From positions 1 to 38,566 of IMG/VR virus record IMGVR_UViG_3300020197_000063: a DNA stretch of 38,566 bases; one strand, 5' to 3'. The position numbers and the translations under genes were made by a program. The notes under the pieces are model-generated. The model did not search any database. It saw nothing but the letters and a program-made list of their open reading frames with translations, and was not told where the DNA came from. Shown here in pieces: positions 1 through 38,566 of the stretch (positions are counted from its first letter, which is position 1; each line of letters opens with the position of its first letter). The stretch comes from a virus.

Positions 1-1348
1 CCCACAGCGCATGGTCGGCCACAAACACCGTCGAGTCGTTTCTGGATTCGGCGATCCGACGGGCGGTGAAGTCGGTCGCGGTGTTCTTCGAGGACACGAT
101 GAACAGCATCCCCGGCAGCTTCCCGTGCTTCTCGAAACGAGACTTCATGCGCCGCTTGATCGCGTTGTAGATGGTCTCCGCGTGATCCACGTAGCCGAAG
201 CGCGGATCCCGACCGCCCCGGGTTGGCATGAAGTTCACCTCGTCCATCAGCGCCGAGATGATGTTGAGGCCAAGCGCCGAGGTGTCGGTGGTGGCGCGGG
301 CGGCGACGAGGATGTTGTTCGGGAAGCGAAGCTCCTGCTTCAGCGGTTGGAAGGGAAAGTGCTCCCGGAAGTAGGGGCTGGCCTTGATCTTCAGCGCAAT
401 GTTCTCGAACGCGACCTTGGCGGCCAAGTCCTCGCTCACGGAGAAGCACGCTATCGCAATCCCGTGTCCCGGAGCCAGCCCGAAGGTCTTCTGCGGATCA
501 CGAAGGCAGGAGAGGTCGTAGAGTACCCGACAAACGCCGATCGACGCGGAAAACGTCTTGCCAGTGTTATGGTTCCACACCCCACCCGCCGCGTAGTTGT
601 TGTAGCAGGGAACATGAAAGTCGTAGTACGGCTCGTCGGCACAGGGATCGACAGACACCACACGAACTTGCTGGGCGCTGTCCGAACTGGACACCAGAAA
701 GACAGAAGAAGATCCTTGCAGCCGTTCGCCGACCTCGGAAGCACACACCCAAGTAACGCCGTCCCAAAACCGATGGCGCGGTGTAACAACAAGCTGCTCC
801 CCTGTCTCCAGGACCACACGAAGCATAGGAGCACTCGGGTACTTTAGCGGGGCCTCCGCGTAAGCAACCACCGGACCGACCGACGACAACGCCCGCACAC
901 AAAACGAGTGCCCGAGGCGATGGCGCTCCTGCACCGGAAGGGCGTCTCCCCGCACCGGATCGTAGATAAGCGTGTCGCCGCGCAAGCAGCCTATCGCGCC
1001 CGTGAAGATCGCCTCGTGGTAGCCGCCATCGAACAGGGCGAGGAGATCGTCCTCCAGCTTCGGGTAGAGGCTCTCGCAGATCTCCCCCAGGTAGTAGCGG
1101 TCCCGGATGAAGGTTCGGATGTCCACCGGACGCCGCACATACTCCTTGTCCGCGAGCTTCTCGAACAGGGTCGTCCCTTCCAGCGGCAGCGGGGCCTTCG
1201 GGTCGGCCTGCTGACCCATCTCCTTGAGAAGGAGCTTCAGGGTCTCGCGCTCCTCGGGAGAAAGCTGCTCCATCTCCTTGCGGAGCGCCTCCTCGACCTC
1301 CTCGCGCGTGCGTACCGCTCGGGCGCGTCCGTCCTTGTGTACGATCAT
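1..1348 (-). CDS. terL: Terminase large subunit (ATPase/nuclease), intein-containing, 3' end cut by window
   Basis: Motor that packages DNA into the procapsid. The gene starts at ATG 1348, overlapping the previous stop as ATGA, and runs off the window, so only about 449 codons (the ATPase part) are visible; the C-terminal nuclease domain is missing. Removing the 141-residue intein (residues 121-261) joins GAIG to TGKT and restores a perfect Walker A P-loop, GAIGTGKT. Downstream are a Walker B ending ALMDEVNF (acidic DE pair) and a LFIVSSK segment fitting motif III of large terminases. The N-terminal 110 residues are charged and helical. The gene closes the unit that also holds the polymerase and the 249-aa neighbour, which may be the small subunit. 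The motifs are directly visible; the terminase assignment rests on their order, spacing and flanking sequence typical of TerL. Confidence 0.88.
   Translation of the reverse strand, partial: MIVHKDGRARAVRTREEVEEALRKEMEQLSPEERETLKLLLKEMGQQADPKAPLPLEGTTLFEKLADKEYVRRPVDIRTFIRDRYYLGEICESLYPKLEDDLLALFDGGYHEAIFTGAIGCLRGDTLIYDPVRGDALPVQERHRLGHSFCVRALSSVGPVVAYAEAPLKYPSAPMLRVVLETGEQLVVTPRHRFWDGVTWVCASEVGERLQGSSSVFLVSSSDSAQQVRVVSVDPCADEPYYDFHVPCYNNYAAGGVWNHNTGKTFSASIGVCRVLYDLSCLRDPQKTFGLAPGHGIAIACFSVSEDLAAKVAFENIALKIKASPYFREHFPFQPLKQELRFPNNILVAARATTDTSALGLNIISALMDEVNFMPTRGGRDPRFGYVDHAETIYNAIKRRMKSRFEKHGKLPGMLFIVSSKNTATDFTARRIAESRNDSTVFVADHALW
566..988 (-). other. Mini-intein inside the TerL Walker A motif
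   Basis: A 141-residue in-frame insertion begins with Cys (CLRGDTLIYD, block A) and ends with Asn preceded by His (VWNHN, block G), followed by Thr+1 of the extein. Block B is VVTPRHRFW with the TxxH signature; block F is YYDFHVPCYNNYAAGGVW. It has no room for a homing endonuclease and no LAGLIDADG or HNH motif, so it is a mini-intein. The flanks splice to GAIG-TGKT, so the terminase cannot bind ATP until splicing occurs. All splice-junction residues (Cys1, penultimate His, Asn, Thr+1) are present, so it should be active. Confidence 0.9.
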
Positions 1349-2094
1349 GCGACGGGCGGAAGGTGTGGGGGAGGCGCTTCTGGTTCGTCAGGGGCGTCGC
1401 CCGGGTCAAGGGGTTGGGGGCAGGGATCGGTGTCCGGCTCGGTATCCGACTCCACCCCTTCCTCGGGGAAGATGGTGTTGGTCGGAGCCGAAAGCGCCAA
1501 GAAGCGTTCGGCGATGGCAAGCACCTTCCTTCCCGACGCAGGGTTGTCGATCACCTTCTGGACCACCGAACCGCCGTACTTGGCGGTAAGTTCGGCGGCG
1601 ACGTTCACCTCCACCTCCGCCTTCCCCAGGTGCTTCTCGGTAAGGCCGAGGTCCATCTTCAGCTTGGCATAGTTGTCGAGGATCTCCCGCGCCACCCGAA
1701 CCTCCTGGGTCATGGTGGGGATAAGTTTTCCGATCTTCTTCTCGGTCCCGAAGTCGATGTAGAGGCGCTCCATCTGGATCGCGTAGAGGCGCTCCAACTC
1801 AGCCAGTTCGTCAAGCCCCGACTCCAACCGCTTCGCGGCCTTCTGCATCGGGGGGCTGTTCGACGGGAGCTTCTCGCTGGGAGCGAGCGAGGAACGGTAC
1901 TCGGAGAGCACCGCCATCAGGCTCGCCTCGCTGACCGAGGTGTACTCACCCCGGTCGTGCTGGACGAACTTCGCCACCGAGGCCAGGGTCGAACCCCCGG
2001 CCAGGCGCTTGTGAACCTCCTGGAAGCAGGAGAGGGCCTTCAGCTTGGCGAAGCGGACGTTGCCGAGCTTCTTGTGTTGGAGCTTGCCGGTCAT
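1345..2094 (-). CDS. Unknown 249-aa helical protein next to terL; possible small terminase subunit
   Basis: Not recognised by family. The first 60 residues contain a helix-turn-helix-like stretch (RLAGGSTLASVAKFV ... VSEASLMAVLSEYRSSL). They are followed by a long charged helical region with heptad-like spacing (about residues 75-165, likely coiled coil) and an acidic, proline-rich tail rich in E, D and P. This layout of DNA-binding head, coiled coil and acidic tail, plus the ATGA coupling to terL, would fit a small terminase subunit, but that is inference. The start is ATG 2094; a GTG at 2151 is an in-frame alternative only 5 nt after the polymerase stop. The Shine-Dalgarno at 2094 is poor (GGGGAAG touching the ATG). 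Confidence 0.7.
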   Translation of the reverse strand: MTGKLQHKKLGNVRFAKLKALSCFQEVHKRLAGGSTLASVAKFVQHDRGEYTSVSEASLMAVLSEYRSSLAPSEKLPSNSPPMQKAAKRLESGLDELAELERLYAIQMERLYIDFGTEKKIGKLIPTMTQEVRVAREILDNYAKLKMDLGLTEKHLGKAEVEVNVAAELTAKYGGSVVQKVIDNPASGRKVLAIAERFLALSAPTNTIFPEEGVESDTEPDTDPCPQPLDPGDAPDEPEAPPPHLPPVA

Positions 2095-2155
2095 CTTCCC
2101 CGAGAGTACCAGCAAGGAGATCGGGAAGCCAGCCCGACCATGTGTGCGCACAAGA

Positions 2156-4339
2156 CTACTTTTCGGCCCATGAGGTTCCGGTCGATGTCTCCACCTTGAC
2201 CGGGACTTGCCTGACAAGGGTTGCCATCGCCTCCCGCATCTCCTCCTGCTCCACCTTCTCCACAGCGGAGAGGAGATCGGGGTCATCCTGAGCCTCCACC
2301 ACAATCTCGTCGTGGACGTGGTGAACCGGCATCGCCAGCGGCACCGGAACCGCGAGCGTGGGAGCGGGCACGCCTCCGATGAGCTTCTTCAGCCCGAAGT
2401 AGACCCGGCGAAGCGCGATCTTCAACCCGTCCGCTCCGGTGCCTTGGACTGGCGAATTTTTGTATTCGTTGAAATCCTTATGGGGATCGAGGTAGCGCAA
2501 GCGCCCACCGAGGGTCCGCACGATCCCGGTGGCCATGTTCGCTTCTACCTCGGCGTGCCACCGCCGAACCCCCTTGTACGCCTCGAAGTATTTCTGGCGG
2601 AACACCTTGGCCTGATCCAGCGAGAACGTGACCCCGTAGTTGGCGAGGGCGTAGAGGACCAGCTTCGGAGCCTGCATCCCGTAGCAGTTGCTAACCACCT
2701 TTCCTTCGACGGTGAAGCGGTGTCTCGGTCCGGCGTTGCGAAGATCGTAGGTACGCGCAAGGCGAACCGCGCCGCCTACCCCGCTACCCACCGCCTTGAC
2801 CATAACAGGACGACCATCGACCGCCCCAACAGCAAGACGGCGAAGAGAGGACGCCGCGTCCCGAAGCGGCATCCTGATCCCTTCCTCGGTGTAGACCTCG
2901 TGGTCCGGGGTCGCTTCCAAACCGGCGTACTCCATCACCTCGCGAACGCCTTGGAACATCAACCCGTCGTGGGACACCCACTCCACCCCATCCCACACGA
3001 GATGCCCATCCTCGACCTTCTCGATGGGCACAAGCCCGACGTGCGTAAGGACGCGCTGACCCTCGGCGACGCAAAACCCGAAGTTGACCGGCTTGGCCTG
3101 CTGGCGCTCCGCCTTGGTGACAGCTTCGATCTGCTTGTCGAGAAGGATGCTCGCGGTGGTGTAGTGGGCGTCGCCTCCGGTCTGGAAGACCTGAATCAAG
3201 ATCTTGTCGCCAGAGATCTCGGCGACGATGACCATCTCGATGTTCGAGTAATCCGAGATGACGAAACGGCGGCGCGGCGGAGCCTTGAAGCAGGCGCGAA
3301 ACGCCTTCTCTCTGGGGATCTGCGCCAGGTTGGGCTTGGAACAGGCGTACCGTCCTGCTGCCGTAAACGGAAAAAACTCGGAGTGGATGCGGTGGGTCTC
3401 CGGGTCGATGTGCTTCAGGTACTCGGGACCGAACGAAGAGAGGAGCTTTGACACCCCCCGGTAGGCGATGAAGTCCTGGAGCACGGGATGGGCGCTCGCG
3501 TACATCGCCAGCGTCATCTCCCTGGTGTCCGGGACCTCGATGCCGAGCAGCGCGAGGGATCTCAAGATCTGGGCGGGGGAGTCGAGGTTGAAGTCGGGGT
3601 CGAAGCCTGGAAGGGCCACCTGGGACTTCGGGTGGGGAAGCGCGTGAAGGAGGGTCTTGCGCCGCACCCCCTTCTCCTCGGCGTTCTTCTGGGCAAGCGC
3701 GAGCCAAGCTTCGGGGTCGAGAGGGAAGCCTGCAAGCTCCACCGCCGTTTCGGGAAGGATCGCGCCGAACTCGGTGAGAGCAGTCTTCAGGAGACCGTGC
3801 TTCCCCAGCTTCTCCTTCAGCTTGTCCCGGAGGAGCGGCATGTAGATCGTGTCGCCCGCCGCGTAACGATAGTGCTCGGGTGCGAGGACACCCTCCCAGT
3901 GCTCGGGCGCGGAAAAGTCCGGCCCGGTGGCCTCGACCCCTAGCTCCCGCCTCTGGATGTCCCAGAGGTTGTGACCGTACCCCTTGCCGTTATAAAGGAT
4001 CGCGGATGAGCGGTAGGTGTCGAACAGGGGCCAGAGTTCGAGGCCGTGCAGGTAGAGGAACCACGCCTGCTCGTACTTCAAGTTCTGGCCGACCTTGATC
4101 GCTTGGGAATCGCGTAGCGCGTCTACCACCGGGCCAAGGGTCTGCGTCTGAAAGAGGTCGAGAACCCACGGGTCGCCTTGACCCGTGTTGAGGGAGAGGA
4201 TGCGGAGCTTCCCTCGCCGAGGGCTCTTGTCCTTGCAGGTCTCGATGTCGAGGCCGAGGACTTCGGCGCGCGCCACCTCGTCGGCGACCTTCGAGAGATC
4301 GAGCGCGGAAGTGACGAGCCTGTAGCCGTCCCCGGACAC
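2156..4339 (-). CDS. polA: Family A DNA polymerase with 3'-5' exonuclease and intein
   Basis: Replicative or repair polymerase of the pol I family, without a 5' nuclease domain. The DnaQ-type exonuclease occupies about residues 20-180: Exo I LDIET (D31, E33), Exo II VGQNLKYE (Glu90 where Asp is usual) and Exo III YAAGD (D163). The polymerase domain has the GRYACSKPNLAQIP segment, motif A ISDYSNIEM (about 361-369), motif B AKPVNFGF...CYGMQ (split by the intein) and motif C VHHVHDEIVVEA. The precursor is 727 aa; the extein is 598 aa after removal of residues 423-551. The start is GTG 4339, 6 nt after the preceding stop; no strong Shine-Dalgarno is visible, so coupling is likely. It is transcribed from the promoter at 4922-4950 with the gene before it. 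Confidence 0.93.
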   Translation of the reverse strand: MSGDGYRLVTSALDLSKVADEVARAEVLGLDIETCKDKSPRRGKLRILSLNTGQGDPWVLDLFQTQTLGPVVDALRDSQAIKVGQNLKYEQAWFLYLHGLELWPLFDTYRSSAILYNGKGYGHNLWDIQRRELGVEATGPDFSAPEHWEGVLAPEHYRYAAGDTIYMPLLRDKLKEKLGKHGLLKTALTEFGAILPETAVELAGFPLDPEAWLALAQKNAEEKGVRRKTLLHALPHPKSQVALPGFDPDFNLDSPAQILRSLALLGIEVPDTREMTLAMYASAHPVLQDFIAYRGVSKLLSSFGPEYLKHIDPETHRIHSEFFPFTAAGRYACSKPNLAQIPREKAFRACFKAPPRRRFVISDYSNIEMVIVAEISGDKILIQVFQTGGDAHYTTASILLDKQIEAVTKAERQQAKPVNFGFCVAEGQRVLTHVGLVPIEKVEDGHLVWDGVEWVSHDGLMFQGVREVMEYAGLEATPDHEVYTEEGIRMPLRDAASSLRRLAVGAVDGRPVMVKAVGSGVGGAVRLARTYDLRNAGPRHRFTVEGKVVSNCYGMQAPKLVLYALANYGVTFSLDQAKVFRQKYFEAYKGVRRWHAEVEANMATGIVRTLGGRLRYLDPHKDFNEYKNSPVQGTGADGLKIALRRVYFGLKKLIGGVPAPTLAVPVPLAMPVHHVHDEIVVEAQDDPDLLSAVEKVEQEEMREAMATLVRQVPVKVETSTGTSWAEK
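2687..3073 (-). other. Mini-intein inside polymerase motif B (O-helix)
   Basis: A 129-residue insertion from Cys (CVAEGQRVLT) to Asn (KVVSN), followed by Cys+1 of the extein CYGMQ. Block B is ATPDHEV (TxxH); block F is the TYDLRN region. There is no endonuclease domain. Splicing joins KPVNFGF to CYGMQ and restores motif B. The residue before the terminal Asn is Ser, not the usual His; such inteins exist but often splice with altered kinetics, so efficiency is uncertain. Confidence 0.88.
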
Positions 4340-4345
4340 CGGGGA

Positions 4346-4873
4346 CTACGCCGCCGGGCCAGCCACCTGGACCAGCCGCCGGACCGCCTTGGCGGAGAGG
4401 CGAAAGTTGCCACGCGCCGCCTTATCAACCAGCCCGCCCCGCACGAGGCGGCGCAGGCTGTTGCGGGTCCAGGAGTTCGCGCGGGTCTTTGACCCGGCCT
4501 GCTTGGCGAAGACCTTGGCGAGATCCTGGATGGACTTGGCCTCGCGCGTCGAGCCTTCGGTCGGCAGGGCGAAGGCGTCGAGCACCTTGCGCTCCTTCGA
4601 GTTGAGGTCACCGATTTCGAGGGAGATCGTCGGCCCTCCCTGGCCCGAGGAGATCTTCGGCGGCCGGGGGTCAAGGGGCGGCAGTTCCTTGGCCGACTTG
4701 ACCTCCTTCGCGGGCTTGGGGGCCTTGGGCTTGGCCGGAGCCTTCGCCGCCTTCGGCTCCTCTGCCTTCGGCTCCTCTGCCTTCGGGGTCGCCCCGACGA
4801 CCACCACCTTCGGGGGCCGGAGGCTGAACGGCTTCGCCTTCGGTGCTTCGGGGGTTGCGGTAGTATCGCTCAT
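4346..4873 (-). CDS. Unknown 175-aa protein: Ala/Pro/Lys-rich N-terminus plus winged-helix-like C-terminus
   Basis: First gene behind the promoter at 4922-4950, with a Shine-Dalgarno AGGAG about 12 nt before ATG 4873. Residues 1-75 are low complexity, rich in A, P, K and E, with a tandem AEEPK repeat, and are probably disordered. Residues 80-175 look folded: DLNSKERKVLDAF, then SIQDLAKVFAKQ, then TRNSLRRLVRGGLVDKAARGNFRLS. This matches the helix-helix-recognition helix-wing layout of a winged-helix DNA-binding domain (inference). The basic disordered arm supports DNA binding. It precedes the polymerase by 6 nt, so it may be a replication accessory or a regulator. Confidence 0.75.
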   Translation of the reverse strand: MSDTTATPEAPKAKPFSLRPPKVVVVGATPKAEEPKAEEPKAAKAPAKPKAPKPAKEVKSAKELPPLDPRPPKISSGQGGPTISLEIGDLNSKERKVLDAFALPTEGSTREAKSIQDLAKVFAKQAGSKTRANSWTRNSLRRLVRGGLVDKAARGNFRLSAKAVRRLVQVAGPAA

Positions 4874-4889
4874 GGTTGTCCTACTCCTA

Positions 4890-4904
4890 CGATCTCCGAG
4901 ATCG
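4890..4904 (-). promoter_or_regulatory. 7-bp perfect inverted repeat in the leader of the 4873 gene
   Basis: CGATCTC-C-GAGATCG lies between the promoter at 4922-4950 and the Shine-Dalgarno of the gene starting at 4873. It could act as an operator half-site pair or as an RNA hairpin just upstream of the ribosome binding site. The symmetry is seen; the role is inferred. Confidence 0.4.
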
Positions 4905-4921
4905 CGTTGAGGTTGGGATAA

Positions 4922-4950
4922 AGATAGTAAGTGGATCGGTGATTGTCAAG
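4922..4950 (-). promoter_or_regulatory. Sigma70-like promoter (TTGACA-17-TATCTT)
   Basis: -35 TTGACA at 4945-4950, 17-nt spacer, -10 TATCTT at 4922-4927. It reads leftward into the 4873 gene with about 42 nt of leader and lies 9 nt past the stop of the gene ending at 4960. It should drive the 4873 gene, the polymerase, the 2094 gene and terL. Confidence 0.75.
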
Positions 4951-4959
4951 CGAAACAGA

Positions 4960-5376
4960 CTAATCTTCTTGGGGAGGGAGGTCGTCCCAGATGTCGGCGG
5001 GGACGAAGGCGTGGAAGAAGAACTGGCAAAGGGCGTCGTCGGAGTCGGTCGGGATCTCCTCTCGCCCCGCCACATCCTGCGCCAGCGAGGGCCAGTTTTG
5101 CGTCGTAAGCGGCTCGAAGAGGAGGACGGAGATCACCTCCGGGGGAGAGTCTGTCTGACGAAAGTAGATGGCCTGCCCGTCCTGCTGCTCCACGTATCCC
5201 ACCGCCTTCCGAAGCGGGTGGGTCCAGGAATTGACCACATAGGCCAAACGTAGTCCGACCTTTCCCCCAGGAAGGGGAGCAGAAGCTTCTCGAACCCCCA
5301 TCGCCACGACGGCCCGGTCCTCTTTGCCGTTGATGAGGTAGGTGAGCTTGTAAACCTGATCGAAGTTGAACGACAT
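4960..5376 (-). CDS. Unknown 138-aa protein
   Basis: Not recognised. The start ATG 5376 shares its A with the TGA stop of the giant gene upstream (TGATG), so translation is coupled. The sequence looks like a compact alpha/beta or beta-rich domain: YKLTYLINGKEDRAVVAM, then GLRLAYVVNSW and IYFRQTDSPPEVISVLLFEPL, ending in an acidic tail (DDLPPQED). No membrane segment, signal peptide or Cys motif is present. Its only partner in the unit is the 1859-aa protein, suggesting a chaperone, immunity or assembly role for it, but nothing in the sequence shows this. Confidence 0.75.
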   Translation of the reverse strand: MSFNFDQVYKLTYLINGKEDRAVVAMGVREASAPLPGGKVGLRLAYVVNSWTHPLRKAVGYVEQQDGQAIYFRQTDSPPEVISVLLFEPLTTQNWPSLAQDVAGREEIPTDSDDALCQFFFHAFVPADIWDDLPPQED

Positions 5377-8300
5377 CACAGCGACCCCTTGCTGGTGGCT
5401 TGGGCGAGCACCTTCTGAAGCTTCGCTGCGGCAGTCGAGATGTTCGAGGCGACGACGACGAAATCCGAGATCGGCACTCCGTTCGCCTCGACGAAGCCTT
5501 CGTTGATGAGCTTCTGAATCAGGGACTTCCGATGTTGTTCGCTTTGCACGACCAGGCGGAGGATGCGCGAGGAGTCGATGCCCTTGCGGAACATGATCTC
5601 GTTGCCGTCCCCGGCGTGCGGGATGACCGCCGAAACAGGCTGCCGAGACCGCCACGCGGAACCATGCGGCCCGTCGTCCGGGTCGGAGCACCCGTAGGAG
5701 TCGCCGGAGTACATGTAGCAGTCGAGCCGGTCGAGTTCCGTCGGCGCAACGATGGCTTGAACCGGCCACGACCAGTGGAAACTGTTGGAGTGGTTGGTCG
5801 CCACCCGACAGAGCGCCTGATCCCCCGCACCGTTGTTGGTGTCCTCGCTGATGGAGATCCCGTTAGGAACGACCCCGAGGCAGACCCGTTCGGAGATAGC
5901 AAGAACCCCAGAGCGCAAGATGGAAGGAACCTGATCGTCCGCCTTGATGCCGTTGTAGACGAAGCGCGCGCCCATCTCCTTCCAACGGCCGGGAAGGACG
6001 TGGGAAACGTGCCCATCCGTCGTGACCCGAAGCTCCACCTTGTCGATCTTCTCCGGGCTGTAGCCGACCTTCGCTAGCTCGGCGCGCAGCTTCTCGACCG
6101 TGTACTCCGCCTTCTTCAGACTGTCGGACACCTGGGGGGCGACCGCCCAGAGGAGGCGGGCCAGCTTGACCACCTCCTGCTCCTCCGGGGTCGGGTTGCG
6201 GAGCACCTCCTTCGACAGACCCGGCTTCATCGCTTCGAGCGCCTCGGCGAAGGCGTCCCGAACCGACTGGCCGGGCTTGGGGCGGACCTTGGCAACGACC
6301 GTTCCCATATAGGTGAAGGGCTTCCGCTTGCGCTGGAAGAAGATCTCCGAATTGCCCGCCGTCCACTTCTCTCCCGAGAGAGTGGAGATCGGTGAGGCGG
6401 CCTTCTCCTTCATCGCGTCCGTGCCGATCACGTAGTTGTAACGCGGCATGGGGAGATAAGCGGACTGCCCCGGAGGAACGTCGGTGTCGTCGAAGTAGTA
6501 GATGTTCGACCCAGAGCCTCGGCGGTGGCCGCGCAACTTGAACTGGAACAGGTAGGCCACCTCGCCGTTCGCTTCCAGGATGCGCCGCCCCTTGAGGACG
6601 TGGCCCTCGACCAAGGGGCTCCCGGCAGAAAAGTTCTTCCCGACGTGACCGAGTTTCATGTCCTCGATGTGGTAAAGCTCGTCCGAGTTGATGTTGGCGA
6701 GCCCCGGCTCCGTCACATCGACGCCTGCCGCCACATCTGCCGCGTCCACGATGATCGGCTGAATTTCCTCCTTCTCGACGAAGGCTGCGTCCCAGTCCGC
6801 CTTCTTGACGACGACCAGGGTGTAGCTCTGCCCGTAGATGATAGCGGGATGCTCCGGGTGGAGCGAGAGCCCCATCTCCTTCAGGAAATTGGAGAGCTTC
6901 GCTTCGTTCGTCCCCTTGGAGATCCGCACCACGTACTTCGTGGGGTCGCCCTTCCCCTGATCTGGCCCCTGCGTCGGCAGGTAGACCTTGTGCATCACTC
7001 CTGCCGCCAGCGCGTAGTCGGCCGCCGAATACTTCACTATCTTCTTCTTCGGCGGGGACGCCGCCTCCACCGGGGCGACCGGCTCCCCACCGCTCGGCAG
7101 CGAGACGGCGACGTAGGGCGTGATCGGGATCGCTCCGGTCGGGTCCCACCCGGCAGCAAAGGTGTAGGTCCCTTTGGGGTGAACAAGTCGCTTCCGATGA
7201 AGCATGGTCAGGAAGGTCTCAAAGTCGGCGCGGAGGTTCTTCTTCCGGGCGAAGGCACGTTTCAGGAACACGTCCTTCAGGTTGGGGGAGTTCTTGAAAA
7301 AGTCGTCCGCGTACCGCCGAAGCTGTTCGACATAGGCTTGGTCGGAGAGAGCTTCGATAGCCTCCAGGGTCGGCAGCATCGCCTTGGGGTCGAAGTCGAA
7401 CTTCCCGTCGGAGAAGGCGCTCCAGAAGGAGTTGTAGTAGGGCGTCTCCGGGTTCGGCTTGTAGTCGAGCGAAAGCCGCTCCTGGTCGGTCCCCGCCACC
7501 ACATCCGAGACCATGAAGCGGAACGCCTGCTCCTTGTCCACCCCCAACACCCCGCCTTCGTGAAGGCGAAGGAGGTTGTCCGCATGAGAGTCATGCTGGC
7601 CCATGAGCCAATCCAGGATGTGTTCACTCGCCACATCCTGCTTCTCGGCCATGGAGAGCTTCGCCGGGGACACCCCCTGAAGAGTCCCCTTCTTGGGGAT
7701 CATCGGCTGGAGGGTGACGTGCTCCTGCTTCCCGTTCTGGGTACGGATGAAGTGACGGATCGGAACGGTGCGATCTGGCTTAACCGCCTGGGATACCGTG
7801 GCGAAAACCTCCTGCGCGATGGCAGCAAAAGGCTTGGCTTTTTTCGTGGCATCCTTCTCGTAGGCGAGCTTGAGGAGGTATTGCTTCCCGGTCGCCGGAT
7901 CGTTGTAGAAATGCTTCTCGCCCGCCCCGCCCAGCTTGGCGGGACCGCCGTAGGTCATCGCGGAGAGTTCCGGCACGTTCGGCGGCGGCAGGGTTCCCGT
8001 GTGCGGAACCGAAACCGCGACCGCCGGAGCCGCCGCGATGGGAGGCGCACCGACCGAAGGCGTCGGAGTCGGAGAAGACGGGGCAACCGGGGCTTCGACG
8101 TACTTGGCCTTCTTGTACTTGGCCTTCCACTGGACCCCGTACTTGGCCTTCATCTCGTCGGCGAAGGCCCCCTTCAGCTTGTCGAGGGGGAGGCTGGAGT
8201 TCTCAAGAGCCTTGTCCACCGCCTTGAGGAGCGCCTGGGTCTGGGCCTTGTGGTAGTGCCCCTTCCAGTAGGGGCCGTAGTCCGAAGCGAGCGCGGCCCG

Positions 8301-10955
8301 AACATTCTCTGGGAGCTTCGCCGGATCGACCAGCGCGGCTTCGTCGGGGAAAGAAGACAGCTTGAGCGCGGCCTGGACGGCGGCTAGGAGGTCGTCGTAC
8401 CTGGCTTCCAGGTACTTCTGCTCCCAATCCTTCCCGAACGCGGAGGCGATCCCGGACGTATGGCCCTTCAACAACTGGCCGAACGTGAGCGGTGCGTGCG
8501 TGGAGAGGACCGCCTGGACCGCCTGAACCAGTTTCTCCTGCTCCTCCTCGGGAGACACGGGAGCCGGGAGCGGAAAGGCGGACCCGAAGGCCAAGTTGGC
8601 CTTCTGGTACTTCTTGGCCCAGTTCGATCCGTGCTTAGCGGAAAGCGCGTCGATCTTCGCCTGCACCTGACTTCCGAGCGGAGTGCTCCCCAAGGCAGCG
8701 CGGGCCGCGTCCACGTCGGCGGTCAACTCGGTCACCGGGGGGTGGTCGGAGATCACCCCGAGCGTCTTCGGTCCTCCGACCACATGGTCAGCCTGGTTGT
8801 ACTTGGCAGCCCAGCCGGGGCCGTAGAGATCGACCATCTGGTCGTCGAAGACGGAACCTGGGGAGGTATCGAAACCTCCCTGAATCGCGGTGTTGACCTT
8901 GTTCACCAAGGCAACATGCTCCGGCGGAGCGACCGGCGGAAAGTCAGGTACAGGGGAGAGGGGCGGAACAGGGGAAACGGGGGAGGCTCCGAGCGAAATG
9001 TCCTTCTTCTTCTTGATCTTGGGAAACACCCCTGCCTTCTCGAACGCCTTGGTGAGCGCGATGGCAAAATCGGGCCAGTCTGGGCCGAGCATCCCGGCCA
9101 TCTCCTTCCCCACCACCGGCTTCTCCTGCGCCACGTCAAGGATGTGCTTGGGTCCGTAAGGCGACTCCACGGCCTGGAGGATCTGATGAGCCAGTTCTCC
9201 CATCACCCCGTACTTCGCGTCGTAGTACGACGCTCCCATACCAGACCTGTCACTCGCTACCTGCTTGAGATCACCCAAGCTGGCGAGGGCATCGTCGATC
9301 TTCTTCTGCTTCTCCTTCTCCGCCTGGTTCTTCCCCTTGTTCGTGCTGATGGTCTGGGCGATATGGGCATGCTCGGCCTCATACGCCTTCAAGGCGGCGG
9401 CAATGGCCAGTGCCTTCCCCGACGCGGCGAAGAAGGGGACGGGGCTGTGCGGAACGCCCGCGCCGACCAGGGCCTTCTCCCACGAACCGAATATCTCCTT
9501 GTCGGTCTTCAGCGAGTAGGCGAGCATGAGGGTGTAGAACCAGTCCTTGCCCCAGGCGTCTTGGATCACTTGAACGGTGTTGGGGTTCTTCTCGGCCCAG
9601 GATTTGAGCGATGCGAACGATTCAAGCGCCAACGAGGGGAGCATCGCCAACACGTCCCCGATCTCCGCGTAGTCCTTCCCATCGTAAACCGTCGTGGTGG
9701 GAAGGGTGCTGGGGGCGGGAGTCGGAACAGGAGCATCGGCCGGGAGAGGCGGAGCGAGCACGCTCGTCGGAGCATCCGCCGCCGCCAACGGATCGATAAC
9801 GGCGGGCGCGGCGTCGATGCTGTGGTCCAAGGAGACGCTGTAGCCCTGGTGGAGGTAAAGGCTCAGCCAGTCCTTGCCGAAGGTCTGGACCATGTGCTTG
9901 ACGAACGTGGGCGAGGACATGGCGCGCTTCTGCTTCTCGGGATTGTCGAAGCCCACGCTTTTCAGGAACGCCACGAGATCGGCGACCTTCTGGGAGGGCG
10001 GCTCCGGCACGGTCTCCGGGGAGAGCGCGGAGGGGTCCTGAACCGCCGCTTCGGGCGGACCGGAAGGTGGGGCGGACGCGGAAACGGACAGGGGTGCGGC
10101 CGGAGCGATGGCGGGACCGAGCGGCTTGAAGAAAACCGATCCCGACGAGGTGACCTTGAGGAGACCGTGCTCGGACGCACCGCTGAGCACGTCCGCGACG
10201 ATAATTTCGGCTTTCCCCTTCGTCATGCCCAGACCGACAAGGTGGTTGACCACCGTGTCCTTGTGGCTGTTCGGGTAGAACAGAGCGAGCAGCTTCCCTT
10301 CTAGCGTGAAGGGGGACACGTCCGACCCCTTCAACGCGGCGGCGAAGGCTGGATGCGGATACGCAACCAGCTTGTCCGCCACGGCCACGAGATCAGCAAC
10401 CACCGCACTTTTCAGGAACGCCTTCCACCTTGGCGGCGTCTTCGGCGCGAACGAGGGCTTGACCGGCGGTTCGGACGGAGAATCCGGCGGCGCGACCGCC
10501 GTCGGTCCGTAGGGGAGGGGAACCTCCCCCGAGGCAGGAGGCGAAGGGGAAGGCAACGGCGGTTCGGACGGGGCAGGCTCCTGGGCCTTCTTCTTCTTCT
10601 CCTTCGGGACCTCGCCACCGACCTTCACACCCGACGGAAGCTCGTAGCCCGCCTCGGGCGGCGCGACCTTCGAGCCGTGGAAGGGGTGGGCGACCTTGTG
10701 GAGGGCCAGGTTGTCCGAGGTGGCGGGGGTGACGGCCTTCCCGTCCTTGACAATGACCCCACCCGCCTTGACCGCCGCGTCAGCCTTGGCGGTCCCGATC
10801 GTGGCGTAGTAGACCCACGGCTTCTTCCCGCCCACCTTCACGTAGAGATGGGGGTACTTGCCCTGGTACTTGCGCACCGTCCCGATGGGGTACTCGTCCT
10901 TCGCTTCGAGCACGAGCACCGCCCCGGGAGGCAGTTTCCAGATCGCATGTTCCAT
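5376..10955 (-). CDS. Giant 1859-aa multidomain phage protein: WxxKY repeats, kinase-like domain, possible ADP-ribosyltransferase-like C-terminus
   Basis: Largest gene in the window, uninterrupted. Domains in order: an N-terminal beta-rich segment (1-115); a Pro/Ser/Ala linker; several helical modules separated by proline-rich linkers; five clear repeats of the form (Y/F/H)G-x2-W-x2-(K/H)Y-x3-A at about 705-945 and three weaker ones before; a kinase-like region at about 1010-1220 with FYNDPATGKQYLLK (candidate ATP lysine), GQHDSHADN (catalytic-loop-like, D and N) and GVDKEQAF (metal-binding-like); a second Pro linker; and a C-terminal module at about 1660-1859 (RFVYNGIKADD, SGVLAISERVCLG, GNEIMFRKG) recalling ADP-ribosyltransferase-like domains of large phage proteins. 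The kinase-like call follows HipA/PI3K-type motif order; the transferase call is weaker. ATG 10955 lacks a Shine-Dalgarno and lies about 21 nt below the palindrome promoter. Its build suggests an injected virion protein or 'polyvalent' effector (inference). Confidence 0.85.
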   Translation of the reverse strand: MEHAIWKLPPGAVLVLEAKDEYPIGTVRKYQGKYPHLYVKVGGKKPWVYYATIGTAKADAAVKAGGVIVKDGKAVTPATSDNLALHKVAHPFHGSKVAPPEAGYELPSGVKVGGEVPKEKKKKAQEPAPSEPPLPSPSPPASGEVPLPYGPTAVAPPDSPSEPPVKPSFAPKTPPRWKAFLKSAVVADLVAVADKLVAYPHPAFAAALKGSDVSPFTLEGKLLALFYPNSHKDTVVNHLVGLGMTKGKAEIIVADVLSGASEHGLLKVTSSGSVFFKPLGPAIAPAAPLSVSASAPPSGPPEAAVQDPSALSPETVPEPPSQKVADLVAFLKSVGFDNPEKQKRAMSSPTFVKHMVQTFGKDWLSLYLHQGYSVSLDHSIDAAPAVIDPLAAADAPTSVLAPPLPADAPVPTPAPSTLPTTTVYDGKDYAEIGDVLAMLPSLALESFASLKSWAEKNPNTVQVIQDAWGKDWFYTLMLAYSLKTDKEIFGSWEKALVGAGVPHSPVPFFAASGKALAIAAALKAYEAEHAHIAQTISTNKGKNQAEKEKQKKIDDALASLGDLKQVASDRSGMGASYYDAKYGVMGELAHQILQAVESPYGPKHILDVAQEKPVVGKEMAGMLGPDWPDFAIALTKAFEKAGVFPKIKKKKDISLGASPVSPVPPLSPVPDFPPVAPPEHVALVNKVNTAIQGGFDTSPGSVFDDQMVDLYGPGWAAKYNQADHVVGGPKTLGVISDHPPVTELTADVDAARAALGSTPLGSQVQAKIDALSAKHGSNWAKKYQKANLAFGSAFPLPAPVSPEEEQEKLVQAVQAVLSTHAPLTFGQLLKGHTSGIASAFGKDWEQKYLEARYDDLLAAVQAALKLSSFPDEAALVDPAKLPENVRAALASDYGPYWKGHYHKAQTQALLKAVDKALENSSLPLDKLKGAFADEMKAKYGVQWKAKYKKAKYVEAPVAPSSPTPTPSVGAPPIAAAPAVAVSVPHTGTLPPPNVPELSAMTYGGPAKLGGAGEKHFYNDPATGKQYLLKLAYEKDATKKAKPFAAIAQEVFATVSQAVKPDRTVPIRHFIRTQNGKQEHVTLQPMIPKKGTLQGVSPAKLSMAEKQDVASEHILDWLMGQHDSHADNLLRLHEGGVLGVDKEQAFRFMVSDVVAGTDQERLSLDYKPNPETPYYNSFWSAFSDGKFDFDPKAMLPTLEAIEALSDQAYVEQLRRYADDFFKNSPNLKDVFLKRAFARKKNLRADFETFLTMLHRKRLVHPKGTYTFAAGWDPTGAIPITPYVAVSLPSGGEPVAPVEAASPPKKKIVKYSAADYALAAGVMHKVYLPTQGPDQGKGDPTKYVVRISKGTNEAKLSNFLKEMGLSLHPEHPAIIYGQSYTLVVVKKADWDAAFVEKEEIQPIIVDAADVAAGVDVTEPGLANINSDELYHIEDMKLGHVGKNFSAGSPLVEGHVLKGRRILEANGEVAYLFQFKLRGHRRGSGSNIYYFDDTDVPPGQSAYLPMPRYNYVIGTDAMKEKAASPISTLSGEKWTAGNSEIFFQRKRKPFTYMGTVVAKVRPKPGQSVRDAFAEALEAMKPGLSKEVLRNPTPEEQEVVKLARLLWAVAPQVSDSLKKAEYTVEKLRAELAKVGYSPEKIDKVELRVTTDGHVSHVLPGRWKEMGARFVYNGIKADDQVPSILRSGVLAISERVCLGVVPNGISISEDTNNGAGDQALCRVATNHSNSFHWSWPVQAIVAPTELDRLDCYMYSGDSYGCSDPDDGPHGSAWRSRQPVSAVIPHAGDGNEIMFRKGIDSSRILRLVVQSEQHRKSLIQKLINEGFVEANGVPISDFVVVASNISTAAAKLQKVLAQATSKGSL

Positions 10956-10973
10956 TGGAGGTCGTCTTCTGCC

Positions 10974-11004
10974 TTCGGGTATAACCTAGCAGGTTATACC
11001 CGAA
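10974..11004. promoter_or_regulatory. Operator: 31-bp palindrome with 14-bp perfect arms over a promoter
   Basis: The arms TTCGGGTATAACCT and AGGTTATACCCGAA are exact inverted copies separated by AGC. The palindrome fills the spacer and -10 of the promoter at 10983-11011, so a bound dimer would block RNA polymerase. It is AT-rich against its surroundings. This is the longest perfect dyad seen in the window outside coding sequence, and it has the geometry of a classic repressor operator. The binding protein is unknown; the MerR-like regulator at 19797-20651 is one candidate. Confidence 0.8.
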
Positions 11005-11011
11005 TTGTCAA
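10983..11011 (-). promoter_or_regulatory. Promoter (TTGACA-17-TAGGTT) for the giant gene
   Basis: -35 TTGACA at 11006-11011, 17-nt spacer, -10-like TAGGTT at 10983-10988 with TGC just before it (extended -10 style). It lies 8 nt after the TAG stop at 11020 and about 21 nt upstream (from predicted +1) of ATG 10955. It is overlaid by the palindrome at 10974-11004, so repression is expected. Confidence 0.65.
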
Positions 11012-11019
11012 GGAACCGC

Positions 11020-11757
11020 CTAGATCTCCTCCGTGTCGCCGATCTCGGGATCGTTCGCCCACGGGGCCTTCCACACCACCTGGGCGTCCTTGGACTCGTA
11101 CTTCATCGCCTCCCACGCGCGCGAGGAAAGCTCGGCGGCTCGGCGCAGCACGCCGTTCACGCGCGCGAAACACCCCTCCGACACCGCGTCCCGGAAGTCG
11201 AGGCTCACGTTCACGATCTCCGCCGGATCCACCGCGCTCCCCTTCGCCTTCTCGCGGAGCATCGTCTGGGCCTTCGCCCCCTTGTCGAGTGCCTTCCCGA
11301 GCGCGGCAGAGAGCTTCTGCGCCCCCTGTTTCATCTCCTCGACCACCGTGACCGGCTTCAGGTCGGCCAGCGTCTTCGGCTTCCCCTTGTAGGACGAACG
11401 CTTCGTCGAAAGGCTCCACGCCTTCGCGCAGCGGTAGAAGGCTTCCCGGCCTTCGGCGAAGTCTCCGTAGGCGCGCATCATCGTGGTCTTGGCGACGTGA
11501 AGCGCGCGGCTCACGTCCACCACCGCGCGACGGCGCTCGATATCCGACTGACCCCCCACCGCCATATAGGCGGCCTCGGTCACGTCCTGCACCACGTCGA
11601 GGAAGTTGTCCCCCTGGCGGATGAAGCTCCGCCAGGAGTTCGCGGCGAGAAGGAGATCTTCTTCGGACGCCTCCCCGCCCGGCACGGGCGGAACCTTCTC
11701 CGCCTCGACCAGAGCACCACGGAGAGCACGAAGGGTATCACGCAGGTTGTCGGCCAT
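11020..11757 (-). CDS. Unknown 245-aa helical protein
   Basis: Not recognised. Almost entirely helical with many charged residues: MADNLRDTLRALRGALVEAE at the start, then DNFLDVVQDVTEAAYMAV and RALHVAKTTMMRAYGDFAEG, and later VEEMKQGAQKLSAALGKAL. No catalytic motif, Cys cluster or membrane segment. The start is set at ATG 11757 because GGAGG lies 7 nt upstream; an in-frame start at 11784 would touch the ParB stop. It is last in the long recombination operon, next to the ParB-like gene, so a DNA-organising or partner role is possible but not shown. Confidence 0.72.
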   Translation of the reverse strand: MADNLRDTLRALRGALVEAEKVPPVPGGEASEEDLLLAANSWRSFIRQGDNFLDVVQDVTEAAYMAVGGQSDIERRRAVVDVSRALHVAKTTMMRAYGDFAEGREAFYRCAKAWSLSTKRSSYKGKPKTLADLKPVTVVEEMKQGAQKLSAALGKALDKGAKAQTMLREKAKGSAVDPAEIVNVSLDFRDAVSEGCFARVNGVLRRAAELSSRAWEAMKYESKDAQVVWKAPWANDPEIGDTEEI

Positions 11758-11783
11758 CTCGATCCTCCAGGACCACCCTAGCA

Positions 11784-12578
11784 CTACCCCGAAACCGGCT
11801 CAACAGCCTTCACCGGATCTTCGGCCAAGGCGGCAGTCGCTCGCTTGGCGGCCTCGGCGATGACCGGAGCCAGGAAGTCGTTAAGGTCGGTCTGGGTGGC
11901 CTTGCAGTAGGCCAGCACCTTGTTCAGGGCCTTGCGGGTCTTGGCGTTGATCTGCACGTAGACGTGATCTTGCTTCCCGAAGGAGAAGACCATGAAGGAA
12001 AGCGGCACCGTGTTCCCGTAGCGGGAGAACATCTCCTGGATGATCTTGGCGAGATCATCCACGGTCTTCGCTTCCTTGGCAGCCTCGTCGAAGTCCTTCT
12101 GCATCTCCTTGGGGAGCGCCTTCTTCATCCCCTTCTTCACCCCTTCCACGAGCTTCTGGAAAGCCTTGCTGTCCGTGTAGGCAAAGAGGGACTGGAGCGC
12201 GTCCTGACCGTACTTCTCGGCCATCTCGTTGTAGAGGGCGATGAACTTGTCCGGGTTCAGGCGTCCCCGAAGGACGTTCAGACGAACGGTAACGAGCCGC
12301 TGGAGATCTTCGTCGGTCCACTTCTTCCCGACCAGGATGACGCACGGGATCTCCTCCAGCCCCACCTCCTTGGCGGCACGCCAGCGGTGCTCTCCGCCGA
12401 TGATCACGTAGCGCCCGTCGTCGAGGGGCACCACCTCGCAGGGGTCGATGAAGCCCACGTCCTTGATCTCCTCGACCAGTCGGAGGAAGGTCGCCTCTGA
12501 CTCCTGGTTTGGATTCCAGTCGTTCGGCACCAGGAGATCGATGGGGAGATACTTCAGTTCGGGCTTCGCGTCGGTCAT
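11784..12578 (-). CDS. ParB/Srx-fold nuclease-like protein
   Basis: The N-terminal domain (residues 8-100) has the ParB signature: a start like YLPIDLLVPNDWNPN, then FIDPCEVVPLDDGRYVIIGG and GGEHRWRAAK at 61-70 (the GExR-type phosphate-binding motif of ParB CTPase/Srx folds). The C-terminal 160 residues are helical and unlike the ParB helix-turn-helix, with KKGMKKALPKEMQ and KIIQEMFSRYG, then a beta segment (LSFMVFSFGKQDHVYVQINAKTR). In phages such proteins may be DNA-binding factors, nucleases or regulators rather than partition proteins. It begins 10 nt after the methyltransferase stop and sits in the recombination operon, which fits DNA processing or modification control. Confidence 0.85.
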   Translation of the reverse strand: MTDAKPELKYLPIDLLVPNDWNPNQESEATFLRLVEEIKDVGFIDPCEVVPLDDGRYVIIGGEHRWRAAKEVGLEEIPCVILVGKKWTDEDLQRLVTVRLNVLRGRLNPDKFIALYNEMAEKYGQDALQSLFAYTDSKAFQKLVEGVKKGMKKALPKEMQKDFDEAAKEAKTVDDLAKIIQEMFSRYGNTVPLSFMVFSFGKQDHVYVQINAKTRKALNKVLAYCKATQTDLNDFLAPVIAEAAKRATAALAEDPVKAVEPVSG

Positions 12579-12588
12579 CTGGCTCCGA

Positions 12589-13299
12589 TCATGTGTGCGC
12601 GGGCTTCGGGCCGGTCCACACCCGACCCACCTCTCGCTTCCTCATGCAGAGGAGGTAGCTGTGGCTCTTTCGTGAGTGGATCTGCCGAAGCTGGCGACTC
12701 ACCCCCGGCCGCCCCTGTCGAACCAGGACGAACAGATCTTCACACACCCAAACATCGGACAGGTGGTTGACGATCTCGATGTGGGTGAGGCGCTGCACGT
12801 TAGCGCACACCTCGTCCTGGCACTTCACCACCCATACCCCGTGGCGCTTCAACACCCGCCCCGCCTCCTTCGCGGCAGCCAGGTAGAGTGCGAGCACACT
12901 GTCGTGTCCGTCCACCACCCGCGCGTTGTTCCGGTAACGGACCTCGAATTGCTGATGACCCACATGCGCCGTCCCGCCCGAACCGTGCATGTAGGGAGGG
13001 TCGAAGACCAGGAGGTCGAAGGATGCCGAAGGCCATGGGAGCTTTCGCGCATCCACGCCCCAGGCGGCGTCGGAGATCTTCAGGTTGTAAAGATCTTTCG
13101 GCACGTTGCGCCAGAACACCCCCCGACCGTAGGTGGTGTCGAGCACGGAGGCTCCAGGCCGGGCGTAGAGGGCGAGGATCTTCGGGAAGAGGTCGTCCGT
13201 CGGCCCGACGTGTGCCGAAAGCACGAGATCGCTGGTCGGAGCGCCTGCGGGAGATCGACGCTTGGGGCGAGGAGCGGACTGGAGCACCGGCACGGCCAC
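12589..13299 (-). CDS. DNA N6-adenine/N4-cytosine methyltransferase (DPPY type), first of two
   Basis: Class I SAM-dependent DNA methyltransferase of 236 aa. Residues 53-60 (LDTTYGRG) resemble the SAM-binding motif I; VFDPPYMHG at 98-106 is catalytic motif IV (DPPY, amino-methylating); GRVLKRHGVWVVKC fits the strand before motif VIII. The target sequence cannot be read. No restriction endonuclease is adjacent, so it may protect phage DNA from host restriction or mark it for phage nucleases (inference). The start is GTG 13299, 23 nt after the previous stop, with a weak GGTAGG. It belongs to the long operon begun at 20651. Confidence 0.88.
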   Translation of the reverse strand: MAVPVLQSAPRPKRRSPAGAPTSDLVLSAHVGPTDDLFPKILALYARPGASVLDTTYGRGVFWRNVPKDLYNLKISDAAWGVDARKLPWPSASFDLLVFDPPYMHGSGGTAHVGHQQFEVRYRNNARVVDGHDSVLALYLAAAKEAGRVLKRHGVWVVKCQDEVCANVQRLTHIEIVNHLSDVWVCEDLFVLVRQGRPGVSRQLRQIHSRKSHSYLLCMRKREVGRVWTGPKPAHT

Positions 13300-13322
13300 A
13301 GCCTACCAAGGAGATCGGGAGC

Positions 13323-13541
13323 CTACAACTCCCCCGACAGCACCTCGGCAAGGCCGTGACACTTGCGAGCGGCGAGGGCGAGTTCCCCCGCCACCCGGCG
13401 CACGAAATCCTCCAACCGCTCCTCGGGAGCGGGTAACTCCTCCACCGGAACCTGCTCGGCGGCCTCCATCACCCCATCCAAGAGGTGACGAATGGAAGCG
13501 ATCTCAGCGCGAAGGGTCTCCGGGGAAAGCGAGAGGTTCAC
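13323..13541 (-). CDS. Unknown 72-aa acidic helical protein
   Basis: Small acidic protein: MNLSLSPETLRAEIASIRHL at the start, then VEELPAPEERLEDFVRRVAGELALAARK-type helices in sequence. No Cys, membrane segment or known motif. GTG 13541 overlaps the previous stop as GTGA, and the stop is followed 23 nt later by the methyltransferase start, so it is a normal operon member. The two amphipathic helices suggest a helical-hairpin accessory or protein-binding factor; function unknown. Confidence 0.7.
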   Translation of the reverse strand: MNLSLSPETLRAEIASIRHLLDGVMEAAEQVPVEELPAPEERLEDFVRRVAGELALAARKCHGLAEVLSGEL

Positions 13542-14524
13542 TGATCCTCCTCCTTCCCGTGCATCGCAACCACATTCTTCTGGATCTTCTCCAGGGTGTT
13601 GAGCCCGTAGACGAACTCGTAGGCTGCGTCGAACGCGACCAGCCGGAGGCCGGTGGCATGCTCGATGCGCGCAAGCCAGCGGAGCTTCTGCTCCTCGTCA
13701 GGCTTCAAGTCCTGAGTGGCGAGGAAGTCGATGCAGATGAGAGTGAGCAGGTGGCTGGGCTTGTCGCTCTCGGCGAGTTGGGAGGCCCGTTCCAATGCCA
13801 TGTTCACCACCTCCGCCTGCTCGGCGTAGAGGGAGAAGTCCTTGCGAAATAGCTTGGGCACGGCCGGGATAGTGGGCGGCCCGTCGTCGCTGTCGTCCAG
13901 GGTCTCGGAAGCATCTTCGGGAGGAGCTTGGAACTTCGGCTTGGCGAAGACGTTCTTCGGCTTGCCGCTCGACGCCACCTCGGCGTAGACGGTGGAGGGA
14001 GAGGGAAGGGCAGTCTTATCCCCGCCCTGCTCGGCCTCGATCTCCGCCGCCTCCTGCTTCTTCTTGAAGGCCTGGACGGTCAGGAGAAGCTCCTGGTAGT
14101 TCAGGGCCTCCGCCATGTCGAGCCACTTCTTCGCGTTCTTCACCGTGAGAACCCGGACCAGTTCCCGAACCTTCGACCAGCCCAGCTTGAGGAGCCGGGA
14201 GCGGAGCGACGAGTCGAGGGCCGCGAGATCTCCTTGGAGGCAGACCCCGATGTGCCGGAGGTGTTCGGCCTTGCGGCGCGCGAGGCCAAGTTCCTGCTCG
14301 GCGTAGTCGTGGAAGGTCGCGTAGCCCCAGGAGGTGTAGATGGGGAGCGAGTTGTTGTCCTCGGAAGGGGTGTCCCACACCTCCACGAGGAGCAGGGCGA
14401 GATCCACGTAGTCGGTGTTGACGCGCTCGGCGGCGTCCCGAACACGCTCGCGGAGCTTCTTCGAGTGACCCTTGGTGGCGACGGCCCCGCCGGGGATGAC
14501 GTGGAACTTCTTGTCAGCCTTCAT
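13538..14524 (-). CDS. Unknown 328-aa protein, N-terminal DUF3102-like helical domain
   Basis: The N-terminal half (about 25-160) is helical and includes SLPIYTSWGYATFHDYAEQELG followed by LARRKAEHLRHIGVCL, a pattern recalling DUF3102-like or ParB-neighbourhood proteins that couple an HTH-like fold with DNA binding (weak family inference). A charged linker and a Ser/Pro/Asp-rich segment follow (DASETLDDSDDGPP), then a C-terminal helical domain with two Cys-free helices (LLTLICIDFLATQDL). The start is taken at ATG 14524 because AAGGAG lies 8 nt upstream; an in-frame start at 14560 would lengthen it by 12 residues. It overlaps the SSB gene by 11 nt. Occurrence beside a ParB-like gene may be meaningful. 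Confidence 0.72.
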   Translation of the reverse strand: MKADKKFHVIPGGAVATKGHSKKLRERVRDAAERVNTDYVDLALLLVEVWDTPSEDNNSLPIYTSWGYATFHDYAEQELGLARRKAEHLRHIGVCLQGDLAALDSSLRSRLLKLGWSKVRELVRVLTVKNAKKWLDMAEALNYQELLLTVQAFKKKQEAAEIEAEQGGDKTALPSPSTVYAEVASSGKPKNVFAKPKFQAPPEDASETLDDSDDGPPTIPAVPKLFRKDFSLYAEQAEVVNMALERASQLAESDKPSHLLTLICIDFLATQDLKPDEEQKLRWLARIEHATGLRLVAFDAAYEFVYGLNTLEKIQKNVVAMHGKEEDQ

Positions 14525-14855
14525 CGCGTGGTTCTCCTTCTGTTTCGGTTTCAGGAACACGAGGAATCACGATGTCCTTGGCGCGAACCTCGACCAACCA
14601 ACTCTCCGCCCCCTCCCGGTTCATCAACTCCCCCTCGACGATCACGTAGCTCTTGATCGAGATCCGGTTCTTGCACAACCGGACCAACCCCTCGCCGTAG
14701 AGGTTGACCTTGGTTCGGACCGTCACCACCTCGCCGTTGCCGTGGCGCTCGGTGAGCACAGTGAACGTGCAGGAGGGGATCCCGTTGCGGGTCGCGGCGT
14801 AGCGCACCGGCCCCATCACCGCGCCGGAAAGGACGATGCGGTTCACTCCGCGCAT
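14514..14855 (-). CDS. ssb: OB-fold single-stranded DNA-binding protein (SSB/PriB-like)
   Basis: 113 aa, the size of an SSB core without the long acidic tail. It opens with VNRIVLSGAVMGPVRYAATR, the typical first strands of bacterial SSB, followed by PSCTFTVLTER, VVTVRTKVNLYGEG and IKSYVIVEGELMNRE with WLVEVRAKDIVI as the last strand. The C-terminus is short and acidic (ETEGEPRDEG), lacking the DDDIPF tip. It coats ssDNA or acts in recombination alongside RuvC and RecA in the same operon. ATG 14855 overlaps the RuvC stop (TGATG); an in-frame GTG at 14864 is an alternative. The primase/helicase cluster carries a different, larger ssDNA-binding candidate. Confidence 0.85.
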   Translation of the reverse strand: MRGVNRIVLSGAVMGPVRYAATRNGIPSCTFTVLTERHGNGEVVTVRTKVNLYGEGLVRLCKNRISIKSYVIVEGELMNREGAESWLVEVRAKDIVIPRVPETETEGEPRDEG

Positions 14856-15418
14856 CACGCACACATCTGTCGCGCGAGCTTGACGGTCTCGCTGTCTAGG
14901 CAGGGCAGGACGGAGGCCAGCGCGTCATAGGGATGCTCTCGGAGGCTTGCGGGGACGGAACCGAGCTTCTCGGGAAGGTCGGGGAAGCGGAGCGTCAGGG
15001 CCTCCTGCACCTCCTCCTTGGAGGCGTCCCGCTTGCCGCAGACTCGCTTCTTCACCTCCTGGGGGGAGGCTTGAAGAAGCGCGAGCCCAAGCTGGTGGGA
15101 GAGGGAGGCGAGAACGCCCCAGCAGAGGGCGACCTTGGCGGCAGAAGAGGCGTTGCGCGGGAAGCTCATCGACTCGGCGCAGATCAACTGGATCTGATGG
15201 TCCCGGACAAGGTGGCGAAGATCTCGCGCGATTTCCTGGCTCCGGCGGAAGTTGTCGTCGGCCACCAACACCTTTCGCTTCTTCGCGGAAGGCTCGGTCC
15301 GCAAGAGACCGACCTCCGCGACCAACTCCTTGGTCGGAGTGAGCACCACCACCGCGTACCCGACCGAGGCGAAACCCGGGTCGATCCCAAGCACACGCAC
15401 CTGAGACCTCTCAGGCAT
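14855..15418 (-). CDS. ruvC: RuvC-like Holliday junction resolvase
   Basis: Cuts four-way junctions formed in recombination and replication. It is an RNase H-fold protein of 187 aa with the RuvC acidic residues in order: D13 in VLGIDPGFASVGYA, E82 in ICAESMSFPRNASSA, and D165 in HPYDALASVL near the C-terminus (with H162 beside it). Length and spacing fit bacterial RuvC. The start is ATG 15418, with GGAAGG upstream and an 8-nt overlap with the previous gene. It sits with SSB, two PD-(D/E)XK nucleases and RecA, forming a recombination block that probably resolves branched DNA before packaging. Confidence 0.92.
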   Translation of the reverse strand: MPERSQVRVLGIDPGFASVGYAVVVLTPTKELVAEVGLLRTEPSAKKRKVLVADDNFRRSQEIARDLRHLVRDHQIQLICAESMSFPRNASSAAKVALCWGVLASLSHQLGLALLQASPQEVKKRVCGKRDASKEEVQEALTLRFPDLPEKLGSVPASLREHPYDALASVLPCLDSETVKLARQMCA

Positions 15419-15761
15419 CAGCAGCCTTCCGCCGCCGGAGAAGGGCCACCGCACCCGCCGCCATCACGATCCCGTAAACCAGCCGATCAGCATCCTCACC
15501 GACCACCCGATCGCCCTGACGCTGTAGCGGGCGACCTAGCGAAGATTCGACGTGCGCTGCGAGTCGAGCCACCTCCTCCGGGTTGTCCTTCCCCCACAAG
15601 GAGGCGTAGAGGAAGCACGGAGCACAGGAGAAGAACCGCCCGTCCCCTTCCTCCACAGGGAACTCCCAACGCGCGAGCGGCCGGTCGCAGAGACCGCAAC
15701 ACACCCCCGTCAAGCCCGTCGGAAGCGGGCGGCCCATCCGAGGATCGAACACGACGCGCAC
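15411..15761 (-). CDS. Unknown 116-aa protein: zinc-ribbon-like Cys pairs and C-terminal membrane helix
   Basis: Starts at GTG 15761. Residues 20-47 hold CCGLCDRPLARWEF and CAPCFLY, two CxxC pairs spaced like a zinc ribbon. The C-terminus has a hydrophobic helix (LVYGIVMAAGAVALL) followed by RRRK, a likely single TM anchor with a positively charged inside end. A membrane-tethered zinc ribbon in a recombination operon is unusual; it might tether replication or recombination machinery to the membrane (speculation). It overlaps the RuvC start by 8 nt. Confidence 0.75.
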   Translation of the reverse strand: MRVVFDPRMGRPLPTGLTGVCCGLCDRPLARWEFPVEEGDGRFFSCAPCFLYASLWGKDNPEEVARLAAHVESSLGRPLQRQGDRVVGEDADRLVYGIVMAAGAVALLRRRKAADA

Positions 15762-15766
15762 GGCGC

Positions 15767-15898
15767 TCAGGCTACCAGAAGTCCCAGCGCATCACCGCAG
15801 ACAATCTCGTATTCCGGTGCGGATAGCGTTGGCGTTGCCGTCGGGGCGAGCGCCCCGTAGGCGTAGACGCACGTCGATGGACTACTTTCACGTTCCAT
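15767..15898 (-). CDS. Unknown 43-aa small protein
   Basis: ATG 15898 shares bases with the preceding methyltransferase stop (TGATG) and its stop is 5 nt before the next GTG, the coupling pattern used throughout this operon. That is the main evidence that it is real. The sequence is MERESSPSTCVYAYG followed by a Pro/Thr/Ala stretch and EIVCGDALGLL. It has two Cys and no recognisable fold. Alternatively it is simply the gap between two genes. Confidence 0.45.
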   Translation of the reverse strand: MERESSPSTCVYAYGALAPTATPTLSAPEYEIVCGDALGLLVA

Positions 15899-16725
15899 CA
15901 GTGGCTCCGTCGGAGAGCATGAGCCAGATCCTCGGGATGAACACCCCACAGCGACGGGTCGGGCGGCACTACACCAAAGATCGGGCACTCATTCACCGGC
16001 ATCGGAATCGGTGGCGGCTCGTCGGGCTCAACGCGAAGCCCGAGCCGACGTTTCGTAATCTTGATCATCGCTGGGTCCACGTCGCCGAGCAGAGCGCGGC
16101 GTCCGCAATTTCGTGCAGCTTCGCCCGTCGTCCCGCTGCCGCAGAACGGGTCAATTATAAGGTCACCGGGATCGCTCGACGACTCGATAGCGCGCTGCAC
16201 CAACTCAACCGGCTTCTGCGTCGGGTGCAACATCACCTTCGCCGTCACTCTCGGAAACTCCCACACGTTCGACCAGCGATGGCCGCGCCGCTTGAACCTG
16301 CCTTTCGTGATCATCAACAAGAACTCGTGCTTGTTACCAAAGTCGCCGTCGAGATCGCCAGCCGAGTGGTTGTCCTTGACCCACACGATCACGTTCTTGA
16401 GCGTGAGCGGTGGCGCGATGCTGGCGGCCCACAGTGGATACACGTCGTATCGAGTGAACAGGTAGAGCACGCCGCCTGCTGCGAGAACGCGCCCAGCTTC
16501 GGTGAGAAACGGGCCGATCTGCACATTCCAGTCGTTCGTCACCGGAGCGTGCGGGTTCTTTCCTACGCGACGATTCGAGTGGTATGCGATCCCGTAGGGC
16601 GGATCAGAAATGATAACCTGCGCGGCTTCGCGTGAACGAAGCAGCGCGACAGCTTCCTGCTGGACAAGCTCAATCTCCGATCGTGTCTTGTCACCTCGAA
16701 TGCGTACATGCCCGATCATGCTCAT
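15898..16725 (-). CDS. DNA amino-methyltransferase (N6-A or N4-C), second of two
   Basis: 275 aa in the beta-class order: motif IV first (IISDPPYGIAYHSN, DPPY at 41-44), then a target-recognition-like middle, then HPTQKPVEL at 167-175, a motif X-type segment, and IDPFCGSGTTGEAA at 191-204 (motif I, FxGxG). This is typical of phage and restriction-modification methylases that act on adenine or cytosine amino groups; the specificity is not readable. It starts at ATG 16725, coupled as ATGA to the nuclease upstream. Base composition here is slightly more AT-rich than its neighbours, which may reflect separate acquisition. Again no partner restriction enzyme is present. Confidence 0.93.
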   Translation of the reverse strand: MSMIGHVRIRGDKTRSEIELVQQEAVALLRSREAAQVIISDPPYGIAYHSNRRVGKNPHAPVTNDWNVQIGPFLTEAGRVLAAGGVLYLFTRYDVYPLWAASIAPPLTLKNVIVWVKDNHSAGDLDGDFGNKHEFLLMITKGRFKRRGHRWSNVWEFPRVTAKVMLHPTQKPVELVQRAIESSSDPGDLIIDPFCGSGTTGEAARNCGRRALLGDVDPAMIKITKRRLGLRVEPDEPPPIPMPVNECPIFGVVPPDPSLWGVHPEDLAHALRRSH

Positions 16726-17612
16726 AGAGACATGAAGCCGGAAATGTCCTCCGGGGTGAGGACCGCCTTCTCCGTAGCGAAGCAGGGCTTGGCAACCACA
16801 CACCCCTGCGAGCGCGGGGCGTTCGCCACCGCGCACACCCGCGCCGGAAGCGAGCGGTGCTGGATACCTTCCCAGATGGAGCGCGCCACCTGCTTGACCT
16901 GTTCGATGGTGTCCTCGTCCCGCTCAATGTGATGTTCGATCAGCGCCTCGGTTCCCTGCGCCCCCTTCTCCCAGTAAAGGATCTTTCCCCAGGAGCAGTC
17001 GGCCTGCCACATGGCGATCTGTGCCTGGATGACGTGACCGACGTTCGGGGTCTGGCGAACCTCCCACGCCTTCCCGATGGATTTCGCCTCCAACACCCCG
17101 AAGTCAGGGTAGGGGGCGATCTTCAGGAAGCCGTCGGGCCGGACCACGATGCGATGCTTCTCGTCGAAGTAGCGAAGCTCGTGATAGTGAAACTCCCGAC
17201 GCTTGTACTTCTGGGACGGACAGGCGGAGTCGGCGCAGACGACGGGGCGAGGCTGGAGGTTGTGCTTGTCACCCACCGCAAGCCCGCACGCGCCACAGGA
17301 CCAACGCCCGTAGAGGGCGGAGATCTTGGGAAGGAGGTGGGTCTGCAAGGCCCAGTGGAGCGCCTTGCCGTGAAGGAAGATCAGCCCGAGGTCGGGGTCC
17401 ACCTTCCGCTTGCGGACGACCTGGAGAAGGTCGCACAGCACCTCCTCCCGGGGGCAGAGATCGGGCAACGTGGAGGCCCAGAGTTCCCCCACCTGGGAGA
17501 TGGGAGGGTCTTCGCTCTCCTCGACGAAGTGCTCCCGAACCAGGCGCTTCAGGGTTCCGGGAGGAGGGGTGGAGGAGACCTTCTTCCAAACCGGCTGACC
17601 AGACGAACCCAT
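16722..17612 (-). CDS. PD-(D/E)XK nuclease, Cas4/RecB-like, with Cys cluster
   Basis: 296 aa. Motifs: helical N-terminus; GLIFLHGKALHWALQ at 76-90 (the conserved His of RecB/Cas4-type exonucleases); CGACG at 106-110 and CADSAC at 126-131 (inserted zinc-binding pairs); VRPDGF with D160 and LEAKS with E175 and K177 (the D...ExK active site); HVIQAQIAMW with the QxxxW/Y motif; and a C-terminal VCAVANAPRSQGCVVAKPC segment giving further cysteines as in iron-sulfur Cas4-like nucleases. It probably resects DNA ends for RecA or degrades host DNA (inference). A strong GAGGAGG precedes ATG 17612, but the preceding gene overlaps this start by 64 nt. Confidence 0.88.
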   Translation of the reverse strand: MGSSGQPVWKKVSSTPPPGTLKRLVREHFVEESEDPPISQVGELWASTLPDLCPREEVLCDLLQVVRKRKVDPDLGLIFLHGKALHWALQTHLLPKISALYGRWSCGACGLAVGDKHNLQPRPVVCADSACPSQKYKRREFHYHELRYFDEKHRIVVRPDGFLKIAPYPDFGVLEAKSIGKAWEVRQTPNVGHVIQAQIAMWQADCSWGKILYWEKGAQGTEALIEHHIERDEDTIEQVKQVARSIWEGIQHRSLPARVCAVANAPRSQGCVVAKPCFATEKAVLTPEDISGFMSL

Positions 17613-17869
17613 AGTCCTCCTCGACGTTTTCCGATGTCAGCGTTCAGTTGCGCCAGGGAGCGGCGCGTTTGCCGCGCCACCTGCTGCGCCCCCTTCGTGG
17701 AGAGAAGGGTCCGACAATCCCAACACACCCACGCCCCCCGGTTCTCCGACCACCCCATCGCCCCCTCGCAGATCGAACACTCGAACTCCGCCTCGTACCC
17801 GCCGGAGTGGTTCGGCAGAAGCACGACGCGCGCGAGGTCGGAGGGTGCGAGCATAGCCGGAGCCTTCAC
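17549..17869 (-). CDS. Unknown 106-aa zinc-ribbon-like protein overlapping the next gene
   Basis: GTG 17869 overlaps the upstream stop as GTGA. Residues 20-55 contain FECSICEGAMGWSENRG and WVCWDC, two CxxC pairs forming a likely zinc ribbon; the C-terminal half is basic (ARQTRRSLAQL, RRGGLWVRLVSRFGRR). This suggests nucleic acid binding. The last 21 codons lie over the start of the Cas4-like nuclease in another frame, an unusually long overlap for this genome. The zinc ribbon is upstream of the overlap, so the gene itself seems sound, but its tail may be an extension by loss of an earlier stop. Confidence 0.65.
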   Translation of the reverse strand: MKAPAMLAPSDLARVVLLPNHSGGYEAEFECSICEGAMGWSENRGAWVCWDCRTLLSTKGAQQVARQTRRSLAQLNADIGKRRGGLWVRLVSRFGRRSPPPLLPEP

Positions 17870-18351
17870 AGACCCATCCTCCGCTTCGCCACCGCGAGAG
17901 GCAAGAGAATCCAGTCGTCCGGGGGCTTTCCCGGCTCCTCGAAGGTGAGGACCATCCCCGGCTCCTTCATCGCCCGTTGGGCTCCTTCCCGAACCTTGTC
18001 CAACCACTCCCGCCGGACAGCGAGGGAGGCGCGAACGGTGCGCTTGTGCTCCAAGAGAAGGTCGGGGGTCGAAACATCGCCGCCCGCCGTAGTTGGATCC
18101 CCGCGCGACCAGGCCATCCCGCCGGACCTCTTGATCCGGCGACCTCCCGTCAAGTCGTCGGCGATCCGCTGCTCATGCTTCCGCGAACGGCGGTAGCGAT
18201 CATAATGCGGGTCCGTGAGCCAACGCGGACTCGGACCTAGCTGCTCAGAACCTTCAGCAAGGACTCGCGGAGCCGGGCCTTGAAGTACGGCTCCTTCTCC
18301 AACCGCTCTACGATTGCCAGCTTCGACCCGTGGTCGGTTTCTCCGAGACAA
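17866..18351 (-). CDS. Small PD-(D/E)XK nuclease (Hjc/VRR-like), start uncertain
   Basis: The recognisable part is the nuclease core: RKHEQRIADDLTGG with E60, GDVSTPDLLLEHKRT with D97 and E101-H-K103, then a helix SLAVRREWLDKVREGA and a strand GMVLTFE. This is the E...D...ExK layout of archaeal Hjc-type resolvases and related endonucleases. There is no in-frame ATG, GTG or TTG between the RecA stop at 18237 and the core, so the only plausible start is TTG 18351, preceded by GGGAGG at 6-nt spacing but lying inside recA (115-nt overlap). Numbering here follows that start. ATG at codon 79 would remove the first acidic residue. Probably a junction- or branch-cutting nuclease. Confidence 0.75.
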   Translation of the reverse strand: MSRRNRPRVEAGNRRAVGEGAVLQGPAPRVLAEGSEQLGPSPRWLTDPHYDRYRRSRKHEQRIADDLTGGRRIKRSGGMAWSRGDPTTAGGDVSTPDLLLEHKRTVRASLAVRREWLDKVREGAQRAMKEPGMVLTFEEPGKPPDDWILLPLAVAKRRMGL

Positions 18352-19445
18352 GACCAGCCTCCCTTCTGCCCGATCAGACCGACACGCTCAGCCAGATCGA
18401 CCATGAAATCCTCGTCAGCGACCTCCCCCTTCTTCTTGACCGGGGTCTCGGAGAGGACGATCTTGTACTCCCCTTCCATCTTCGGGTGGCCGGTCTTGTT
18501 CTTGTCCACCCTGAATTGGAGGTTCCCTGAGATCGGTCTCCCGGTTCCTTCGGGGTTCTTCTTCGGGTCGTAGGTGTCCATCACGTACTTTCCCGGCCAG
18601 CACTTCACCTCCGTCGAGGCGATGAAGCCCGGAGCCATGCCCCCGGAAACCGTGGTGGGATCTCCGAACACAAGCCCCACCTTCATCCGCTCCTGGTTGG
18701 TGAAGAACACCGTCGGGCGACGCCGGAAGTTGTTCTCGCAGAAGTTAAAGGCGGCAACGAGCTTGCGCACGCCCGTCCCCAGCTTACGCGCCTGTTCCCC
18801 GACCAGGGAATCCACCGCCGACTTCTTGATCTCGTTCGCTGGCGTCATAAACGCCAGCGAGTCGAGGGCGAGGATGTCGAGTTCCCCCGTCCGCATCATC
18901 CCCTCGGCCACGTCGATGCCCTGCTCGGCGTACTCCGGCTTGGAGAGGACGATCTGGTCCGTATCCACGCCCAACGCCTTCGCCCACTGGATCGAAAGCG
19001 TCCCCTCGATGTCGAGGTAGACCACCACAAAGTCCCGGGGCTTCTTGCACGCGCAGACGTGCTCCGAGTCCGAGATCACCGAGGAGCCGTCCAGGATGCC
19101 GGGAGCCAGGTGCGCCCACTCGGGACGGAGGCGGAAGCACGCCGAGCAGCGGCGCTGTGCGTTGGCGATGACCCGCAAGATCTTCGAGGTCTTGCCGCTG
19201 TCCTTCTTCCCCCAGAAGGTATGAACCATCCCCACCGCGAAGCCGCCCCCGAGGGCGTAGTCGAGCGGGAAGATGCCCGACGGAAGGCGGCAGTAGGTCT
19301 GAACCCGGTATTCCGCCCCCCGGATCAGGATGTTGGAGCCGTGCATCTTCTTGATCGCGGCGACGGTTGGGCTCACCAACAGCTTCGCCAGCCGGTCCCC
19401 GGCGGCCCTCGCCTCCGGGTCCGAGGAGAGCTTCTTCTTCGGCAC
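18237..19445 (-). CDS. recA: RecA-like recombinase with an inserted four-Cys zinc-ribbon-like loop
   Basis: ATP-dependent strand-exchange protein of 402 aa. Walker A is GKKDSGKT (79-86), the catalytic Glu is in YLDIEGT (147), and Walker B is ILALDSLAF; TNQERMKVG and the DPTTVSGGMAPGF region match RecA loop L1/L2-type segments. Between the P-loop helix and the DxE strand, where RecA has a few residues, this protein has about 40 extra residues with CSAC at 100-103 and CAC at 131-133, a likely metal site on the surface of the ATPase core. GTG 19445 follows GGGAGG at good spacing. The C-terminal 90 residues contain basic and acidic patches. It belongs with the nucleases, SSB and RuvC. Confidence 0.92.
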   Translation of the reverse strand: MPKKKLSSDPEARAAGDRLAKLLVSPTVAAIKKMHGSNILIRGAEYRVQTYCRLPSGIFPLDYALGGGFAVGMVHTFWGKKDSGKTSKILRVIANAQRRCSACFRLRPEWAHLAPGILDGSSVISDSEHVCACKKPRDFVVVYLDIEGTLSIQWAKALGVDTDQIVLSKPEYAEQGIDVAEGMMRTGELDILALDSLAFMTPANEIKKSAVDSLVGEQARKLGTGVRKLVAAFNFCENNFRRRPTVFFTNQERMKVGLVFGDPTTVSGGMAPGFIASTEVKCWPGKYVMDTYDPKKNPEGTGRPISGNLQFRVDKNKTGHPKMEGEYKIVLSETPVKKKGEVADEDFMVDLAERVGLIGQKGGWSCLGETDHGSKLAIVERLEKEPYFKARLRESLLKVLSS

Positions 19446-19459
19446 GATGCCCTCCCGGG

Positions 19460-19816
19460 CTAGATAATCGGCTTCGTCGCGTCGGCCTTCTTCGCCTGGA
19501 CGGCCTGGACCTCCTGCTGAAGGCGAGCCTCGCAGTAGTCACGAGCAAAATGGGTAGCGTCGTCGATCTCCTCCCGGTAGCACGGGATCTCCACCCCCAC
19601 CTCGCAGCGTGCCGACTCGAAGTTGCCGAGGTTCACCGTGAGGCCCATGCTGACGCGGACCTTCGCGGAGGCGGTCTGGAAGACGTGGACCGCGACAACC
19701 TCCTCGTCGGTCTGGTTCTGCTCGCCGTTCTGGCTCTTGAAGGTGCGAGAGATCACCAACTGCGTCGGAAGCTGCTCCTGCTGTTGCTGCACGTTGCTAC
19801 CCTTCGTCTTCGCCAT
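19460..19816 (-). CDS. Unknown 118-aa protein between regulator and recA
   Basis: ATG 19816 with AAGGAAT upstream; overlaps the regulator gene by 20 nt. After a Gln-rich start (NVQQQQEQLPTQL) the sequence alternates strands: VISRTFKSQNGEQNQ, VVAVHVFQTASAKVRVSMGLTVNLG, ESARCEVGVEIPCYREEI, then a long helix (DATHFARDYCEARLQQEVQAV). A beta-sheet domain with a C-terminal helix and two Cys fits a small accessory or DNA-binding protein. Its place directly before recA suggests a recombination mediator, which is inference only. Confidence 0.75.
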   Translation of the reverse strand: MAKTKGSNVQQQQEQLPTQLVISRTFKSQNGEQNQTDEEVVAVHVFQTASAKVRVSMGLTVNLGNFESARCEVGVEIPCYREEIDDATHFARDYCEARLQQEVQAVQAKKADATKPII

Positions 19817-20651
19817 CGTCCGATTCCTTTCCGTTGTTCTTGTCCTTGTCCAGCAAGGTCGCCCCGAGGACGCCATGCGCCTGCCACGCGGCTTCCACGT
19901 CGGCGCGGAAGCCCTTCCACTCATCCTCCCCCCGAACATCGCCCCCGCGCTTCTCGAACGCATTCCGCACCGCCTCGATCATTTCGCGGGAGTAGAGCCG
20001 GTAGCCCGGCGTTCCGCCCGCCCGGAACGGGGTTCCCGGGAGAATACCCCGGTGCTCCAACTGCTCCAGCGTGACCACCGTTCGCCCGACCGCTTGCGCC
20101 AGGGTGCCGACCCGAAAGAGGGCGACCACCCGCTCGCTGCCGTCTGCGAACCGAACGGTTCGTGCTTTCCCCACCGTGGGAGAACGGAGCCTGGTCGTCA
20201 CCGCCGAATCCACCCGGCCTCGGGCTTCGAGCATCCGCAAGGCGGTCTCGATCATCTCCAGCGTATAGAGCCGGTCCCCCTTCGTGTTGCGCAGGGGGGT
20301 CTCGGGCAGAATCCCCTGGCGTTCCCAGAGTCGCACCGCCTGAACCGACTTGCCGAAGGCTCCGGCGAGGGCTCCGATGGTGAACATGGGGATCGAGCAG
20401 GTCTCCCCCTCCACCTCCAGGGGAATCAAAACCTCGCGCCACGCCCGGATCGGTTGGAACTGCCTGGCCTCCCTGGTCGCCTGAGTCCGCAATTGCCGAT
20501 CCGCCCGCCGCTTCTGGCGGGCTTGCCGGTTCTGCTCCATCACCTTGGCCCGGTACGCGGAGTCGGTGTGGTAGCGACTGCGACGACGTTCGTTCAGGTC
20601 GTCGCCGTTCTTCTCGTACCAGTTGCGGAAGTAGCCGTCGCTATCCACCAT
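19797..20651 (-). CDS. DNA-binding regulator with two MerR-like winged-helix domains
   Basis: 284 aa. The N-terminal 60 residues are basic and rich in Arg (GDDLNERRRSRYHTDSAYR, RQARQKRRADRQ). Two copies of a MerR-type domain follow at about 85-140 and 170-235: MFTIGALAGAFGKSVQAVRL...GILPETPLR...RLYTLEMIE and LFRVGTLAQAVGRTVVTLEQL...GILPGTPFR...RLYSREMIE. Each has the helix-turn-helix, wing and the R-LY-E-MI ending. The acidic tail is DKDKNNGKESDDGEDEG. It heads the long recombination operon. ATG 20651 has no Shine-Dalgarno and lies about 9 nt from the promoter -10, so the mRNA is probably leaderless, as for some phage repressors. Likely controls its own or other phage promoters (inference). 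Confidence 0.85.
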   Translation of the reverse strand: MVDSDGYFRNWYEKNGDDLNERRRSRYHTDSAYRAKVMEQNRQARQKRRADRQLRTQATREARQFQPIRAWREVLIPLEVEGETCSIPMFTIGALAGAFGKSVQAVRLWERQGILPETPLRNTKGDRLYTLEMIETALRMLEARGRVDSAVTTRLRSPTVGKARTVRFADGSERVVALFRVGTLAQAVGRTVVTLEQLEHRGILPGTPFRAGGTPGYRLYSREMIEAVRNAFEKRGGDVRGEDEWKGFRADVEAAWQAHGVLGATLLDKDKNNGKESDDGEDEG

Positions 20652-20659
20652 AAATGCAA

Positions 20660-20687
20660 GGATTATCACAAAGGGGGCGATTGTCAA
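20660..20687 (-). promoter_or_regulatory. Promoter (TTGACA-16-TAATCC) for the MerR-like regulator operon
   Basis: -35 TTGACA at 20682-20687; its TGA (20684-20686) is also the stop of the SF2 helicase gene. -10 TAATCC at 20660-20665 with a 16-nt spacer; overlapping it is TGTGATAAT, an extended -10 with GATAAT. The predicted transcript start is within a few nt of ATG 20651, and no Shine-Dalgarno exists, implying leaderless translation. Confidence 0.65.
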
Positions 20688-22927
20688 GCCGCAACCCGCT
20701 CGTAAAGTTGTTCGCGCATCTCCGCAAACTTCTTGCAGAGCGGCACCTCGTCGTCCCGAAAGTCCACCACGATAGGGTCCTTCTTGTCCGGGTGGGGGCG
20801 GAGGATGCGCCCCACCGCCTGCTCGACATCTGCGAGCGGGGTGGTGAGGAACAGGGTATCGAGCGCCGGAAGGTCCAACCCTTCCTGGGCATACTGGGAG
20901 GTGGCGAAGATGATCTGCGCCTTCGCCGCTACCGCCAACGCCTCCTGACTCATCCCGCCCACGTAGGAGCCGCAAGAAGGAGGCTCAGAACCCCCCTTCT
21001 CCTGCCACAAGGTCAGAAACATCTGCTGCAAGGTGTCGAGGTGTTGCAGACGCTCCGAGAGCACGATGACCTTCCGCCCCGCTTGCACCGCCTCGACCAG
21101 GGTCTCCGAGATCTTGCGGTTGCGGTGCGTGCTCCCGCACAGGAACTTGAGCAGAAGAGACTTCGGAGCAAGGGAGAGGTTGAAGTTGCCCGACCGGACC
21201 AGCTTGAAGCCAGTGGACACGCGCTTCACCTTCGGACGGAGACGCTGCTCCTGAGAAGCGTGGAGCACCTTTCCGATGTGGTAGAAGAAGACGCTCTCCG
21301 CCCCGTCCTTACGCCGAGGGGTCGCGGTGAGACCGAGACGATAGCGCGCGGCGAACTTGGGCGGAACATGGGAGAAGGTGGCGGCCCCGATACGGTGGGT
21401 CTCGTCGAAGATCACCAAGCCCGGCCAACGGTAGAACAAGGTCGAGTACATCTTCTGGGTAAGCGACTGCATCATGCCGATGGCGATGCTCTTGCCTCCA
21501 AAATCACAATCGTCCTGCTGGACGATGCCCACCTTCGCGGTGGGAAGGAACTGGGCGATCCGCTCCTTCCACTGGTTGACGAGGAACTCCTTGTGAACCA
21601 CGACCAGGGTAGGAACCTGAAGCTCCGCCATGGTCGCACACGCCATCACCGTGTTGTGGGTCACCACGAAGTCCCCCAGCAAGAAACGACCATCCCCGTC
21701 CAACGTAAAACCAACAAAAGAACCTTCTCCGATCGCTTCCACAGCGAAGCCGCTTCGCGTCGCCGCCTTCTTCTGTCTACACTCCTGGGGACATTTCTTG
21801 GCGATACGTTGCACACCCAAGAAAAGCAACGGAAGCTGCGTACACGGAGCACACCCATCGCTCAGGGTGACTCGCCAGTAAGAGGCACCCTTCACACGCT
21901 TCTCTCGGATTTCGGCGGCTATTCCCAAGGAGCGAGCCAGAAAAACAGTACCTTCCGCGTAGGCAGGTCGTTTCTGAACGATCTCGTAGCCTACACCATG
22001 TTGGTGCCCAGCCGCGTCAAGAAGACCCGCCAAGAAACTGCGGCGATCTTCTAAGGAGGCGCGCAAATAGTCCTGCGGAAACGTAGCGGCATCCCCAACT
22101 ACCTCGCGCGAGCAGTCCAAGATGCCGAGACCGAAATCGTCGAACGGTTTTGCCTTCCCCACGCGGACGTGCAACCCCCACTGAAAGCCGAGAAAATAAG
22201 GATCAATGCGAAGTGGCGGAGCCGAAGGAAAAACCACACCCTCGGAAGGAAAAAATTGCTTCCAGGGGCGCTTGGCTGAAGCTGTCCACGATAGGTACTG
22301 TTCGAGAGGAACATCCCGAACTTCCCCGCTCCGGGAGTTCACGAGCGTCAGGATGTGGGCATCGTTGCACACCCAAGGAGCGCCGCGTCGCGGAATGATC
22401 TTATACAACAAGCCACTCCCCGTCGTGGTCGAAAGAACACAACGCGGGAGGCTGTCCGGCCCCATAAGGACATCTCCAACCTGAAGATGCTCCACGGGAG
22501 TCACCGAGCCGTCGTACTTCAGGACCAGCGTCCCTCGACCCAAGCACTTTCCTGTCCCCGGAGGAGCTTGAAGCAGTCCCCCCAGACCTCCCCCGCGCAG
22601 GTAGCCTACGACGGCATCCACCGCCTTCTCTTGATCTTCCCGAAGGTCGCCCACGAAGTCGAAGGGTCCGTGCCAGAGGCTCTCGTTGCCGGTCGTGGTC
22701 CGGTCCTCGATGACATGACCGCCCCGGTTGTGGGCAACGAAATACTCGCGGGCCACCCCGAGCATCGTCGAGGTCTCGGTGTAGAGGTACACCGGACCCG
22801 GAGGGTCACCCGGATGGTCGCCCACCTTCCGGGGATACACGGTGAGCGCCCCCCGCAGGGCTTGGATCTTGGGAACCGTGAGGGCGTCCTTGCGGAGCCA
22901 GGCCCACGAGTCGATCGTCACCTTCAT
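20684..22927 (-). CDS. SF2 DNA helicase (DEAD/DEAH, RecG/UvsW/XPB-like) with intein
   Basis: Precursor of 747 aa; extein about 449 aa after removing residues 128-425. Motif I APPGTGK-T spans the intein; motif II is VIFDETHR (DETH box); motif III-like GLTATPRR; RecA-2 domain motifs include AQEGLDLPALD, TTPLADVEQAVGRILRP (motif VI). The N-terminal 90 residues (SWAWLRKDALTVPKIQALRGALTVYPRKV) form an accessory domain as in T4 UvsW-like proteins. It likely remodels forks or branched DNA during replication and recombination. ATG 22927 is near a weak Shine-Dalgarno; a hairpin at 22951-22985 separates it from the ssDNA-binding gene upstream, which may reduce its expression. Confidence 0.9.
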   Translation of the reverse strand: MKVTIDSWAWLRKDALTVPKIQALRGALTVYPRKVGDHPGDPPGPVYLYTETSTMLGVAREYFVAHNRGGHVIEDRTTTGNESLWHGPFDFVGDLREDQEKAVDAVVGYLRGGGLGGLLQAPPGTGKCLGRGTLVLKYDGSVTPVEHLQVGDVLMGPDSLPRCVLSTTTGSGLLYKIIPRRGAPWVCNDAHILTLVNSRSGEVRDVPLEQYLSWTASAKRPWKQFFPSEGVVFPSAPPLRIDPYFLGFQWGLHVRVGKAKPFDDFGLGILDCSREVVGDAATFPQDYLRASLEDRRSFLAGLLDAAGHQHGVGYEIVQKRPAYAEGTVFLARSLGIAAEIREKRVKGASYWRVTLSDGCAPCTQLPLLFLGVQRIAKKCPQECRQKKAATRSGFAVEAIGEGSFVGFTLDGDGRFLLGDFVVTHNTVMACATMAELQVPTLVVVHKEFLVNQWKERIAQFLPTAKVGIVQQDDCDFGGKSIAIGMMQSLTQKMYSTLFYRWPGLVIFDETHRIGAATFSHVPPKFAARYRLGLTATPRRKDGAESVFFYHIGKVLHASQEQRLRPKVKRVSTGFKLVRSGNFNLSLAPKSLLLKFLCGSTHRNRKISETLVEAVQAGRKVIVLSERLQHLDTLQQMFLTLWQEKGGSEPPSCGSYVGGMSQEALAVAAKAQIIFATSQYAQEGLDLPALDTLFLTTPLADVEQAVGRILRPHPDKKDPIVVDFRDDEVPLCKKFAEMREQLYERVAA
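21653..22546 (-). other. Intein with degenerate LAGLIDADG endonuclease inside the helicase Walker A
   Basis: 298 residues from Cys128 (CLGRGTLVL) to Asn425 (VVTHN), followed by Thr+1. Block B is CNDAHILTL; blocks F/G are GFTLDGDGRFLLGDFVVTHN, typical of phage helicase inteins, and all splice residues are intact. The middle carries a LAGLIDADG endonuclease remnant: motif 1 FLGFQWGLHV (normally LGxxLGDG) and motif 2 FLAGLLDAAGH (normally LAGLIDADG). The catalytic acidic residue is missing in both, so splicing is likely active while homing is probably lost. Confidence 0.88.
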
Positions 22928-22950
22928 GTTGCGACCATGTGTGCGGGAAA

Positions 22951-22985
22951 CGGAGGGGCCGCTCGGAGTGCGGACGGCCCCTCCG
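22951..22985 (-). terminator. Hairpin between ssDNA-binding gene and helicase (terminator or attenuator)
   Basis: On the minus strand an 11-bp perfect GC-rich stem (CGGAGGGGCCG / CGGCCCCTCCG) with a 13-nt loop is followed by TTTCCC. The T-run is short, so termination is probably partial; this would let the ssDNA-binding protein be made in excess over the helicase. It starts 7 nt past the TAG stop of the 22993 gene. Confidence 0.6.
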
Positions 22986-22992
22986 CAAGACC

Positions 22993-23835
22993 CTAAAACG
23001 GAACCGAGTTCCCGTCGCTGCTCTTGTCGTCGAGGTCGTCCGCGTCCACCTTCACCCCCATCAGGCGCTTCTTCATCTGGTCAGGGGAGAGCGGGCGCAG
23101 GAGGCGCTCGTAGTTGAAGGGCACGATCTCGGGGAGGATCTTCCCGTTCTCGTCGAGGTGGACTTGGAACAGGCCCTTCACCCGGTCCAGCAGCGTGAGC
23201 GGCGAGCCGTCGTCCTTCGTGCCGACCTCCTTCGTCGGGTTCGCGTTCGCCTCAGCGAAGATGTCGGAGATCTTGCGGCCCCTGTAGCTGGCGACCGAGA
23301 ACAGCTTCGCTATGTCCACCTGCTTGACGTACTCGAACTCGTCGCCGACGCGAGGCACCTTCTCGCCGGGACTCCGCTTGGCCTTCCAGAGGATGGAGGC
23401 GAGCGAACCGCGCTCGACGCGGTTCATCCTCAGTTTGAGGATGGTCCCGGTCTTTGCCGGAAAGAACCGCATCTCGTACTGGTGGACCTTCCCGTCCTTG
23501 CCCGTCCACGAGGAGCAATCGACCACCGTGAAGTAGCCGACGTAGTAGCGGGCGCTCTCTCCGTTGGGACGGATCAGCTTCTCGCAGCACGGGGTTTCGT
23601 CTTCGACCCCGCGCAGGCAGGTGAGGATGGTCTTGAAGCTGTTGTTGATCTTCGGGTTGTGCTCCCACATGCAGGTCGGTTCGTCGTCCACGAAGACGAA
23701 CTCCTTCGGTCCGACGATCTTCCCGCCCTCCTCGCGGGACTTCGACACCCAGAAGCGGTCGGGGCCGAAGCCCTCCTCCTGCTCCCGCTTCACCCTATCG
23801 GCCCCTGAGAACCCGGTCTCAAACCACTGGCCCAT
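22993..23835 (-). CDS. Putative gp32-like single-stranded DNA-binding protein
   Basis: 280 aa. ATG 23835 with AAGGAG at 6 nt. It opens GQWFETGFSGADRVKREQEE, followed by a beta-rich core: GKIVGPKEFVFVDDEPTCMW, the CLRGVEDETPCCEKL segment, ARYYVGYFTVVDC and a MRFFPAKTGTILKLR stretch. The Cys residues (CMWEHN, CLRG, CCEKL) could bind zinc as in gp32. The C-terminus is acidic and ends DDLDDKSSDGNSVPF, resembling the DDDIPF-type tip by which SSBs recruit partners. It has its own promoter (23910-23938) and a downstream hairpin, as expected for an abundant protein, and lies beside primase, helicase and loader. Family assignment is inference from architecture. Confidence 0.72.
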   Translation of the reverse strand: MGQWFETGFSGADRVKREQEEGFGPDRFWVSKSREEGGKIVGPKEFVFVDDEPTCMWEHNPKINNSFKTILTCLRGVEDETPCCEKLIRPNGESARYYVGYFTVVDCSSWTGKDGKVHQYEMRFFPAKTGTILKLRMNRVERGSLASILWKAKRSPGEKVPRVGDEFEYVKQVDIAKLFSVASYRGRKISDIFAEANANPTKEVGTKDDGSPLTLLDRVKGLFQVHLDENGKILPEIVPFNYERLLRPLSPDQMKKRLMGVKVDADDLDDKSSDGNSVPF

Positions 23836-23909
23836 GTGCAACTCCTTCTGGCGATCTCGCCGGTTGACGGTCACGGGTTCATCAAGGCATCAGCCCGAAC
23901 CCATAGAAC

Positions 23910-23938
23910 ATGGTAGCAAACAACAAAGCAGTTGTCAA
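23910..23938 (-). promoter_or_regulatory. Promoter (TTGACA-17-TACCAT) for the ssDNA-binding gene
   Basis: -35 TTGACA at 23933-23938, 17-nt spacer ending in TTGC, -10 TACCAT at 23910-23915. The TGA in the -35 box (23935-23937) is the primase stop codon. The leader to ATG 23835 is about 68 nt. The surroundings are distinctly AT-richer than coding DNA. Confidence 0.78.
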
Positions 23939-24960
23939 GCAGGAAGGCGGGGAGGACCGAGAAGGTCGTAGCACTCGTCCAGGGTCAGATCGTCAGGATC
24001 TTTTCCCTCCGGGATCTCAGGGACGCGCGTGGTGATGCGCGTACCCAACGTAGTGACGACCCGCACCGCGATCTCCTTCCCCGGCTCGTCCCCGTCCCGC
24101 ACCACCACCACACTCTCGCAGTTGGACACCACCTTCTCCGCTTGCACCTTCCCCAGGCTCGACCCCATGAAGGCCAGCGGCGAACGATACCCCCGCTGCC
24201 ACAGCATCATCGCGTCAAAGAAACCCTCCACCAGGTAGCCGAGGCTCCCCTTGACCATGAGGTGCTCCCCGTAGAGGTAGAAGTCCTTGCGAAAGCCGGT
24301 CGCGTGGACGAACTTCGGGGTCTCCCAGGCGTCGATAGACCGCCCCGAGATGCCGACCAACCGGCCCTTCAGGTCGCGGATCGGAAGGGCGATACGACGC
24401 TTCGCCTCCAACCATCCCACCTCCCAGGTCGCCAGGGTCTTGTCCGTCAAGCCCCGCGCGTGCAACCAGGCGCGAGCCTCGGGGGAAAGCTCCCGGAGGG
24501 GGTCCAGTAGGTTCTCGGGAAGCGCCGGAAGATCGGGCACCTCCCCACCCGGATCCTCAGCCAGCCAGGTCGGCACCACGATCCCCGCCACCTCCTGCGC
24601 CGGAGGCTTCACCACCGCCAACTTCTCCGCCCGTGCCTTCAACACCGCCAGCGAGGGAACATCGTAACGAACGGCGCTGTCGTAGAGCACATCGTACAGC
24701 GCCGTGTCCCCTTCCCCAGAGAGCTTCGCCCATCGCCGGACCAGCATGAGCAGCGTGCCCTTGAAACCACACGCATGACACCGGCACATCGACGGCTGAT
24801 CCGCCGCCACCATCACCGAAAAGGAGGGCTTGCGATCCGCCCGCGACTTGTGCGTCCACGGAGCCAGCGGACAGTGCGCCCGAACCCAGTGCGGGCCGTT
24901 CCTCCCGATCTTCGTACAGCCGATCCGATCTAGAAACTTCACGAGATGGTCATGGTCCAC
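23935..24960 (-). CDS. dnaG: DnaG-type primase
   Basis: Makes RNA primers at the fork. 341 aa, shorter than bacterial DnaG because it lacks a long helicase-binding tail. The zinc-binding domain uses C30, H37, C61 and C64 (AHCPLAPWTHKS ... CRCHACGFKG). The RNA polymerase core starts near 165 (RAWLHARGLTDKTL), with RRIALPIRD and GRLVGISGRSID; the TOPRIM fold has YLVEGFFDAMM with E245 and VVVVRDGDEPGKE with D289 and D291. The start is GTG 24960, 3 nt after the previous stop, with AGTAGGA just upstream. Its TGA stop is embedded in the following gene's -35 box. Order loader-helicase-(small ORF)-primase is typical of phage replisome operons. Confidence 0.93.
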   Translation of the reverse strand: MDHDHLVKFLDRIGCTKIGRNGPHWVRAHCPLAPWTHKSRADRKPSFSVMVAADQPSMCRCHACGFKGTLLMLVRRWAKLSGEGDTALYDVLYDSAVRYDVPSLAVLKARAEKLAVVKPPAQEVAGIVVPTWLAEDPGGEVPDLPALPENLLDPLRELSPEARAWLHARGLTDKTLATWEVGWLEAKRRIALPIRDLKGRLVGISGRSIDAWETPKFVHATGFRKDFYLYGEHLMVKGSLGYLVEGFFDAMMLWQRGYRSPLAFMGSSLGKVQAEKVVSNCESVVVVRDGDEPGKEIAVRVVTTLGTRITTRVPEIPEGKDPDDLTLDECYDLLGPPRLPA

Positions 24961-24963
24961 GTC

Positions 24964-25332
24964 CTACTTCTTCCCCGCCGGAGACTTGTCCGGCGTCGGT
25001 TGGTCCGACTTCGGTTGGTCCGACTTCGGCGCGGGCTTTCCCTTCTCTCGCTCCCCTATGAAAGAGGCGTAGAGCGTGTCGAAGGCGCGGGCCTTCTGCG
25101 GACCCTCTCGACGATGTTCTCGCTCCCGTTGCAACCCCTTGGGCGTGAGCTTGATCTTTTCTCCCGCCCCATCTTCGGAACCCACCTGGAGGTAGCCGTG
25201 CCGAACCAGTTGGGCGCGGCAGATCTGAAACGCCTGCTGGAACCGTTCCTTGCTGCGCACGCGGAGCGACCGCCCCACATAGACCGCGTAGGTTCAGTGC
25301 TTGACCAGGAGAGGAATCGAGGCAGCAGACAT
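24964..25332 (-). pseudogene. Small winged-helix-like ORF interrupted by an in-frame TGA at codon 13
   Basis: ATG 25332 overlaps the DnaB stop (TGATG), the coupling rule of this operon, and reads MSAASIPLLVKH, then TGA (25294-25296), then in the same frame TYAVYVGRSLRVRSKERFQQAF and on for 110 codons. Without the stop it is a 122-residue protein with a helix-turn-helix/winged helix look (SKERFQQAFQICRAQLVRHG, wing YLQVGSEDGAGEKIKLTPKG) and a KSDQP repeat near its Lys-rich C-terminus. A GTG at 25278 could restart translation to give 104 aa. TGA ends many other genes here, so it is not recoded generally. Nonsense mutation, sequencing error, readthrough and internal restart all remain possible. 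Confidence 0.6.
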
Positions 25333-26636
25333 CAGAAGGGGGGCTCCTCGTTCGTCTGGGGGGCCGTTTTCGGATCCGGGGCGAACACCTCTTCGACATC
25401 CCCGCTACCCTTCGGGATCTCCGTGAAGTCCATCGCCAGGAAGTCCCAGCGGATGTCGAAATCCTCCGCCTCCCCTTCTCGCGTCTTCAGCGGTTTGATG
25501 CGTAGCCTCTTCTCTGCGATCATCTCCTCGGTTCGGATCATCCCGAAGATCATGTCGGCGTTCCAACCCGCCACGTCGGTCAGCGCGATGGACTCGGCCT
25601 TGACGGAAGCGGCATCGTTCGACTTCACCTCCCGGTTGAACTGCATGGTGACGACGATCGGTTTCTTCAGCCGCGCCGCGAGGCGCTTCAGTTCGTCGAA
25701 GGCGTTGGCCGCCTTCTCGGATCGCGTCTTCCCTTCGACCCGCAGGAGATAGGCCCCGTCCAAAAGAACCAGGTCGGGACTGGCCTCGTCGATCGCCGCC
25801 TCGAAGGCGTCAAGGCGGAAGTCGAAGTCACCCCCGATGAAGGCGAACTGGTCCCCTTGGACGAGATTCTGGATGCCCTTCTCCAGCTTGGCGCGCGCGA
25901 ACGGAGAGAGCTTGCCGCGCACCCAGTCCGTGTAGGGAACCGCGTGCTCGATGCACAGGACTCGGCCCGCCATCGTGCGAGGAAGCATCTCGGTCGTCGC
26001 CAGGAGAACCCGGTGCCCGGCCTTCCACGCTTGACGGATGATGAGCGCCGCCGCCCAGGACTTGCCGGTGCCCATGCGAGCGACGAACAGAGCCAAGTCC
26101 TGCGGCCAGAGGCCGAGCGTGCTGTCGTTGGCCCGCGCCCACGGGAACAGGATGCCGGTCTTCCCCGACTCCTTCTCCAGGTAGTGCTCCCACGCCAACC
26201 TCGCCACGTCGGGGAAGTACGAGATAGTCGATCCTGCGGTGTGGTTCTTTCGGATCTCCCTAGTCAGCGCAGCAAGCGATTCGAGCGCCGCGTTCGGGTT
26301 GTTCTGGGCCTGCTCCAAGATCTTCGGCACCCCGGTCTGAAGGGCGAGCCGAAGCCGCGCCTCCAACACCTTGCCGAGGAAGTGGTTGGGGTCGCCATCG
26401 ACGACGGTTTCGGCGGCGTCGGGACCATCGAGGTTGACCCCGGTCTCGAAATGGATGAGCGGGAAGGAGGGGAGTTTGTGGTGCGCCTTGTAGTAGCCGA
26501 GAACGAAATCGTAGGCTTTCCGGCCAGGTCCGTCGGCGGCCAGATCGGAAGGCTGCACACGCTCCATCGCCCGACGCAAGGATGGGGGTCCGCCCATGAC
26601 CAGGGAGCGGACGAAGGATGCGTCGAGATCAGGCAT
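25332..26636 (-). CDS. dnaB: DnaB-like replicative helicase
   Basis: Ring helicase that opens the fork and associates with the primase. 434 aa. The N-terminal domain (1-130) is helical (RRAMERVQPSDLAADGPGRKAYDFVLG). The RecA-like domain has GLWPQDLALFVARMGTGKS, Walker A at 186-193, then ATTEM (strand with catalytic Glu, as in DnaB), a Walker B DLVLLDGAYLL, and IVVTMQFNREV with the Gln/Asn sensor. The C-terminus is acidic and proline-rich and ends TNEEPPF. It starts at ATG 26636, overlapping the loader stop by 8 nt. The adjacent loader and primase support the call over RadA- or KaiC-like ATPases. Confidence 0.92.
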   Translation of the reverse strand: MPDLDASFVRSLVMGGPPSLRRAMERVQPSDLAADGPGRKAYDFVLGYYKAHHKLPSFPLIHFETGVNLDGPDAAETVVDGDPNHFLGKVLEARLRLALQTGVPKILEQAQNNPNAALESLAALTREIRKNHTAGSTISYFPDVARLAWEHYLEKESGKTGILFPWARANDSTLGLWPQDLALFVARMGTGKSWAAALIIRQAWKAGHRVLLATTEMLPRTMAGRVLCIEHAVPYTDWVRGKLSPFARAKLEKGIQNLVQGDQFAFIGGDFDFRLDAFEAAIDEASPDLVLLDGAYLLRVEGKTRSEKAANAFDELKRLAARLKKPIVVTMQFNREVKSNDAASVKAESIALTDVAGWNADMIFGMIRTEEMIAEKRLRIKPLKTREGEAEDFDIRWDFLAMDFTEIPKGSGDVEEVFAPDPKTAPQTNEEPPF

Positions 26637-27300
26637 CGAAGGGTCCCTGGTCGAGGTCGCGCTCCCAATCCCCTGCTTCCTTCGTCTGACGATCCAACAA
26701 GATCTTGTTCCAGTCCGGCCCCGTCATGTGCGTCGGGACGACGTAACGCGACAAGGAGCCGAGGCGCGGGTAGAGATCACGGAGGGTGGACAGCGGGAGC
26801 GACGACGTGATCACCGTGACGCACCGCTCCCGACCTCGGGAGCCGATCAGGTTGAACAGGTCGTCCTGCCCGAAGTAGGGTTGGGTGGCGTGGGAGGCGG
26901 CGAGGTCGTCGAGGACGAGGAGGTCCACGTTCTGCGCGCGTTCGGCGAAGGAGAAGGAGTCGTCGAACATCTGGTTGGTACGAATCGCGTCCCGCATCCG
27001 GGAGGCTGAGGTGAAGAGAGCGGTACCGCCCCAGGAGATCGCGGCCTTGGCGAGGAGAGTAGCGGCGACCGACTTTCCCACGCTGGGAAGGCCGTAGATC
27101 AACAGGCCGTGCCCGAGATGCGCGTAGCGCCGGAAGTCCTTCGCGTAGGCCCGAAGGAGAGCCCGGACCGGAAGCGACACCTCGTCGAAGCAGAGCTTCG
27201 ATCCCCCCGTACACTCCCAGAGCAGGGAGGGGACACGAGCGCGGTGCTTGTCCCGCTCCTCCAGGAGCCGGGGCTGGTCCCGGAAGGCGTAGTCCCTCAC
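26629..27300 (-). CDS. dnaC: DnaC/DnaI/IstB-type AAA+ helicase loader
   Basis: Loads the DnaB-like helicase onto origin DNA. 223 aa from GTG 27300, which overlaps the initiator stop as GTGA and has AAGGGGG upstream. AAA+ motifs: Walker A YGLPSVGKS (70-77), Walker B VDLLVLDDLAA (D131, D132), a sensor-like VTVITSSLPLSTL and an arginine region SRGRERC. The N-terminal 60 residues (LLEERDKHRARVPSLLWECTGG) would bind the helicase. Loader, helicase and primase are translationally coupled behind the initiator, so origin binding, loading and unwinding are made together. Confidence 0.9.
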   Translation of the reverse strand: MRDYAFRDQPRLLEERDKHRARVPSLLWECTGGSKLCFDEVSLPVRALLRAYAKDFRRYAHLGHGLLIYGLPSVGKSVAATLLAKAAISWGGTALFTSASRMRDAIRTNQMFDDSFSFAERAQNVDLLVLDDLAASHATQPYFGQDDLFNLIGSRGRERCVTVITSSLPLSTLRDLYPRLGSLSRYVVPTHMTGPDWNKILLDRQTKEAGDWERDLDQGPFDA

Positions 27301-29039
27301 TTGGCCCCCTTCTGGTTCTGAAGCCACGGCACCTTAGCCTTCGCCGCGTCCAGCTTGGCGTGGAGGGAGGCCGGAGCGAAGGCGTTGGGGTTATTCGCGT
27401 ACCAGGCGTCCACCTCGGCCTTGACCTTGGCGTAGTCCTCCCACACGAACCTCTCCTGGTCCAAGGCGGAGTGGAGGTAGAGCACCATGCCCAACTCCGG
27501 GGCCGTGCGTAGGCCCTTGAAACGGGTCTGGTTGATGTGCCCCCAGTTCCCGAACACGTAGTCCAGCAGCCTCTCCAGCTTGGACAGGGGATACCGGACC
27601 AGGAGTGAGCGTGCCTGCCCCCACTCCGGCCCGGCCCACGGCACCGGCTCGTAGCCGGGGAGGAGGTCGGAGAGGCGCTTGTGCCAGGAGGCTTCGAGCT
27701 TCAGAATCTCCACGGGAGCCTTCCCAGACGCTTTGCCGGGCTTCCAGGGGGTTTCCCCCTCCGGGGAGCTTTCCGATGCCTTGGAAGCGTTCTTGGACGC
27801 TTTGGCGGCCTGTTTGGCGTTCTTGGCGAGAAGGCTGGTCTTGGACTTCTCGGCTCCGGCAGCGTCCGCCGCCATGACAGCCTTCAGGCGGTCGTGGTCC
27901 GGCATCGTTCCCTCCTGGTAGGCTCCGGGTACGAACACGGACCACGACTCCGGCTCGGAGAACGTAGCTGTGGCGGCAGCTACCAGTACAGCTACAGCTT
28001 GGGCTTGAGCCTGTATCATGGGCCGCGTGTTCTGGCTATAGGTCGTATCAGGTACTACTACTGCGACCACATCCCCACCTCCTGCTCCTTCAAGCGAAGC
28101 GCCCTCCGTGGGATGTTGTGCGTGCGAAGCACGCTCAGATCTGATCTCTTCTGGCTGATCTGACCAAGAGGAGAGAGAACATCCGACCGAAGGGAGGATG
28201 TGATCTCCCTCTTGGTCAGTTCTGTTTAGGTGGGACGGGGATGTCCCAAGCCAGGGGACGCAGGTGTCCCAAGCAAACGAAAGCTGACCCCCCTCCCCAC
28301 CAACCCCCTCCTGCTGTTGGAAAACCTCCCACTCCGGGGTTCTCCCCCAAACCGCGTGCTGCGGGAACAGGTAGCTGTTCCCCTGGAACGTGTTCTCGGA
28401 GCGTGCCACGTACAGCAAGCCCCCCCTTTCGAGCACCGCTAGGTTTCTGGCGACCTCCTTCCGGCTCAGGCCGGTGTCCAGGGCTAGGGACTCCTGCGTG
28501 GGGTAACACAGGCGGCGGGACGCCGTACCACGGCCCCAACGTCCTAGTAGGGCTACTAATACCGACTTGGTACCCCACTGTAGGGCTTGGTGGTCGTACT
28601 CCAACACCCAGCAGGGGACGGCTACGAAGGTCCACTTGGTCTGGTACGGGTCCACCACCACCGGCTTCTTCGGGTCGCGGTTTGGCAGGTTGAGGCGCGG
28701 GGGAACCGAGTTCCCCATCCATTCGTGGGCGAGGAAGCGGTACTGGTTCGCGGCGTTGGTGTGGTGGCGCGGCAAGATCTCGATGAGGCCCGCCTTGACC
28801 AGCCGAGCGATACCCCGCTTGACGCTTCGGGTGGTTTTCCCCAGTAACCGCGCCAGGGTGTGCTGGAACGGGTAGCACTTGCGGTTCCGGCCCCAGTAGG
28901 CCAAGAGGCGCGCGAACAGGAACTTGTCGGCGGCGCTCAGGAAGCGGTTGGGGACACGCAAGACCCAGAGGGGGAGGCGGACGAAGGGTCCTGGGTAGAG
29001 GGCGGGATCGACGAAGGTTGAGATGTTCGACAAGGACAC
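27297..29039 (-). CDS. Replication initiator with two winged-helix domains and DnaD-like C-terminal region
   Basis: 580 aa. Two helix-turn-helix blocks: YPFQHTLARLLGKTTRSVKRG...KAGLIEIL (about 56-90) and YPTQESLALDTGLSRKEVARN...ERGGLLYVA (about 185-217), the tandem winged-helix layout of RepA/Rep and phage O-type initiators. A long low-complexity linker (about 240-430; Gln/Ala and Ser/Lys runs) leads to a helical C-terminal domain (LSDLLPGYEPVPW, RYPLSKLERLLDYVFGNWG) resembling DnaD-type replication proteins. GTG 29039 follows AGGAG. It heads the loader-helicase-primase operon and lies directly below a repeat-rich, gene-free tract; part of its linker DNA is also repeat-rich (27960-28275), reminiscent of lambda O containing its own origin. 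The initiator role is inferred from domains and context. Confidence 0.82.
   Translation of the reverse strand: MSLSNISTFVDPALYPGPFVRLPLWVLRVPNRFLSAADKFLFARLLAYWGRNRKCYPFQHTLARLLGKTTRSVKRGIARLVKAGLIEILPRHHTNAANQYRFLAHEWMGNSVPPRLNLPNRDPKKPVVVDPYQTKWTFVAVPCWVLEYDHQALQWGTKSVLVALLGRWGRGTASRRLCYPTQESLALDTGLSRKEVARNLAVLERGGLLYVARSENTFQGNSYLFPQHAVWGRTPEWEVFQQQEGVGGEGGQLSFAWDTCVPWLGTSPSHLNRTDQEGDHILPSVGCSLSSWSDQPEEIRSERASHAQHPTEGASLEGAGGGDVVAVVVPDTTYSQNTRPMIQAQAQAVAVLVAAATATFSEPESWSVFVPGAYQEGTMPDHDRLKAVMAADAAGAEKSKTSLLAKNAKQAAKASKNASKASESSPEGETPWKPGKASGKAPVEILKLEASWHKRLSDLLPGYEPVPWAGPEWGQARSLLVRYPLSKLERLLDYVFGNWGHINQTRFKGLRTAPELGMVLYLHSALDQERFVWEDYAKVKAEVDAWYANNPNAFAPASLHAKLDAAKAKVPWLQNQKGAK
28160..28219. 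repeat. 60-bp imperfect inverted repeat inside the initiator gene
   Basis: Outer arms CTGACCAAGAGG (28160-28171) and CCTCTTGGTCAG (28208-28219) are perfect 12-mers; inner arms ACATCC (28179-28184) and GGATGT (28196-28201) pair around an 11-nt loop, with near-matching purine tracts between. It lies in the variable linker of the initiator, with CTGATCT direct repeats just right-adjacent to its low-coordinate side (28141-28147 and 28155-28161) and TGTCCCAAGC repeats at about 28243 and 28266. It could be an initiator binding site or an mRNA structure. Confidence 0.7.
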
Positions 29040-29075
29040 TGGAGGCTCCTAGCGCGGGAGGGGATGGGGGTTGTC

Positions 29076-29135
29076 GAGGAGGATCGGGTAGATCGGGGGA
29101 GCGGGGAGGAGGATCGGGGGAAGGATCGATGAGAT
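29076..29135. repeat. Iteron-like GATCG-rich direct repeats
   Basis: A 13-nt unit GAGGAGGATCGGG occurs at 29076-29088 and again at 29106-29118, 30 nt apart. Further (A/G)GATCG cores at about 29090, 29123 and 29132 give five copies in 60 nt. They lie immediately upstream of the initiator's Shine-Dalgarno. Phased short repeats beside an initiator gene are typical of replication origins or autoregulatory sites; this role is inferred. Confidence 0.5.
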
Positions 29136-29159
29136 CGCCGACGAAAGCACAAAGGACAC

Positions 29160-29271
29160 CTCCGAGCGGCGCTTTGAGGACGTGTCGGGAGCGCGTGCCG
29201 GATTGGCCTGGCCCTGGCTGGTTTCAGCCAACCCAGCTTTTCCCGACACGTCCTCGAAACGTCGCTCGGAG
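29160..29271. repeat. Large dyad: 31-bp inverted repeats, 50-nt spacer, in the gene-free tract before the initiator (putative origin)
   Basis: Left arm 29160-29190 and right arm 29241-29271 match as inverted copies at 28 of 31 positions; the inner 15 nt (GAGGACGTGTCGGGA) are identical. The spacer itself holds a small hairpin (GGCTG-GTTT-CAGCC). No credible gene occupies 29040-29409. The dyad lies about 120 nt upstream of the initiator start, with iteron-like repeats between, and downstream of a promoter at 29363-29391, so it would also be transcribed. A replication origin or a regulatory stem-loop are the main options; a mobile-element end is unlikely because the intervening DNA is too short to code for anything. 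Confidence 0.75.
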
Positions 29272-29362
29272 CGCCAGGGCTACCCCGTCCTGGACGCGCT
29301 CCAGGTTTCAGGTCGTTTTCGGTCCGAACCTTCTTCGGTCCGCCCTTCAGCTACGCTGCCGA

Positions 29363-29391
29363 CAACTACCCGACCGCTCACTCCCTGTCAA
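29363..29391 (-). promoter_or_regulatory. Promoter (TTGACA-17-TAGTTG) upstream of the dyad and initiator
   Basis: -35 TTGACA at 29386-29391, 17-nt spacer, -10-like TAGTTG at 29363-29368. It would give a leader of about 315 nt through the dyad and repeats before the initiator GTG at 29039. Such a transcript could prime or activate an origin as well as express the replication operon. Confidence 0.55.
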
Positions 29392-29409
29392 GCAGAAATC
29401 GGTAAGTAT

Positions 29410-29520
29410 CTAATCCATCAGGATTATTTGCGCGATGTTATCGAACCCACCCTGAGAACCAGTTGCGTACTTTTCCGGTTCCTGTGTAGTTTTATGGCCT
29501 TGCGCGGACCGTACCACCAC
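29410..29520 (-). CDS. Possible 36-aa small protein between tandem promoters
   Basis: A GTG start at 29520 lies about 22 nt below the predicted transcript start of the promoter at 29549-29577. The reading (VVRSAQGHKTTQEPEKYATG, then FDNIAQIILMD) looks protein-like and ends in TAG 18 nt before the next -35 box, as gene ends do at other promoters here. No Shine-Dalgarno is clear, the DNA is AT-richer than typical genes, and no function can be suggested. An in-frame ATG at 29613 would lie above the promoter. Confidence 0.3.
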   Translation of the reverse strand: MVVRSAQGHKTTQEPEKYATGSQGGFDNIAQIILMD

Positions 29521-29548
29521 TAGCTCACGGACCGCCCAGGCCCCGCCG

Positions 29549-29577
29549 ATCCAAGCAGGGCCTTTGGAGCCTGTCAA
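29549..29577 (-). promoter_or_regulatory. Promoter (TTGACA-17-TTGGAT)
   Basis: -35 TTGACA at 29572-29577, 17-nt spacer ending CTGC, -10-like TTGGAT at 29549-29554. Its TGA (29574-29576) is the stop codon of the 74-aa ORF upstream. It is the first of two tandem promoters before the initiator operon. Confidence 0.55.
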
Positions 29578-29798
29578 GTTTTTAGAGGTCCGTCGGAAAA
29601 AGGGAGCAACCATGAGCCACGCTGCATGAACGAGAGGGGCCGCCCGACCGTGGGAGCGGGGTCGGGCATCGGCCGGGATTTCCGCCCCCACCCGCACCAA
29701 CCGCAGACGAGGAACAGGATGGACAGGAAGGGCACCAGCAGGAAACAGAAGCTCGGGAAGGAAAGCACTCCTACCCGGGCAGGGAACCCTCCCGCCAC
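29574..29798 (-). CDS. Small membrane protein, 74 aa
   Basis: GTG 29798 with GGGAG close upstream. After a short N-terminus it has a strongly hydrophobic stretch VLSFPSFCFLLVPFLSILFL followed by VCGWCGWGRKSR, a single TM segment with positive charges after it, then a proline-rich hydrophilic tail. Its stop is the TGA inside the -35 box of the following promoter, a rule seen for five other genes in this window, which supports it being genuine. Size and topology would suit a holin-like or other small phage membrane protein, but no lysis genes are nearby. Confidence 0.55.
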   Translation of the reverse strand: MAGGFPARVGVLSFPSFCFLLVPFLSILFLVCGWCGWGRKSRPMPDPAPTVGRPLSFMQRGSWLLPFSDGPLKT

Positions 29799-29907
29799 AT
29801 CTCCCTCTCTCCATGGTGAAGCGTTGCGCCACGGGGCTGGGAAGGGGTTGTTGGGAGTTAACGGCGATCTGCGAGGGCTGCTTGACGTGCGGCCATGTGG
29901 TCGGGGG

Positions 29908-30201
29908 CTACTTCTTCTCGATCCTCTTCGAGGGGGCTGCGCGCCTTTCTGGCTTGGGGGGCTGCGCGCTTTTCGGGAGCTTGCCCTTCGGTACCCACCC
30001 CTTCCCGCCGCACGCCTCGCATACCACGAAGCTCGCCAGCGCCCATCGGTTGTCGAGGAGGATCAGTTGACCCCCTCGCTTGAGTCGCTGGAGCGTTCGA
30101 TCTAGCACCACGTCGTTCTTCCCCTCTACTCCGAGCCGTTTCCTGATCTCCTGGTTCTTCAGCGGTCCACCCACCAGCACGCGCTTCAGTTCGCTTTCCA
30201 T
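29908..30201 (-). CDS. Unknown 97-aa protein: winged-helix-like with half zinc finger
   Basis: ATG 30201, 9 nt after the upstream stop. Residues 1-58 read as a small winged helix: ELKRVLVGGPLKNQEIRKRLG, VLDRTLQRLKRGGQLILLDNRW. Then VCEACGGKGWVPKGK, a CxxCxGxG half-zinc-finger of the DnaJ type, and a basic Pro/Lys tail. Probably a nucleic acid-binding accessory protein. About 110 nt of DNA without a convincing gene follow before the small membrane ORF. Confidence 0.72.
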   Translation of the reverse strand: MESELKRVLVGGPLKNQEIRKRLGVEGKNDVVLDRTLQRLKRGGQLILLDNRWALASFVVCEACGGKGWVPKGKLPKSAQPPKPERRAAPSKRIEKK

Positions 30202-30210
30202 CGGCTACTC

Positions 30211-30651
30211 CTAGAACAACAGGGCCGGATCGTTGCCCATCTCCGGCGTCGGTTGAGGTTCTTCGTCCAGTACCTTTCGGGTCGCCAGCGTCGCCGGAAT
30301 TACGAACACCCGCAAGTCTTCTCGCATCCCCTCTCCTTCGAGCGCCCACACCTTGTAGCGCAGGCACTTGTGACACCACGGTCCTTCGAGGAGGTCCGCA
30401 CCTAGTTCAAGCCAGTGAGCGTGACGGCGGGCGACGAAACGACAGCGGGCGCACTCGATGCCGTGTGGTCGGTATGTCCACGCCTGCCGGAAACGCGCGT
30501 AGAGGTCTTCGAGAAGCTCTTGTTCGATCAGGGTGTTTCGGGTGTCGATCTGTCCGAGGAGGGAGGCCACACGCAGCACGACCGGCGAGCTTGTTTCGGG
30601 ACAGCCGACCAAGGCCAGTCCCCGAAGCAGCGTGCGCCGAGGAGCCTTCAT
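30211..30651 (-). CDS. Unknown 146-aa protein with two CxxC pairs
   Basis: ATG 30651 overlaps the VWA gene stop as ATGA. Starts KAPRRTLLRGLALVG; helical up to IEQELLEDLYARFRQAWTYR; then IECARCRFVARRHAHW and WCHKCLRYKVW, two CxxC pairs 34 residues apart that likely bind zinc; then beta-rich LRVFVIPATLATRK and an acidic tail. It is co-translated with the VWA and AAA+ genes, so it may be a third component of that system (inference from coupling). Confidence 0.75.
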   Translation of the reverse strand: MKAPRRTLLRGLALVGCPETSSPVVLRVASLLGQIDTRNTLIEQELLEDLYARFRQAWTYRPHGIECARCRFVARRHAHWLELGADLLEGPWCHKCLRYKVWALEGEGMREDLRVFVIPATLATRKVLDEEPQPTPEMGNDPALLF

Positions 30652-32372
30652 CCCCAAGCCAGGTAGCGGGTGAAGCCGCCTACGACCAGCCGGATCAGGC
30701 CGTCGCCGAAGCGTTCCTCGTCGTCCACCCACCAGTCGTTCGTCGGACCCAACATCGCACGTAGGCGGTCGAGGGGAAGTCCGGGGTTGACGAGCAACCC
30801 CCCGGTATAGATCCCGTAGCGGTGTGCGCGCTGCAACTCCTCGCGCACGAAGATCTGAAGCTGCTCGGAAGGGATCGGTTCTCCGTTCCGCCGCTTGTAC
30901 TCGGGTACCCCGTCCGAGATGAAGGCGAGGTACTTCGCCTCGGGAACATGCGCCAGCTTCGTCACCGCAAGCCGGAGCGCCAAGTGCAGCGGTGTGAGTC
31001 CGTCCACGGGGAACGAGACGAAATTCTGCACCGGGAGCCGTCGCGGGACACGCAACACGCTCACCGTACCCGCCTCGGGCGAGCAAACCAACCAGACCTC
31101 GAACTCCACGAACGGGTAGTCCAGGGCGGCCTGGATAATCCTTCCGGCGCGCACCGCCCGATCGGACTTCTCCCCTTGCATGGAAGCCGACCAATCGAGG
31201 AGCAGGACGGCTCGGAAGCCTCGGTCGGGGCGCGGGGCGCGGAAGATCGGACGAGGCTGGCCGGTGGCTCGCTGCTGGATGACCGCCTGAAGGCTGACGC
31301 GCAAACCGCTTCGACGAAGCTCATGCTGTCGTCGTCCCATCACGCGCGCGAACTCCTGGCGCAGCCGGGTGATCAACGCACGATCTTCTGTGTCGAGTGG
31401 GGTAGGCGTCCCTTCAAGGCTCGCGTCCTGAAGGAGCACTCGTGCTGGAGTGTCCGACCGGAGGAGATCGTCTGCGCCCATTCGGTTCGGAAATTGAGAA
31501 CGAGCACGCGCCACGATTTTGTGCATCGCAGCATCGTTCCGATGAGCCAGGTTCTTCAACGCCCTCTCGTCACCCAGGTCCGTGGCGAAGACCTCGCTGA
31601 CCAGTCGTTCGGCTTCCCTAAGGGTGTTGCGCGAAGCGCGGGTAGGAGCGGTGAGCGGACGGGCACGCTCCATCATGGTTCGTGTGGGGGTCTGGCAGAG
31701 GTTCACCACCTCACGGAGAGCTTGGACCCGTTGGGCAACCGAGGCCGTCGCTGCCAGTAGCCCGAGGTGCTGGTCTACCCAGCGCATGAGCAACCACTTC
31801 GCCACGGGGATGGTCGCGTCGGGGCCGCGTTGGTAGACCATTCGGAAGGCTTGCTCGGTGGTAGGCAGGAAGCGCAGGAGGCGGGGAGGCGGGGGAAGGC
31901 TCGCCTCGACGCAACTGAGCAGGACGAGGAGATCTCCTCGGGAGGTGTAGGGGAGCGCCTGTTCGCAGGCGAGGCGACGCAAGGCGTCGAACGAACCGGG
32001 GAATATCTCGACCCACCACGACTCGACCCGGTGTACTTCGAGCAGCCCGACCATGTGGTCGAGTAGCTCCCGGAGCCGTCCTGCGTCCGGGGACTCTTCT
32101 CGCTGGTTCTCGGCCAGGCGTTCGATCTTTTCCGCGTACTGGGCGCGGAACAAGGCGAGCGCGGTGGGGTTGGTTTGGAAGACGATGTGGGCGAGGAGCC
32201 GTTGCGTCCAGCGAACGGCCTGGGGATCGCCAAGCGGAACGACCAGTCGATAGCCGTCGGTGGTTGGAGGTCTCCCGTGGATCAACCAGAGTTTCCGCCC
32301 GCAGAGACGGGCGAAGGTGTCCACGGTCTTGGCGGCGATCCTTCGCCGCTTTTGGTACAGATCTCGCTCCAC
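30648..32372 (-). CDS. VWA-domain protein, CobT/NorD-like partner of the MoxR ATPase
   Basis: 574 aa. The first 380 residues are mostly helical, with a conserved-looking hinge (NRMGADDLLRSDTPARVLLQ) and an Arg-rich run. The C-terminal von Willebrand A domain (about 385-560) has a full MIDAS: DWSAS (D393, S395, S397), T460 in VDGLTPLHLAL, and D487 in FISDGVPE. This matches the CobT/NorD group, which work with MoxR/CobS-type AAA+ ATPases as metal-insertion or protein-remodelling chaperones. The ATPase gene is 2 nt upstream, the classic pair order. Around residue 121, VEIFPGSFDAL is almost the same as a segment in the C-terminus of the 33276-33917 protein. Confidence 0.87.
   Translation of the reverse strand: MERDLYQKRRRIAAKTVDTFARLCGRKLWLIHGRPPTTDGYRLVVPLGDPQAVRWTQRLLAHIVFQTNPTALALFRAQYAEKIERLAENQREESPDAGRLRELLDHMVGLLEVHRVESWWVEIFPGSFDALRRLACEQALPYTSRGDLLVLLSCVEASLPPPPRLLRFLPTTEQAFRMVYQRGPDATIPVAKWLLMRWVDQHLGLLAATASVAQRVQALREVVNLCQTPTRTMMERARPLTAPTRASRNTLREAERLVSEVFATDLGDERALKNLAHRNDAAMHKIVARARSQFPNRMGADDLLRSDTPARVLLQDASLEGTPTPLDTEDRALITRLRQEFARVMGRRQHELRRSGLRVSLQAVIQQRATGQPRPIFRAPRPDRGFRAVLLLDWSASMQGEKSDRAVRAGRIIQAALDYPFVEFEVWLVCSPEAGTVSVLRVPRRLPVQNFVSFPVDGLTPLHLALRLAVTKLAHVPEAKYLAFISDGVPEYKRRNGEPIPSEQLQIFVREELQRAHRYGIYTGGLLVNPGLPLDRLRAMLGPTNDWWVDDEERFGDGLIRLVVGGFTRYLAWG
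31980..32014. repeat. 35-nt repeat, copy 1 (in the VWA gene)
   Basis: Matches 33315-33349 at 33 of 35 positions in direct orientation, including a 23-nt exact core. In both places it is read in the same frame as VEIFPGS(F/I)(D/N)AL. Confidence 0.85.
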
Positions 32373-32374
32373 GG

Positions 32375-33223
32375 TCAGGGAAGGTACTCAGGGAAAGCGG
32401 TGCCGGGGAAGGTGTCTGCCATCCATTGCGCGGCGGTGGCCCGGTCGTGCTCCTCGAACTTCCCCAAGACGCAGCGCAACGCCTTCTCCTCCCCCACCAA
32501 GGGGATGTCGGTCACGATCTGCACCACGTCGCGTGGCGAGATGATGTAGCCGCTAAAGCCTTGCCGGGTCAGGTTGGCGAGGACCAGTGTCCGGTTCAGG
32601 AGAGATTGCTCCACCTTCCCGACCGCCGCCGTCACGAGATCTGCTTCCTGTGCCGCCGTCGGGTAGCCGAGCGGCCAAAGCCGCAGGCGCGAGCGGAGGT
32701 CGTGGTTCAGCCGGTACGTCCCGCTCTCCTCCTCCACCATCGTCGCCGTGACCCAGAGCGTCGCCCCAGGTTGGAGGTGGAAGACCTGTCGCGCTTCCGG
32801 TACCACCACACGACGGCGGAAGTCCGTGAGGGCGTTCAGGTGCTTCTGCATCGCGGGTCGGAGCGACGCGAGTTCTTGCAGCAGGAGCAGGCAGAACCCG
32901 GTCTCGTTGGCGACCTCGATGGCTGACACGAGCGGCCCGAGTACGAAGGGACTCACCTCGGCGTCGAGGTAGTGGGAACCGACCAGTTGCTCCCGCTGCG
33001 TGTCCTCGGCGCAGTCGTAGTCGATGAAGTGCTTCCCCCGCGAAGCGGCCCACGCCTCCAGGCTCAGGCTCTTGCCCACGCCCTTCGGCCCGACCAGTCC
33101 GAGCGGGAGGCCACTCGACGCGAAGGTGTCGTAGAGAGGGAAAAGGTTGAAAACGTCCGCGTAGGCCAACCCCTCGGCGGGGCGGCAGTCGGTGGTTGGT
33201 ATTCGTTGGAGAACCAGACCCAT
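32375..33223 (-). CDS. MoxR/CobS-like AAA+ ATPase with altered Walker B
   Basis: 282 aa. Walker A GPKGVGKS at 45-52; Walker B CLLLLQE at 111-117 where the usual Asp is Gln116 but Glu117 is kept; sensor 1 LWVTATM; an arginine-rich region LNHDLRSRLRLWPLGYP as in the MoxR sensor/finger area. The fold order fits the MoxR/CobS clade, and the VWA partner follows. Loss of the Walker B Asp would weaken Mg binding, so ATP turnover may be slow. The start ATG 33223 has a strong AGGAGG, which also occupies the -10 position of the TTGACA promoter at 33230-33258. Confidence 0.87.
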   Translation of the reverse strand: MGLVLQRIPTTDCRPAEGLAYADVFNLFPLYDTFASSGLPLGLVGPKGVGKSLSLEAWAASRGKHFIDYDCAEDTQREQLVGSHYLDAEVSPFVLGPLVSAIEVANETGFCLLLLQELASLRPAMQKHLNALTDFRRRVVVPEARQVFHLQPGATLWVTATMVEEESGTYRLNHDLRSRLRLWPLGYPTAAQEADLVTAAVGKVEQSLLNRTLVLANLTRQGFSGYIISPRDVVQIVTDIPLVGEEKALRCVLGKFEEHDRATAAQWMADTFPGTAFPEYLP

Positions 33224-33229
33224 TCGTTC

Positions 33230-33258
33230 CTCCTAGCAGGAAGGAAACGGATTGTCAA
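33230..33258 (-). promoter_or_regulatory. Promoter-like site (TTGACA-17-TAGGAG) overlapping the MoxR gene's Shine-Dalgarno
   Basis: -35 TTGACA at 33253-33258, 17-nt spacer ending CTGC, -10 position TAGGAG at 33230-33235, followed by GAACGA and ATG 33223. If this -10 is used, transcription begins at or next to the ATG and the AGGAGG is not transcribed. If upstream transcripts from 33982-34010 read through, the same bases act as the Shine-Dalgarno. The same DNA thus may serve two modes of expression. Confidence 0.5.
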
Positions 33259-33275
33259 TGGAAGCGGAGGAGGGG

Positions 33276-33917
33276 CTACTTCTTGGCCTTGGCCTTGGCC
33301 TTGGCGGGGCGGTTCAAGGCGTTGATCGAACCGGGGAATATCTCGACCCCCGCAGGGGCGGGGAGCGTCGGGGCGCTCTCGGGCAGGTATGCCTCCTTGG
33401 CCTCGTCGAGGGCCAGGCGGATCTCCTTGTTGGGGAAGTCCTTCAGCGCCCACGAGGGGTCGCCCAGGCAGGACGCGACCTCCTCGGCGGTGATCACGCC
33501 CGCCTTGACCAGCTTCTCCAGCTTCGAGGGGTCGAACACCGTCTGGGCCGGGATCGTGGTCTGCACGCAGACCGCTTCCTTGCCCTTCGCGGCGAGCAGC
33601 GCGTAGACCTTCTCCGCCACCGGCTCCTCGCTCTGGCGCTTCTCCGCCAGCAACGCGCCGTAGCCCGCGACCTCGGCACGGAACCCGCCCTTCTCGTTCT
33701 CCGTTCCCAGACCCTTCACGATGTCGAGGAGGTGGGCGCGGAGCGCGCCGTAGCGGTCCTTCGCCAGCTTTTCGATGGACTTGACCACCGAGAAGGCCAG
33801 CGCCTCGACCTCCACCGGCAGGCTCCCCGGTGGGGCCTGGAACAGCGCGCCCCCGGTCACGGGGCGCAGCGACTTGACGACATCGAGCTTCTTCTCATCG
33901 ATCTGTTTGTCGGTCAT
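33276..33917 (-). CDS. Unknown 213-aa protein with Lys/Ala tail, upstream of the MoxR-VWA pair
   Basis: ATG 33917 with AAGGAG 7 nt upstream and its own promoter. Mostly helical and charged: VKSLRPVTGGALFQAPPG at the start, a helix AFSVVKSIEKLAKDRYGALRAHLLDIVKGL, a middle PVAEKVYALLAAKGKEAV, a segment PSKLEKLVKAGVITAEEVASCLG. The C-terminus carries VEIFPGSINALN followed by an AKAKAKAK tail. The VEIFPGS segment is shared, at DNA level too, with the VWA protein (35 nt, two mismatches). It may be a substrate or adaptor of the MoxR-VWA machine; this is inference. Confidence 0.78.
   Translation of the reverse strand: MTDKQIDEKKLDVVKSLRPVTGGALFQAPPGSLPVEVEALAFSVVKSIEKLAKDRYGALRAHLLDIVKGLGTENEKGGFRAEVAGYGALLAEKRQSEEPVAEKVYALLAAKGKEAVCVQTTIPAQTVFDPSKLEKLVKAGVITAEEVASCLGDPSWALKDFPNKEIRLALDEAKEAYLPESAPTLPAPAGVEIFPGSINALNRPAKAKAKAKK
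33315..33349. repeat. 35-nt repeat, copy 2 (in the 213-aa gene)
   Basis: Second copy of the repeat at 31980-32014, differing at two positions, 1.3 kb away in the C-terminal part of the 33276-33917 gene. Same reading frame. Suggests recent copying of a short peptide-coding segment between neighbours. Confidence 0.85.
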
Positions 33918-33981
33918 GGCGGATCTCCTTCGAGCAGCCGGACCGCGAGACCTTCGCGGCGCGATGCTCGACTCACCACCG

Positions 33982-34010
33982 AATGTGGTAACTGACTACA
34001 AGATTGTCAA
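33982..34010 (-). promoter_or_regulatory. Promoter (TTGACA-17-CACATT) for the 213-aa gene
   Basis: -35 TTGACA at 34005-34010; its TGA (34007-34009) is the stop codon of the ribbon-helix-helix gene. -10-like CACATT at 33982-33987 with TTAC before it. The leader to ATG 33917 is about 58 nt. Confidence 0.65.
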
Positions 34011-34429
34011 GAGGAGGATGAAGCCTGAACGGGCCGGAGCAGCTTGCGACGGAAGAACCGGCACGAGGGCGCGGAGGCCGGTCCCCAGAAACAAGGGGTT
34101 CCGTCCTGGCGGGGCGCGGTGCAGGTCCCCTCGCAATCCCGGCGTGAGAAGTTCGCCGGGGACTCGGGACGAAGCCACACGCAAGGGTGCCGGTTGTCCT
34201 CGGCCACCACCTGCCGATGAAGCTCCTCGGGTTCCGGGACGGGGGTGACCGCAGGCGGGGGCGGGAGCTTTCCGGCGGCTACCGCCAGAAGCGCCGAGGT
34301 GGCCCACTCCTCGAACGACAGACCCCGCTGCTTGCACCACGCGCGGAGCAGGGTGTAGTCGCTGCGCGTCAAGTCCAGCTTGATCTTCACCCGATCAGAC
34401 ATCTTCCGCTCCCAAAAGCGCCAGGTCAT
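34007..34429 (-). CDS. Ribbon-helix-helix DNA-binding protein with Cys-rich C-terminus
   Basis: 140 aa from ATG 34429, which overlaps the upstream stop as ATGA. Residues 10-50 (SDRVKIKLDLTRSDYTLL, then WCKQRGLSFEEWATSALLAVAAG) have the strand-helix-helix pattern of Arc/MetJ-type regulators. After a Pro-rich linker comes a Cys segment (RHPCVWLRPES, RRDCEGTCTAPRQDG, PCFWGPASAPSCRFF) that may bind metal. It could repress one of the TTGACA promoters, including the one that overlaps its own stop codon (speculative). Confidence 0.75.
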   Translation of the reverse strand: MTWRFWERKMSDRVKIKLDLTRSDYTLLRAWCKQRGLSFEEWATSALLAVAAGKLPPPPAVTPVPEPEELHRQVVAEDNRHPCVWLRPESPANFSRRDCEGTCTAPRQDGTPCFWGPASAPSCRFFRRKLLRPVQASSSS

Positions 34430-34629
34430 CGCCGTTCCGCCAGGTCTCGGCGAAACTCCAACGAGATCGAGCAATTGTCGTAGACCGGGCACAGAGGACA
34501 GGGTACGCCTTGTATCTCCTGGCACTTCTCGACCTTCCGCGCACGCAGCACCCGCTCGAACTCGGGAGTACCCGGCGCGTAACCCCCCATCTCCACGAGA
34601 ACGTGGAGTCGTCGGAGCGACTCGTTCAC
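34426..34629 (-). CDS. Small 67-aa four-Cys protein
   Basis: GTG 34629 overlaps the previous stop as GTGA. The first half is helical (NESLRRLHVLVEMGGY), the second half has four Cys in KCQEIQGVPCPLCPVYDNC, arranged C-x7-C-x2-C-x5-C, suited to a zinc or iron-sulfur site. Function unknown. One of at least eight small Cys-rich proteins in the window. Confidence 0.7.
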   Translation of the reverse strand: MNESLRRLHVLVEMGGYAPGTPEFERVLRARKVEKCQEIQGVPCPLCPVYDNCSISLEFRRDLAERR

Positions 34630-34844
34630 CCGACCTTCGCGTGGCGACGGATCTCCTCCAGTACCAGACGCGGCGAGGACACCGCGCGCCCGTAGCAGGG
34701 GGTCTTGTGCAGGTACACGATCTGCCCCTTCTTCGCTGCCTTGAAATCCTCCGCGAATGTCCCTTCCTGAAGCCGAACCACGCGGCCGCCAGGCTCGATC
34801 TCTTCTCCGCAGCCCGCGCAGCGGGGGGTGTGGTTGGTAGGCAT
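34626..34844 (-). CDS. Small 72-aa zinc-finger-like protein
   Basis: ATG 34844 preceded by GGAGG at 8 nt. That Shine-Dalgarno sits in the loop of a short stem (ACATC-GGAG-GATGT), which might tune translation. RCAGCGEEIEPGGRVVRLQEG gives one CxxC; a downstream YLHKTPCYGR adds His and Cys, together a possible treble-clef or LIM-like half site. First gene behind the promoter at 34883-34911. An in-frame start at 34892 would overlap the promoter and is rejected. Confidence 0.75.
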   Translation of the reverse strand: MPTNHTPRCAGCGEEIEPGGRVVRLQEGTFAEDFKAAKKGQIVYLHKTPCYGRAVSSPRLVLEEIRRHAKVG

Positions 34845-34882
34845 TACATCCTCCGATGTTAGGAGCCTACGAGCAAGCGCAA

Positions 34883-34911
34883 CCAAAAGCAAGTGGTTTA
34901 GGGATTGTCAA
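34883..34911 (-). promoter_or_regulatory. Promoter (TTGACA-17-TTTTGG), weak -10
   Basis: -35 TTGACA at 34906-34911, whose TGA (34908-34910) is the stop of the uracil-DNA glycosylase gene. A 17-nt spacer ends in TTGC; the -10 position TTTTGG is a poor match, so extended -10 contacts through TGC may be needed. The leader to ATG 34844 is about 32 nt. The spacer shares CCACTTGC with the promoter at 36864-36892. Confidence 0.55.
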
Positions 34912-35543
34912 CCTGTCCCGAGGACATCCAGACAGGCCTTCAGCGCCAGCATATCTGCCCACGCTTCCTTCTTCAGGGCGGGTTCTCGAAGCAGGCGAGC
35001 CGGATGGTAGGTGACGCGGAGCGGAACCCCCTCCCAAACGTGCCAGCGTCCGCGCCACTCTTCGAGCTTCTTCTCTTTCCCGAGAAGCGCGGTAGCGGCG
35101 GTCTTGCCGAGAGCGACAAGAAGCCGAGGGCGCACCGCGCGAAGCTGCCCGACCAAGAACTCCGCGCAGGCCTCGATCTCCGCCTTCTCCGGCGCTCGGT
35201 TCTCCGGCGCTCGGTGCAGGACCGCATTGGTGATGAAGACTTGGTTCCGGGTCAGGCCGATCGCCGCAAGCATATTTTCCAGGAGCCTCCCCGAGCGGCC
35301 GACGAAGGGCTCTCCTTGTCGGTCCTCGTTCTCTCCAGGACCCTCACCCACGAAAGCGATCAGAGGATGATCGGGGCCTGCTCCGAAGACCAGCGAGGTC
35401 GCGGCGAGGTAGAGCGGACACTTTTGGCAGGTCTCCGCACGATCACGGAGGTGTGCCAACGTCGCTCTCCCAGCGTCGAGGATCGAGGACGGAAAGAGCG
35501 CCAGGTTGTTCGACGGCGCTACGGGGCTCTGGCGGTCAGCCAC
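34908..35543 (-). CDS. Type-4/5-like uracil-DNA glycosylase with one Fe-S cysteine replaced by His
   Basis: Removes uracil from DNA. 211 aa. CQKCPLY (C39, C42) starts the family's iron-sulfur motif; FVGEGPGENEDRQGEPFVGRSG (64-85) is the glycosylase motif 1 with the catalytic region; ITNAVLHRAPENR is motif 2; VTYHPARLLR (H180) is motif 3. The third Fe-S ligand is normally Cys in KCRPPxNR; here it is H110, exactly 16 residues before C126, so the cluster would be Cys3-His or lost. GTG 35543 overlaps the preceding gene by 8 nt. A phage repair gene of this type argues that its DNA contains normal thymine, not uracil. Confidence 0.9.
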   Translation of the reverse strand: MADRQSPVAPSNNLALFPSSILDAGRATLAHLRDRAETCQKCPLYLAATSLVFGAGPDHPLIAFVGEGPGENEDRQGEPFVGRSGRLLENMLAAIGLTRNQVFITNAVLHRAPENRAPEKAEIEACAEFLVGQLRAVRPRLLVALGKTAATALLGKEKKLEEWRGRWHVWEGVPLRVTYHPARLLREPALKKEAWADMLALKACLDVLGTG

Positions 35544-35919
35544 TTCGCCACCTTTCCAGGGCGGGGGTGAAGACCAGTCCGTGTTGCTTGGTGATCTTGT
35601 AGGGGTCCCGCAAGTCTGCGACCGCCTTGTCGATCACCGCCGGTTCGGGACGCCGCCAGGAGGGATTCTTCTGGAAAGTAGTATTCATGGGCGAAACCGG
35701 CTTCGTCAGGACGACCCGGGCCAGCTTCCACCTCCCCGGGTCGGGGAGGCGCTTGTGCCACGATGCGGAGGCTTCGCCTGGCTTTGCCAGCAGCTTGTCG
35801 ATCTGCCTTGCGGTGAGCGGATCCTTCTCGTAGAGCAGCGCGTAGACCTTCTTTGCCTGCTCGTTGAGCCTCCCGCTCGCTTGAACCTCCAGGTACGCCT
35901 CGACCGAGGTGGCCCGCAT
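35536..35919 (-). CDS. Unknown 127-aa winged-helix-like protein
   Basis: ATG 35919, 2 nt after the previous stop. Residues 1-45 contain VEAYLEVQASGRLNEQAKKVYALLYEKDPLTARQIDKLL, which fits the helices of a winged-helix DNA-binding domain. The rest is basic with strands (RWKLARVVLTKPVSPMN, HGLVFTPALERW). SWHKRLPD resembles a SWHKRLSD stretch in the initiator, with a shared DNA run of about 14 nt. Probably a DNA-binding or regulatory protein. Confidence 0.72.
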   Translation of the reverse strand: MRATSVEAYLEVQASGRLNEQAKKVYALLYEKDPLTARQIDKLLAKPGEASASWHKRLPDPGRWKLARVVLTKPVSPMNTTFQKNPSWRRPEPAVIDKAVADLRDPYKITKQHGLVFTPALERWRSG

Positions 35920-35921
35920 CC

Positions 35922-36806
35922 TTACTTCTTCCCCCGCTTCCGGCGGTCGGGAAGGTCGTTCTCGACGAACACGTTGCCGCCGCGTACTGGGGTGTCCTTC
36001 CAGAACGCCTCGGCCTTGGCCCGGTCGTCCAAGATCTTCGCCGCCTCTTGGTTATTCGCGTCCTGCTGCTCGTGGCCCTGGTACCACGCCTGCTTCTCGT
36101 CTTGCGTGAAGCGGGCGGGCGGATGCTTGAATCGGTGCTCCTTGGCGGCGAGCTTCCCCGCCTCGAACGCCGCGTCCAGCGCCGCGTGCGTTCGGTTCGC
36201 CGCACGGTGCTTGTCGGCCTGTCGTTCAAGGTCGGAAACGGTCGGAGCGGAGAAGTCCGGGGAGAGGGCGCGGGACGCCGAGTCGGCGCGTCCCCGCTCG
36301 ATCATTCTGGGAAAGGCTCCCCGGGAGTCACTCCGCTCGTAGCGACGGTTGGTTACGGAGGGCGGGTCCGCCGACTCGACCGACTCGAAGTCGAAGGTTA
36401 CCTCGTTCTTGAAATTGGTGACCGGCACCTGCCAGTCGAAGCGTGTCTGATATTTCGTGCGCTTCGTTTTGGCGATCTCCTCCTCGGCGTTCTTCATCAC
36501 ACCCCAGACCCGGAGGTAGAGGTCGTGGCGAGGATCGCCTTGCTGCTTCGTTACCTCGTTCTTGAAATTGGTATAGGTGATGTCCTGCGTGATCTTCGGC
36601 ATCGCTGCCGCGAGATCGTCACGGGACACGAACCCCCGGTAGGGGTAGTCGCGCATCTGGAGCATCACCGTCGGGCCGAGCGTGGGCAGGTACTTCGTGC
36701 GCAGGTTTTCCAGGTCGCCCTTGACCCTGGCGCGCACGATCACCTGGTTCGCCTTGTCACGATCAGCGACGACGGAGAAAAAGCCGAAGGGGGTAAACAG
36801 CCACAC
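35922..36806 (-). CDS. Conserved bacterial/phage hypothetical domain fused to a long helical tail
   Basis: 294 aa. The first 115 residues (MWLFTPFGFFSVVADRDK, VIVRARVKGDLENLR, DYPYRGFVSRDDLA, YTNFKNEVTKQQGDPRHDLYLRVWGVM) match a widespread small protein of unknown function that ends around the RHxxYLxVW motif. Here it continues for 180 residues: a KRTKYQTRFDWQVPV segment, a second TNFKNEVT coded by an exact 23-nt repeat, then a charged helical tail ending RRKRGKK. The start is GTG 36806 with AAAGGA upstream, about 51 nt below the promoter at 36864-36892. The duplication suggests the tail was joined or expanded by recombination at that repeat. Confidence 0.8.
   Translation of the reverse strand: MWLFTPFGFFSVVADRDKANQVIVRARVKGDLENLRTKYLPTLGPTVMLQMRDYPYRGFVSRDDLAAAMPKITQDITYTNFKNEVTKQQGDPRHDLYLRVWGVMKNAEEEIAKTKRTKYQTRFDWQVPVTNFKNEVTFDFESVESADPPSVTNRRYERSDSRGAFPRMIERGRADSASRALSPDFSAPTVSDLERQADKHRAANRTHAALDAAFEAGKLAAKEHRFKHPPARFTQDEKQAWYQGHEQQDANNQEAAKILDDRAKAEAFWKDTPVRGGNVFVENDLPDRRKRGKK
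36397..36419. repeat. 23-nt exact direct repeat, distal copy
   Basis: Identical to 36550-36572, 153 nt (51 codons) away in the same frame of the 35922-36806 gene, coding TNFKNEVT both times. This copy lies at the junction between the conserved N-terminal domain with its spacer and the unrelated tail. Confidence 0.9.
36550..36572. repeat. 23-nt exact direct repeat, proximal copy
   Basis: Copy inside the conserved N-terminal domain (YTNFKNEVT before the RHDLYLRVW motif). In the family this position is normal, so this is the original and the copy at 36397-36419 the derived one (inference). Confidence 0.9.
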
Positions 36807-36863
36807 AGATCACATCCTTTCCGCCCGGAGGGGAAGCACAACAGTACTCACCGGGTTAGGAAC

Positions 36864-36892
36864 AAAGTAGCAAGTGGCTTGGGGATTGTCAA
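36864..36892 (-). promoter_or_regulatory. Promoter (TTGACA-17-TACTTT)
   Basis: -35 TTGACA at 36887-36892; TGA 36889-36891 is the stop of the 54-aa membrane protein. The 17-nt spacer ends in TTGC, -10 TACTTT at 36864-36869 followed by AT-rich DNA. Drives the 36806, 35919 and glycosylase genes. Confidence 0.75.
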
Positions 36893-37053
36893 GGCTTGTG
36901 TAGGAGCCACAGACCGATCCCTGCCAGGACGGGGAGCAGGAACAGGAGCATGCGCGGGTTGTAGAAAGATCTGCGGCGGGGCATCAGGTAGAGCGCCCCA
37001 GAGATCAGTACACCCTTCGCATAGCCTCGGGGGCGGGTATCGATCTCCAACAT
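36889..37053 (-). CDS. Small two-TM membrane protein, 54 aa
   Basis: Reads MLEIDTRPRGYAKGVLISGA, LYLMPRRRSFYNPR, then MLLFLLPVLAGIGLWLLHKP and stops at the TGA inside the next promoter's -35 box. Two hydrophobic stretches flank an RRR turn, giving a likely hairpin in the membrane with the basic loop inside. ATG 37053 follows a TAGGTC motif. Size and topology are holin-like but no endolysin is near. The stop-in-promoter rule and the good hydrophobic pattern support it despite its short length. Confidence 0.65.
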   Translation of the reverse strand: MLEIDTRPRGYAKGVLISGALYLMPRRRSFYNPRMLLFLLPVLAGIGLWLLHKP

Positions 37054-37068
37054 GACCTACTCTACCGA

Positions 37069-37084
37069 GCGACCATGTGGTCGC
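37069..37084. repeat. Perfect inverted repeat GCGACCA-TG-TGGTCGC
   Basis: 7-bp arms with a 2-nt spacer in the leader of the 54-aa gene, ending 15 nt upstream of ATG 37053. A copy with 6-bp arms (CGACCATGTGGTCG) occurs in the VWA gene at 32048-32061 and related half-sites near 2141 and 22934. It could be an operator; the scattered copies make this uncertain. Confidence 0.45.
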
Positions 37085-37214
37085 ACAAGGAAAGATCCCA
37101 AGATCGCGCGGACCGGGGAGAAGACCGTCATCCTTCACACTACGCCGGGGTGGCGTCGAGCGGCAAACCAGAGGGGGCGTCCTGGCGCTTCGCGGCGGTC
37201 CCGGGATCAATGTT

Positions 37215-37243
37215 GATATGCCTGCTGGCGAACGGATTGTCAA
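37215..37243 (-). promoter_or_regulatory. Promoter (TTGACA-17-CATATC)
   Basis: -35 TTGACA at 37238-37243, 17-nt spacer, -10 CATATC at 37215-37220 in an AT-rich patch. It lies 4 nt past the TGA stop of the 37248 gene. Leader about 155 nt to the 54-aa gene. Confidence 0.65.
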
Positions 37244-37247
37244 GCGG

Positions 37248-37589
37248 TCAACGTCGTCGTGTTCGCTCGCGGTAGATGCTTGTGATCGCTGCCCGGATCT
37301 CCGCCGAGAGGGCGTAGTGTGGGGAGTCGGTGACCTCCTCGTAGCGCGCGTAGTGAAGACACCCTACGCGCACGACCTCCTGCCGGAGTGCTGCCTGGAG
37401 AGCTTGTTCGATTTCCTCGGGGTTCGTTTCGGGAAGGGGTTGTTCGAGGACGAAGCCGCAGACCCAGCAACCACAGCGGAAGTGGGTCGGGGGGTCGCCG
37501 ACCGACGCGATCAGGATGCCGGTAACTTCGAGGAGCGCGTGCGCGAGGATGGGGATTCCAGCGAGGAAGCGATCATTGGCGAGAGCCAC
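37248..37589 (-). CDS. Unknown 113-aa protein with CGCWVCG motif
   Basis: GTG 37589 with GAGGT just upstream. N-terminal half hydrophobic-helical (FLAGIPILAHALLEVTGILIAS), then HFRCGCWVCGFVLEQP, then an acidic helix EEIEQALQAALRQEVVRVGC and a C-terminal AEIRAAITSIYRERTRRR. Cys spacing (CGCWVC ... GC) fits a small metal site. It is the first gene after the terminator-like stem at 37635-37688; a weak TTGAAC-17-TACCCC site at about 37596-37624 might be its promoter. Confidence 0.7.
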   Translation of the reverse strand: MALANDRFLAGIPILAHALLEVTGILIASVGDPPTHFRCGCWVCGFVLEQPLPETNPEEIEQALQAALRQEVVRVGCLHYARYEEVTDSPHYALSAEIRAAITSIYRERTRRR

Positions 37590-37634
37590 ACCTCGGGGGT
37601 ATCAGATCAGGGTGTGGGGTTCAACGAAAAGCCC

Positions 37635-37688
37635 GGCGGCGAGGGGCGAGGAGCCGCAGGGGGGAAACAGCCCTCGTCCCCCGCCACC
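37635..37688 (-). terminator. Rho-independent terminator-like stem after the unknown right-end gene
   Basis: On the minus strand, arms at 37672-37688 and 37635-37651 pair over about 16 positions with few mismatches (GGCGGGGGACGAGG against CCTCGCCCCTCGCC), loop about 20 nt, followed after CGGGC by TTTT at 37627-37630. It begins 11 nt past the stop of the gene ending at 37699, where a change of transcription unit is expected. Confidence 0.45.
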
Positions 37689-37698
37689 GGAACCCGAG

Positions 37699-38566
37699 CT
37701 ACTTCGTCCAGGCCGATTTGCAGGAGGCGAGGGCGCACTTGACCTTCTCCTGGATCTCCGCCTCCAGCGTCTCGTTCTCGCTATACAGGGCGGTGCGGAC
37801 CTCGCGGCGGAGGTGGTGGAGGTCGATGCCGCCGGTCCGGCCGATGCGGGTGGCGATGCGGACCAAGGCGCGCACGACGCGCCGCGCGTGGATCGGTGTA
37901 CGCTCGACGTTCTGCGCGGTGAGCGCGCCGTCGATCGTCGTGGTGAGGAGGGACTGGAAGGCGGCGCGGGACCAGCCCGACCCCGCCTCCCCCTCGTCGT
38001 AGTAGCCGTGCGCGGCGAGATCGCTGGCGACCTTTGCCAGCGAGTCGTGCTTCGCCGGATCCGCGTCCGCGTCCGCTTCGAGGTTGGGTTCGACGCCCTT
38101 CACCGCTTCGGCCACGCCCACCACCTTCGGGCCGCGCCAGCCGCCGTCCACCGACAGGATGCGGACCTCGCCGGAGGGCAGCACGGCCAGGTCGCCCGGC
38201 TCGATGGCGCGGGGGAAGCTCGCGGGCAGGTCATCCTTGCTGTCCGAGCCGTACTTCTCCGCGATCTCGCCCAGGTCACCTGTGACCTCGATCAGCGTGA
38301 ACGCCTGGGTGAGCAGCGCGCGGCAGATCACGCGGTCCCGCTTGCGCCCGTGGTTGTCGAACACCGCCGAGCCGAGGGTGGTGTCCTTGTCGAACAGGTA
38401 GAGGCGCACCGTACCGTCCTTCGACTTCGATCCCGCCACCGGGGAGCCGAGGCCCGCCGCATCGCCGAGGGTGCCGCCGCTGACGCCCACCCCCTCGCCC
38501 ACGGCGATGGCCGCCGTGAGGGGGGTCGCGGCGGTCGGCCGCGTGGTGGTGGAGCCGAAAGGATGC
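37699..38566 (-). CDS. Unknown protein, C-terminal part (N-terminus outside window)
   Basis: The frame is open to the window edge, so the true start lies beyond; an in-frame GTG at 38502 is only one candidate. Visible residues begin HPFGSTTTRPTAATPLTAAI and run through a Gly-rich stretch (VGVSGGTLGDAAGLG), a beta segment TVRLYLFDKDTTLGSAVF, SFPRAIEPGDLAVLPSGEVRILSVDGGW, and a long helical C-terminus rich in Arg (RRVVRALVRIATRIGRTGGIDLHHLRREVRTALYSE). Low-complexity Thr/Ala/Gly followed by a beta domain would suit a virion or host-interaction protein, but no family is recognised. Confidence 0.7.
   Translation of the reverse strand, partial: HPFGSTTTRPTAATPLTAAIAVGEGVGVSGGTLGDAAGLGSPVAGSKSKDGTVRLYLFDKDTTLGSAVFDNHGRKRDRVICRALLTQAFTLIEVTGDLGEIAEKYGSDSKDDLPASFPRAIEPGDLAVLPSGEVRILSVDGGWRGPKVVGVAEAVKGVEPNLEADADADPAKHDSLAKVASDLAAHGYYDEGEAGSGWSRAAFQSLLTTTIDGALTAQNVERTPIHARRVVRALVRIATRIGRTGGIDLHHLRREVRTALYSENETLEAEIQEKVKCALASCKSAWTK

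Follow-up and report, generated by a model that had tools for sequence, protein, structure and literature searches.

We analysed positions 1 to 38,566 of IMG/VR virus record IMGVR_UViG_3300020197_000063, from an uncultivated phage; the window is this whole 38,566-nucleotide stretch. Four of its minus-strand genes lie together. In reading direction they encode P0001 (33276..33917), a 213-aa protein with a helical N-terminal half and a small alpha/beta core; a 282-aa MoxR AAA+ ATPase of the CobS/CbbQ/NorQ type (32375..33223; AAA_5, 2.7e-9; phrog_249, 8.7e-11); its 574-aa VWA partner (30648..32372); and P0004 (30211..30651), a 146-aa Cys-pair (zinc-ribbon-like) protein whose ATG overlaps the VWA stop. 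Further along the same strand are P0005 (29908..30201), a 97-aa protein that appears winged-helix-like from its sequence and has homologues after the set in 7 relatives, and the context genes for a replication initiator-like HTH_36 protein (27297..29039) and a DnaC-like loader and DnaB-like helicase (25332..27327). A uracil-DNA glycosylase (UDG)-superfamily gene, also on the minus strand (34908..35543), marks the opposite edge of the neighbourhood.

The gene set and its neighbourhood in relatives

The MoxR family profile matched CbbQ, NorQ, CobS and midasin, and CbbQ was also among the top sequence matches. The VWA protein consists of a metallopeptidase-like domain (residues ~1–225), a short linker and a NorD-like VWA domain (~302–574). 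Its best structural match was the NorD VWA domain in the NorQ-NorD complex (Z 20.1, 238 aligned, 6.2 Å, mainly residues 325–574), with midasin MIDAS next, and its profile matched NorD and CobT. The MIDAS motif reads DWSAS (DxSxS; 31182..31196, minus strand) and the remaining MIDAS Thr and Asp are retained, giving the VWA fold of known MoxR partners with a complete MIDAS. The window P0001 matched nothing in Pfam or PHROG above background, and weak PHROG matches occurred in one or two relatives; a structural search for its fold returned no convincing PDB match, and its sole matches, to uncharacterised phage proteins, were weak.

We compared the window with 17 non-redundant IMG/VR relatives; motif tallies over 18 include the window itself. 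We found these relatives first from the replication genes and then by alignment, because the window MoxR and VWA proteins are too divergent for direct searches: as queries they gave no match in single-protein scans of viral contigs or in tblastn of a phage collection. The A4 scan of genome contigs yielded no relative. MoxR and VWA genes adjoin in all 17 relatives; a P0001-family gene lies upstream of the pair in 16, and the gene for the CxxC protein P0004 comes after the VWA gene in 8. The block runs UDG … P0001-MoxR-VWA-CxxC … Rep-DnaC-DnaB, with UDG upstream of the set in 9/17 and DnaC/DnaB downstream in 13/17. An independent scan driven by P0001 found 11 loci, every one in a record with MoxR-VWA, and among the records examined the P0001 family adjoins only this pair. 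Thus, the co-occurrence in other phages for which the first-pass annotation proposed a check was found, and the set is a real, conserved neighbourhood of related phages. One related record of 92 kb (G001) contains the replication genes but no MoxR; the set is therefore dispensable, or located outside that record.

The matches to CobS could mean that the pair is a viral cobaltochelatase helper (CobS/CobT), which together with host CobN would raise cobalamin synthesis, as proposed for viral cobST (PMC8651126). The MoxR protein matches the phage CobS family phrog_249 and solved CobS, and the VWA protein has a weak CobT_C match. However, CobN was detected in none of 21 records (controls were detected; the records may be fragments), and the same 21 held no convincing ribonucleotide reductase, with weak matches in three. 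Metallopeptidase motifs mark the N-terminal domain, replication genes surround the pair, and ATPase and metal-site residues are gone from the window copy. We consider this role highly doubtful.

Catalytic motifs of the ATPase and its partner

The window Walker B reads C-LLLLQE-L. Gln116, at its first acid position, is encoded by CAA (32876..32878, minus strand), and the catalytic Glu117 is retained. All 17 relatives have Glu at this position and hence EE (hhhhEE), and QE occurs in the window only. The first-pass annotation was right that the Walker B is altered and reads LLLLQE, but wrong to expect LLLLDE, the norm of this clade being EE. A second change lies in the sensor-1 segment, TATMV in the window (32735..32749, minus strand) and G[TS]MN in 17/17 relatives; the Asn has gone with a one-residue deletion. 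The window MoxR retains the AAA_5 domain, Walker A, the catalytic Glu, the Arg finger and sensor 2, its reading frame is intact, and it is ~43% identical to its relatives. The active-ATPase features that it lacks are the Walker B Mg2+-binding acid and the sensor-1 Asn. A sequence error could account for Gln116 alone, since Gln and Glu differ here by one nucleotide. As judged from the sequence, Gln116 and the lost Asn lower the case for an active ATPase and leave the MoxR fold and family assignment untouched. With these two residues lost and the other catalytic motifs kept, the ATPase is probably slow and biased towards assembly or binding.

The metallopeptidase-like domain of the VWA protein has also lost its signature in the window. 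Motif alignment places a degenerate HExxH, QRLLAH, at 32187..32204 (minus strand), and the downstream acidic ligand is missing as well (LLEVHR); both are present in 12/18 members. HExxH is lost in the other six, namely the window and five relatives (the L113/L116/L124/L126 clade and L121). Intact HExxH always pairs with [ED]D and the degenerate motif with E[RKWV], a perfect correlation (n = 18). The domain can be aligned along its whole length even where the motif is lost, and is homologous throughout. Given the degenerate motif, peptidase activity is not the retained function in the window, L121 and the L113/L116/L124/L126 clade.

This pattern bears on two alternatives. A jumbo-phage pair of the same architecture, MoxR with a metallopeptidase-vWA protein, has been proposed by Iyer et al. 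to serve virion assembly (PMC7824862), and the set could likewise be a chaperone with a peptidase that folds and processes structural proteins. The intact HExxH in 12/18 members fits such a role. Its location is the replication block, however, away from structural genes, and the metal motif is degenerate in the six members named above; we regard a virion-assembly role as unlikely. Alternatively, the window copy may be decaying: both proteins would be on the way to losing function, with neutral changes at QE, sensor 1, HExxH and the linker. The window is the longest branch of the family, several catalytic residues were lost together, and its linker is the shortest (59 v 85–183 residues). Against decay, neither reading frame is broken, MIDAS and, in the ATPase, Walker A, the catalytic Glu, the Arg finger and sensor 2 are kept, and the identity of MoxR to its relatives is still substantial at the value given above. 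Neutral decay thus seems distinctly unlikely to us.

A 35-nt repeat shared by the VWA and P0001 genes

Two 35-nt minus-strand stretches, one in the VWA gene (31980..32014, encoding VEIFPGSFDAL) and one in the tail of P0001 (33315..33349, encoding VEIFPGSINAL), are identical at 33/35 positions, confirming the repeat with two mismatches reported in the first-pass annotation. The similarity extends to 41/47 positions over 31968–32014 and 33303–33349, and 23 nt at its core match exactly. Simulating the window 60 times with an order-3 Markov model gave longest exact repeats that were usually 15–17 nt and reached 21 nt only once; the repeat is therefore well beyond chance. Had the peptides merely converged, the chance of nine identical codons would be ~5e-6 under window codon usage, and the shared codons include the rare ATA (2.7% of window Ile codons). 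It is one of several short direct repeats. Exact ones of at least 15 nt, some of which are tandem or of low complexity, number 20 in the window v 3.1 expected. Other direct repeats include one of 35 nt at 86% identity between the 213-aa gene and ORF 35536–35919, and one of 23 nt, exact, occurring twice within ORF 35922–36806.

The first-pass annotation read the shared peptide as a docking or decoy motif, by which the P0001 tail would imitate that segment of VWA and thereby bind the ATPase complex or block it. The repeat is real, lies in an exposed P0001 tail, and P0001 is genetically linked to MoxR-VWA. The peptide VEIFPGS is nevertheless found in no relative, being absent from all 16 P0001 relatives, whose variable tails share at most 5 residues with their own VWA proteins. 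In the VWA protein it belongs to a conserved RVxSLWxxLYPGS segment of the metallopeptidase-like domain; in the family alignment, LLEVHRVESWWVEIFPGS (31992..32045, minus strand) corresponds to the conserved (E)DxRVxSLWxxLYPGS. The published MoxR contacts are the VWA finger and C-terminus (PMC13036017), not this N-terminal domain. In P0001, the peptide lies in a low-confidence, variable tail that is predicted to be disordered. Synonymously identical codons, rare ATA among them, point to recent DNA copying, and short duplications of similar size occur nearby, one of them also in P0001. The docking or decoy proposal is thus very improbable, and from the DNA we read the shared peptide as a recent 35–47-nt duplication from the conserved VWA segment into the P0001 tail, outside the mechanism. 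More generally, a shared peptide should not be taken for a functional motif where the DNA reveals a recent small duplication. Two other readings of the repeat were rejected. A degenerate DNA scan for VEIFPGS as a general motif returned 13 stretches, mostly chance frames and none in MoxR-VWA loci; the RNA-element reading failed because the two copies do not fold alike (z 1.15 and −1.59) and Rfam matches nothing in the region.

Proposed function and comparison with known systems

The reading that we favour, to which we give about an even chance, is that the genes encode a phage MoxR AAA+/VWA pair for remodelling, of the CobS/CobT-NorQ/NorD kind, which is a fixed part of the replication block in an uncultivated tailed-phage lineage and acts on a replication protein. 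Gene order, folds and motifs are what the analysis shows. By the NorQD mechanism (PMC13036017), our model for the pair, a MoxR hexamer would hold on to the finger and the C-terminus of VWA, a target would be recruited through MIDAS, and ATP-driven rotation of the VWA domain against the N-terminal domain would remodel it. The target would most likely be a phage or host replication protein, with P0001 and P0004 as accessory or target-recognition partners. In most members the N-terminal domain bears a metallopeptidase-type HExxH...ED site; in the window this site is lost, the linker is short and the ATPase is probably slowed. Against this reading, P0004 is absent from about half of the loci, and a position among replication genes is no proof of a replication role.

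A more specific and rather speculative version, to which we attach a small probability, starts from the P0004 C-terminus. The family ends in (D/G/L)LF, and L[FY] is terminal in 8/9 members v ~1.3% among ORFs at least 100 aa long. These ends can be set beside the beta-clamp binding motif QL[SD]LF / QxxLF (PMC12309361), of which the position-1 Gln is absent. The (D/G)LF tip might bring the MoxR-VWA ring to the fork, assisted by P0001, where a replisome component would be loaded, unloaded or dismantled; EE/QE would be tuned for slow hydrolysis, and the metallopeptidase domain would have repeatedly become a non-catalytic binding domain.

Phage MoxR–VWA pairs are widespread, and the functions given in the papers that we found are proposals only, cobalamin synthesis for viral cobST (PMC8651126) or virion assembly (PMC7824862). 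The conserved position of the pair among UDG, Rep, DnaC and DnaB, together with the two accessory families linked to it, offers a testable third option, and the natural EE/QE Walker B and repeated peptidase-site loss hint at the parts that such a machine can do without.

MoxR-vWA ternary conflict systems (VMAP, iSTAND; PMC7159879) likewise join MoxR and vWA to third proteins, but Pfam, NCBIfam and PADLOC recognised no VMAP or effector domains in P0001 or P0004, and PADLOC matched no defence system in the window. CbbQ/CbbO and RavA/ViaA share the MoxR + VWA principle; unlike the window pair, they are non-phage and target metabolic enzymes. NorQ/NorD (PMC13036017, PMC9976466) provides the best structural match of the VWA protein, a MoxR match to NorQ and the same layout of N-domain, linker and VWA. 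It differs in its N-terminal domain and target; the window linker is very short, and no nitric oxide reductase is known here.

Viral cobST clusters (PMC8651126), with cultured examples in Pelagibacter phage Mosig, Brevibacterium phage Cantare and Gordonia phage Kvothe, contain distant MoxR homologues (HMM E 1e-10 to 1e-17) near a large HExxH+MIDAS protein, and Mosig and Cantare retain LEDxRI followed by YPG or YPD, as in the window family. Unlike that family, they show ~25% identity and Walker B DE in the three readable cases (Kvothe, Mosig, HHTV-2); no P0001-like neighbour was detected among the proteins tested. The jumbo-phage pair (group 2.2; Iyer et al. 2021, PMC7824862), assigned to virion assembly, differs from the window family, which lies in a replication block with P0001 and P0004, has Walker B EE/QE and has lost the metal site in 6/18 members. 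Both occur in tailed phages and place the MoxR gene next to a vWA gene whose product begins with a metallopeptidase domain. The first-pass description of the system as uncharacterised is thus only partly right: phage MoxR–metallopeptidase-vWA pairs were known already, and what is new is the window variant of such a pair.

Conserved gene order in the replication region

The 38,566-base IMG/VR virus record contains an early/replication region, with genes for a PolA-type polymerase, a helicase, UvsX, an exonuclease, DnaB, DnaC and an HTH_36 replication initiator. On its minus strand lie P0001 (33276-33917, 213 aa), the AAA+ ATPase MoxR (32375-33223, 282 aa), its VWA partner (30648-32372, 574 aa) and P0004 (30211-30651, 146 aa), whose ATG overlaps the VWA stop codon. 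The window MoxR and VWA found no relatives as direct queries. Helicase and polymerase scans led to related phage records, three of which carry P0001, MoxR and VWA homologues in unchanged order, and a subsequent MoxR alignment search of IMG/VR gave 22 stretches; after near-duplicates and one weak partial match were dropped, 17 relatives were compared with the window.

The first-pass annotation proposed that all four genes may form one set. MoxR and VWA were adjacent in 17 of 17 relatives, a P0001 homologue lay upstream in 16 (from adjacent to ~1.2 kb away), and P0004 was downstream of VWA in 8 of 17, with whole records also checked. Scanning with P0001 alone gave 11 loci, each within a record already known for MoxR-VWA. 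The wider order, UDG–small genes–P0001–MoxR–VWA–(P0004)–(P0005)–Rep–DnaC–DnaB (UDG, uracil-DNA glycosylase superfamily; P0005, a 97-aa protein; Rep, the initiator-like protein), was piecewise recognisable in most loci. The related 92-kb record G001 had homologues of DnaC, DnaB, helicase and UvsX and no MoxR, although records may be incomplete.

P0004 contains zinc-ribbon-like Cys pairs, and eight of nine members end in L[FY], versus ~1.3% of ORFs. This end is similar to the clamp-binding consensus, QL[S/D]LF or QxxLF (PMC12309361), but the Gln is absent, so a clamp-binding-like tip is a lead only.

Several other features of the region were recorded. A 1859-aa ORF (5376-10955) had no PHROG, NCBIfam or PADLOC assignment and was conserved, adjoining the polymerase, in L010 (phmmer 3e-138). 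Minus-strand sequences containing TTGACAATC occurred four times at or near gene boundaries (4926-4949, 33235-33258, 34888-34911 and 36869-36892) and are possibly phage promoters; a further TTGACAATC copy lies upstream of P0001, at ~34000. Upstream of the replication initiator, a gap of ~0.9 kb contains a 31-nt inverted repeat (90%; 29160-29190 and 29241-29271), a candidate origin or regulatory site. The C-termini of a 293-aa protein (22993-23874; ...DGNSVPF) and the DnaB-like helicase (25332-26636; ...NEEPPF) resemble SSB-type acidic PF tips, and the 293-aa protein might be a phage SSB. At a related locus (L103:12952-13233; L104:4868-5149), a 93-aa ORF immediately upstream of P0001 has a KH-like GRIIGKRGRTIRAL motif, which suggests an RNA-binding protein.

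Motif changes in MoxR and VWA

The window MoxR matched AAA_5 and phrog_249, a phage family labelled 'porphyrin biosynthesis' (CobS), and the family profile matched midasin, CbbQ, CobS and NorQ. By convention, the catalytic Glu of Walker B comes directly after an Asp for Mg2+ (PMC9976466); DE was present in the three cultured-phage relatives where the motif could be read. An altered Walker B had been reported against this expectation; the alteration is confirmed, although in this clade EE is the norm, not DE: the window has hhhhQE (Gln116, codon CAA) versus hhhhEE in all 17 relatives. Sensor 1 reads TATMV in the window, with one residue deleted, against G[TS]MN in 17 of 17, and Walker A, catalytic Glu117, the Arg finger and sensor 2 are retained. 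Two related MoxR genes (L124:5627-7675 and L126:5438-7525) contain an intein-like insert of ~400 residues right behind Walker B (LEEIN|C ... HN|S), in the middle part of which no domain was recognised by eye.

VWA family members matched VWA_CoxE/CobT_C/VWA_2 weakly, and their profile matched NorD and CobT. In the VWA model (mean pLDDT 84), a helical N-terminal domain precedes a C-terminal VWA domain, whose best structural match was the NorD VWA domain of the NorQ–NorD complex (Z 20.1, 238 aligned residues, 6.2 Å rmsd), followed among the top rows by other NorD chains and midasin MIDAS chains. The MIDAS was intact throughout. In 12 of 18 proteins the N-terminal domain has HE[LI]xH and, in a later L[ED]DxRV segment, ED or DD; the other six (window, L113, L116, L121, L124 and L126) combine a degenerate HExxH with E[RKWV], the two losses being coupled without exception. 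Four of these formed one clade, and L121 and the window each sat on a long branch of its own, on a tree whose deep nodes are weakly supported. The inter-domain linker is shortest in the window (59 residues versus 85-183).

In NorQD, a VWA finger inserts into the ATPase pore, the VWA C-terminus contacts the post-sensor-1 loop, and the linker, which is essential for metal insertion, transmits a twist of the VWA against the N-terminal domain upon ATP turnover (PMC13036017). Beyond the gene linkage, folds, motif states and duplication observed here, we infer by analogy that the phage pair would act like NorQD, on a replication protein. With its changed Walker B and sensor-1/post-sensor-1 region and its short linker, the window pair would hydrolyse ATP slowly or act through binding.

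Origin of the VEIFPGS repeat

The VWA and P0001 genes share a 35-nt repeat (31980-32014 and 33315-33349), exactly as first described, which extends to 47 nt (41/47 identical). Its exact core is 23 nt, versus a longest exact repeat of 21 nt in 60 order-3 Markov simulations. The encoded VEIFPGS had been read as a docking or decoy motif. In the window VWA it is the counterpart of a family segment, RVxSLWxxLYPGS, with Gly126 invariant and Ser127 nearly so, and related YPG or YPD segments are present in cultured phage counterparts. In P0001 it sits in the C-terminal tail (model pLDDT ~50), which differs in length and sequence among relatives; the peptide was not found in their P0001 tails, and P0001 and VWA have at most five residues in common at the 16 other loci where both were compared. 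A degenerate VEIFPGS scan of viral contigs gave solely unrelated or out-of-frame matches. At all nine positions where the amino acids agree, both copies use the same codon, among them ATA (2.7% of Ile codons) and GGT (14% of Gly codons), with a probability of ~5e-6 under codon usage. Other short duplications lie nearby: one of 35 nt (86%) links P0001 to ORF 35536-35919 (33584-33618 and 35823-35857; KVYALL), and ORF 35922-36806 contains an exact repeat of 23 nt (36397-36419 and 36550-36572; TNFKNEVT twice). A recent DNA duplication accounts for every one of these observations. For the window alone, a functional docking role of VEIFPGS is conceivable but unlikely; as a feature of the gene family that reading fails, since relatives' P0001 proteins lack the peptide.

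Comparison with known MoxR-VWA systems

MoxR–vWA pairs with an N-terminal metallopeptidase occur in jumbo phages, where Iyer et al. 2021 suggested a role in virion assembly (PMC7824862). Viral cobST is widespread, cobalamin synthesis with host CobN was suggested in 2021, and cyanophage cobT is mostly mis-annotated as peptidase (PMC8651126); CobN was not found in the 21 records we searched. Cultured phages have distant MoxR counterparts (~25% identity), and in Pelagibacter phage Mosig and Brevibacterium phage Cantare the adjoining large protein has HExxH, LEDxRI…YPG or YPD, and MIDAS, ordered as in the window family. Phage MoxR-VWA pairs are thus of a kind already known, as both reports describe such pairs; new here are the placement in a replication block, the linked P0001 and P0004 families, a Walker B of EE/QE type and the coupled loss of the metal-site motifs.
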